Origin: Azorinus chamasolen
Taxonomy: Eukaryota > Mollusca > Bivalvia > Cardiida > Solecurtidae
Length of the DNA: 64,000 nucleotides
Direction: 5' to 3'
NCBI GenBank assembly: GCA_963576725.1
Contig: OY755242.1
Location: forward strand, 60,395,324-60,459,323
Under the pieces are notes generated by a model that saw only the letters and a list, made by a program, of their open reading frames with translations, did not search any database and was not told where the DNA came from. Both the position numbers and the translations under genes were made by a program. This document shows, piece by piece, positions 1-64,000 of the stretch. Numbering within the stretch: the first letter of the stretch is position 1; every line of letters begins with the position of its first letter.

Positions 1-1318
1 CTTCAATACATATCAGAATTCATACTGTGCTCAACATAATTTATTGAGAGCATCTGTTACTGTTATAAATAAACAATATGCAAACATTATACATGTATTT
101 GTGTTTTGTTGTGAACTATTATGTTGGCCAAGTGATCCTAACATTATTCAAGTTCAAGGCTATTTATATTTTATTTGCAGACCAAACAGATTAATTTCAG
201 AAACATGCAACTTCAGAATGATAGTTTGTACTTATTAGTCTCCCACTGGCCACTGGAGGGGGACTATAGATTTGCACACCGTCTGTATTATTACTAAAAA
301 TGCTCACAAGGGACCTACATGTTTTAAAAAGAGCTTGTTGCACTTTTGTACACATGTAGTTACTGAATGCAGAATGTAAGCAATGCATAAAGCTTCTTCA
401 GCACTTTCTGCATTTCTTTCAGTCTGAATTAAGCTACTGCCTGTATTTTGAAAAACCTATATTTGTTTATTTAATGGTTATTATATACATTTCTAATGTA
501 ATTCATCAATGGTTTCCCATCAGAAGTCAGGGGCCTTTAATAGGGAAATTACAGTCTAACTTGTGCAATAACATGTATTTAGAGCAGATCCTTACACCAA
601 TGCACATACTTTAGATCAGTGATAAAGCATAGAGGGAGACCCAATTGTAAAAATTGAGTTTGGAGACTCAGTTCTTATATATGTATATCTTCTTACAGTG
701 TAATCTGTAGCAAGTGAATTAGGAGTTCTGCCATAAAAACTGAAGAGAGATAGGACTGTGGGTTAAATGAATTCTCATACAGTGCCCTGATATTCCAAGA
801 CTATTAACCTTGAGCTGCCTAAAATATATCTTCAAGAAGTATTGTTTTGATGTGATCCAAAGCACTGGTGTAAATTTGTGATGCTACGATTCACAAATAC
901 CTTAATCAGCCTCATATCTATGTAATTCAGCAGGAATTCTAATTAGTACATGTACAACAGAAAGGTAAAAGACTACAACAGTTAACAAGCACCAATCATT
1001 ATTGTAGGCATGTACCAATAGGTAAAGCACATAAATGAATTACACTATATCTCACCTGACACTCCTTCATGGAACAATACATGAAACATTATATCATGAC
1101 TCAAATATTTTTATGTCAATATGAATTAATTTATAATGTCATTAGCCTTTGAAAGTAGAAAAAAGTAATTCAAATTCACTAAAAACATTCCTTCAACCAT
1201 TTTGTGCTTTGATGCTATGGCACTGCTGTAAGAATTCTTGTTACATTTTATATATTGACTTATCTTTTATTTTATTGACACTTGCACCAGCTTCATTAAT
1301 AATAATTTGTGCAAGTAT
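1..1318. other. AT-rich non-coding sequence
   Basis: No gene, repeat or motif that I can support. Confidence 0.5.
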
Positions 1319-1569
1319 TTAACCATTTATCTTATACAGACACCATTTTTGACCTTTGCAAACAAAGTAGACCCAAGTCAGATGGTTCCTGAAGAAAGCA
1401 TCTTATCATGGTTTATTCTGTTATGAAACTATAATTCATGTATGTAGAATGGAATCTAGTTTCTACAAAATAGCAAAAAGGTCCTGAGTACTTATGTCAT
1501 TATTAAATTCAGATAATAAATATTCATGCCATTATTTCCTACATGAATACTCAACAGGGAAAGGGTTAA
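1319..1569. mobile_element. TTAA-flanked hairpin MITE (degenerate)
   Basis: TTAACCATTT on the left and GGAAAGGGTTAA on the right. Only half of the central hairpin remains (CAAAGTAGACCCAAGTCAGA). Confidence 0.55.
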
Positions 1570-2212
1570 GCCATCATATTTATAAAAAAGATCATGTTAA
1601 ACATAAACAAATTACTAAGTGTTTTCTGTTTGGATGTACCAATAGTGTGGTAAACATTGAAACAATCTTGTTGAACATCATGCAGAAATCACACCAGTTG
1701 AATCTGGAATATTTATAATTTAGCAATTAACCATGAAGTATAGACTTATTTCTGTGAATTATATAAATTTACCTTTAATTCTGGATATACATTTCTCCTC
1801 ATCCATGCTTGATTAGCCCTTGGTGATACAGCTTGATAACAGTAAGTAGAAACACATCTGATATCACATTATGAATTGACAGGTCAATCTGATCAAATAT
1901 ACAGACTGACACTGACAATAGAACACCATTAGGTACACAATGTGACAACAGAAAACTCATTTGTGACCGCATTTCCTCCTTTTAAACCATAGACTCTGGT
2001 CTCTCTTGTTCCTCTGATGAATCAAACCCACCATGATGCAGTCATATTCATTTGCTTTGACACTCTTGACAAATCAGTCCTTACTGTCCAGTGGATGGTA
2101 TTTGAATTTCCTGTCACACACAAAAACATAATTATCCTCTATGTAAATGCTGAAATATTAAAAATAATCAAACCATTCTTAGAGACAGCAAGAAACATAT
2201 GCAATAAGTGGA

Positions 2213-2780
2213 AATCAATTGTATACAGATGAACACAAAGTGACATACCTTGTACCCTAATGTCAATTTATTGTCAATTGTTAATGTCAAAAATATGTCA
2301 TTTACATTTTAATACCAATAAAATATATCTAATCTCACATATGGGATAGATAATACAATATAGTGTGACATAAAATCATTTGCAAACATAACATTTTCAC
2401 CTAGAAAAAACTAGGCTTAGATACCTGAATTATATCCAAAACCTAGTACACATATGTCAATAATTTGTGGACTAAGGCTACTCGAAATAGTGATAATTAA
2501 AACTAATGTGACCATAATAAGTGGATACATCAATTGTATACAGTTGAACATATAGTAAGTTAGTAACAGATCTACATTGTAGATCTGCCCAAATGTCAAT
2601 TTAATGTCAATTGCCAATGTCAAAAATAGCATGTCATGTATATTTTAATATGATTTTTTTTTATCTATTTTCACATATATAGACATTATGCACAACATGA
2701 AATCATTTGCCAGCGTAACGGTTTCACCTAGATATGCTAAGGCTACACGAATACATGATAGCAATCTACTTTCGGTTTGG
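2213..2780. repeat. Diverged direct duplication of about 310 bp
   Basis: TCAATTGTATACAG...GAACA at 2216 and 2530 starts two copies that share AATGTCAATTTA, TGTCAATTG and TTTCACCTAGA. A perfect palindrome AGATCTACA-T-TGTAGATCT lies near 2568. Confidence 0.65.
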
Positions 2781-2886
2781 TGAGATCCTCGGCTCAACAT
2801 ATGATAGATCTGCATTATACCAGAGATGTAGAATCTACATGTCTCTGATTATACGCCACATGACCATATTCAAACAATATTACTTG

Positions 2887-3105
2887 TTAACCCTTTCCCT
2901 GTTCTATAGTTATTCCAAATATACCTAAAATAGTTAAAATGAAATATGCAAGGTGGAACATTGTAGCCATTTTAGAAAGTAAACAAACTGATCTATCAAA
3001 TTCAATGAGCAAACAGAGCAGACCCTGATCAGACGGCTCCTATAGATCTGGGTCTATTCTGTTTGCAAATGCGTGAAAACACGTTTATATGAAGGAAAGG
3101 GTTAA
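2887..3105. mobile_element. TTAA-flanked hairpin MITE, CCCTTTCCCTG family
   Basis: TTAACCCTTTCCCTG on the left and GGAAAGGGTTAA on the right. The central hairpin GCAAACAGAGCAGACC has lost part of its right arm. Confidence 0.8.
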
Positions 3106-3521
3106 TAAACAAACATTAAATCCTAATAGGACACGCGCCTCCAAACAATGACTTATGTACTGGCATTATACAGTTTATGCCAGTAACAAACAACATGAAT
3201 GACAGTAATAACACTTTGGCAAGCCCCAAGCGTAAGCAAATTTTACTAAATTTAGCTCAAAAAGTGTACTTACCACCATGATATTGTCTTTGCAACACGT
3301 ATGTTACATACTGAGTACAATTTTAGTCTGCGGTCTGGTTCTAGAGCATCAGTTTGTTAATGACGGCTGTTTTCTTCCAGTCGGTTGTTTCTGTTACCGT
3401 GTTGGTAGCCATCTTGGAAACACAAGCGAATGTCAAAGCGATACACCTCGCGAGTAGGCTAGCTTGCGCCTTGCTGGCACTAGGCGGGCGCCCTCGTTCA
3501 GAGTCCAAGCGCTCGAAGTAA
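3106..3521. other. Sequence before gag of Gypsy element 1
   Basis: No LTR or primer site is seen. The part from 3430 to 3521 is clearly richer in G and C than its surroundings and has open frames on both strands, none recognised. Confidence 0.4.
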
Positions 3522-5135
3522 CATCGAGCGCCCACACTCCTGAACAGGCCTCAGGGCTACCCAACTGACCGTCACTCTGTGCATGCTTTTGCAAGGCAGT
3601 GGTTGTCTCAAAATAGACTTGAACTGTCAAAACTGAATAAACAGCGATCGTCTCAAAATGAACACGAACTGTCAAACTTTAATATGCAGGGACAAACTCA
3701 AGACAACTTTAGTATGCATCCTGTTCCAGGAAACGGACATAGACCTCAATTTAGCATTGACTCATGTAGTTCTTTTGGGCAGGGGTCGTCTCAAAATGAG
3801 TTTAAGCAAAATATGTTAACCACTTCTAACTTGGGTCAAACAAACACTAGTGGGTCTAGCTTGTGTAAGGGGGTGGGGGATCTACATGAGGGGTCTTTTC
3901 AAAATGGTTTTGGCTCTTTGTTCACTGACAAAAGAAGTTTTTCTACAAACATACCTTTGTACAACAACCGAGACAGGCAGCCACCATTTACTGACTCACT
4001 CTTGTTGAAACCCGGTTACTTTGATAAACAATTACATCCTGAATACAGTCATAATTCTTTTGGGTCTCAAGTCTTAGGGAATTCATTTGAACAACGAAGC
4101 TATAGACCTTGTGATCGGTCAAGCTTTGTACCAGATGTACAGTCAGGCCGTGTCCAAACAACATATCCCAGTTACACTCCGTATGGACAGTCAAGCAACA
4201 GGTCTGCGACTCAGCCTCATTATGAAACTTCTATGCCTTCAAGTCACATACCTGAGAACTATCCACTTCGCACACAAGTGCCTTCATTACACAATAACAA
4301 TAGGCCATTACACTTTGAGACATTTAATCGAACTTCGAACCATAAGGCGAAAGATCCAGACACTTTTGATGGAAAAACAACAGACTGGCGTGACTACTTA
4401 ATTCACTTTGAAAATGTAGCTCACTGGAATAACTGGACTGAGGAAGAGAAATCTCAACAGCTAATTATGAGTTTAAGGGGTCCTGCCCAAAAACTGCTCA
4501 GTGACTTCCTCCCAAATCAAATGTATAGCTACAGGTATCTTGTTGATACTTTAGGTAGAAGGTTCAATCCTGCAGAGCGTGAAACAGCTTTCCGCTGTGA
4601 ATTCAGAAATAGGCGTCAGCAGAAGAATGAGTCTGCCTCTGATTTTGGCTATGCCCTACAAAGGCTATGTCTACAAGCCTATCACGGGGTACAGCCGGAA
4701 GCCCGAGAAATTTACACCATTGAGCAATTCATAAATGGCCTTGCACGCACTGAAGTGCGCAGTCATGTTCAATTCCGCCACCCTAAAACAATAGATGCGG
4801 CTATTGCACTTGCGGTAGAATTTGAGGCATTTGAGGGGTCTCAGGGTATACTTAGGAAGCCTAGGTTTGAAGACGATTCTCAGTTGAATGCTATGAGTTC
4901 TACTGACAAAAGGAATTCAGATTCCTGTGAAAGGTCTTTAAAAGAAATAGCAACTTTACTGGAAAATCTCACTCAAACCTTTAAAAGTATTTCCAGAAGT
5001 AGGTCAAACAGCAGAGACAGGTCAAATAGCAGAGATAGGTCAGATTTTGATAGGTTCAAAAACATAGAATGTTTTAAATGCCATGCAAAGGGTCACATTG
5101 CAACCAAATGTCCACAAAATCAGTCGGAAAACTAG
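3522..5135 (+). CDS. gag: Gag of Gypsy element 1
   Basis: The frame opens after a TAA at 3519 and runs to TAG at 5133-5135. From the GTG at 3579 it gives 518 codons; there is no early ATG, the first in-frame ATG lying about 36 codons in, so the true start may be lost or spliced. The N-terminal third is Q/S/N-rich with short repeats of SSQNE type and is probably disordered. Residues about 260-425 form a retrotransposon capsid domain (TTDWRDYLIHFENVAHW, SLRGPAQKLL, FRCEFRNRRQ). An RSNSRDRS-rich basic linker follows, then one CCHC zinc knuckle (C498-x2-C501-x4-H506-x4-C511). Gag would assemble the particle and bind RNA. Confidence 0.85.
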   Translation, partial: HRAPTLLNRPQGYPTDRHSVHAFARQWLSQNRLELSKLNKQRSSQNEHELSNFNMQGQTQDNFSMHPVPGNGHRPQFSIDSCSSFGQGSSQNEFKQNMLTTSNLGQTNTSGSSLCKGVGDLHEGSFQNGFGSLFTDKRSFSTNIPLYNNRDRQPPFTDSLLLKPGYFDKQLHPEYSHNSFGSQVLGNSFEQRSYRPCDRSSFVPDVQSGRVQTTYPSYTPYGQSSNRSATQPHYETSMPSSHIPENYPLRTQVPSLHNNNRPLHFETFNRTSNHKAKDPDTFDGKTTDWRDYLIHFENVAHWNNWTEEEKSQQLIMSLRGPAQKLLSDFLPNQMYSYRYLVDTLGRRFNPAERETAFRCEFRNRRQQKNESASDFGYALQRLCLQAYHGVQPEAREIYTIEQFINGLARTEVRSHVQFRHPKTIDAAIALAVEFEAFEGSQGILRKPRFEDDSQLNAMSSTDKRNSDSCERSLKEIATLLENLTQTFKSISRSRSNSRDRSNSRDRSDFDRFKNIECFKCHAKGHIATKCPQNQSEN

Positions 5136-8100
5136 GTCAGGCTGACCTTGTGCCCGATAGCTCAGCCATTGTTTCAACTCCTGTTTATGGGCAGCAAAAT
5201 ATTGTACTAAGTGCTATTAAGAAAAGATCTTGTTTGTTTGCAAAAATGGTCATAGGTAACTTCTGTTGTCAGGCATTAATTGACTCAGGTTCTGCAACAT
5301 GCGTTGTATCCTCTGAGGTTACACAGAAACTTGGGTTGAGTTTAGACAACTTGGCAAAGGTATCACATACCTTAACCGCTGCAAATGGGAGTAGTATTAA
5401 GGTGTTTGGAAAGCTAGCTTTAGACTTTGAACTTGATAATCAGCTCTTTTCATATAACTTCATAGTGGCTGAATTGGATGGTGTTGATGTTGTTTTTGGG
5501 AATGACTTTCTGGAGGATTTTGATGTTAATGTTAAGTTTGGGAAAGCCTGCATGCAAGTTGGGAAACACAAAATTAAACTCATGAGGCAAGAGAGTAACA
5601 AATTAGCTAGGATTAGATTAGAAAACAATGTTTCAATCCCAGCGGAGTCAGAAATCACAACAACAGCAAAACTTGATGGACTGTTTTCAGACCATGCCGG
5701 TGTTGTTGAACCATATAAACTTGTGTCTAGAAAAGGGTTGCTGATGGCTAGAGCAATGATAGATACCACCCAAACAAATGTTCCTATTTCTTTGATAAAT
5801 ATAACAGACAAAAATGTTAAGCTCGACCGGAACTTGAGTATAGCAAGCGTTCAGCAAGTCTCAAGTTTAAGTTCTGCTGATTCAATTGAAAATCATGCAG
5901 AATTTCTGGCTGCTCCGCCTTCAAAGTCAGTGGTAAATAACACAACAGAATGTGTCAATATGTCTAGTATCAGTACGTCACAAGTAGTTTCTAACCACAT
6001 CCCAGAGAACACACTGCCTTCTACTTTACAACTTCTTTTGAATGAATCTGCAGAATCGTTAGGTCAACATCAAACAGATCAGGTTAAATCTTTGCTTCTT
6101 GACTATCAAGACATTTTTGTTGATGAGACTGGAAAGGTTGGTCAGACTAACCTAGTTGAGCACACAATAAATGTAGGTGATTCTGCGAGTTTTAAGCTTC
6201 CGGCTAGAAGAGTGCCACTTGCCCAGAGGGAAGTAGTAGAAAATGAAATTCAGAAAATGTTAGACCAAGATGTAATTGAACCGAGCTCTAGCTCTTGGGC
6301 ATCTCCAATAGTTCTAGTTAAAAAGCCTGACAATTCTATTAGGTTTTGTGTAGATTATAGAAAACTTAACTCAGTTACCAAAAAGGATGCTTATCCTTTA
6401 CCTAGGATAGGCGAAGCTTTAGACACACTGGCTGGTGCTAAGTATTTCTGTACTCTAGATTTGGCTAGCGGTTACTGGCAAGTAAAGATGGCTGACAAAG
6501 ATAAACACCTTACTGCTTTTAACTCTCATATTGGGCTCTACCATTTCAAGGTCATGAGTTTTGGGCTCTGTAACGCGCCAGCAACTTTTGAACGTCTAAT
6601 AGAGCTTGTTTTAAGGGACATGCAGTGGAAACAATGCCTATGCTATTTGGATGATATTATTATCTTTGGGAAGACTTTTGAAGAAACTTTAGGGAATTTA
6701 AGACAAGTGTTTGATCGTTTCAGGGATGCTAACCTTACGTTAAAGCCAAAGAAATGTCATTTATTCAAAGAGCAGGTCAAATATCTAGGACATATAGTTT
6801 CTGAAAAGGGCATCTCATGTGATCCGTCAAAGGTGGAGGCCATTTTGAACTGGCCAATACCTCAAAATAAAACTGAAGTAAAAAGTTTGTTAGGTTTGCT
6901 TAGTTATTATAGGAGATATGTTCCAGAATTTGCTAAGATCAGTTTTCCTGTGTCACAACTCACTCAAAAACGCAAAACTTTTGTTTGGGATGAAGCTTGC
7001 CAGGCTAGTTTTGATAAACTCAAAATTATCCTAACGACATCTCCAATTTTAGGCTTCCCGGATAGAGATGGAATGTTCATTCTAGATACAGATGGTTGTC
7101 AAACTGGTATTGGAGCTGTTCTTTCTCAGGTGCAAAATGGTGAGGAAAGGGTCATTGCTTATGCTAGCAAAGCATTGAATAAATCTCAACAGCGGTATTG
7201 CACTACATTTATTGAGCTTCTAGCAGTAATCACATTCATCCGTCATTTTAGACACTATCTTTGGGGTAGAAAATTTCTTGTAAGGTCTGATCATGCTTCA
7301 TTAACTTGGTTAAGGAATTTCAAAGATCCAGAAGGCATGCTAGCCAGGTGGCTCACCATCTTGGATACATATGACTTTGAAATTCAGTACAGGAAAGGAA
7401 GTCTTCATTCTAATGCTGATTCTCTGTCTCGTATCCCAGTCAAGAAACGTAAATGCAAGAGGGAAGACTGTCCTGATTGCACAGACTGCGTTTGCTCCAG
7501 TTCTCATAAAGTCCATGCAATAGGCGTCAAGCCAAGTTCGTCAGATGCTGACAAAGGCAAACATTTGCCTGTCCAAATTTCTTCAGTCACTGACAAAGGC
7601 AAAAGTTTGCTTGTCAGACCCTGTGCTCTAGCTGTAAATGCAAATTCTGCTGACTCTAATCAACTAAATTCCAGTCAAATTTTACCATCTCCGTCTGTTC
7701 TAAACTCGAATTGGATTGAGTGTTGGTCACATGATCAATTGGTTGACTTACAGACTGAAGACCCAGTTGTTGGGCCAATATTGAACATGAAAATGGCTTC
7801 TACATTGAAGCCGCCAAAGTCTGAGATTAATCAATTTGATTCCCGAGTAAGAACACTTTGGAGCATTTGGGAGTCACTAACAATAACAAATGGTCTGCTT
7901 TACGGAAAATCTGACCTTGATAACTCTTTGAGATTAGTTCTCCCCTCAAAACTCACCAATGACATATTTAAACAGCTTCATGAAAATCGTATTGCGGGAC
8001 ATCTTGGGAGGGACAAAACACTAGCTTCTATCAAGAAAAGGTTTTATTGGCCAAACCTTACCAGTGATGTGAAGCGTTGGTGCCAATTTTGTAATGTCTG

Positions 8101-9196
8101 TGCACGTAGAAAACCAGGTCCGGGTCAAGGCAAATCTCCCCTTAAACAAGACATCTCTTTTCAACCATTGGACAGAATTGCACTAGATATCTTAGGACCA
8201 TTGCCAATGACATCTGACGGCAATGAATATATGTTGGTAATCGGTGACTATTACACAAAATACACTGAGGCATATGCTTTACCAAACCACACAGCTCTTA
8301 CAGTGGCAGATAAACTAGTAACAGAATTTGTCTGTAGGTTCGGAGTTCCTTCTGTCATACATTCAGACCAGGGTCCAGAGTTTGAATCTCGTCTGTTTAA
8401 GCAAATGTGTAAATTGCTTGCAATCGAAAAAACAAGAACGGTTCCGTACAATCCCAAATCTGATGGTATGATAGAACGCCATAACAGAACAATACAGCAA
8501 ATGCTTGCTATGTTTGTCAATGAAAACCGCAATGACTGGGATGATCACCTTCCGTTTGTCATGATGGCGTACAGAGCCTCTTGCCATGAAAGTACAAAGT
8601 GTACTCCAAATCTTCTCATGTTTGGTAGAGAAATCAGTTTTCCTGTGGATGTCATGTTTGAAGATGCACCTGATTTACGTGATATACTTTGTCCATCCCA
8701 GTATGTTGAATGGCTTAAACAGTCACTTTCACAGTCATTTAACGTTGCTTCACAAAGCCTTAAGGTTGCAGCTTCTCGGCAAAAGAAAGCCTATAACAAA
8801 GGCTTAAAGCCAAGAAAATTTGCAGAGGGTGATTTAGTGTGGCGCTGGTATCCACCTACAGCAAATGCAAAGTTAGGATTAGGCTGGATAGGTCCATATA
8901 AAGTCCTTTCTGAAATAACAAGTGTAACATATAGGATCCAACATCTCAAGTCACTGAAAATCCTTACAGTTCATGTTGACCATCTGAAAGTTTACCATGG
9001 AAATCCTGAACTTTCAAATGACAGTGAATCTGCAGTTTCCCATGTTGATTTGCCAACTGTCTCTCAAGACTCAGTACCGAGCGAGGAAACGTTATTGACC
9101 TGTCCAAATCAAGACAATGCTGAAGGTCAAGCTACTCCTTACCACACAAGGGTTGGGAGACGGGTGAAACCCAAAATAATATTTTCTCCCTGTTAA
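5078..9196 (+). CDS. pol: Pol of Gypsy element 1
   Basis: The frame overlaps gag by 58 bases in the -1 frame, so it is likely made as Gag-Pol. Numbered from 5078 it has 1,372 codons. Protease: ALIDSGSA with D69. Reverse transcriptase: FCVDYRKLN and the YLDD box at 523-526. RNase H: FILDTDG near 668-673 and NADSLS near 779. Integrase: zinc site H968, H975, C1005, C1008, then D1037, D1097 and E1133 (D,D-35-E) and a GPY motif near 1272. All catalytic residues I can place are present and the frame is uninterrupted. The cysteine-rich stretch after RNase H (CKREDCPDCTDCVC) is unusual. Confidence 0.9.
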   Translation: MPCKGSHCNQMSTKSVGKLGQADLVPDSSAIVSTPVYGQQNIVLSAIKKRSCLFAKMVIGNFCCQALIDSGSATCVVSSEVTQKLGLSLDNLAKVSHTLTAANGSSIKVFGKLALDFELDNQLFSYNFIVAELDGVDVVFGNDFLEDFDVNVKFGKACMQVGKHKIKLMRQESNKLARIRLENNVSIPAESEITTTAKLDGLFSDHAGVVEPYKLVSRKGLLMARAMIDTTQTNVPISLINITDKNVKLDRNLSIASVQQVSSLSSADSIENHAEFLAAPPSKSVVNNTTECVNMSSISTSQVVSNHIPENTLPSTLQLLLNESAESLGQHQTDQVKSLLLDYQDIFVDETGKVGQTNLVEHTINVGDSASFKLPARRVPLAQREVVENEIQKMLDQDVIEPSSSSWASPIVLVKKPDNSIRFCVDYRKLNSVTKKDAYPLPRIGEALDTLAGAKYFCTLDLASGYWQVKMADKDKHLTAFNSHIGLYHFKVMSFGLCNAPATFERLIELVLRDMQWKQCLCYLDDIIIFGKTFEETLGNLRQVFDRFRDANLTLKPKKCHLFKEQVKYLGHIVSEKGISCDPSKVEAILNWPIPQNKTEVKSLLGLLSYYRRYVPEFAKISFPVSQLTQKRKTFVWDEACQASFDKLKIILTTSPILGFPDRDGMFILDTDGCQTGIGAVLSQVQNGEERVIAYASKALNKSQQRYCTTFIELLAVITFIRHFRHYLWGRKFLVRSDHASLTWLRNFKDPEGMLARWLTILDTYDFEIQYRKGSLHSNADSLSRIPVKKRKCKREDCPDCTDCVCSSSHKVHAIGVKPSSSDADKGKHLPVQISSVTDKGKSLLVRPCALAVNANSADSNQLNSSQILPSPSVLNSNWIECWSHDQLVDLQTEDPVVGPILNMKMASTLKPPKSEINQFDSRVRTLWSIWESLTITNGLLYGKSDLDNSLRLVLPSKLTNDIFKQLHENRIAGHLGRDKTLASIKKRFYWPNLTSDVKRWCQFCNVCARRKPGPGQGKSPLKQDISFQPLDRIALDILGPLPMTSDGNEYMLVIGDYYTKYTEAYALPNHTALTVADKLVTEFVCRFGVPSVIHSDQGPEFESRLFKQMCKLLAIEKTRTVPYNPKSDGMIERHNRTIQQMLAMFVNENRNDWDDHLPFVMMAYRASCHESTKCTPNLLMFGREISFPVDVMFEDAPDLRDILCPSQYVEWLKQSLSQSFNVASQSLKVAASRQKKAYNKGLKPRKFAEGDLVWRWYPPTANAKLGLGWIGPYKVLSEITSVTYRIQHLKSLKILTVHVDHLKVYHGNPELSNDSESAVSHVDLPTVSQDSVPSEETLLTCPNQDNAEGQATPYHTRVGRRVKPKIIFSPC
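5126..5132 (+). promoter_or_regulatory. Candidate -1 frameshift site between gag and pol
   Basis: The heptamer G-GAA-AAC sits in the gag frame directly before the gag stop TAG. A -1 slip there enters the pol frame with no stop. Its AAAAC part is a good A-site slip sequence; the P-site repairing is imperfect. Placement next to the stop supports it. Confidence 0.5.
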
Positions 9197-9198
9197 GC

Positions 9199-10574
9199 TG
9201 TAGAAAAGTCAATTTTCAAATTCAGCTTAACCCTGGGAATAAATACAGAGGCCAGATGTGTTTTTGTTTTTGTTTTTTTGTTGTTAAAAGGAAATGTTTT
9301 CCTTGTAAAATTTGACTAATCCAAAGGACTCTTAGCATTAGTCCTTACCTTAGTCTCTATATTGTAATATTCATGTTGTAAATACTTTCTTTGAATCTAT
9401 CAAAGGAAAGGGTTTTTTCCTGTTACGATGTTATATTCAATAAACCATTTGTAATAGGCCCAGTTCCAGTGTTTGTATTGCTTGCAAAATAGGCTTTTGC
9501 AATACAAATGTCAAATTGTAGTACGTATTATGTCCTGTGTGGTAACGTACATGGTTGTAATTAAAATATATTGTATTAAACACTTCCTTAAAGCAGTTTA
9601 AATTTACATGATGATAAGTCTTGTTAAATGTAATAACTGAGGCTTATTACATTTAACATTGTCTCGACTGCAACAAATTAATAATAAAAAACTGTTCATG
9701 TTGTCAGTCTACTTGCGAATAAACTTTCGGGGGTTTTACAATGAGACCTGCATATCTTTTCTCTTTCTGTCCCTCCATTTCTTCCTATTTACATTTAAAA
9801 TTGTCTAAGTTTTAGATCAGAAATAATGGATAAGCGTGAATGTACTCTTCATTATGATTAAAAGGATCACTTAGCCTGGATTGGCATGTGGGCGACATCA
9901 TCTATGACTAGGCGTATAGCTGTAGTACAATGGACTATTTGGGTCCAACTTATTGTTCAGCATATACGTTAAGCACGATGCCTAGGCGGTTTAATTTAAA
10001 CTTGACCTGTAATGGAACTTATCCTGGAAATTGTTTTTGTCTGTCCGGACCAGGATGTGTTGTTCCAGACTGTGTTCCTTTTGTCATTTTATTGGGAATA
10101 TATGCAGCAAAATTCGTAAACTTAGGGGTTTTCATCTAAACTAGAATACTTATATAATGCTTAAAGAAAATCAAATCATGTCTTTAATGAATTATATTAG
10201 AATAGAATATGTAGTTTTGGAAACATACGGACAACGTCATCAGTATTGGTGTTCTAAACTGTAATACAACGGATAATGGATATTGTATCCAATTGTTCAG
10301 TTTTAACACTTTTACTTGATGCCTAGGTCAGTGTCATGTTGCCCCACGATGGAGTTTATCCTGGAAAATTTCAGTTGTCCGGGCCAGGATGTGTTGTCCA
10401 TGAGTTATTTGTTTCTTTTAATATAATTCTTTAACTTATCCTTTGAAAAGGATTTATTATTAACAAATCCTAAAAGGCAATTTCCCTAGTTGCTTAACGC
10501 AACAAAAGGAAGAAGTAACGAAGTGCTATATATGAACATTACTGACACAAGACTCATTTTTTTATCTCATTCAG
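9199..10574 (+). other. Gap between pol and zinc-finger ORF of Gypsy element 1
   Basis: About 1.4 kb without a convincing gene. It holds a hairpin with a 15-bp stem at 9622-9658, another around 9472-9508, and a diverged direct duplication (about 9974-10063 and 10318-10399) sharing GATGCCTAGG and CCAGGATGTGTTGT. It could be an intron or degraded leader of a spliced RNA, given the acceptor at its right end. Confidence 0.6.
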
Positions 10575-11057
10575 ATGGATTCATTGGAACTTCTGGAAGG
10601 TGTGGCGGAGGAGTTAGATGCGTTTGAGAGAGAGGAGGAAAGGCCAGTATGGCCTGATACTCCTACTTCATGCCCCATTTCAGAATGCTCGTCAGGACCC
10701 TTATACTCGTCGCACATGTCGTTTATGCGTCACTGGACAAGCAAACACAAGCCCTTCATAACCATATACAAGTGCCCTAACTGCAACCGACAGTTTGGTC
10801 GGAGAGACAATGTTAAAAACCACCAGAGGAAACAGCACAAGATGGAGGGTGGAGTCAATGAGATGTCTATTTCCAACAAGCATTACGTGGACCCAAAATG
10901 CACACAGCCTTACCGGCCCAGACACAAAGAAAGACTGGCAGCCAAAAGGAGGGCCCAATCAACAGAAGGTAACATTCTGGTTACTGTTGGGGACGGCGTT
11001 TGCAGAGATGAGGAAGCCGTTCTTGTTTGGGGACCATGTTATTGGGAAGAAATTTAA
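10575..11057 (+). CDS. C2H2 zinc-finger ORF of Gypsy element 1
   Basis: A 160-codon ORF whose ATG lies directly after a textbook splice acceptor (TTTTTTATCTCATTCAG), so it is probably made from a spliced subgenomic RNA, as Env is in some Gypsy elements. An acidic N-terminus (ELLEGVAEELDAFEREEE) precedes two fingers: C33-x4-C38-x14-H53-x4-H58 and C67-x2-C70-x12-H83-x4-H88. A basic segment (RPRHKERLAAKRRAQ) follows. No transmembrane segment or signal peptide is present, so it is not Env-like. It occupies the same place as the zinc-finger module of Gypsy element 3. A nucleic-acid-binding role is inferred. Confidence 0.75.
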   Translation: MDSLELLEGVAEELDAFEREEERPVWPDTPTSCPISECSSGPLYSSHMSFMRHWTSKHKPFITIYKCPNCNRQFGRRDNVKNHQRKQHKMEGGVNEMSISNKHYVDPKCTQPYRPRHKERLAAKRRAQSTEGNILVTVGDGVCRDEEAVLVWGPCYWEEI

Positions 11058-11300
11058 GCACAAGTGAACATTTAAACATTCTTAATTTTTAGGACTCGTC
11101 AGTTTGGAATTATCAACAAAAGGACAGTGAATTTAAATAAGCATAGTGTCATAGAATTGTGTATAAGGTTATATTTCTAAGTGATTATCTTTATTTTCAT
11201 AGCAACATTAAACATTTTGTCTGTTTGAGGATAATTCCTGCTGCTTATAGTTGATTTCGAAAATTTTCTTTTAATAAAATTTGTCTTAAGGTGGGGGGAG

Positions 11301-11942
11301 TGTAGCAGGAATCATCTTTAGCAGTACATAAACCTTTAACCTGACAGTTTATATTTACCTTTAACATGTTTACCCCTAGAGCCACATATACACACGTTTA
11401 TTTTAAGTGCAAACAGTGTAAACCCAGATCAGAGGGCTTGCACGTGAGCCCTCTGATCAGGTTCTGCCCTGTTTGTCAATTTGCATTATAAGTTGTGAAA
11501 TCATCCCTAAGTTGTCATTGTTGACTAGATCTTATTATAACTGGAATAGTCCATTTGAAGTTCCAGGGGTCAATGAGTTACTTTGCACTGGCTCTAAGCC
11601 TTTCAGTCCTTGTATAGCTATACACAGCGTGTGGAAACCCGTGCTGTACAAATCATTGTGCAGCATGGGATTCCTCATGCCTTGTGTAACTTATAGCTAT
11701 ATAAGGACTGACATTTTCAAGATTCATTGCTTTTGCTCTGGACAGCCAAAGGTAGCTCTTACCTACTTGTCACTGCAAGCCACCCCTCTCTCTCTCTTTC
11801 TCTTTCTTTACTTTACTTCTATGTAGGTCTCGTTGTAATAACTCTGAATTTAGGGTAACTAGAAATAAAAGATGAAACCCTAGACTAAACTTCGTTGTCA
11901 TTTACTACTGGAAAGAACCTGGGTAACAGCAAGCCTGTTACA
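11301..11942 (+). repeat. 3' LTR of Gypsy element 1
   Basis: It begins TGTAGCAGG right after the polypurine tract AAGGTGGGGGGAG (11288-11300) and ends GTTACA. It contains a TATA box (TATATAA, 11698-11704) and a poly(A) signal (AATAAA, 11864-11869) in the expected order. It also contains a hairpin (about 11411-11480) of the type found in the MITEs further right, either captured or inserted. Confidence 0.7.
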
Positions 11943-12302
11943 ATAGCATTTCCGTCCCGATCGCATTAAAAACAGACTGAGAGGTTTACTTAAAGTGGAA
12001 ATGAAATAGTAAAACTGTTAATTAACTTATTGAAATTTACGATTCTATTTGTAAATATTTAGAACAAAAACTACATACTTGTGTGATATTTTGTGATATT
12101 TCCAAAGCATTTGACAGGGTTTGGCATAGATGTCTTATACAAAAACTTAAGGGATATGGTTTCAGTGGAACTTTTTTGCAATGGATAGAGAGAATTACAT
12201 TTACAATCGAGAACAACAGGTATTGGTTAATAACCAAAAATCATGTTTTAATAAATTAGATGCTGGTGTCCCCCAAGGATCTGTACTTGGTCATTTCCTT
12301 TT
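11943..12302 (+). pseudogene. Non-LTR retrotransposon reverse transcriptase, left fragment
   Basis: Conceptual translation from about 12036 gives a jockey/CR1-like reverse transcriptase segment: FCDISKAFDRVWH, then after a shift AGVPQGSVLG, the two best-conserved RT blocks before the FADD box. There is an in-frame stop upstream (near 12019) and a frame disruption near 12190, so it is dead. The reading resumes at 22633 with no base missing, showing a later element inserted here. Confidence 0.75.
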
Positions 12303-12399
12303 TATACGCCCACCTAATAAAGGTGGTCGTATATTGTCGTGGCCCTGTCCGTCCGTCCGTCCGTTCGTTCGTTCGTTCGTCCGTCAACATTTTGTTTGC

Positions 12400-12807
12400 T
12401 TTTTCATTTCAGAGTTATGGCCATTGTCCTTAAAAAATATGCAAATAGTTTGTCCGCTGTTTTCTGGAAAAACTATTTGAGAGATATTAATGAAACTTCA
12501 CACAAATGTTTAATGCATCAAAATCTGAAGCTGTGTCGATTTTGAGGTTCATTTGATTTGTTGTTTCGGAGTTATGGCCCTTTTACTTAAAAAATAATGC
12601 AAATACATGCAAATAGTTTGTCCGCTGTTTTCTGGGAAAACTATTTGAGTGATATTAATGAAACTTCACACAAATGTTAAATGCATCAAGATCTGAAGCT
12701 GAGTTGATTCTGAGGTTCATTTGATTTTTTATTTCAGAGTTATGGCCCTTGTTCTTAAAAAATATGCAAATAGTTTGTCCGCTGTTTTCTGGGAAAACTA
12801 TTTGAGA
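12400..12807 (+). repeat. Tandem array, left part
   Basis: Three units of the array that resumes after Gypsy element 2. The marker GTTTGTCCGCTGTTTTCTGG occurs at about 12446, 12616 and 12773, giving 170 and 157 bases between units. Confidence 0.85.
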
Positions 12808-13952
12808 TGTAAACCGGGGTTAGGAAAGAGTCAACTCCCGAGCAAGTTCGATGAATTTAATTCAGGTTGTAGTATATGGGAAAAAGCCTGTAATATAAAT
12901 AAGAAACAATATACTAACTAACTATTGGTGTCTATAACAATTTAGAGATTTCAACAGTACATAGCCGCGCGATACCGAAACAGAGTAAACTTACAAAATA
13001 CATTCAATACAGACTTCGCTCAGTACTTACCAGACACATGGGATATAGTTGACTTATTACAAAAGTATTATTAAACCTGTTGTCGTGTGACAACAAAGTA
13101 CAAGTAACAACTATAAATTATCTATATAACTAAATATCTAGATGTTGCCATCAAGACGGACTGGTGCGCACTGAGCTTAGACAGCGGGAACGCATAGGAA
13201 GAAGATAGAGAGAAAGTCCGTGCAAAGCATGTGTAAATGTAATTTCGTGCATCTCAACTATCTCTCTCTCAATCATGCTCTCATACTCTAATGTATGCGT
13301 GATATAATGAGATATACATGAAAGCAGATGACATTCCAATCATTCTGATTATATGTAGCCATGGATCCATAAAACTAAAGCAAACTACACTTTAGTTTGG
13401 TAATTTCTTGAGACTAGAGTGGATTTATGGAACTGTATGGTTGTTTCAATGTGATATGATCCAATTTACATGGTTGAAGTTGACATATAGTTTTGATACT
13501 TAGATATATAGTATTGATTTATGAAATTTTGACATTGAAAATTACTTCTTCTTCTGACTACTTCTTCTTTTACTTCTGCTTCTGAATTTGAGTACATGTG
13601 CACTTGCAGAAAATACAAAAATTGGGAGAATGAGTGAGTGTGACAGATTTTTTATATTGAATTATTGTACTTACTTCATTTTATTCATCTGATCATCTGC
13701 ATTTTAAATGTATTGCTTGATTGTTGACTCCTTGTTTGCAGACTTTGATGATATTAGGCTTTGGTATGTGATGAATACTGTTTGATAAAAGTCCGTTTAA
13801 CTACCCTTGTGTTTGATTGCAGTTAGGGTATAGAGTAATACTAGTGGTAGTGGTAGACGTAATAGTGCGTAGTGTTAGTCTTAGTGTTCAGTCTGATAGA
13901 AGTGCACACTCCAGTAGTTTTAGATTTATAGTGTAGCTTACAATCTGCAATC
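12808..13952 (+). other. Left non-coding part of Gypsy element 2
   Basis: About 1.1 kb before gag with no gene. At about 13353-13394 there is a stretch (TGTAGCCATGGATCC then a 29-base block) that matches the right terminal hairpin of the same element in inverted orientation. The remainder is AT-rich leader with no clear primer binding site. It may contain a degraded 5' LTR. Confidence 0.5.
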
Positions 13953-15020
13953 ATGGCCCATAGCAAAGCTTATGATGAGTTTAAACAAATTGTAGGTGAT
14001 AAAATCAATAGGACTCTTATGGGGGAGCCTAATGCAGCAAGTACACCTAAATTTACAGGTGGTGCTAGTAACCAGACTGACATGGCAGGTAACACAAGTG
14101 TTTTCAGGTCTACCCCTTCTGTCCCAAAAATCCCTTTCTTTTCTGGAGATGAGCCACCACAAAAAGGTGATATTTCTTTTCAGGAGTGGAAATTTGAGAT
14201 TAAATGTTTAGAGACTGACCCTGATCTTACATCTACTATTGTTGTTCAGGCTATAAGGCGTTCTTTAAGGGGTACTGCTAGAAAAATGTTGATTTCTTTG
14301 GGTGAAAAGGCTACTGTTATAGAGATTTTACATAAACTTGATGCCATATTTGGAGATGTTTCATCTAAGGGCATGGTAATGCAGGAATTTTTCAACTCCC
14401 ATCAGCATCCTGATGAATCAGTTACTGCCTTTGGATGCCGCCTGGAGACTCTTCTCCAGACAGCTATTGATAATGGTCATTTAACATCTGCTGCAAAGAA
14501 TGATCTTTTAAGACACAAGTTTTGGACCTCCTTGTATAGTGATAGTCTTAAAAGTCAAACTAGGCACAAGTATGATTCTTTGACAAATTATGAAGAGCTT
14601 TTGAGGGAAATTAGATCAGTTGATAAGGAAATTCGGCTTTCACACAACCCTAGTTCAAATCCCAGTACTAAGAAATCACAGCAGTCAGCTATTCAGTCAT
14701 CAGATTCCCAACTTGATTTTGATAGGAAACTCACTGAATTGGAAAAGAGGTTAGATTCCAAGATAGAGGAAAAGTTTGACCTTATCTTGAAGAAGTTGGA
14801 CAGTCAGAAATCTGATGACAGGGGTTTAGTAGATCCTAAACCTGGTGATCAAGGGTCTAATAATAGATATAGGGGGAATCAGAGGGGTAGAGGTTATTTC
14901 CGACCATACAGAGGGAGGGGTAACCAAGGTCACCAGAACTACCATTACAATAACAGTTACCAAGGTCAACAAAGCTACCAAGGTCAAGGTCCTCACAATA
15001 ACAGTCAGCCAAAAGATTAA
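13953..15020 (+). CDS. gag: Gag of Gypsy element 2
   Basis: 355 codons from the ATG at 13953 to TAA. Residues about 58-225 form a capsid domain (KIPFFSGDEP, FQEWKFEIKCLE, RRSLRGTARKML), close in style to PNMA/Arc-type gags. A coiled-coil stretch follows (LDFDRKLTELEKRLDSKIEEK). The C-terminus is an RGRG and SYQGQ repeat-rich tail. There is no CCHC zinc knuckle, so RNA binding probably rests on the RG-rich tail, which is unusual for a Gypsy gag. Pol begins in the -1 frame just after. Confidence 0.88.
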   Translation: MAHSKAYDEFKQIVGDKINRTLMGEPNAASTPKFTGGASNQTDMAGNTSVFRSTPSVPKIPFFSGDEPPQKGDISFQEWKFEIKCLETDPDLTSTIVVQAIRRSLRGTARKMLISLGEKATVIEILHKLDAIFGDVSSKGMVMQEFFNSHQHPDESVTAFGCRLETLLQTAIDNGHLTSAAKNDLLRHKFWTSLYSDSLKSQTRHKYDSLTNYEELLREIRSVDKEIRLSHNPSSNPSTKKSQQSAIQSSDSQLDFDRKLTELEKRLDSKIEEKFDLILKKLDSQKSDDRGLVDPKPGDQGSNNRYRGNQRGRGYFRPYRGRGNQGHQNYHYNNSYQGQQSYQGQGPHNNSQPKD

Positions 15021-15040
15021 CCTCTCCTGTTGTAGGCCAA

Positions 15041-18000
15041 ATGGGGGATGGTGATGAAAATGGCCAGGTTTTGTTTGATAGACTTGTTGGCGATTCCAAC
15101 ACATCTGATGTCCTTTTACAAGGTCAAAAGGTCAAGGCCCTCATAGACAGTGGATCCATGGTCACCACCATATCAAATGGATTTTATGAAACTTTAAATG
15201 AGAAGCCAGATTTACATGGCATTGGTGACTTGGGCCTGAGTATCAGTGTTGCTGATGGAACAGAGTTGAGATATTCTGGTTTTATAGAATGTACTTTACA
15301 AGTCCCATTTTTATCAGAATACAATATTCAGGTACCTATTTTAGTTGTACCAGACAACGACTTGAATTCATCTTGTCCAGTTTTAATAGGAACCAATGTT
15401 ATTAGGAGGCTGCGTGAGGAGATTCATGAAGTCAGCAGTAATTCATGTACCGCTGTACCTAGTTCTTGGCAAACAGCATTTGATTGTTTGACAAACAATG
15501 TCCTTAAGGTTAAGACCTATGGTAGTAAGTCTGTTACCATTAAGCCATATGAAACCATTGCTATTAATGGAGTTGCTAGAGGTGATATTTCCTTTACATC
15601 TGCAGTTACAGAAAACTGCAATGATATTGGTTATACTGTATGTCCCAGACTTGTTAATATGGATCACTGTGGTAACAGGTTAAAGGTTAAGGTTAAAGTC
15701 TGCAACATGACAGCAAAGTCTATAGTTATTAGGCCAAAAGCAGACTTGTGTCAGCTTACTGAAGCAACAGTTGTTGATAATCTTGCTTCGGATTTTTCTA
15801 ATCCTAGTAAGGTTTCTTCAAGTTCTCCTTTGGATGATCTTGGCATTAAGATCAATACTACTTGTTTGTCTGAAGAACAAGTCCTTAGAGTTAGACAGGT
15901 GCTCGGTAACTGGACCCATATTTTCTCCAAGAGTCCAACGGATCTTGGAAAGACTGATTTACTTCAGCATAGAATTGTGCTTGAGGATGAAAGGCCATTC
16001 AAAATGCCATATAGGAAGATTCCTCCTGCTATGTATGAGGAAGTTAGACAGCATGTAAAAGATATGCTGGAAGCAGATGTCATCAGAGAATCTGATAGTC
16101 CTTTCTCATCCAACATAGTTTTGGTTAGGAAGAAAGATGGCAGTCTTCGCTTTTGTGTTGACTGGCGGCTTCTCAATAAGAGAACTAGGAAAGATGCATA
16201 TATGCTTCCACGTTTTGATGACACTGTTGACACTCTCTATGGTTCTAAATACTTTTCAAAGTTAGACCTTAGAAGTGGATATTGGCAAGTGGAATTGGCT
16301 GAGGAAGATAGGCATAAAACCGCTTTTTCAGTGGGAAATCTTGGATTCTATGAATTCAATAAACTCGGTTTCGGTTTAACGAACGGTCCTGCTTGTTTTC
16401 AGCGGATGATGGAAAAGTGCATGGGTGATATGCATCTCAAGGAATGTCTGATATTCCTTGACGACATACTTATCTTCTCCCGTACCTTTGAAGAGCATAT
16501 TGAACGTTTGGAGTCTGTCTTCCAGCGTTTATTTTCTCACAATCTAAAGCTGAAGGCTTCAAAGTGTGAGTTCTTTAAGACTTCTGTTAGTTACCTTGGA
16601 CATGTCATTTCCGAGCAAGGTATCCAAACTGATCCTGAGAAAATCAGTGCTTTGACCAATTGGCCCGAACCCTCTAATGTTAAAGAATTACGTCAGTTCT
16701 TAGGGTTTGCAGGCTACTACAGGCGATTTGTTAAAGGTTATGCCAATCTGGTTGAGCCTTTAAACAAACTCTTAGAGGGTCATGGCACTGGTAAGAAGGG
16801 CTCGGGCAGAAAGAAGAAAGTTTCGTCTCCTATTTCATGGATATGGGGCGAGGCTCAGAAGGTAGCTTTCAGAAAGGTTAAGGAAGTTCTATCTTGTCCA
16901 CCTGTTTTGGGGTATGCGGATTATTCTTGTCCGTTTATTCTGCATACAGACGCCAGTATCTCTGGTCTTGGGGCAGTTTTGTACCAAAAACAGGGTGGAA
17001 TTGACAGAGTTATTGCTTATGCCAGTAGAGGACTGCGCAAGAGCGAGAGGAAATATCCAGCTCATAAGTTGGAATTTCTGGCACTTAAGTGGGCCATAAC
17101 AGATAAGTTTCATGACTATCTGTATGGAAACAGTTTTCAAGTTTTCACTGACAACAACCCACTTACATATGTTCTTACTTCGGCGAAGTTGGATGCTACC
17201 AGTCATCGCTGGGTTGCAGCTCTAGCATCATACAACTTTACCATCACCTATAGGTCTGGAAAGTTGAATGCTGATGCTGATGGCTTATCTAGAAAGCCAG
17301 AGGTTTTCCAGGATGTCGTGCAGGCTATATGTTCAGCTGCTTTGGCCTCTGTGCCTCTTGCTGACAGCGTATCAGATCCTGCCTCTCCTCAAACGGCCGT
17401 TGAGGACGAGTTGTTGCAGGCTGGTCCTGTCAGCACGGTTAACTGGAAAACTGAGCAAAATAAGGACAGTACTCTTGCGAGAGTTATCTCCATCGTGAGT
17501 AGTGGTTTGTGCCCGAGGGAGGAAGCACTCAGGTCTGAATCTGTTCCGGTGCAGAGAATGCTGCGTGAATGGAAACGCCTGTCTCTTGACAATGGCATTC
17601 TCTACCGAACCACTTCTCTTGATGGCAGATCACTCAGGCAGCTTGTTCTCCCTGAGGCCCATCGGTTGAATGCCCTTAAAGGTGTTCATGAGGACGTTGG
17701 GCATCAGGGCAAAGAGAAAACTCTTTGGCTGGCTAAGCAACGCTTCTACTGGCCTGGACTGGAAAAAGATGTCAATGACCACTGTGATCATTGTGGGCGC
17801 TGTATTCGCCGCAAAAAGCCAGTAAAGCCAGTTGCAGAGCTTATACCTATTTTGACATCTAGGCCTTTAGAGATGGTCTGCATTGACTTTTTATCTCTGG
17901 AAATGTCTAAAGGTGGTTATGAGCACATCTTGGTCATAACTGATCATTTTACTAGATATGCCCAAGCTGTGCCATGCCGCAACCAGACAGCGCAGACCAC

Positions 18001-19144
18001 TGCCAAGGCTCTCTATGACAACTTTATCCGGTATTACTCATTTCCGGAAAGGCTGCATAGTGACCAAGGCCGAAACTTTGAGAGTCGGGTCATTAAGGAG
18101 TTGTGTAAAGTTGCTGGTATTCAAAAGACCAGAACGACTCCTTATCACCCGATGGGCAATGGGTCGGTTGAACGTTTCAACCAAACCCTTTTGAAGATGC
18201 TTGGTACTCTGGAGGAAAGCCATAAGCATGACTGGAAGAGCTTTATAGCTCCATTGGTGCAGGCGTATAATGCCACCAAAAGCGATGCCACGGGATTTTC
18301 CCCGCATTTTCTTATGTTTGGCTGGCACCCTCGCTCGTCTGTTGATGCCTATCTGGGGATTGAACCAGATAAGGATAATACCTTAAGTGCAAAGAGCCAT
18401 ACTTCTTATGCACAGAAGTTGCGCAGTAGGCTGGAGTATGCTTATGATACTGCAGCCAAGTTTGCTGGCAAACATGCTGCGCAGAATAAGCAAAGGTATG
18501 ACAGACAGGTGAGGCAGTCATTGCTTGAACCAGGTGATAGGGTGCTTGTGCGCAAGGTTGGACTCCAGGGCAAAAATAAACTGGCTGACCGGTGGGACTC
18601 TGACCCATATATTGTTAAGAGTGTACCTAATGAAGGTATCCCTGTATACAAGGTGCAGAGGGAAGATGGGAGAGGCCCTTACAGGACTCTTCATCGCAAC
18701 ATGTTGTTGCCATTTGATTTCATCTCCACTGAAAAAGTCGACATTTCAGTTCCTCAGCCTTCCAAACCAGTTACTAGAGCAAATTCTTCTCCTAGGCCCA
18801 GCTCTTATTCTGATACTTCTTCAGAATCCTCTGATTCTGACTCTGACAGTCAGCCGAGGTATATCATTCCTCAGCGCAGGAATACCCCAATTGTTCCTGT
18901 CACTCATAGCAACCAGTCTGATATTGGTCATACTTATTTTGAAGTTTCCACTAATGTTGGGGATGCAAATCCTAGTACTTCTGTAGACCAGTCAGCTGAA
19001 GTTCGAACCTCTGGATCTCCTCCGCAGCCAAGTTCCCCTCAAGTTGCTAGGAAATCTTCTCGGCTGAGGAAACCCGTTGACCGATATGGGGAGTGGGTCT
19101 GCCCCCAGTATGTGCTAGACCCAAACCAGGAAGTGTTTGTGTAG
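15041..19144 (+). CDS. pol: Pol of Gypsy element 2
   Basis: 1,367 codons with no stop. It is in the -1 frame relative to gag and opens at 15002, so expression may be by frameshift in the 19-base overlap (an AAAAG run) or by re-initiation at the ATG 20 bases past the gag stop. Protease: ALIDSGS with D36. RT: FCVDWRLLN and FLDD at 472-475. RNase H: HTDAS near 637 and E678, D704, D747. Integrase: H883, H888, C918, C921, then D949, D1008 and E1044 (D,D-35-E). The C-terminus is serine-rich (SSESSDSDSDSQ). Codon choice is less AT-rich than in element 1. Confidence 0.92.
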   Translation: MGDGDENGQVLFDRLVGDSNTSDVLLQGQKVKALIDSGSMVTTISNGFYETLNEKPDLHGIGDLGLSISVADGTELRYSGFIECTLQVPFLSEYNIQVPILVVPDNDLNSSCPVLIGTNVIRRLREEIHEVSSNSCTAVPSSWQTAFDCLTNNVLKVKTYGSKSVTIKPYETIAINGVARGDISFTSAVTENCNDIGYTVCPRLVNMDHCGNRLKVKVKVCNMTAKSIVIRPKADLCQLTEATVVDNLASDFSNPSKVSSSSPLDDLGIKINTTCLSEEQVLRVRQVLGNWTHIFSKSPTDLGKTDLLQHRIVLEDERPFKMPYRKIPPAMYEEVRQHVKDMLEADVIRESDSPFSSNIVLVRKKDGSLRFCVDWRLLNKRTRKDAYMLPRFDDTVDTLYGSKYFSKLDLRSGYWQVELAEEDRHKTAFSVGNLGFYEFNKLGFGLTNGPACFQRMMEKCMGDMHLKECLIFLDDILIFSRTFEEHIERLESVFQRLFSHNLKLKASKCEFFKTSVSYLGHVISEQGIQTDPEKISALTNWPEPSNVKELRQFLGFAGYYRRFVKGYANLVEPLNKLLEGHGTGKKGSGRKKKVSSPISWIWGEAQKVAFRKVKEVLSCPPVLGYADYSCPFILHTDASISGLGAVLYQKQGGIDRVIAYASRGLRKSERKYPAHKLEFLALKWAITDKFHDYLYGNSFQVFTDNNPLTYVLTSAKLDATSHRWVAALASYNFTITYRSGKLNADADGLSRKPEVFQDVVQAICSAALASVPLADSVSDPASPQTAVEDELLQAGPVSTVNWKTEQNKDSTLARVISIVSSGLCPREEALRSESVPVQRMLREWKRLSLDNGILYRTTSLDGRSLRQLVLPEAHRLNALKGVHEDVGHQGKEKTLWLAKQRFYWPGLEKDVNDHCDHCGRCIRRKKPVKPVAELIPILTSRPLEMVCIDFLSLEMSKGGYEHILVITDHFTRYAQAVPCRNQTAQTTAKALYDNFIRYYSFPERLHSDQGRNFESRVIKELCKVAGIQKTRTTPYHPMGNGSVERFNQTLLKMLGTLEESHKHDWKSFIAPLVQAYNATKSDATGFSPHFLMFGWHPRSSVDAYLGIEPDKDNTLSAKSHTSYAQKLRSRLEYAYDTAAKFAGKHAAQNKQRYDRQVRQSLLEPGDRVLVRKVGLQGKNKLADRWDSDPYIVKSVPNEGIPVYKVQREDGRGPYRTLHRNMLLPFDFISTEKVDISVPQPSKPVTRANSSPRPSSYSDTSSESSDSDSDSQPRYIIPQRRNTPIVPVTHSNQSDIGHTYFEVSTNVGDANPSTSVDQSAEVRTSGSPPQPSSPQVARKSSRLRKPVDRYGEWVCPQYVLDPNQEVFV

Positions 19145-19663
19145 CTTCACATGTCAGTTTGTTTTAAAATCAGTTTAAAACACATGTCAGTTTGTTTTAA
19201 AATCAGTTTAAAACACATGTCAGTTTGTTTTAAAATCAGTTTAAAAACACATGTCAGTTTGTTTTTAAAATCAGTTTTATCTTGCCAAGTCAGTAGTATT
19301 CATTTATTGCTGCAAAGCAATTAAATTCTGTTCCAATTTAAATCAGTATCTCTGTTTGCAAGTTCCAGGGATCAGGTTTAATTTGTTATATTTACTACTT
19401 GACAGATCCTATTTTTAGATATCATGTGACCTGTCAGTTACATATCAGTGAATTGACAACTCACCATAATTATGCTATGGTTGGTTTGTAGTTTGTTTTA
19501 TATTCAGGTAGTTTCATTACTGTACCATAATGATAATTTCATCTGAATTGGATTTTCAATATAATATATGGATTATATGTAATATGATTTAATATTTCAA
19601 GTTCAGTTTATTAAGTACTTGTCAGTAAATGTCAGGAAACATTTATTTCAACCCAGGGGAGTA
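19145..19663 (+). repeat. 3' untranslated part of Gypsy element 2 with 33-bp tandem repeat
   Basis: Directly after pol a unit beginning CACATGTCAGTTTGTTTT is repeated four times (about 19149-19276). The rest is AT-rich and ends with the purine tract before the terminal hairpin. No gene. Confidence 0.8.
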
Positions 19664-19726
19664 TGTAACCAGGGTTTCATATTGCTAAAGTGTAGTTTGC
19701 TTTAGTTTTATGGAACCCTGGTTACA
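19664..19726 (+). repeat. 63-bp terminal hairpin of Gypsy element 2
   Basis: A near-perfect palindrome: TGTAACCAGGGTT at one end, AACCCTGGTTACA at the other, with an inner CTAAAG/CTTTAG pair. It follows the purine tract where a 3' LTR should begin, and ends at the target duplication. It is far too short for a normal LTR. Confidence 0.7.
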
Positions 19727-22130
19727 GAGATATATTAATGAACTTCACACAAATGTTTAATGCATCCAGGTCTGAAGCTGAGTCAATTCTGAGGTTCATT
19801 TGATTTTTCATTTCAGAGTTATGGGCCTTTTACTAAACAAATAATGCAAATACATGCACATAGTTTGTCCGCTGTTTTCTGGGAAAACTATTTGACAGAT
19901 ATTAATGAAACTTCACACAAATGTTTAATGCATCAAGATCTGAAGCTGAGTTGATTCTGAGGTTCATTTGATTTGTCGTTTCGGAGTTATGGCCCTTGTC
20001 CTTAAAAATATGCAAATAGTTTGTCCGCTGTTTTCTGGCAAAAGTATTTGAGAGATATTAATGAAACTTCACACAAATGTTTAATGCATCAAGGTCTGAA
20101 GCTGAGTCGATTCTGAGGTTCATTTGATTTGTCATTTCGGAGTTTTCGCCCTTTTACTTAAAAAATAATGCAAATACTTGCAAATAGTTTGTCCGCTGTT
20201 TTCTGGGAAAACTATTTGACTGATATTGATGAAACTTCACACAAATGTTTAATGCGTCAAGATCTGAAGCTGAGTTGATTCTGAGGTTCATTTGATTTTT
20301 CATTTCAGAGTTATGGCCCTTGTCCTTAAAAAATATGCAAATAGTTTGTCCGCTGTGTTTTGGGAAAACTATTTGACAGATATTAATGAAACTTCACACA
20401 AATGTTTAATGCATCAAGATCTGAAGCTGAGTCGATTCTGAGGTTCATTTGATTTGTCATGTCGGAGTTATGGCCCTTTTACTTAAAAAATAATGCAAAT
20501 ACATGCAAATAGTTTGTCCGCTGTTTTCTGGGAAAACTATTTGAGAGATATTAATGAAACTTCACACAAATGTTTAATGCATCAAGATCTGAAGCTGAGT
20601 TGATTCTGAGGTTCATTTGATTTGTCGTTTCGGAGTTATGGCCCTTGTCCTTAAAAATATGCAAATAGTTTTTCCGCTGTTTTCTGGGAAAACTATTTGA
20701 GAGATATTAATGAAACTTCACACAAATGTTTAATGCATCAAGGTCTGAAGCTGAGTCAATTCTGAGGTTCATTTGATTTGTCATTTCGGAGTTTTGGCCC
20801 TTTTACTTAAAAAATAATGCAAATACATGCAAATAGTTTGTCCGCTGTTTTCTGGGAAAACTATTTGACTGATATTGATGAAACTTCACACAAATGTTAA
20901 ATGCATCAAGATCTGAAGCTGACTTGATTCTGAGGTTCATTTAATTTTTCATTTCAGTGTTATGGCCCTTGTCCTTAAAAAATATGCAAATAGTTTGTCC
21001 GCTGTTTTCAGCGAAAACTATTTGACAGATATTAATGAAACTTCACACAAATGTTTAATGCATCAAGATCTGAAGCTGAGTCGATTCTGAGGTTCATTTG
21101 ATTTGTCATGTCGGAGTTATGGCCCTTTTACTTAAAAAATAATGCAAATACATGCAAATAGTTTGTCCGCTGTTTTCTGGGAAAACTATTTGAGAGATAT
21201 TAATGAAACTTCACACAAATGTTAAATGCATCAAGATCTGAAGCTGAGTTGATTCTGAGGTTCATTTGATTTTTTATTTCAGAGTTATGGCCCTTGTTCT
21301 TAAAAAATATGCAAATAGTTTGTCCGCTGTTTTCTGGGAAAACTATTTGAGATATATTAATGAACTTCACACAAATGTTTAATGCATCCAGGTCTGAAGC
21401 TGAGTCGATTCTGAGGTTCATTTGATTTGTCATGTCGGAGTTATGGCCCTTTTACTTAAAAAATAATGCAAATACATGCAAATAGTTTGTCCGCTGTTTT
21501 CTGGGAAAACTATTTGAGAGATATTAATGAAACTTCACACAAATGTTTAATGCATCAAGATCTGAAGCTGAGTTGATTCTGAGGTTCATTTGATTTTTTA
21601 TTTCAGAGTTATGGCCCTTGTCCTTAAAAATATGCAAATAGTTTTTCCGCTGTTTCTGGGAAAACTATTTGAGAGATATTAATGAAACTTAACACAAATG
21701 TTTAATGCATCAAGATCTGAAACTGAATTGATTCTGAGGATCATTTGATTTTTCGTTTCAGAGTTATGGCCATTGTCCAAATAGTTTGTCCGCTGTTTTC
21801 TGGGAAAACTATTTGAGAGATATTAATGAAACTTGACAACAATGTATAATGCATCAAGATCTGATGCTGAGTCGATTTTGAGGTTTATTTGATTTTTCGT
21901 TTCGTTATTGCCCTTTTACTTAAAAAATGCAAATATATGCAAATAGTTTGTCCGCTGTTTTCTGGCAAAACTGTTTGACAGATATTAATGAAACTTCATA
22001 CACATGTTTAATGCATCAAGACCTGAAGCTGAGTCGATTCTGAGGATCATTTGATTTGTTGTTTCGGTGTAATGGCCCTTGCACTTAAAAAAATAATGCA
22101 AATCTATGCAAATATGAGGATGGCCATAAT
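19727..22130 (+). repeat. Tandem array, right part, alternating 157/168-bp units
   Basis: About 14-15 units. The marker GTTTGTCCGCTG starts near 19863, 20019, 20187, 20344, 20511, 20669, 20836, 20993, 21161, 21318, 21485, 21641, 21786 and 21945. Spacing alternates about 157 and 167-168. The long type carries an extra TAATGCAAATACATGCAAAT-like piece, so the true higher-order unit is a dimer of about 325 bases. The last two units are shortened and more diverged. Confidence 0.9.
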
Positions 22131-22632
22131 TATTTCATTTGAAATGATATTAACTTCAATTTTTTTTATGGTTAAACCATAATGTGAATTTTCACATATA
22201 TTGCGGGTGTTTTGATATGTCATTTTATTCTAAAGGTATGGTCCTTGGACTTCGTGTGTTCGTTGCTTTGTTAGTCGGTTAACTCTTAGTTTGTCTTTTG
22301 TTTTCTGGGAAAACTATTAAAATGATATAAATGAAACTTAACACAAATGTTTTCAGCAACACAATTTGAAGCTGAGTTTATTTTGAGGTTCATTCAGTTT
22401 GTCTTTACAGAGTTATGGCCGTTGCACTTTACAAAAATCTGCAAAAATGAGGATTAGCTGTAACTTTTTTATTTAATAAGATATTCACTTCATTTTTTAA
22501 AAAAAATAGTATCACCTTAATATGGAAATCAAGATCTGAAGCACAGATTAGAAAATGTCAACACTTATAAGACATGTTGAATCAGAGAAAGTTTGCAAGT
22601 GGGCGTATTATGTACCGTATGCGGTACTCTTG

Positions 22633-23515
22633 TTCTTATTTACATAAATGATATTGCGGCTTCCTTGGAGACACAAGCCCGTCTTTTCGCGGATGATATC
22701 TCGTTGTCATATTCTCTCAAAACACCAATGACATAGAAGCTGTGATAAACAGAGATTTGGAAAAAATATCTTCTTGGTCTAAAACATGGTTGATTAAGTA
22801 TAATCCAAATAAAACTAATGTGTTATTCATATAAAATTCAGCTAACTCTTCCAATTTAAGCTTAATCTTCGATGACAACTTACTCGAACTTGTTTCTTCT
22901 CATAGACATTTAGGAGTAAATAGATCAATAGTTTTTTATCAATATGAAAAACAATAATATCCTACATACCCGGCTAAGATACACTAAGAATCAATAATGA
23001 TTACACTATTCCAAATACACGCCTACGTTCTACTGAATGTGCATTTATACTGTCGACTACACACAGTTGGAAGTCCTTAAATCATGATATTAGAAACAAA
23101 AATACTGTTCAGTCTTTTAAGATCGCACTAGGAACTAATATAGATCAATTACTAGCTTTTTATCAATATGGAATACGTAAGAATAATACCCTACATACCC
23201 GGCTAAGGCACCAATGTAGCTCTTTAAACTACGATTTGTTTCGTTGTTATCTAGTTGCAGATCCATCGTGTAGATGCGGAAATCCTTGTGAGAATCCATT
23301 TCATTTTCTTTCTTTAGTGTCCCTTATACACACAAAAGCGAAACATTATGCTGCATAACCTGTCTGATATAAAGCCAGTCACCTTAGACCTCCTCTTATC
23401 AGGAGATGAATTGAAACCTCTTGACGTTAGTATGCATATTTTTCATACTGTCCATAATTGCATCCAGGATACCATGAGATTCTCAACTAACACTCAGCAA
23501 TAAGTTTATGTCATT
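22633..23515 (+). pseudogene. Non-LTR retrotransposon reverse transcriptase, right fragment
   Basis: It resumes with LIYINDI and reaches FADDIS, the RT catalytic box, followed by a one-base frameshift near 22710 and SSWSKTWLIKYNPNKT. The tail near 23190-23310 shows a C-terminal cysteine/histidine cluster (CRCGNPCENPFHF). A piece around TCCTACATACCCGGCTAAG is present twice (about 22960 and 23190), an internal duplication. Several stops make it non-functional. Confidence 0.7.
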
Positions 23516-23775
23516 TAGTAAATTGAGTTATGTTGCTTGTTTTAGTTTAACCGGTGGCACCTTATAACCAATAGTTTCCCATACAGTTGTACTTCAAGGA
23601 ACAATATGCATTATAGTTAACGAGTATCATCAACACTTCTTTAATTCTTTAAGCAAAATACGCACTGCATTTCCTACTATTTTATGCTATGCCACTGTTT
23701 TGTATATATCTAGGGAAAGAGCCAATGGTAATGTTGTAATAACTTGTAGCCCAATCCCTTAGCACACGTTTCTAT

Positions 23776-23944
23776 GCAATAAATAGAGGATCTTACATGA
23801 GTGTTCTTGATTATTGGATTTATTAAATGAGGCTTTTTAAAACGATAAAAAACAAACTTTAGCGAGTTTTTTTTATCGCTTTAAAAAGACGAATTTAATA
23901 AATCAAATAATCATGAACACGAATGCAAGATTCTATTTATAACA
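23776..23944. repeat. Foldback element with arms of about 75 bp
   Basis: The left arm (ATAAATAGAGGATCTTACAT onward) and the right arm read as imperfect inverse copies, meeting in an AT-rich loop near 23865. It is a MITE-like hairpin and encodes nothing. Confidence 0.75.
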
Positions 23945-24828
23945 TAACAAACACGAATGTTTTTTGCAGCCAATATTTCAGCAGTAACGTGGATTGTTAT
24001 AAATTCTCCTTACATATAGAAATGATGAATGATATGTGTTATTAGGTTCGCTAAATAACTGGGACAAAGTACTAGTAGGTCAAAATGTTCCAACTGTTTT
24101 TTTTCTAACTGTCATATCAACCAGGGTCTAATTTAGACCTCTCTAATATTCAATTTAACTGTGATAGTTTATGATTACAAAAACCTACAGAAACACGTCA
24201 AAATAATTTTTGAGTTACAGTTTCGACATACAAACACGTCACATTACGACGTCACTGTACACAACATGTGTCTGTAAAGTGCGCCATTTGCTAATATTTT
24301 AAATGAAGACTACACACAGTTCGCCTACACGTCTAACACTCACTGTCAATGGGATTAAAAATGCGCCTTCGTTTTGGTATATTAAGCCCTTCATCAGTGT
24401 TGTATACACATGGACATGGATATTTCCTCCGTGAAAAAGTTTATTGAAATGGACAAAAGATTCAGCGAACTGCTGCATAGAATGTGTTGGAACAGGAGGA
24501 AGATTTTCGCGATCAGCTGATTTGGAGTATAACATATTTAAAATATGTCTGTGCTGTGCTGGATTCAGATGACTATAGTTGTTGATTGATGTTTGTGCTG
24601 TGCTGGATTCAGATGACTTACTATAACCCCCGGTGACTTTTGTCACTGACCGTTCCAAGGCGGTACTTCCATCTTCCTCCTATTGTATGTTTGTTTTGTC
24701 TTTGTGCGTCTTTTGTTGTTTTCTCTACCTATGTACATTTGCTGTTTCCCTGTGTTGCTGTTCGGGCGAGTGTTTGTTCTGTATGTGGTGTTTTCTGCAT
24801 TACTCATTTTTGTTCTTTTACTATAGTT
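23945..24828. other. Intergenic, no supported gene
   Basis: It contains a 21-bp direct repeat (GTGCTGGATTCAGATGACT, about 24557 and 24602). An open minus frame at 24299-24658 has no ATG start and no recognised domain. Confidence 0.5.
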
Positions 24829-27048
24829 ATGTCTCCCCCATTTGTGTCGCGCGTATCTCTGAAACCGCTAGTACTAGAGTCACCAAACTTCACAGGAATG
24901 TTCACCAGCATGGGTTGTTGTGCACCTATGTTTTTTTTAATTGTCTCCCCCTGATAATACTTGAGTTACTACCCCTGATATGAACACTTAAATTTATACA
25001 AACTTTGTGTCGCGCGTATCTCTGAAACCAGTAGGGATAGAGTCACCAAACTTCACAGGATTGTTCACTAGCATGAGTTATTTTGCTCTTGGTTTTCTTT
25101 AATTGTCTCCCCTGTCTTAAATTTTGAGTTACTGCCCCTAGTGACTTAAAATTAGACAAACTTTACTTAGTGTTGTGCATTATCTCTGAAACCACTACAG
25201 TGATATTTATTTCGCTATATCCAAACTTTGTTATATCGATAAGACGAAATTTCGTTATAAATGTTTGGATATAGCGAATTTCGTTATAGTATACCAAGGT
25301 TATGCAAATTCTGATCCTGACCAGAAGCCACATTGTATTGTAGCTGCTGACCAAAGTCTACATGCATACAGCTGGGTTTGTCACGTGTTTGGTAATTTCA
25401 TAGCATGTTTCTTATAAAATGTAAAGGAAAAGCAAATTCACATCAGTTATAAATAACAATATTGGTGAAATGAGTTGACCCTTTGCTTCCCTATATCAAT
25501 GGCTGAGTGCAAAACTAGACTGACTCTGTAGTTATTCTAGTGAAGAGAATGTCTTATATGCATGTAAGTGCACACTTCAATTATTTATCACATTTATGTT
25601 TTTATTCCTGGTGTAGTGGTGATTCGTGTACCTTCAATCCTTTTTCATAAATCTATAATATGTGCTAATCTATGTATCACGACATAAATTATGACCACTA
25701 GTGTTCAGCCAAGTGGCAGTGGTCTCGCTGGAACTACATAGTGTATTGGTGTTACCATCGGATTTTGCCTATTTCGGTGACAATTGTCCGAAAAATATCC
25801 TAGACTAGTTATCTGCGGCTGCTTCAATGCAAAGTACGAAGTTGCAACATATATTCTGACAAACGTTTCTATTGGCCGAAATCAAAATATACGATAGGAA
25901 ATGAGAACATTCATCCAATCAGATGCACGGTTACTAGTCGATTACGAATGCAACTGGTTTCAATCACGTTATCGAAATTGTTGAATAAAGCGGGATACCA
26001 TTCTTCCATTAGATTCGTCCCTTTTGCATTCGGACTCAGCAGCATGTTTATGCCTCGCACGGTGCCCATAATGTATATTTTATGCGCCGTTTACATTGTT
26101 TGTGGGAATGATGCAATAGTGTGTCCTCGACAAAAAACTTGACCATTAACAACGATTGGGACATATGTACATGCAGTGTGGCCAACTGCGTTCATTAAAT
26201 TGTTTGACGCCCGAGGCGATAGTCGGTGAAGGTGTTTACTGTATGGTTCTTTATCGCGGTAGGTGTGAAATTTTTTCAAACTGCGACATTCAGTTGAGTT
26301 TGTAATAACCGAACTATTTTTCATAGAAATTTCGTTCTCGGGACAAGGAAATAACTTTGTCTTAGCCGAATTTTCGTTATAACCGATTTTGTATTAAGCA
26401 GGCAGATGTGAATAGAAACAAAGAAGGAAAAGACCGGGGAATTGTTTTTCTTTTGTATTATCCGGTCTTTCGTTATATCCGAGTTCGCTATAAGTGAGCT
26501 TCACTGTAGTACTAAAGTCACCAAACTTCACAGGAATGTTGACCAGCATGAGTTGTTGTGCACCTGGGATTTTTGAATTGTCTCCCCTTGATAACTTTGG
26601 AGTTATTGCCTCTGATCTGATTACTTAAATTTAGAGAAACTTTGTGTCATGCATATCTATAAAACCACTAGGACTAGAGTCACCAAACTTCACAGGAATG
26701 TTCACCAGCATGAGTTGTTGTGCATTTGGGTTTTTTAATTGTCTCCTCCTGATAACTTTGGAGTTACTGCCCCTTGTGACTTAAAATTAGAGAAACTTTA
26801 CTTTGTGTCAAGTGTATCTCTGAAACCACTAGTACTAGAGTCACCAAACTTCACAGGAATGTTGACCAGCATGTGTTGTTGTGTACCCAGGTTTTTTTTT
26901 AATTGTCTGCCCTGATAATGTTGGAGTTATTGCCCCTGGTGACTTAAAGTTAGACCCTGATAAGTTTGGAGTTACAGACATTACACTTGTGTATTGGAAA
27001 GGATAGGAGGGGGAGACATCTGTTTTTGTGACAAAAACAAACCTCTAG
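24829..27048 (+). mobile_element. Second Helitron-like non-autonomous element with 163-bp units
   Basis: ATGTCTCCCCC at the left and GGGGGAGACAT at 27009-27019 are subterminal inverted repeats. A 3' hairpin TGTTTTTGT-G-ACAAAAACA (27021-27039) follows and the element ends CTCTAG|TT. Between them a unit marked by GTCACCAAACTTCACAGG recurs at about 24879, 25042, 25205 (split), 26679 and 26840, period about 163. It is interrupted by a TA-flanked element. Confidence 0.7.
25198..26506. mobile_element. pogo/Tc1-mariner-like DNA element, TA target duplication
   Basis: It starts CAGTGATATTTATTTCGC and ends GAGCTTCACTG, with TA at 25196-25197 and 26507-26508. Removing it restores the tandem unit exactly. 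The terminal repeats carry several variants of TTCGTTATATCC. There is no transposase frame, so it is non-autonomous or decayed. Confidence 0.75.
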
Positions 27049-27309
27049 TTGTTGATCGACGAGATATTTTTATGAGTAGAAATCTGCATAAACAAAAGGA
27101 CATGCCGTGAAGAATTAGTAGAATGGATGGTTTGGGTCAGTAGTTGGTAGGTCTTTTTTTGCATACATTTTGTAGATATTTTATCGAAATTAAGGCGCAA
27201 GTGCCAACAGTTCTTTGCCATATTTCGTGACTCAATCTTTGACAGGTAGGTCACCATCCGCCAGTTTGTTTGTTTTGACAGTGCCTATGAATACAGTTCG
27301 GTCGTTCGA

Positions 27310-27822
27310 ATGTTATTCACTAGTGAATATATGCCCGTGAATATCAAACTATATATGATCGTGTTTCGTCACGCTGAAGCCACGAATTATGTTATAAATA
27401 TGTTTAAACCAAAGAGTAAATCTGTCACAAACCAGTATTTCCGAATTCTCATTCTCTTTTTTGTACACGTGCATACTTGTTTTTATCCTGTTATGGGGTT
27501 TAACATAAAAATGTTTACATATGGTTCTCAACATATAAACCCTGATTCCCTGTGCATAACGTTTTCATACAATTCAACGTGCCCTACTATATGTCCAGTG
27601 AACGATCCGATGTTATGTGACAGGAAGTTCCATTGTACAAAAGGCACAATTTTATATAGTCTGACAGATTATTTTTACTATTTTGTTTTGTTATTGTTGA
27701 ATTATTTTTGTTATTTGTTCAGATGTACTTATCGAGCTTATATGAAAGAAACTGCTAAAAATACAGATGAATTTAAAACATCTGAACATAACGGTTTCTC
27801 TTCTTTAGACACGGGAAATTAA
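27310..27822 (+). CDS. Possible small membrane protein, unknown
   Basis: An ATG-started ORF of 170 codons with plausible topology: a hydrophobic segment (ILILFFVHVHTCFYPV, about 46-61), a short cysteine-rich region with an NST glycosylation site and six cysteines (CITFSYNSTCPTICPVNDPM), a second hydrophobic segment (YFYYFVLLLLNYFCYLF) and a polar tail. It might be an exon of a host gene or a chance ORF between repeats. I do not recognise it. Confidence 0.3.
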   Translation: MLFTSEYMPVNIKLYMIVFRHAEATNYVINMFKPKSKSVTNQYFRILILFFVHVHTCFYPVMGFNIKMFTYGSQHINPDSLCITFSYNSTCPTICPVNDPMLCDRKFHCTKGTILYSLTDYFYYFVLLLLNYFCYLFRCTYRAYMKETAKNTDEFKTSEHNGFSSLDTGN

Positions 27823-28014
27823 TATTGCTCCAGATCAGTAGGTTTGTTATTTTTGTTATTGTTGTATTCATTTATTACACGATAATTTGTGATGTTTTTC
27901 ATAAGCCAGTACGACTTTATTTATTGATATTGTTTGTTGCGTTCGTACCGCTCAGGTCCGAATAACATAAATTCTTATGGTGGTTAGTTAGTTGTCGGTG
28001 GTGGTTACTTTAGT

Positions 28015-28328
28015 ACTGTTGATCTTCGATATTTCGAACTTTAAGCGACCATACAATTTACTTCAAGATAACAGCATTTCGAGTTACCCGATTTCTAATC
28101 ATGACAAGTATTCAAGTTCACAATTTAATGCAGGTCTAGAGCAATGCTGAAAGCTACTACAGGAGTTTTCACTATTACTTTCGACCAGCATTATGCTGTC
28201 AAACTTGTTTCTCGTAGTGATACATTTTAGAACTATTCTGTATTGTAAATTTTAGAAGGACCGGACATTTACTTTGAATTATCCGAAGTTTGAGTTATCG
28301 AAGTTCAAGGTATCGAAGTTCAACTGTG
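28015..28328. mobile_element. MITE with imperfect ACAGTTGAACTTCGATA ends
   Basis: The left end (CTGTTGATCTTCGATATTTC) and the inverse of the right end (CACAGTTGAACTTCGATACC) match with gaps. The middle holds a degraded copy of the AATGCTGAAAGC hairpin seen elsewhere. Confidence 0.5.
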
Positions 28329-29030
28329 CGTGAATGTTTGTATTGTATTTTATAATAAATATCCATCACAATCTGAATACCGAATATGTTTTAGTAATCC
28401 GCAAAGCCCATATATTTTTTGTGAGGTTGTCCAAAAGAGTCACTGAACGAGTTTGTTGTTTGTGTTACTAACCATATTTCCCATATACCTATGTGAGCTT
28501 GTCCAAATGAGTTGTTTAACGAGTATGTTTTCTGTTTCAGAAATGCGTAAAGCATCTATGAGCAGTCTAACAAGTATGTTGTCCGTGTCAGTAACCATGT
28601 AGCCCATATACTTACGTGATCTTGTCCAAACGAGTAGTTTAACGAGTTTATTGTCTGTTTTAATGAACCGTATTGGCCATATACATACACCTATATGAGC
28701 TTGTGCAAATGAGAAGTATAACGAATGTATTATCTATATAATTAACCAAGTATAGCCCATATAACTATGTTATCCTCGACGTATGAGCTACTGTTTAGTG
28801 GGCGTTGCTGGGGGTCTTAATGCTACAGTTTTCATACGAGTTGACCTGGTTGACTGTAGTGGTTTTATATGTGTATCCTGCATGTATCGTTATTTATTTA
28901 GAATACTGGTAAATGCGTTCTGAGCACAAATATCATTCTAGATTTATACCATCAGTTGCCCATTTACAAGAACAAGTGTATTCATAAATGATTTTTATCT
29001 ATTTTCAACAATGTGGAGTTCAGTGATCTA
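28329..29030. repeat. Degenerate short tandem repeat
   Basis: Between about 28410 and 28770 a phrase of the type CCATATACCTATGTGAGCTTGTCCAAATGAGT recurs four or five times at about 80-120 bases. No gene is seen in the rest. Confidence 0.5.
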
Positions 29031-29266
29031 AAGGTAACTTACATACTGACAATAACTCCCTTAAAATGAATACACCAAGTTTGAAGACAATATCATAATC
29101 AGGTTTCAAGAAAATGACTTGTCCCAAAAATATGTCCCAAAAGAGACAAAATATGAACTAAAAGTTAAAAGGGGCATACTTCTGTCAAATTTTGTGCAAG
29201 AGTTATGAAAGATGGAGAAGACTGTCCCCACATAACACTTATACTATGTATAAAGTTTGAATGTGG
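29031..29266. repeat. Left half of the repeat that received Gypsy element 3
   Basis: Phrases such as AATGACTTGTCCCAAAAATA resemble the right half beyond 37749. The join GAATGTGG / GTGGTATC reads through once the element and one GTGG are removed. Confidence 0.5.
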
Positions 29267-30483
29267 TGTAACGTGTCCGGTATAGATCCTATTTGAATAC
29301 AGACTTATTTTACTGGACCCAGTACAACGTACTGATGTCAAAACAATAACATATAATTTTCCTTCAAGCTACTTGCTTCATTGATTATAACAAAACGAAT
29401 TAAAAAGATTTCTACTGGAATATTTCCAAGCTAAGTACATAAACGATTTTTCTCTCAGCTATCTGCTGCAGAACAGGGTCAATGATTCGACAACAATTAT
29501 ATAACATGTAATGAATCAACTTAAATCAATGATTGTACTAACAAATTAACATAAGTAACTATATAAACTGGTTCAATGCCTAAACTTAACAGAGGAACAG
29601 AATAAATGCCTTGATACGAGGCAGTAATAATTCCCGGTCCGTTGTACCAGCACTCGTGCCAGTACACCAGACCAAGACCTACAGCTCCAGTTTGTCCCAG
29701 ACAGATACTGAAACTCTTACTTAGTGTCTACACTGTTCACTGTTCTCTCTAATGGGGTTCAGTCCTAACTTAACCCGACCCGGTACCCAGTGCTCGACTC
29801 CAGTCCACGCTTCACTCTAACACTGACTCAGTACCGGTACCCGGTGCTCGACTCCAGTCCACGTGTCACTCTTAGGACTGAGTCCACCAAACGGGACTGG
29901 GTATATTGCATATACCTGTGTCTATGGGAATGAGTGCAGCTGCGACCCGGTGCTAGTGTTTAGGGTAAGAAGACGTTAAACAGTTGATCCTGGTCTGCAA
30001 AAACAAATGATCCCTTTCGGGTTGCAATTGTATGAGCCCAGGTTGCACTCTGTTTGTCTTGCTAACTCCCTACAGAAACCAAAGTCCCAGTAATAACTCT
30101 AAAGGCTTTCTTTTCAGTGTACCCTACGACTGCAAGTGGCGAAATGCACAGCTCAATCAGAAATTGCTGCTTATATAGCCTAGTCTGTCTTCCGATCATG
30201 CGCAGTACCATCGTTTCGACGGTACCCAAAATGTTGTCTGCTCTGTTTTTATAAAACTACACAAAATACTATAACTATACTATTTGCTGGGCTGTTTTGT
30301 ATCATGATAATATATATACGAAGGTACTTGACGAACAGATTACTCACATTTAATCTATAAAGGCGAATTTGTAAAGTTTCCGCTTCTGTAACGAGGTTAC
30401 GTCTTCGAAAGTGAAAGTAGGGTCATGGATAAAACATTGACATGTTTCGGTACCGCTATAGGGTCAAACCTCTGTTCGTCACA
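29267..30483 (-). repeat. 3' LTR of Gypsy element 3
   Basis: Same length as the 5' LTR and no indels seen; one substitution was found by eye. Confidence 0.93.
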
Positions 30484-30754
30484 CTACCCACGCCTCCGCT
30501 TTAAGCGTCCCGCTTAAAAGTAAGGCATTGAATCAAAGAACAACCAAACCAATCATAAACTAAAAACAATCATGTAATCACTGAGAAACAATCCCTGAGA
30601 ACACACCTATATTGATCAGGTAAGTTTGTTTAGGTCTATCTGACCCGATAATCTATCAAATGAACCTCTTCATGAACTTCAAAACAACAACAAGATGAAC
30701 TTTAACGAATAAAAACAAAAAGCTTTGTCACATGTAACTGTGCCTTAACACTTT
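30484..30754 (-). other. 3' untranslated interior of Gypsy element 3
   Basis: No gene. It ends next to the LTR with a G-rich purine run (complement of CTACCCACGCCTCCGC) that serves as the polypurine tract. Confidence 0.6.
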
Positions 30755-31438
30755 CTAAGCCCTATGGCCTCTTGTGACATGAACCTGGAACGATATCTTG
30801 TCCAGACACTGTGCACCACAGATGTTGCACTTGAATGGGTCATTCACTGTATGGCACCCTGAGTGAATATGGAACATTGTAAGATCCATGAAATCAATAC
30901 CACAGTGTACACATGGGTATTTCTCCACCGTAGGCTCAAAGGTGTCAGAGGTCTGAGAGGCCTTATCAACTACTCTCGCCTTTGCCTGCACAGCTTTCTG
31001 ACATCGCTCCACCTCTGCACCCTTCGGTTCCTGTTGCGCTATCTTGCTCCTTTTAACAGGTGCCAATACCGGCTGAGGCGTCGTGCGCTTTCTTTGTATC
31101 CTACCAGCCTCTATGTCTATATCGGGCTCATTGTCCCATTCACTGTCACTTTCACCCGATGTCTCACTATCATCTGACATTTCCTTGTCTGGCTCAGGAA
31201 GTGCAGTGTTCTTGCTTGTTCCCGGAGCAACGACTGTTTCCTTGTTTTCATGCTGGTGCTTCTTATGACGCTTCAAACAGTTTTTGTTTTTGAAATCTTT
31301 GTCACAAAGATCACACCTTTCTCTGCTGTTGACGCATTCCAACAGATGTTCCTGATAACTTTTATCCAGAGGAACCGTCTCTTTGCAGACCGCACAGATT
31401 GTCTGGGGCTTGCGAGGGCTATTCTTTGTCTTCACCAT
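30755..31438 (-). CDS. Zinc-finger module of Gypsy element 3, Ikaros/Hunchback-type end
   Basis: It could be the Pol C-terminus (residues 1675-1901) or a separate 227-codon protein: an ATG at 31438 follows a splice acceptor (TTGTTTTTCTATCTGCAG, AG at 31447-31446). Fingers: C1689-x2-C1692 with H1705 and C1709; C1716-x2-C1719-x12-H1732-x4-H1737; an acidic linker and a basic segment (GRIQRKRTTPQPVLAPVKRSK); then C1850-x2-C1853-x12-H1866-x3-H1870 and C1878-x2-C1881-x12-H1894-x4-H1899, joined by seven residues. That final pair has the spacing of the C-terminal dimerisation fingers of Ikaros and Hunchback proteins. Host-gene capture is the likely source. Confidence 0.8.
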   Translation of the reverse strand: MVKTKNSPRKPQTICAVCKETVPLDKSYQEHLLECVNSRERCDLCDKDFKNKNCLKRHKKHQHENKETVVAPGTSKNTALPEPDKEMSDDSETSGESDSEWDNEPDIDIEAGRIQRKRTTPQPVLAPVKRSKIAQQEPKGAEVERCQKAVQAKARVVDKASQTSDTFEPTVEKYPCVHCGIDFMDLTMFHIHSGCHTVNDPFKCNICGAQCLDKISFQVHVTRGHRA

Positions 31439-34400
31439 ATCTGACCTGCAGATAGAAAAACAATAGTCATCATGCCATGCTGGTTTTCTTTTTTCTCGTT
31501 TACCTAACCTAACATCCTCAACTTCTTCTTCCGGTACAACAGGCATGGTCTCGTTATCTGTGTCAGGATATTCCCCGACCAACGTCTGCTCTTTTGCTTT
31601 CTTCAATCGGTCAACATGTACAACCTGGAAGGAACCAAATCTACCACAGTCAATTTTATACAAAACATCAGAAATCTTCTCTATCACCTGGAATGGCCCC
31701 TTCCAGTATGAAGTCAGCTTCGACGAGGTACCTATTCTTTTTACAGGAAAGAAAACATAAACTCTATCACCTCTATCTAATGCTACATAGTTAAGCTTAC
31801 AGGCATGGTACTTCTTTTGTCGCCTAATGGACCTACCTGTGTAGTCCCTAACAAAACAATGTGCATTCTCCAACCCCTCTTGCAGTTCCCAAACCCATTG
31901 CTTTGTTGGAACTGGTTTGATACCCGAAGGCATGGCATATATGATATCGAGAGGAGTACTTGTCTCTCGTCCAAGCATCAGCATGTTTGGACTTAGTCCT
32001 GTCGTTTCGTGCTCTGCGGCACGATAGGCCATCATCACATAAGCTAAGTGCATATCCCAATCTCGATGGTTCTCACTCACATATGCACTCAACATTTCGC
32101 ACAGTGTCCGGTTGAATCGTTCAACCATTCCATCTGACTCAGGGTGATAGGGCGTAGTCCTAGTCTTTTCTATTTGGAGTAAGTTGCACATTTCCTGAAA
32201 CAATTTACTCTCGAATTGTCTCCCTTGGTCGGAGTGAATCTTCTGAGGTACTCCAAAGCGACATACTAACTGTTCAACTATCAACCTCGCCACTGTAGAG
32301 GCTTCCATGTTGGACATTGGGTAACTCTCTGTCCACTTGGTAAAATAGTCCGACACTACTAGGATGTACTTGTGGCCACGTTCTGTTTGTGGTAGCTCTC
32401 CTAGTATGTCAACAGCAATTCTCTCCATGGGATAACCGCTTCTTGTCACTTGCATAGGGGCTTTCTTAGTCTGATTTGGTCCTTTCCTCTTTGCACAGAT
32501 CTCACACCCATTTACGTAGTTTTTAACATCGTTCTGTAGACCTGGCCAATAGAATCTTTGTCTAACCTTGCTCAGGGTCTTCTTAATGCCTAAGTGACCC
32601 GAAGCCTTTATGTCATGGGAATACCTAAGAACGGTTCGCCTTTGTGAAAGGGGAACAACGGCTTGCCAATATACAATATTGCTACCTATGACATCCCATC
32701 TTCTTGTCACAAGCTGTTCGTGTATAGCTAGTCTATCAAACTGGGCCCACAATGATTTAAGAAAGTGACTTTCTTTCATGATTTCTCTATGGTTGGGTTT
32801 AAACCCTTGTCTGAGCCATTCTTTGACTAACGTAATGTCCGGGTTATTGTTCTGTGCTGTATTCAGCACTTCTATGTTTGTATCTGACTCAGTGTTCTCA
32901 TCTTGTGAATGAACTTGTCTTGCACAATCACTTATTTCCTTTTCCACAACAACACAATCCTGTCCACATTGTTTACATACTCGTCTGCTAAGACTGTCAG
33001 CATTCTTGTGTAGCCTTCCAGCCCTGTGTTCAATTTTCATATCAAAAGAGGAGAGAAACTCTATCCATCTTGCCACTTGTCCTTCGGGATTTTTGAAATT
33101 TAGTAACCATCTCAGTGATCCGTGGTCAGTTCTAACCAAAAACTGCTTCCCGTACAAGTAGTGTTTGAAATACTTGACGAAGTTAACAAGTGCTAAGAGT
33201 TCCTTCCTTGTCACGCAATACCGCCTTTCCGATTTACTGAGAGTTCGACTGGCATAAGCTATGACATGTTCATTTCCATCAATGTTCTGGGATAATACTG
33301 CCGCGATAGCTTGGTCACTGGCATCTGTGTCTAATATAAAAGGCTTGCTAAAGTCAGGATGAGCTATTATCGGTGCCTCTTTCAACTTTTGTTTTAATGT
33401 TGCAAACGCTTCTGAACATGAACTGGTCCAGCTGAACGCTTTTCCCTTTTCAGTCAGTTTATGCAGTGACTTAGCTATCTCAGCAAACTGGAATATGAAA
33501 CGCCTGTAGTAGCTGCATAACCCGAGAAATGAGCGTACATCTCTAACACATTTTGGTTCTGGCCATGTACTGATTGCATCAGTCTTCTTAGGATCTGTTC
33601 TAACTCCATCGGCTGATACGATGTGACCCAAGAATTCCACTTCTTTTGCAAAAAGTTGACATTTCTTTTGTTTCAGTTTCAGCCCTGCTTCACGGAAACG
33701 CTCGAAGACCTGACTCAAGTTTGACACCATCTCCTCAAAAGTTTTACCTGTAACAATGATGTCGTCCAGGTAAATCAAACACACTTCCCACTGCAAACCA
33801 GTCAGAACTGTTTCCATGAGCCGTTCAAAAGTGGCCGGGGCATTACATAATCCAAACGGCATCACTTTGAACTCAAACAATCCTCTCCTGCTGGAAAATG
33901 CGCTCTTCTCTCTGTCAGCCTCATCTAGTTCCACCTGCCAATACCCAGAATTTAGATCTAGGCAGGAGAACCATTGGTTCCCTGCTAGCTGATCTAAACA
34001 ATCATCGATCCTTGGCAGTGGGTAAGCATCTTTCACTGTCAGGTCATTCAAACGTCTGTAATCAATACAGAAACGAGTGCTTCCATCCTTTTTCTTTACT
34101 AAAACTATACCACTGGCCCATGGGCTCTTTGAGGGCTGAATAACATCTTTCTCCAGCATTTGCTCTATTTGTGAATCTACTTCTTCATTCCTATGAAATG
34201 GGACACGGCGCATGGGCTGTTTTACTGGATGTGCATTTCCAGTGTCAATTTTATGCCTTATGATCCCAGTTCGACCAATGTCATTCTCATTCTCTGAAAA
34301 TATATCTCTGTACTTGTTCAGTAGTTTGGCTACATCTTGCCTTTGTTTCACATCTAACCCGTGAACAGTTCGTTCGTACAGGTCTTTCAAATGACTAGGT

Positions 34401-36460
34401 ACTGTCGTACCTGTGTTTGTATGCTTCGGTAGGAGCTTAGTTTTCTGTACCTCGCATACTTGACTGGCAGTTGCCACGTGAGTTCCAGGGTATAATATCT
34501 GTGCCTCGTTTGTTGGATTAAGTATACGCACTGGTACATCAGATTTTCCTTGTACTAAGGATTTTGCGACCATGCTTCCCTGTGATTGATAACTTTTCTC
34601 TATTGGCTCTATAAGACACAGTTCATCCGGCCTGAGTTTATTTCCATCAATTTTTCCCTTAACGATTGTTTCAGACCGTGCAGGAATCTCTGTACGCTCA
34701 GAGACTACGACCCGGTAGCATCCAAAAGTTCCAGTACAATTTAGCTTCAAACGTTTCCCTTGGATGGTCAAGGTATTGTTTTCAAGGTCCAATTTACCTC
34801 CTTCTTTCTTTAAGAAGTCAAGTCCAAGAATTACATCACTGTCAATGTTGGCAACCACAACATCACAACCGAACTTTGTGCCAGCAATTTCTAACTCAAC
34901 GCTAGTTTTGCCTTGTATTGATATCAAGTCTCCTGATGCTGATACAAGGTTTCTGTCAAACTTCCAAAGCTGTTTGGTGTCATCACAAATGTTTGTCCAA
35001 ACTTTTGAAGAGACCAAGGTTAACGTGGCCCCTGTATCAACTAGACAATCAACTTCTCGGCCGGCTAGAAGACCAGATATGTAAAGTCCGGAACCTTTGA
35101 AACCTGACGTGTTTACTGCTCCGTCATCTTTTTCATTTGACTGATTCCCAGAGAAGTTATCTTTCTGCTTAGCTTTCCAATCTTTGTTTCCCACTTCAAA
35201 TCTCCTTTGCCCACCATTTCTCATCTGATTTGTCTGACTTTTTCGCCTGGGACAGTCAGCTATTAAGTGGTGCTCAGACCCACATTCATAACACTTTCTT
35301 GGTTGCATGGTTCCTGTGCGACTCTTGTTTTCATACCCCGTTTGTTGGTTTGTACTTGATCTCTGTCTCGACCGATCTTCAAATCGCCGGTTTCCAGTAG
35401 TAGACTGGCTCTCCGATTTCTTACTCCATGTTCTAAATTCACTTTGCAGATTAGTTATGGCACTCTTCAGTTCCTTTATTTCATCATTTCTAGAGTCAGT
35501 CTCAGGTGAAACAGCTGAATACAGTATCCCTGTGTCAGCTACCTTCTTCTGTTCTGTCCGATAATAAGCCTCAAGTTCAATTGCATGGTGAACGGCATCA
35601 TTCAGGTTTGTGGGGCGGGCTTGTTTAACCTTTAGTCGAATGTCTGAGCTATGTAGCGAGTCAATGAATTGTTCTTTAGAAAGAGTCTCCTTAACATCAG
35701 ACGGTGCACTAGCATAAGCCAAATTGGTGAGTCTTCGTATATCTTGTGCTAGCTCAGCCAGACTTTCAGATGCCTTTTGACGTCTGTCTCGGAGCTGACA
35801 TCGGTATAGCTCTGTCTGATTAGGAGGGGCAAATCTCTCTTGTAACGCAGTACTGAGTGCTTGAAAGTCATTGGTTCTGTCGGACAAGTTCCCAAGCACA
35901 CCTTGTGCCTGTCCCCTTAGGGAAACTGCCAGGTACAACCCTTTGTCTGAATCAGACCATTTATTTATCTTGGCACAAGCTTCAAAGTGAGCTATGTAAT
36001 CATTCCAGGAACCAGTGCCATCGTATGTAGCTGGTTTGACTTTAGCTCCAAGACTTGGGCTGGTGTAAGAGTCCACATTCAATGAACTGCTCTTTTGTTC
36101 AGAACTAGGATTAGGTTGAAATTTGACTTGCTTTCGCTTAGTAACGAAACGGTCTGGTTCCATCTGACTGTCAGATTCTCTATGTTTTATTGAAGTGACC
36201 CATGTCGGTAGTGTTGAAGTATCTGTTTTGAATGCATGGACTGGGCTGCTAGTCCGATGCTGTGCTTCTGGGGTATGCATTGCCTCTCTATACCAGTGTT
36301 TGTCACCAGACATACTGTTTTCTCGTTCCATGTCAAACAGTTTCTGTTCAAGTAGGGTTATCTCCGTTTCCAACCTACTGGTTTCATTTTGACGTGACAA
36401 CATATTCAACTTCTCGTCTACCTCTCTCAGTCGCTGTTCAAAACCAGCTGACGTATCCAT
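30755..36460 (-). CDS. gag-pol: Gag-Pol with C-terminal zinc-finger extension, Gypsy element 3
   Basis: One frame of 1,901 codons. Residues 7-47: coiled coil. 143-300: capsid (SWNDYIAHFEACAK, SLRGQAQG). 390-403: CCHC knuckle. 475: protease (VDTGATL). 897-900: YLDD of reverse transcriptase. 1044-1155: RNase H. Integrase: H1282, H1289, C1319, C1322, then D1351, D1411, E1447 (D,D-35-E) and a KGPF motif near 1587. Unlike the other two elements, gag and pol share one frame. After integrase the frame continues without a stop into about 227 residues with four zinc-finger-like units, described separately. Confidence 0.93.
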   Translation of the reverse strand: MDTSAGFEQRLREVDEKLNMLSRQNETSRLETEITLLEQKLFDMERENSMSGDKHWYREAMHTPEAQHRTSSPVHAFKTDTSTLPTWVTSIKHRESDSQMEPDRFVTKRKQVKFQPNPSSEQKSSSLNVDSYTSPSLGAKVKPATYDGTGSWNDYIAHFEACAKINKWSDSDKGLYLAVSLRGQAQGVLGNLSDRTNDFQALSTALQERFAPPNQTELYRCQLRDRRQKASESLAELAQDIRRLTNLAYASAPSDVKETLSKEQFIDSLHSSDIRLKVKQARPTNLNDAVHHAIELEAYYRTEQKKVADTGILYSAVSPETDSRNDEIKELKSAITNLQSEFRTWSKKSESQSTTGNRRFEDRSRQRSSTNQQTGYENKSRTGTMQPRKCYECGSEHHLIADCPRRKSQTNQMRNGGQRRFEVGNKDWKAKQKDNFSGNQSNEKDDGAVNTSGFKGSGLYISGLLAGREVDCLVDTGATLTLVSSKVWTNICDDTKQLWKFDRNLVSASGDLISIQGKTSVELEIAGTKFGCDVVVANIDSDVILGLDFLKKEGGKLDLENNTLTIQGKRLKLNCTGTFGCYRVVVSERTEIPARSETIVKGKIDGNKLRPDELCLIEPIEKSYQSQGSMVAKSLVQGKSDVPVRILNPTNEAQILYPGTHVATASQVCEVQKTKLLPKHTNTGTTVPSHLKDLYERTVHGLDVKQRQDVAKLLNKYRDIFSENENDIGRTGIIRHKIDTGNAHPVKQPMRRVPFHRNEEVDSQIEQMLEKDVIQPSKSPWASGIVLVKKKDGSTRFCIDYRRLNDLTVKDAYPLPRIDDCLDQLAGNQWFSCLDLNSGYWQVELDEADREKSAFSSRRGLFEFKVMPFGLCNAPATFERLMETVLTGLQWEVCLIYLDDIIVTGKTFEEMVSNLSQVFERFREAGLKLKQKKCQLFAKEVEFLGHIVSADGVRTDPKKTDAISTWPEPKCVRDVRSFLGLCSYYRRFIFQFAEIAKSLHKLTEKGKAFSWTSSCSEAFATLKQKLKEAPIIAHPDFSKPFILDTDASDQAIAAVLSQNIDGNEHVIAYASRTLSKSERRYCVTRKELLALVNFVKYFKHYLYGKQFLVRTDHGSLRWLLNFKNPEGQVARWIEFLSSFDMKIEHRAGRLHKNADSLSRRVCKQCGQDCVVVEKEISDCARQVHSQDENTESDTNIEVLNTAQNNNPDITLVKEWLRQGFKPNHREIMKESHFLKSLWAQFDRLAIHEQLVTRRWDVIGSNIVYWQAVVPLSQRRTVLRYSHDIKASGHLGIKKTLSKVRQRFYWPGLQNDVKNYVNGCEICAKRKGPNQTKKAPMQVTRSGYPMERIAVDILGELPQTERGHKYILVVSDYFTKWTESYPMSNMEASTVARLIVEQLVCRFGVPQKIHSDQGRQFESKLFQEMCNLLQIEKTRTTPYHPESDGMVERFNRTLCEMLSAYVSENHRDWDMHLAYVMMAYRAAEHETTGLSPNMLMLGRETSTPLDIIYAMPSGIKPVPTKQWVWELQEGLENAHCFVRDYTGRSIRRQKKYHACKLNYVALDRGDRVYVFFPVKRIGTSSKLTSYWKGPFQVIEKISDVLYKIDCGRFGSFQVVHVDRLKKAKEQTLVGEYPDTDNETMPVVPEEEVEDVRLGKREKRKPAWHDDYCFSICRSDMVKTKNSPRKPQTICAVCKETVPLDKSYQEHLLECVNSRERCDLCDKDFKNKNCLKRHKKHQHENKETVVAPGTSKNTALPEPDKEMSDDSETSGESDSEWDNEPDIDIEAGRIQRKRTTPQPVLAPVKRSKIAQQEPKGAEVERCQKAVQAKARVVDKASQTSDTFEPTVEKYPCVHCGIDFMDLTMFHIHSGCHTVNDPFKCNICGAQCLDKISFQVHVTRGHRA

Positions 36461-36508
36461 GTTTATTTATGAAGGTATGGGTACGAAATGACTGTGTGTC
36501 TATTTGGT

Positions 36509-36526
36509 ATCCCACCGCTGCCACCA
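36509..36526 (-). other. Primer binding site complementary to tRNA-Leu
   Basis: In element orientation it reads TGGTGGCAGCGGTGGGAT, five bases after the 5' LTR. It is complementary over 18 bases to the 3' end (with CCA) of the animal tRNA-Leu(AAG) sequence as I recall it. Confidence 0.75.
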
Positions 36527-36531
36527 AATTA

Positions 36532-37748
36532 TGTAACGTGTCCGGTATAGATCCTATTTGAATACAGACTTATTTTACTGGACCCAGTACAACGTACTGA
36601 TGTCAAAACAATAACATATAATTTTCCTTCAAGCTACTTGCTTCATTGATTATAACAAAACGAATTAAAAAGATTTCTACTGGAATATTTCCAAGCTAAG
36701 TACATAAACGATTTTTCTCTCAGCTATCTGCTGCAGAACAGGGTCAATGATTCGACAACAATTATATAACATGTAATGAATCAACTTAAATCAATGATTG
36801 TACTAACAAATTAACATAAGTAACTATATAAACTGGTTCAATGCCTAAACTTAACAGAGGAACAGAATAAATGCCTTGATACGAGGCAGTAATAATTCCC
36901 GGTCCGTTGTACCAGCACTCGTGCCAGTACACCAGACCAAGACCTACAGCTCCAGTTTGTCCCAGACAGATACTGAAACTCTTACTTAGTGTCTACACTG
37001 TTCACTGTTCTCTCTAATGGGGTTCAGTCCTAACTTAACCCGACCCGGTACCCAGTGCTCGACTCCAGTCCACGCTTCACTCTAACACTGACTCAGTACC
37101 GGTACCCGGTGCTCGACTCCAGTCCACGTGTCACTCTTAGGACTGAGTCCACCAAACGGGACTGGGTATATTGCATATACCTGTGTCTATGGGAATGAGT
37201 GCAGCTGCGACCCGGTGCTAGTGTTTAGGGTAAGAAGACGTTAAACAGTTGATCCTGGTCTGCAAAAACAAATGATCCCTTTCGGGTTGCAATTGTATGA
37301 GCCCAGGTTGCACTCTGTTTGTCTTGCTAACTCCCTACAGAAACCAAAGTCCCAGTAATAACTCTAAAGGCTTTCTTTTCAGTGTACCCTACGACTGCAA
37401 GTGGCGAAATGCACAGCTCAATCAGAAATTGCTGCTTATATAGCCTAGTCTGTCTTCCGATCATGCGCAGTACCATCGTTTCGACGGTACCCAAAATGTT
37501 GTCTGCTCTGTTTTTATAAAACTACACAAAATACTATAACTATACTATTTGCTGGGCTGTTTTGTATCATGATAATATATATACGAAGGTACTTGATGAA
37601 CAGATTACTCACATTTAATCTATAAAGGCGAATTTGTAAAGTTTCCGCTTCTGTAACGAGGTTACGTCTTCGAAAGTGAAAGTAGGGTCATGGATAAAAC
37701 ATTGACATGTTTCGGTACCGCTATAGGGTCAAACCTCTGTTCGTCACA
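36532..37748 (-). repeat. 5' LTR of Gypsy element 3
   Basis: 1,217 bases. A TATA box (TATATAA, complement of 37436-37442) lies about 310 bases inside. It matches the 3' LTR with an offset of 7,265 bases. Confidence 0.93.
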
Positions 37749-37880
37749 GTGGTATCAAAAATAGTTTTCAAGAAAAAAAGCAAATGTCCCGGAAAAAACG
37801 CAAGTTACGGACGGCAGACGGACGGACGGACAAGGTGATTCCTATATAGCCCCGTCACAGGTGATGGGGGTATAATAAGG
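37749..37880. repeat. Right half of the repeat that received Gypsy element 3
   Basis: It carries a GGAC microsatellite (about 37810-37831) and a short TATATAGCCCC/GGGGGTATAATA inverted pair, similar in plan to the ends of the Helitron-like elements. Confidence 0.5.
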
Positions 37881-38320
37881 TAGAACGCCTATGTATATAC
37901 ATGTATATAGAAAGCTGGTGATGATTAAATACTGGATAAAAAATTTAACCAGTAGAAATAATTATCTACTGTTTAAAACTTACAATTGGGCTTAAAAATT
38001 ATTTAGATAACGGGTCAATTATAAAAAAAATTGCATTCTAGGAGTAGGTGGTCTGTTTTTTATTTGGCAGAATCAGTTTGTCTTGCCTATAAACTATAAT
38101 TTGGTGAAACAACAATAGTAGATATGTATCATCAAACATGGTATACTGAAATTAATACCGGAAATTCAAGACGAAACTTATGCACTATTTAAACACTCCT
38201 TTGATTTTGAAAAGTACATGTATCTTGATTTTGTAAAAGAACCAAGGTTTTGTATAACGTTAACTAGATTCAGGACGTCATCTCATGATCTTGCTATAGA
38301 GAAAGGAAAATATGTCCATA

Positions 38321-38515
38321 ACCTCTCTATAACGACCACTAAATTGTGTTAATTACTAGTAGTTGGTATTTTGGTCAGGTGGTTGCTTAAAGCAAGGTGA
38401 ACGTAAAACAGAACGCTACTATAGGAACGTTCTGTTTTACTTTCACTTGCTTTAAGCATCCACCTGCCTTTAACACACACAACTTGGTGTAATTTAGTGG
38501 TCGTTATAGAGAGGT
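38321..38515. mobile_element. Hairpin MITE, ACCTCTCTATAACGACCAC ends
   Basis: The terminal repeats are inverse copies over about 25 bases. The centre is a near-perfect hairpin (about 38376-38466) around CTACTATAGGAACG. The end sequence resembles pogo/Tigger terminal repeats. Confidence 0.7.
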
Positions 38516-38529
38516 TTTACCATATTTCA

Positions 38530-38678
38530 TATCAATCATCTAACCCATAGTAATCTACCATTCATGTTACCGTAGCTCTTCTGTAAATTCATGTGCTTGC
38601 TTGTGTATGTTTATGTAATCTTGCTCTAAGCATACAGATGTATGTTTTACGCAATAAAGAATTGAATTGAATTGAATT
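38530..38678 (+). repeat. Possible retroposon tail
   Basis: AATAAAGAATTGAATTGAATTGAATT-like ending (GAATT repeated) as at the 3' ends of CR1-type elements. Short and uncertain. Confidence 0.35.
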
Positions 38679-38870
38679 ATTACACTAGTATGCATTGCTC
38701 AGATAATTGGTTAAGTCTGTTATTACACTAGTATGCATTGCTCAGATAATTGGTTAAGTTTGTTATTACACTAGTATGCATTGCTCAGATAATTGGTTAA
38801 GTCTGTTATTACACTAGTATGCGTTGCTCAGATAATTGGTTAAGTCTGTTATTACACAAATATTTATCAG
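38679..38870 (+). repeat. 43-bp tandem repeat, about five copies
   Basis: ATTACACTAGTATGCATTGC recurs at 38679, 38722, 38765 and 38808, with a truncated copy at 38851. Confidence 0.9.
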
Positions 38871-39005
38871 ATAAAAGGTTAAGACTATGATTGACGAACT
38901 TGTAATTACATTTGTTCCGAGTAATCCGATGTTTAATCAACGTTACATGCCATACACTTGATAACATTATAATAAATCGATTTGATACCGGTATGTGCTA
39001 TGAAA

Positions 39006-39440
39006 TTAACCCTTTCAGTGCGAAAAACGAGTCACGAATGTCCTTTGCAAACAGTGTAGAACCAGATTAGATGGTTCCTAGAGGAACCCTCTAAACAGGG
39101 TATGCTCTGTGTGTCATGTTAAAAAATATAAAAAATCCTATAAAAAATCCTGAATACCCATGGTAAGCTTGGCCTGTTTGAATTTTGAAATACAGCGTTG
39201 AAATGATTAACCCTTACAACGCTGACTTTTAGAATAGATTATTCCAAAATAGGTCAAGCTTATTGTGAATATTTAGGGTCGAGCTTATGGTGATTTTTTT
39301 TACTGATTCTTCTTAAGAAAAGTGTAATATGACAAACAGTGTAGACTCTGATGAGAGTGTCCCTCTAGGAACCCTCTCATCTGGGTCTACACTGTTTGCA
39401 GCGGACATTACTGACTCGTGTCCCGCACAGTAAGGGTTAA
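39006..39440. mobile_element. Two TTAA-flanked MITEs, tail to tail
   Basis: The left one (39006-39210) begins TTAACCCTTTCAGTGCG. The right one (39207-39440) ends CAGTAAGGGTTAA and matches the first in inverse orientation. They share the TTAA at 39207-39210. Both have hairpins with CAAACAGTGTAGA arms. Confidence 0.75.
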
Positions 39441-39476
39441 GTACTGTTTGCTAACATACATCATCGAGAGTGAAGT

Positions 39477-39722
39477 GACCTTTTACTCCATGAATATTCA
39501 TTTAAGAAATAATGGCGTGATTAATATTAATTAGATTAATTGTTATAATAGAACATGGACACATGACATTTTGGCCATGGCGGAAACTGTATAATCATAT
39601 CTATATTATATCATAAGCAAACAGAGCAGATCCTGATCAGACGGCTCCTAGAGGAGCCGTCTGAACTGGATCTTCTCTTTTGGCAGATGTGTAGAAAGGC
39701 GTATTTATGGAGTAAGGGGTAA
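39477..39722. mobile_element. Hairpin MITE, TTTACTCCATGAATATTCAT family
   Basis: The ends TTTACTCCATGAATATTCAT and ATTTATGGAGTAA are inverse copies. The central hairpin has GACGGCTCCTAGAGGAGCCGTC. The flanking TTAA has decayed. Confidence 0.65.
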
Positions 39723-39831
39723 TATAACGTCATGACATATTCGTACACACATAAACTGAAACATTAATTTTACATACAATGTATTTTACAATGTTTGACA
39801 GAGATGATTGAAGGAAAATCACTTAAACCTT

Positions 39832-39995
39832 AAACCCTTTACGGGCGAAATAAATCGTCATCGCCACCAAACCCTATGATGTGACTACTCTTTAGAATCG
39901 CCTCGAAGCCTCGAAGAGAGGATCTTAAAGAGTGGTCACATCAAAGGGTTTGGCGGAGAAATGAAGGAGTTATTCTGGAAAATGTGAATATCTGA
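39832..39995. mobile_element. Hairpin MITE, CACCAAACCCTATG family
   Basis: CACCAAACCCTATGATGTGAC pairs with its inverse near 39930-39955. Related copies lie at about 48706-48850, 55705-55860 and 56205-56300, all but the first in introns of the PNP gene. Confidence 0.55.
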
Positions 39996-40424
39996 TATAT
40001 TGATTGCTTTATAAAGACATTGTATCCTTTAAACCACATATTCCAATGAATTTCTCTGTTTGTGCAAATGTATATTAGCGATGTGAAAGGTAACTGTGAC
40101 AAATATGATAATAATAATATTACAGTTACTTCCCCTTAAAGAAGTCGTGATGGCAATGTGAAACAAAGTCAGTTATTGTACTCACTTATTAACTAATACA
40201 TAATTATGTAGTCATGCAATCTTTTTCTAATTCATTCAGTAAGAAGAGTGTTTCTGTAACGTTTCAAAATAAAACACATTTTTTCGTTGAAAAGACTGCA
40301 GGGCCTTTGCTAATCATAACATAAACACACGTGGTTTAAGGTAACCATGTCAGATTTTATTTCTCATTTTTATATTGGTTTCATTCACGGCACCACATTA
40401 GCCTAATTTAATGCTAAACAGTTT

Positions 40425-40604
40425 GGAGCCGTCTGATAAGGGTCTACTATGTTTACTTATGAACTAATTTAAATATGATTATACAGTTTCTGCCTTGGCC
40501 AAAATATCATGTGTTAATACACCATTTTAAAAATTGATCTAATTAGTACTCATGATGTCATCATTTCTAACATGAATACATATATTCAAGGAGTAAACGG
40601 TTAA
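40425..40604. mobile_element. Partial TTAA hairpin MITE
   Basis: The right end GGAGTAAACGGTTAA and one arm of the hairpin (GGAGCCGTCTGATAAGGGTCTA) are present; the left end is missing. Confidence 0.45.
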
Positions 40605-40677
40605 CCCTTTACTCCATGATTACATTTAACAAATCTCATTATGCGTATTAATTAGCTGTATTTTTATAATAACATAT

Positions 40678-40927
40678 TTTACCCTTCGCTTGCTAATCGC
40701 GTCAATATACCTACCTGTAAATAGTGAAGACCCAGATGAGACAGCTCCTGCAGGAGCTGTCTCATCTGGGTCTGCACTATTTACAAGTTGATTGTGCAAC
40801 CAGAGCACTCCACAGCAGTGATTGCACAGCGAAATACTTGTACACAGTGAAGATATATGTAATTATACAACAGGGCATGGGTAAAGAAGGAGAAATGTAT
40901 TTTAAAATTCAGCAAGCGAAGGGTTAA
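40678..40927. mobile_element. 250-bp hairpin MITE, CCCTTCGCTTGCT family
   Basis: ACCCTTCGCTTGCT and AGCAAGCGAAGGGTTAA are 14-bp perfect inverse ends. The central hairpin is GTAAATAGTGAAGACCCAGA with its inverse around CTCCTGCAGGAG. A second copy of the same length lies at 62555-62804. Confidence 0.85.
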
Positions 40928-40948
40928 TATGGGACTATTTAAGCATGT

Positions 40949-41093
40949 CAGAAGGTTTAGAACCGGATCTATATTATGTCATAAGCAAACAGAACAGACC
41001 ATGATCCGACTGCTCATACAGGAGCTGTCTGATATAGGCCTGCTTTATTTGCAAAGGTATAGAAAGGCGTATTTATGGAGTAAAGCCGATTAA
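40949..41093. mobile_element. Truncated hairpin MITE, GGAGTAA family
   Basis: GCAAACAGAACAGACC with a decayed hairpin and the right end ATTTATGGAGTAAA. Confidence 0.5.
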
Positions 41094-41529
41094 AAGAAAT
41101 GGAAGGAACACATTCTTAGTTTATTATTTCCTTGTAGTCCCTGCAATTCGTTCGGCGAAACAAAAAAACCAAGAATAAAGAATAGTATAATAATCCCGTT
41201 TATTGAAAGGATGTGTAGTTGGCGATCAATATGAAACACAAAATATTTAATAATTAGAAGAATATTTAGAAGTAATGTCACCAGCCTAATTCCAGACTTT
41301 GCAATTTATACCAAACTGTGATGGTAACGCACAGGTGATATCTTTATTTCTCTTCCAACCACCGCCAATCTCTTTTCAATAACATCAAGGATAAAGTCAT
41401 GAAAGGTGGCACGAAATCTTACTAATTGCATATCACTCAAGAGAATATACATACCCGGTAATGCATGGCTCTTGTTCCGTTCACTACATGTTGCTTAACC
41501 TTAAGCATGCGAGGATCATATTCGATTAC

Positions 41530-41745
41530 GAGACAATTCCCTCATAATGCTATTTTAGACCAAACCTTTTTTAATGAATCTACCAAAAAGGAGCATTTAC
41601 TAGGAAAAATGGAACTTTTAGAAGTGTGTAGTTGTGAAACCATTGTGATAAATAGTGCTTTGCACATCTGGAACAAATGCTCTTTTATCACAATGGCTTC
41701 AAAAAGTGACTTGTACAGAGGCGTCCATATGAGGGAATAGGTTAA
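41530..41745. mobile_element. TTAA hairpin MITE, CCCATTCCCTCATA family
   Basis: ATTCCCTCATAATGC on the left and ATATGAGGGAATAGGTTAA on the right. The hairpin arms are CCATTGTGATAAATAG and its inverse. Confidence 0.65.
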
Positions 41746-41826
41746 GCAACACAACTTTGCTGACGGTCAAAATCAACACACGAATAAATGTATGATTAGA
41801 ATAGTCGATCCAACCAATTCAAAAGC

Positions 41827-42035
41827 TTAAGCCCTTTACTCCATTAATACACATGTCTACTCCTTTTCAAAGAGAGAAACACCCAGATCAGAGGCTCCTA
41901 TAAGAGCCGTCAGATCAGGGTTTACTAGTGAAACAGCCAAACATTCATGCGTCTATGTGTCACTATAAAATTAATCTAATTAATATTCACTATGCCATTA
42001 TTTGTTATATGGATATTCATGAAGTAACGGGTTAA
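41827..42035. mobile_element. TTAA hairpin MITE next to the PNP gene stop
   Basis: TTAAGCCCTTTACTCC on the left and GAAGTAACGGGTTAA on the right; central CAGAGGCTCCTATAAGAGCC hairpin. It probably lies in or just past the 3' UTR of the gene. Confidence 0.7.
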
Positions 42036-42081
42036 ACAGGTAAATGCCAGTCGAAATGTACAACTAAAGTTGTACGTGCGC

Positions 42082-42806
42082 TCACAATGCCATGATAATA
42101 GCTTTCATATACGATGCAGCAACGAGTGCCGAATAAGGCTGCCAGTCTTTCTTTGTACCGTCACTGTAATCACAAATTCCTCGAATAATCAGAAAACTCT
42201 CATTGCGATTGCCTTCTAGAGATTCTAAAACAGCTTCAAAGTCTAAATCAAAGGCTTTTATATTGTGTAATTCAGCATACTGGGCTCTGACGTCATGTGT
42301 TCTTGCGCACAGCTTACCGCTCCCTATAACGCCATGTTTGATGCAAGGTGCCGGTGGTCTGCTGTCATGCTTGTTGCGAGGACTTGGTTTAGGGTGATCC
42401 TCAGTAACTAACACACCTTCACCATTTCTGAACACAACTTTGTCTTTTTCTGCAGACGGTCTTTTAAAACTGGTTTCTTGTGAAGCAAGAGTTTCAAGTC
42501 CTTCTTCCGCATAAATATCCCATGGTTTAGCGTGTGTCCAATCTGACTTTGCTAGCGCTTTCAAACTTGTTGCAATATTTTGCAGAATTCTATTCTTGCA
42601 GTCGAATGATTTAGTTTTGAAGCTGAATCGTCCTGTTCTGTTTTTGTTATCAACGCTTGAACAGTGTAAATAGATTGGACTATTTTTATCCGTAGGCATT
42701 GACACCACAACATCACCGAGACGGACATGTTTGGTGAAGTCCTTGAGATTTGGAACTCCTCCAGCGACTCCAACAATAAGGACGTGTTCGATCTTGTTAA
42801 ATGTAC
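42082..42806 (-). CDS. Exon 11: PNP domain C-terminal part and stop
   Basis: Acceptor GTAAACGTACTTTCAG opens a 725-base terminal exon ending in TGA at 42084-42082. Residues 507-747 hold HVLIVGVAGGVPNL, RLGDVVVS, a longer variable insertion (about 580-640), KHGVIGSGK, AFDLDFEAVL and GICDYSDG, then an alanine-rich last helix. The order fits the insertion-bearing PNP_UDP_1 branch common in fungal and invertebrate multi-domain proteins. A TTAA MITE ends 47 bases past the stop, so it lies in or near the 3' UTR. Confidence 0.9.
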
Positions 42807-45800
42807 CTGAAAGTACGTTTACATTTAGATTAAATTTGTAATTTTCATATCCAACACCCATCCCTGTGTATAATACTCCATAAATACACATTTCTACGCC
42901 TTAGGATACAGAGTAGACTCAGATCAGACGACTCCTGTAGGAGCCGTCTGATCAGAGTCAGCTCTGATTGCTTGTAAAACAATATAAATCTGATTCTACA
43001 GTTTTCTGGCAAAAACTACCATGTTCATATGCCATGTTTTAAAAATAAACCGAATTAATATTAATGATGTCATTAATCATTACATGATTATTCATGGAGT
43101 AAACGGTTAAAAGGAATATTTCGTGTGGCCACATTGTGACTAGTTGTTTAAATACGATGGTACATTTCATCACTGCAAAATTAAAGCTTTATATTTCTGT
43201 AGTGTGGTTCCATAACAATACAGGTATCTCGCAAAGTTTGGGTTCGGGTGCCAAGTATGCTTATTTAAACTATAGTGCTTACTAGAGTACAAATAACATA
43301 ATTATATTTATTTCAGAGGAATAAGTGTGATATAATCTGTTCTCAAAACAATTTCACGTATTTTCCGAGTATTAAATGTTAACAATGATCCCGCCTCAAT
43401 GGTGTATTCGCGGTTTTGGGTGGGGATATCTCGTTTGTTCTACTGGAGGTCAATTAAGAGTTTTTACAGTTCAGTATATAGACGATAATTCTGGACGTCA
43501 ATTTGTTTAGATGTCTTACCTAAAAGGCGCGTGACGGTGTTTTCAGCGGATATCTTGGCTGTATTGCTTGATGTCGGGCTCATGGAGAGTTTCGTGCTCA
43601 CAACTTTGAATCGTCCAATGTTCCCTACAGTGTACACCTGGGATTCCCCTGGGATTTAAAAACAATCAAATCTCGATTAATCGAACTAAAATACGTATTA
43701 TTATCGATCTTTAAGACAGGTGGCAGCTTAATGCATGGTGAAAGTCAAGCAGAAAGCTCCTCTAAAAGTTTGGTCCTTCCAAAATTTACAACAGAGAATT
43801 GCTCTTAAATGTATCACTACGCATACAATGTATCTAGAAACACATGTGACAGCTTAATGCATGTCTAAAGTAATGCTGAAAGCTCCTGCCGGAAGGAGAA
43901 ATTAACGACAGTGTACACATGGGATTATCCCGTGATTGAAACGATGAATGACAATGAAATTAACAACAATGTAATGTATCCGAGCAAGATGTTTCAGGAA
44001 TTTTCTGGGAATTAATATCTATATTATTATCATAATCTGTATATCACCATTTTAATGAAAGCCCAGCCATCAAGATTATAGGTGAGTCTATCAACTTCAA
44101 TCATAGTTTCAAACTTTCAAGAACAACATCCTCATCGAAACTAAAAGCTTTAGAATGGACATATATTCCTTTGCTTAAATCTTATTTTCACTATTTAGGA
44201 CACTATTCTCATAGAGACTGACCAAAAGCTTTGAAACAAATAAGTGTTTCTTTTCTTAAATCTTTCCTGGGAAAAGACGACCATTTTGACAATATTTTGA
44301 ATTCGTAAAACATATAAAAATGTAGTACGGTGTGTAAGAATGAAGGGCTAGGGTCGTCCAGGACTGATCACATGACACCCACATATGTTACATTTCAATG
44401 TATGGTCTCCTACGGAAACATCTTAACCCTTAACTCCATGAATATTCTTTAAAAACATAATGCCGCCATGAATATTAATTGGGTTAATCTGTTATAAAAG
44501 CACATGGACACGTGAATTGTGACCATGATAGAAACTCTAGACCCATATCTATATTATATCATGGGCAAACAGAGCAGATCTTGATCAGACGGCTCCTATA
44601 GGATCCGTCTGATCTGGGTCTACTCTGTTTGCAAATGCGTGAACACGCGTTAATATGAGGGAAAGGGGTTAGATAGTTAAGTGAATGACGGACAGGTTGT
44701 AGGTTGCGCGGGTATGCATGGCATGGTCAAGCATTTAAAGTACTTAGTGTATGGCGTTTGGAGGGATTTACTGTTACAGTATTATATACAGTACCTGTTA
44801 CATACTTTATTTTTTTGTTTTGATAATATGTTCAAAATGTGAAGAAAAGACAAAGACTTGAAAAACAAATCATAGTAAAACAACGAGTTACCCGATGACG
44901 TATGACCTATGTATAGTTATGTACACCATTTTCAGCTATAACCTACATATATTATCTGATTATTTAATGAATCTAATAGTATCCCAACACTATTCTTGTT
45001 TCAAAAATGTTATATAAATGTAAAAACATAAAATGGCATAACTTAAAAGAAGCATATACTGCCAATTTAAAGTTAAATCATCAACAAAATAATTGCAAAA
45101 TATTTGACGGAGTTGTTTCCAGTAGTATGCCTTGCCATAGTAAACAGTAAACCCCCTCTTAAACGGGCGTTTAGATTAGTATCCATGCCAGTCTGTAAGA
45201 CAGGGGACAGATTCCAAATGGAGCTTTCTGCACGATTAAGCTACCACCTGCCTAAAAGATCTAAATTCTTCTTAGCTAAAATTCCAGTTTAGAAGGTTTA
45301 TATTGTACATTGATATTTTAGCAGTCTGTAGGATGCATGCTCGTAACAAATATATTAAAAAGGCTATTCAACTTGTGCAGGTTTAAATGATTAATGAATG
45401 CTGAATCAGGAAAGCGATAAAATACCTAACTGAATAGTATTTGGTCAATAATACCTGTTTGCTCCCACGCGGCTTTTAATCCAGACGCAAGATAGTTTTG
45501 ATACCACTTTTTAAGTGTATTTCGACGTTTCATGTTACGAATTACGGGTATATTAACCCTTTGCCTTGCTTAGTGCGACGTGTCGCATTTCAAACAGCTT
45601 GGATCCAGATAAGACGCCGAGTAACTCAGCGTAAATCAGGATCCAAGCTGTTTGACAATCGGTCAATAGTTTCCCAAAACTTGATCGAATCGATTATTCT
45701 TAAACAGAATCTCACAATTTTTGAGCAGATTACAATTGGTTTACACTAAACCCATTTAGACCCAGTTTTTTTTTGTTTAAATAAATCTACCGAAAAGGAG

Positions 45801-48800
45801 CAGTTATTAGAGAAAAGCAAAAATTTAGAATTGTGTAGTTTTTAAACCACAGGAGCAAATGCTCTATTTATCACAATGGTTTCAGAAAGTGACTTTTACA
45901 GAGGCGTCAAAAGGCGTCAGTATGAGGAAATGGGTTTAACTATAAATTGTTATATATAATATACACAGGGATGGGTTTTGGATATGATAATAACAAATTT
46001 AATCTAATTGTAGACGTCAACCATAAAACTTAAAGAACATAGACAAAGTAAAGCAAATACAGTATAAATTAAAGACCTCTGACAAAGTCAAACAAATACA
46101 AACTTAAAGAAAACGGACAATATAAAGCAAATAGATAAAACTTAAAGAACATCGCCAAAGTTAGGTAAATACAAACTTTAAGGACACTGACAAATTAAAG
46201 CAAATATAAAGTTAAAAGAATACTAAAAACACAGACAAAGTAATGCAAACTTTACTAAATCAAATACTAAATTAAATGCAAAGTGTGCGTGTTACACTAT
46301 CGTGTTTTTCATATGTTTCTTCATTCTATTTGCATGTGCTCTGCCATGTCACGAGACCCAAACTAGGACCACTGTACCACTACTAAAATGTAGACGCCAA
46401 AAACACTGGCACTAGATCGAAAAAGACTGTAGTTCTATTTATACTAGAACTGTCACTAAAGGTGATGAATACCCCCGCACGGCAGTCTTGGTTGCAAATT
46501 CAAGTTTGTTACGCCAATGAACTACCAATGAAACAAGACTAAATGACAAACATACTCAAAGTTCAAATGGAGATAATTCTGTAATGGCTGCCACTAAACG
46601 TGGGAAAAGTGTGCCTTGCACATGTACTTTTCATGTTAACCCTTTCGCTGCCAATGCCGGATCTATGATTACCTATGCAAACAGTTTGGATCCAGATGAG
46701 ACGCCGTGTAACTCGGCGTCTCATCGGAATCCAAACTATTTGTTACTGTTACTACGTTTTTGAAACAAAAATGAAGAAATTAAAAAAAATGAAAATTTGT
46801 AGCAGACGACAAAGTTAGCAGACGACAGAGTTTGGCAGCGAAAGGGTTAAGTATGTATGGCAAGTATAAATTCAATAAGTTTCAAATTGAAGGAGGAGTT
46901 CGCAACACCAACTCCCCATGTTTCATGCCAAAATGACAAAAAACAAGTTTGTGGGATTATAATAACACCTATTATATGTTTAATAAGGTACTATAAATAG
47001 AACTATAGTCTTTTTCGATTTAGTGCCAGTGACTAATAGATATTTATCCTGTCATCATATTTTTTGTGTCGTAATAACAGGGTCCCTGGTTAGATCAGTA
47101 GACCACAAAATAGGTGGGTTATGTCTGTCATTTCATCTAATGACCATGACATTCTACTTTCTATTACGATGTACGGTAAAACATGGATTATTCGAACAGT
47201 TAAACATGTATACTAATCGATCTCTAAGACAGGTGGCAACTGAATGCATGGTGAAACTCCCCATGATAGCGTTCTGCATGATTTCCAACCTGCATTATAC
47301 AGTCCCTGCCTAAAAGAGTCTAAGTTCTTCTATAATAGAAAATTGAATTATCGTGAATTTACGGTATATCATAGTCACGCTTATTCAACGCAAAGAACAT
47401 CATCTCATTGTCTGGCATGCTTTTAACCCTTACAGTGATTGGCACGAGTCACTAATGTCCTTTGCAAACAATGTCCCAGATGAGAGGGCTCCTACAGGAT
47501 CCTATCATCAGGATCTGTACTGTTTGTCATGTTACGCTTTTCTTTAGAACAATCCCTAAACATTAACCATAAGCTTGACCTGTTTGAAAATTGGAATAGT
47601 CCATTTGAAAATTCAGCTTTGTAAGGGATTAAGTATTCTTTTAGGTTCCGCTTATAGTGTCACAAACCATAACATTTTCTTTATACCGCCCCGTATTTAT
47701 AACCGAGATTAAGCTCGAAAGCAGAAAACTATGTTGATTTGAAACGTCAGTAAAGTTTAACCCATTCCCTCATAAGCTATTTTTAGATCCAACCTCTTTC
47801 ACTGATTCTACCAAAAAGGAGCATTTACAAGAGAAAGGGATTTTTTATAGAAGTTTGTAGTTTTTAAACAATTGTGATAAATAGAGCATTTGCTCCATAG
47901 GAGCAAAATTAACGCTCTTTTTATCAAAATGGTTTCAAAGAGTGGTGTCTAATTTTTTTCAATCGTATTTAGTTGTTTGTATTTCATTATCATTTATGTT
48001 CGTGTAATTATTCATTACATTTGGATAGCTATCTTAAGCGGCCATTCGTTTATTAAACATAGTCTTAAAAACCAGGCGGTTGTTTAATGCAGTGCAAAAG
48101 TAATGCAGAAAGTTCATATAGGAGCTTTCTGCATTACTTCTGACCTGTATTTAGCTAGACCCTTACAGTCCCATTATTAGGACTCAGTTTGATGACCTCT
48201 TAAGACAAGTTCTACTGTTGTTTAAACGACATTAATGGTGGTATAAAAACCTTGACATAAATAGTAAATCGTTCTGTTTCAGTGTTGACTGAACGTAAGC
48301 AATCCAAAATAGGACATGTGCTTGGCGTTATTTGACCAAGACTCCGGAATAGCCTAAAATAATGGTGAAAGTGCTAAATAATTGTGAAAAACTAATTTTA
48401 AGCATTTTGATAGGATTAACCTTATTTTGCCAGCGTTGTTTTGGAAATCTGTGTAAATTGACACGTATTCAAAGGATTGATAAAAGAATATGTTGACAGG
48501 ATAAACAGAATCCCAGGTGAGTGTCGTGTGTGGAAAAGTTTATCTGATTCGGCGGGCTTTAGAAAGCGTTCGGTCTCGCTTCCTAAGCTTCATTAGATAA
48601 ACTTTTCTATTTTCGCCACTAATCTGACACTCTCTATACGACACGTGAGGGGGCGAATAGAGAAAATACCACTAAAACCAGAGCTACAGATAAAACTGCG
48701 TAACCAAATACTAAAATCGTCATTTCTTCACCAAACCATATATGGTGACAACTCTTTAGTTACGTAACTTCGAGACAATTCTAAAGAGTGGTCACAGGAA

Positions 48801-51800
48801 AGAGTTTGGTGGAGAAAGGAGCTATTATTGAAAATGTTTAAATTTGCGCATCTTATCTGGACCTCTGTAAAACACAAGAAAGGTGACAGCCATACTCACC
48901 AACAAAACTACGACGGACTAGAATTAATAGTTTTAGATCAAAATTAGTTAATAATATATACTCGTATGGTTATATCAAGCAGAGCTGCAATAATGGAGGC
49001 TAACAGGATATGTTTGACAATAAAAATAAACTTGTGCATTTGGCATGTGCGGGGGTCTATGGAGGGTATGTGCGGGTGTGTTCGGTTGTGTACCTGCATG
49101 CATGTGATTGTGTGTATATGTGCATATACACGTGTAAGGTGCCGTGTGGTGCGATGTATGTGTGTGCGTATATATGTACGTGCGTGCGCGCGTGTGTGTG
49201 TGAAATCAAACAAAAACAGCGTATCAAAGTATTACCTTTGAAAGTATGCATTTATGCGTTTGCTGTAGTTTCGCACACTACTCGTTAATGGATATTTTGC
49301 TTGTTGCTATTGACACCGCATGTAAGATGAAATATATCTACTTTATACAGTAACCCTTTCGGTGCCAAATTTCTAACTGTCGTCTGCAAACTAATTTTGT
49401 TAAATCATTTGGTAAATTAAGTAAATGAGATAAATAAATGCAAATTTCAAAGAAATAAAGCATAAATCTAGAAATAGAGATTGCGAGAAAAGTGAAGTTC
49501 CTGATCAAACGCCGCCTTAAAAAGGCGGCATCTGATCTGGGAGTGCACTTTTGTCGTAGCGCATTTATGTGACACTGGCGGTGAAAGGGTTAAGTAAATA
49601 TATGTAAATAGTACTGCTTAATATCATACACGGTGCATCATTTTCGACACTCGAGAAAATGTTTATTGGTGTTGGTGGCTTCAAGTACTAAATTAAATCA
49701 TATTTGACTACAGTTAGTCATGGAAATGAAATGTATAGTAAAAACATGTATAAAAGCAAATTAAAAAGAAGTCTAAATCTGGGTCTAGGCAGGTGGTTGC
49801 TTAATGCCGGACAAATGTAATGTAGAAAGCTCCAAAAGAGTTTTGTTTTGCATTGTGTATGCCTTGCATTAAGCGATCACCTGCTTTTAAGCTTACTATG
49901 TTTAATCAATAAATGATATAACTTAAAACAGACACTGTACTAGAACCCCTGCCATACAGAACAAGAGCTGAAGTGTCTGGTACAAAACATCGAGATAGGT
50001 CAGCACGATGGCCTATCCCATTCCCTCTTAGGTTATTTTTAGACACAGTCTCTTTGAATAAATCAACTGAAAAGGATCATTTACTAGAAAAATGGGAAAG
50101 GAAATTGAATTGTGTAGTTTTTAAACCGTTGTATTTATAACACTGGTTTCAAAAGGTGACATATTCATAGTATTTCATAAGCAAACAGAGCGAACACTGA
50201 TCATACTAGCAACACATTTTAGAATACTGACCTTCTGTTTTATATTTGACGAATGTCGTTTTCTCATCTATCATAGCGTCCACGGCCAACTTCTCACAAT
50301 AACGGGAGGTAATGATAGCGATTATTGGTTGTTCTTTTCCAGTCAGTTGTGGAATGTCACGAACCAGTTTCATTTCTGTAAAGATAAATGAACAAAAAAC
50401 CAGGAAAAATGACAACATTGACATGTGTTGCTTTTATAGTACACATGTAACGTATTGTACTGCAGTAGTCAATCCCTTATGTAGTTTCGGAAGCCAACTT
50501 GCCATTAGTAAATAAAGATGGATATTTCGTATGTAAGTTACATGCTGTTAAGACATTTGAAGAAGGAATTGCACGAATTTCTACGTCCTAACTTTACACT
50601 AATACTTACAACCTTATCCTTTCTATGCTGAATTCTCAAATGCACTATTCCCAAATTCAAACAGATCAAGCTTAGCGTGAATATTCAGGGATTATTTAAA
50701 GACAAGCAACAAATGCGGAAACCGCATTAAAGCCGGATTTTTTGTGTTGACCTTGACCCAATTCCATGTATCCTTGTATCAACTAAAAGGCATTCACCCA
50801 AGCTGTCTGCATACCAAATATAAATTATCTAGCCCGTGTAGTTCAGAAGTTATAACAGTATTTAAATGACAGCCAATGTTTCAAAATAGTGACCTTGACC
50901 TGATTTCAGGTATCTTTCTGTCATCCGTAAGGTCCTTACAAAAGCTATCTGAATACCAAAGGTGAATTGCCTAGCACTCGTGGATCAGAAGTTATAGCAA
51001 AATGTTAAAGTTTGTTAAAAACAGCCAAGTTTTCAAAATAGTGACCTTGACCTTGACCCAATTTCATGTATCCTTGTATCAACTGAAAGGCCTTCACCAA
51101 AGTTATCTCCATACCATATATGAATTGTCTAGCATATGAGGTTCAGCAGTTAAGAAAAAAATTGAAGTTTTTCATTTATGGCCAACTTGTCTAAATAGTG
51201 ATCTTGACCTTGACCTGATTTCAAATATCTTTCTATCACCCGAAAGGCCTTTACCAAAGCCATTTGTATATCAAAGATGAATTGCCTAGCATTTGTAGTT
51301 CAGAAGTTATAGGAATGTTAAAGTTTGTTAAAAACGGCAAAGTTTTCGAAATAGTGACCTTGACTTTGACCTGATTTCACGTATCCTTGTATCAATTGAA
51401 AGGCCTTCACCCAAGCTATCAGTATACCAAATATGAATGGTCTATCTTAAGTTATTAAGACGTTATAAGGACTGTTAAAGTTTTGCTAATGACGGCAAAA
51501 TTTTGGAAATAGTGACATTGACCTTGACCTGATTTCATGTATCCTTGTATCAAGTGAAAGGTCTGTATACCAAATATAAATGGTCTAGCTTAAGTAATTT
51601 AGAAGTTATAAGCAATGTTAAAGTTTTCTTAATGAGGGCCTGCCCACCCACCTGCCCACCTGCCCACCCGCCCGCCAAGAACATTAATGACTGTCTTGTT
51701 TCCCGTACTTAAGGATCAAATCAATTTTAACGCCATAAAACGAAACTTAAATGCATGAATGATATATTTAATGAGGTGGTGGGATTAAAACGAGTTTAGT

Positions 51801-54800
51801 CTTATTGTTTATTAGGCAAACTTTATGACTCCATTCATGTTTGTTTTTTACCATGACCTGATCCGTTCTGTGTCTCAAACTGGACCCTCATCCAACGACC
51901 AACCTCGACTTCTTTTATCAAGTTCTGTTTCTCAAGATCCTTTAACATTATCACCAGCGTACTTGGATCGAGACTACGTCCAGCATTTTGCCTGAAGACA
52001 AAAAAGAATTACAATAATATATCTACAATAATATATCGCTAAAACAACACGAATATTCAGATTGTTTTTCTCGACAGACTGTAGATGAATACAGGATAAA
52101 TGTCCCGTTCTCATTTAACCCTTTCCCTGTTCTATGTTTATTACAAATTTCAATACCTACTGAATAGTCATGGAAAATAATAGTTACAACGAACTATGGA
52201 AGATGGAACATTGTAGCCAATTTAGAAGTAAAGAAGCATATCTTTTGAATTCCATTAGCAAACAGAGCAGACCCTGATCAGACGGCTCCTATAGGAGTCG
52301 TCTGATCTGGGCCTACTCTGTTTGCCTATGCGTGAAAACACGCTTATATGAAGGAAAGAGTTTAACGGTCATGTGCTTCTTAAGGCAGATTATGAACTTT
52401 ACAGATGGTTCTACGCTAGTTTTGTAACTGTTTTAGAAACAAATATACGCGTAAGAGGTTTTTGTTCTAAATTGCTTTTAATGTTCACGAGCGTCGGTCA
52501 TGGCTTAGAGACTCGTGGATATAGGCCATGAGCTAGAGCCTCGCGTATATAGGCTAATATGAACTAGAGCCTCGCAGGTACAGATCATGTGATTGAGTCT
52601 CTAGGATATAGGCTAGAGGCAAGAGCTTCGCGGATACAGACCAAGAATAAGAGCATCATGGGTATAGGCAATACACTAGAGCCTCATGGGTATAGGCCAA
52701 GCTACGGTAACAATGTACTAGAGTCTTATGGATAAAGGTCGTTAGGTAGCGCCTAATTGATATAGGCCATGAGCTGTTGCTTTAACTTTTTTATCACGGA
52801 TATAATACGACTACAGTGGTGAATGCACATAAAGACACACTTATACACGTATATGGAAATACCCTCTAAATCGGACATCTAATTTAGTATAAATATCAGT
52901 CTTGGAGACAGGTGGCAGCTTAATGAAGGGTGAATGTCATGCAGGAAGCTCCTTTAGGAGCTTTCTGCATGACTTTCACCTGCATGAAGTAGCCATCTGC
53001 CCAAACCTAAATTCTTCACTATTATAATTTCGGTTTAGAGGGGTTTTACTGTATAATCTTTGGGTCCATAGTTGTAGTATCCCTTTGTATCTGTGATGCT
53101 GGTCGTTGAACATAATCAAAAACTGGTTTCAATGAAACTATATTACTTACTGCAGTACATCGTTTACGGACAATGTATTGGGGTAAACGTCTTCTAGGCA
53201 ATGGAGAATTCTCTGTTTTCTGGCCATCCATAACAGCTGTTTTTGCATCCGGGCCTTCTTCGCCTGTTTACTGTAATCGGCCTCCACTTCTTGGCAGCAA
53301 TAGGAAACAAAATGTTCATTGCATTCACTGAGTTTGTTCGACAATGAATTTTAGAAATCAAATTATTTGCTGCAAAACTGAGCGAATGGTGTAAAAAGAT
53401 AAATTTGTTTTCATTTGATTATTCAGTATATTGAACAGTCTTTTAAGACATATTTTATAACTCTATCTAACTTTAATCAGAACATATTCCCGTTGTTCTT
53501 AAATATATGGTTTATGGCTATGCCACCTTGGAAAGTTTCAGTTGACATGTATTAAATAGTTCACTCTTAAACATGAACCAGCTAACCTATCCATTGGTAA
53601 CTTACCGAGTAGTTCAGCAAACTCAAACTGACCATGTGACGTATTGTCAGTTGCAACAGCCAATGATGTGATGGGAAATCGTTTATTCTCCGGAAGGTTC
53701 CACTCCAGGAATTTCCCATCTCCGTAATGAGCGCCTCGACCAACCTCGATGCAGAAATCTCCCCAGCTTAACCAGAAGTATCGGAGCTCCTACAAGGAAT
53801 ATGGGGAAGGAACAGTATGTGTACGTGTACCAACAGGAACTGCATGATACAAGTTATACACGATACACCAGGTGCTTTCCGAGTGCCGATCTATATTTGA
53901 ATTCGAAAGTAATCTGATAGCATTTGAATTTGAATCTGAAGGAGACTCCGACATTTAATTAGGCAAATGTGACTGTGCACATTTCGTAAGAAACACAGGT
54001 TGTAAAGACATACTGTAAACTATTTTTAAAGTTTACATTTATTTAAGTTTTAATTCTTTGTTTTACAATGAATGTTAAACGACATATTAAACCTTAAGAT
54101 TCATACATTGAACTCATAAAATATTGCTTAAGTTTTTAGTGGTGGGGTTAAATATTTTGTATCAAATATTATACAGGGTGGTTATTACCTAAAAAACGGT
54201 GTACATTTATTTCAGTTTTAATTCTTTGTTTTACAATGAATATTATAGGACTAATTAAACCTTAAGGTTCATACTTTGAACTCATAGAAATGTGTTGCAA
54301 GTTTTTAGTAGCGAGGTTTAATCTTTTTTTTATTAAATATTCTATAACAGAATGCTTTTTAACTCAACAAATTAGATAAGTGATCTATCACTAGCTTTTC
54401 TTGTTTCAAAGATAGCGATGCGTTTTATTTATAAATAATTTGTGGAAACGATAAACGGATTCAAAATGAATCTAACTTTTGTGTGTGAAAAAACACTTTA
54501 ACAATTATTATACTTTAAGTATTTCTAAATCTTATTCAAATTACTGTTATGTAGGATACATTTTGCATAAAATAACAATTAATAACAGAAACTATTCATA
54601 GATATAGAAATTTGAAGTCGGTAACCGGTAACTGATTGTTTATTATGTATTTTACATGCACGGTTGAAATCTACAAACGAAAACATTTTCAGAAAAATCA
54701 TCAAATAAAAATCTCTGTTAGGTGTATTAATTATAACATTAATATCACTGCTTTTATCAGATTGTACGGCCTTTTATAGAATATGGAGACAAACTACCAA

Positions 54801-63567: not shown

Positions 63568-63800
63568 TTAACCCTATCCCTCATATAAACGTGTTTTCAT
63601 GCATTTGCAAGCAGAGTGGGCCCAGATCAGACGGCTCCTATAGGGTCTGCTCTGTTTGCTAGTGGAATTTGAAAGATCTGTTTCTTAACTTTCTAAAATG
63701 GTTAGTGTTCCACCATTCATATTTCATTATAACTACTTTGTCCATGAATATTCAGTAGGTGTTTAAATTTGTAATAAATATAGAACAGGGAAAGGGTCAA
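63568..63800. mobile_element. TTAA hairpin MITE, CCCTTTCCCTG family, inverse orientation
   Basis: TTAACCCTATCCCTCATATA on the left and ACAGGGAAAGGGTCAA on the right. Part of the central hairpin arm is deleted, as in the copy at 2887. Confidence 0.75.
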
Positions 63801-64000
63801 TGTATAAAGAAAATAGATTTGACCTAATTGCAATTAATATACGTTATCAATAGAAACAAACAAAATGTCACGAGTAGTATGCTAAACTACAGCAAGCGCG
63901 TAAATGCATACTTTCAAAGGTAATTCTTTGAGACGCTACGTGCGTTTGGTGCTATTTTTTGTTTTATAAAATAAACAGCCACCGCAGAAAATCAATGACT

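What the first reader, a model, noticed from the sequence alone, without database searches (positions are those of the whole stretch)
42082..62113. A 20-kb split gene joining a Methyltransf_FA-like domain, a winged helix and a nucleoside phosphorylase
Open frames alone show only scraps here. Linking 11 exons by splice sites gives ten junctions that all keep phase and a total divisible by three, ending in a stop. Seen: the exon ends, phases and motifs. Known: Methyltransf_FA and PNP_UDP_1 are separate families, and PNP_UDP_1 is a frequent effector in fungal and invertebrate immune-receptor-like proteins. Inferred: a sensor (beta-sandwich) + switch (winged helix) + nucleotide-consuming effector. 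I do not know this combination as a described system.
Basis: partly seen in the sequence, partly recalled or inferred. Interest (0 to 1): 0.92.

Follow-up and report, generated by a model that had tools for sequence, protein, structure and literature searches.

The report
Split clam gene for multidomain nucleosidase
A clam gene spread over 20,000 bases encodes an uncharacterised protein of a kind listed from many molluscs, which joins a lectin-like domain and a winged helix to a nucleosidase-like enzyme; it is real and conserved, but what it does is untested.

The parts
62086..62113 (-). exon 1, start codon (MTVSMNDSE)
   Evidence: splice phase and match to Mercenaria/Mya/Dreissena N-termini
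56790..56933 (-). exon 2, N-terminal domain
   Evidence: 68% identity to Mercenaria
56314..56511 (-). exon 3, N-terminal domain
55479..55601 (-). exon 4, end of N-terminal domain
54842..55107 (-). exon 5 (corrected start), first part of Methyltransf_FA domain
   Evidence: Pfam hit
53606..53789 (-). exon 6, second part of Methyltransf_FA domain
53151..53289 (-). exon 7, linker helix and first part of winged helix
51852..51991 (-). exon 8, second part of winged helix (HTH_69)
50232..50375 (-). exon 9, start of nucleosidase domain, with the Glu12-like residue
48900..48917 (-). probably optional 18-nt microexon encoding VRRSFV
43520..43648 (-). exon 10, nucleosidase domain
42082..42806 (-). exon 11, rest of nucleosidase domain with DxD and Asp197-like residues, and stop codon

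Best explanation
It is an intact, probably intracellular four-domain enzyme gene of a bivalve, the mollusc form (with leech relatives) of a protostome-wide family. The C-terminal domain is most likely a working purine nucleoside or nucleotide N-glycosidase of MTA/SAH-nucleosidase type that splits the base from the sugar. The Methyltransf_FA domain is probably not a methyltransferase but a galectin/CBM66-like beta-sandwich that most likely binds a conserved ligand (glycan or other) and, with the N-domain and the winged helix, controls where or when the enzyme acts. Shown: exons, domain order, homology, modelled folds of two domains in homologs, conservation of the two catalytic residues. Inferred: activity, substrate, ligand, regulation, location.
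Against: The two acids of MTAN's E-x-E are D-x-D here, and across 39 proteins the first is H or Q in 10 and the second G or N in 4; the unnamed relative P0226 has Asp at the Glu12 position. So some members may have lost or changed activity. The window's PNP_UDP_1 match is below the family cut-off. Ligand binding by the beta-sandwich rests on a fold resemblance at 5-12% identity; the Octopus model as a whole is modest (mean pLDDT 73.0, pTM 0.37), and Foldseek's own first rows for it are a glucanase and a fructofuranosidase at poor rmsd, galectins following. Over all 325 pairs of 26 Methyltransf_FA-type rows that domain is not the most conserved part: 59% against 68% for the first enzyme piece.
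Confidence: 0.55

Rival explanations
1. An immune or cell-death effector: the beta-sandwich senses invasion or damage, the winged helix relays it, and the enzyme destroys ATP or a related nucleotide, as PNP effectors of Detocs are reported, and those of fungal NLRs proposed, to do.
For: The nearest hits without HTH_69 or Methyltransf_FA are, where named, fungal multidomain proteins, many with NACHT, ankyrin or TPR parts (rows P0068-P0120, best E 8.8e-23). PNP domains are reported in eukaryotic proteins of immune-like architecture (PMC11249213, passages) and as potential effectors in animals (PMC8195603, passages). The domain beside it has a galectin-like fold.
Against: No NACHT, NB-ARC, death or TIR domain among Pfam matches up to E 1. 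The tree, of rows that I chose, follows mollusc classes without a visible expansion; copy number in this genome is unknown. The proposed sensor is the best conserved part among near relatives, 84-88% to Mercenaria, Mactra, Mya and Dreissena, unlike a receptor in an arms race.
Confidence: 0.2
2. A housekeeping nucleosidase for methylthioadenosine, S-adenosylhomocysteine or adenosine, with extra domains for location only.
For: Of the best 50 rows shown, 50 of 50 and 48 of 50 are MTA/SAH or futalosine nucleosidases (the other two are uridine phosphorylases); best NCBIfam model is MTA/SAH nucleosidase, 25.9 bits, far below its cut-off 169; long vertical conservation.
Against: A variable 118-residue stretch (536-653, 34% mean identity) in a domain about 90 residues longer than MTAN, the changed acid pair, and conserved regulatory-looking domains that a plain salvage enzyme would not need.
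Confidence: 0.17
3. A pseudoenzyme: the fold binds a nucleotide as a signal and the winged helix and beta-sandwich do the work.
For: Acid pair varies, for instance H first in Aplysia and Biomphalaria and G second in Patella, Lottia and Helobdella; weak Pfam score.
Against: Glu12-like in 39 of 39 and Asp197-like in 38 of 39; among the 127 other proteins 126 and 127.
Confidence: 0.15
4. Two neighbouring genes, or an exon chain put together by chance.
For: 20-kb span with a 6.6-kb intron 9 and repeats in introns.
Against: Full-length homologs in many species, including short-contig proteins over the whole length.
Confidence: 0.02

Closest known systems
Uncharacterized Methyltransf_FA proteins of molluscs (Mercenaria LOC123564258, Mya LOC128225157, Dreissena LOC127868525 and others)
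   Same: Same four domains in the same order over 95-100% of the length in 38 listed rows
   Different: Only sequence: 64-69% identity to the nearest five; never characterised as far as my searches show
HTH_69 + nucleoside phosphorylase proteins of protostomes (Mytilus LOC143064006, Tribolium TC000967, Limulus LOC106465714)
   Same: Same N-domain, winged helix and enzyme domain
   Different: Lack the Methyltransf_FA domain; their acid pair is mostly DxE (D 126 of 127, E 111 of 127; one of the 127 is a piece of the other type)
5'-Methylthioadenosine/S-adenosylhomocysteine nucleosidase (MTAN)
   Same: Fold, Glu12 and Asp197 equivalents
   Different: ExE is DxD; longer domain; extra domains; substrate unknown
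Fungal Pfs/PNP_UDP_1-NACHT receptors and bacterial Detocs PNP effectors
   Same: Enzyme superfamily; fungal members are the nearest named non-animal hits
   Different: No STAND NTPase, different input domain; no two-component partners known
Farnesoic acid O-methyltransferase (FAMeT) of arthropods
   Same: The PF12248 domain
   Different: FAMeT pairs PF12248 with itself or DUF3421 and may not be an enzyme (PMC10015273, passages)

Membership tests
Methyltransf_FA domain (PF12248) | score above the curated cut-off | tested here: met
   79.3 bits against 24.2; 35 of 35 homologs match at E 0.01
Farnesoic acid O-methyltransferase (enzyme) | methyl transfer to farnesoic acid | not testable with these tools
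   Predicted fold of the domain is a galectin-like beta-sandwich; the activity was never reliably shown for FAMeT itself (PMC10015273, passages)
HTH_69 winged helix (PF22979) | score above the curated cut-off | tested here: inconclusive
   28.1 bits as a cut piece, 23.4 in the whole protein, cut-off 27; 34 of 35 homologs match at E 0.01
PNP_UDP_1 (PF01048) | score above the curated cut-off | tested here: not met
   12.8 bits against 25.1; 6 of 35 homologs match at E 0.01
MTAN-type nucleosidases | MTAN fold | tested here: met
MTAN-type nucleosidases | catalytic Glu12 and Asp197 | tested here: met
   E435 and D711 of the corrected model; 39 of 39 and 38 of 39 Methyltransf_FA-type homologs. Asp197 position aligned (E about 0.04); Glu12 position inferred from the start of the structural alignments
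MTAN-type nucleosidases | acid pair ExE | tested here: not met
   D685-x-D687 in the window; variable in homologs
ATP nucleosidase immune effectors (Detocs type) | cleaves ATP to adenine and ribose triphosphate | not testable with these tools
   needs an assay; PADLOC matches are weak: best E 0.0059 for P0002, and over the four proteins scanned 0.00015 (P0060)
NLR-type receptors | NACHT or NB-ARC domain | tested here: not met
   none among Pfam matches up to E 1
Galectins / CBM66 | sugar binding and its residues | not tested
   fold resemblance only

The most novel reading that the evidence does not exclude
A cytosolic lectin-gated nucleotide-destroying enzyme: a galectin-like domain reads glycans exposed inside a damaged or invaded mollusc cell and, through the winged helix, switches on an N-glycosidase that drains ATP or a related nucleotide, an animal counterpart of bacterial and fungal PNP effectors built without any NLR part.
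Probability: 0.1. Interest if true: 0.88.

Novelty: new variant of a known kind. Interest (0 to 1): 0.5.

Why it matters
A four-domain protein found in bivalves, gastropods, cephalopods and a chiton, and a sister family found in insects, chelicerates, annelids, molluscs, a nemertean, a nematode and a rotifer, have no described function that I could find. The enzyme domain belongs to the superfamily that bacteria use to cleave ATP in phage defence and that fungi carry in NLRs. An assay of this protein would tell whether animals kept such an enzyme as a conserved, regulated nucleosidase. It also gives the doubtfully named Methyltransf_FA domain a testable lectin-like role.

Tried and rejected
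Scanning exon 11 alone: no Pfam match and no PDB sequence match; the whole protein by phmmer against PDB: none. Profile A3 against PDB: three MTA/SAH nucleosidases at E 0.04-0.05; profile A2: one at E 0.57. PHROGs: one match at E 0.0095 to a family of unknown function. The N-terminal part of the window protein scanned alone gave only chance-level Pfam matches, best E 0.11; one of 23 relatives matched Ntox15 there at E 0.016, below its cut-off. That domain was barely tested by the fold comparisons, where other domains filled the lists, so its fold is open.

The own-genome PNP_UDP_1 search found four pieces on other contigs and not this gene. tblastn of P0002 and P0046 on those four loci gave no hit at E 1, so these look like other enzymes. 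Whether this animal also has the paralog without Methyltransf_FA, and how many copies of each, could not be tested: the genome search did not complete.

A last homolog search from the leech protein P0064 gave 3 hits: itself, one new (P0226, unnamed, the four regions present by eye) and P0027. The Littorina protein P0050 counts as lacking Methyltransf_FA although it is a 429-aa piece that starts after that domain and falls inside the Methyltransf_FA clade; the second label change that one search counts is this row.

Rows: one search used 39 of the 44 listed PF12248 rows (left out: P0008, P0022, P0041, P0042, P0044) and 127 others (left out: the transposase fusion P0059 and the fungal and other distant rows from P0068 on). 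One search used the window protein plus 26 and 40 of these, chosen by me to spread over taxa; Mya has three rows (P0004, P0006, P0008), of which one was used. The 'noFA molluscs' figure for the Methyltransf_FA columns rests on stray aligned letters and is not used.

Full report
What is there. As an independent test, the Mercenaria protein P0002 was compared with the window by tblastn: ten hits, all on the minus strand and in order, cover residues 10-743 but for gaps at the joints and the microexon, and coincide with exons 2-11. Exon 1 codes for MTVSMNDSE, matched by MTVNVNESE in Mercenaria and near variants in Mya and Dreissena.

Corrections. The acceptor TTTGCAG just downstream gives exon 5 a start at 55107 and the protein 739 residues; tblastn agrees (hit starts at 55108). 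Mercenaria and Mactra have six more residues, VRRSFV, where exons 9 and 10 meet, and Mya and Dreissena close variants, while P0001, which is 90% identical to Mercenaria, has none. In intron 9 of the window lies an 18-nt stretch with AG before and GTGAGT after it, at 48900-48917, which codes in phase for VRRSFV. It is the only such hit among the window's 464 AG-18-GT stretches on both strands. Aplysia and Biomphalaria have a different insert at the same place. This looks like a cassette microexon; the point rests on sequence only.

Relatives. One search scored the 7995 database candidates sharing most words and found 126 hits; of the 120 listed, 44 carry PF12248, from 29 named mollusc species, one named leech (Helobdella) and unnamed sources, and 38 rows align over at least 95% of the query. 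The next animal hits (most of P0043-P0067) lack Methyltransf_FA. An alignment of 21 of these with two Methyltransf_FA proteins shows that the N-domain, winged helix and enzyme are shared, a few rows being incomplete, and that Methyltransf_FA sits between N-domain and winged helix. A profile search with that alignment found 1012 proteins at E 0.001 or better; the 120 listed include molluscs, annelids, a nemertean, horseshoe crabs, scorpions, spiders, beetles, wasps and a mosquito. A nematode and a rotifer member appear. Members outside protostomes were not seen in these capped lists, which does not exclude them. A tree without the Methyltransf_FA columns (67 rows chosen by me) joins all 27 Methyltransf_FA-type rows, with the leech at the base, in one group (96/95); the one intruder is a 429-residue piece from Littorina that starts after the domain. 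Within the group the named bivalves stand together (99/88), and the window protein stands with Mya, Dreissena, Mactra, Mercenaria and P0001 (100/100). The leech branch is long (2.38), so its place is less sure. Whether the domain was gained once in the mollusc-annelid ancestor or lost elsewhere cannot be told from this tree.

Active site. PDB titles name Glu12Gln and Asp197Asn mutants of MTA/AdoHcy nucleosidase (1z5n, 1z5o). The profile alignment to S. aureus MTAN, weak by itself (E about 0.04), places the family's RGiaDY on its RAVSDL and the acid pair on its VEME. The Glu12 equivalent is inferred from structural alignments that begin at model residue 424 against chain residue 1. In the corrected window protein these are E435, D685-x-D687 and D711. 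Over 39 Methyltransf_FA-type proteins the Glu12 equivalent is kept in 39 and Asp197 in 38; the first acid is D in 29, H in 7, Q in 3; the second D or E in 35. Over 127 others: Glu12 126, Asp197 127, first acid D 126, second acid E 111 or D 3. P0226 has Asp at the Glu12 position. That the acid pair binds the sugar in MTAN is recalled. I read this as an enzyme with a shifted sugar or phosphate pocket in the family as a whole, and loosening in some members such as Aplysia, Biomphalaria, Patella, Lottia and Helobdella.

What it probably does. The two kept catalytic residues favour N-glycosidase chemistry. The Methyltransf_FA part is the best conserved of the pieces measured in near relatives (84-88% to four heterodont bivalves, against 54-83% for the enzyme core pieces, 66-74% for the N-domain, 55-67% for the winged helix and 34-42% for the variable stretch), so if it binds a ligand, that ligand is probably a constant one. 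Over the whole group this does not hold: its mean is 59%, behind the first two enzyme core pieces at 68 and 64%. High conservation near by, the lack of any NLR part and the largely vertical descent lower the chance of an arms-race immune receptor, but a conserved damage sensor or a metabolic regulator remains open. [quoted passage not shown]

Comparison with print. PNP effectors that cleave ATP in bacterial Detocs, and PNP domains in eukaryotic proteins of immune-like architecture, are described in PMC11249213 (passages; also a table row in PMC10952713, passage); fungal NLRs with PNP_UDP domains in PMC10197012, PMC12881547 and PMC12258605 (passages); PNPase effectors in bacterial and animal conflict proteins in PMC8195603 (passages). 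The Cell 2023 paper behind the ATP finding is not held. Searches for the present combination found nothing that describes it: 'farnesoic acid O-methyltransferase' + 'mollusc' + 'domain' (five papers, listing only), 'winged helix' + 'nucleoside phosphorylase' + 'mollus' (four papers on human immune disorders, listing only), 'nucleoside phosphorylase' + 'invertebrate' + 'NLR' + 'effector' (nine papers, two read in passages), Methyltransf_FA (four papers, two read in passages), PF12248 + PF01048 (none), at least two of 'farnesoic acid O-methyl transferase', 'phosphorylase', 'bivalve' (15 of 101 listed, none relevant by listing), 'PNP_UDP' + 'winged helix' + 'animal' (one fungal paper). Only open-licence papers are searched.

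Verdict. A real, conserved, uncharacterised gene, correctly found from raw sequence. It is one of a set of already predicted proteins and adds a beta-sandwich to a wider animal family, hence a new variant of a known kind, with an untested and interesting enzyme.

Noticed in passing
window 3522-9196 (+), 13932-19144 (+), 30755-36466 (-): Three sets of long retrotransposon-like open frames with gag-, reverse-transcriptase- and integrase-like sequence (Ty3/gypsy look, by eye only).
   Followed up: no
window 57429-58901: A minisatellite of about 50-bp units (rows of 22.3 and 6.1 copies) fills part of intron 1 of this gene.
   Followed up: no
window 19727-22114: Large tandem array of 162/168/324-bp units next to a retrotransposon-like frame; a two-copy 168-bp array of similar sequence at 12439-12772.
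   Followed up: no
window 57044-57149, 55295-55402, 60258-60357, 61893-61980, 52253-52330, 44560-44637, 42909-42966: Many short fold-back palindromes of a few related types (around AGAAAGCTCC/GGAGCTTTCT and around CAGACGGCTCC/GGAGCCGTCTG) lie in the introns of the gene.
   Followed up: no
window 59013-59200 and 59824-60011: 188-nt inverted repeat arms, 85% complementary, around 623 nt: a fold-back element in intron 1.
   Followed up: no
window exons 2-4 (56933-55479): The conserved N-terminal domain shared by the winged helix-phosphorylase family has no convincing Pfam match among the members scanned.
   Followed up: partly
Octopus sinensis LOC115212809 (P0159, P0160, P0164, P0165): The relative without Methyltransf_FA is listed with isoform numbers up to X48 in Octopus sinensis, suggesting heavy predicted alternative splicing.
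   Followed up: no
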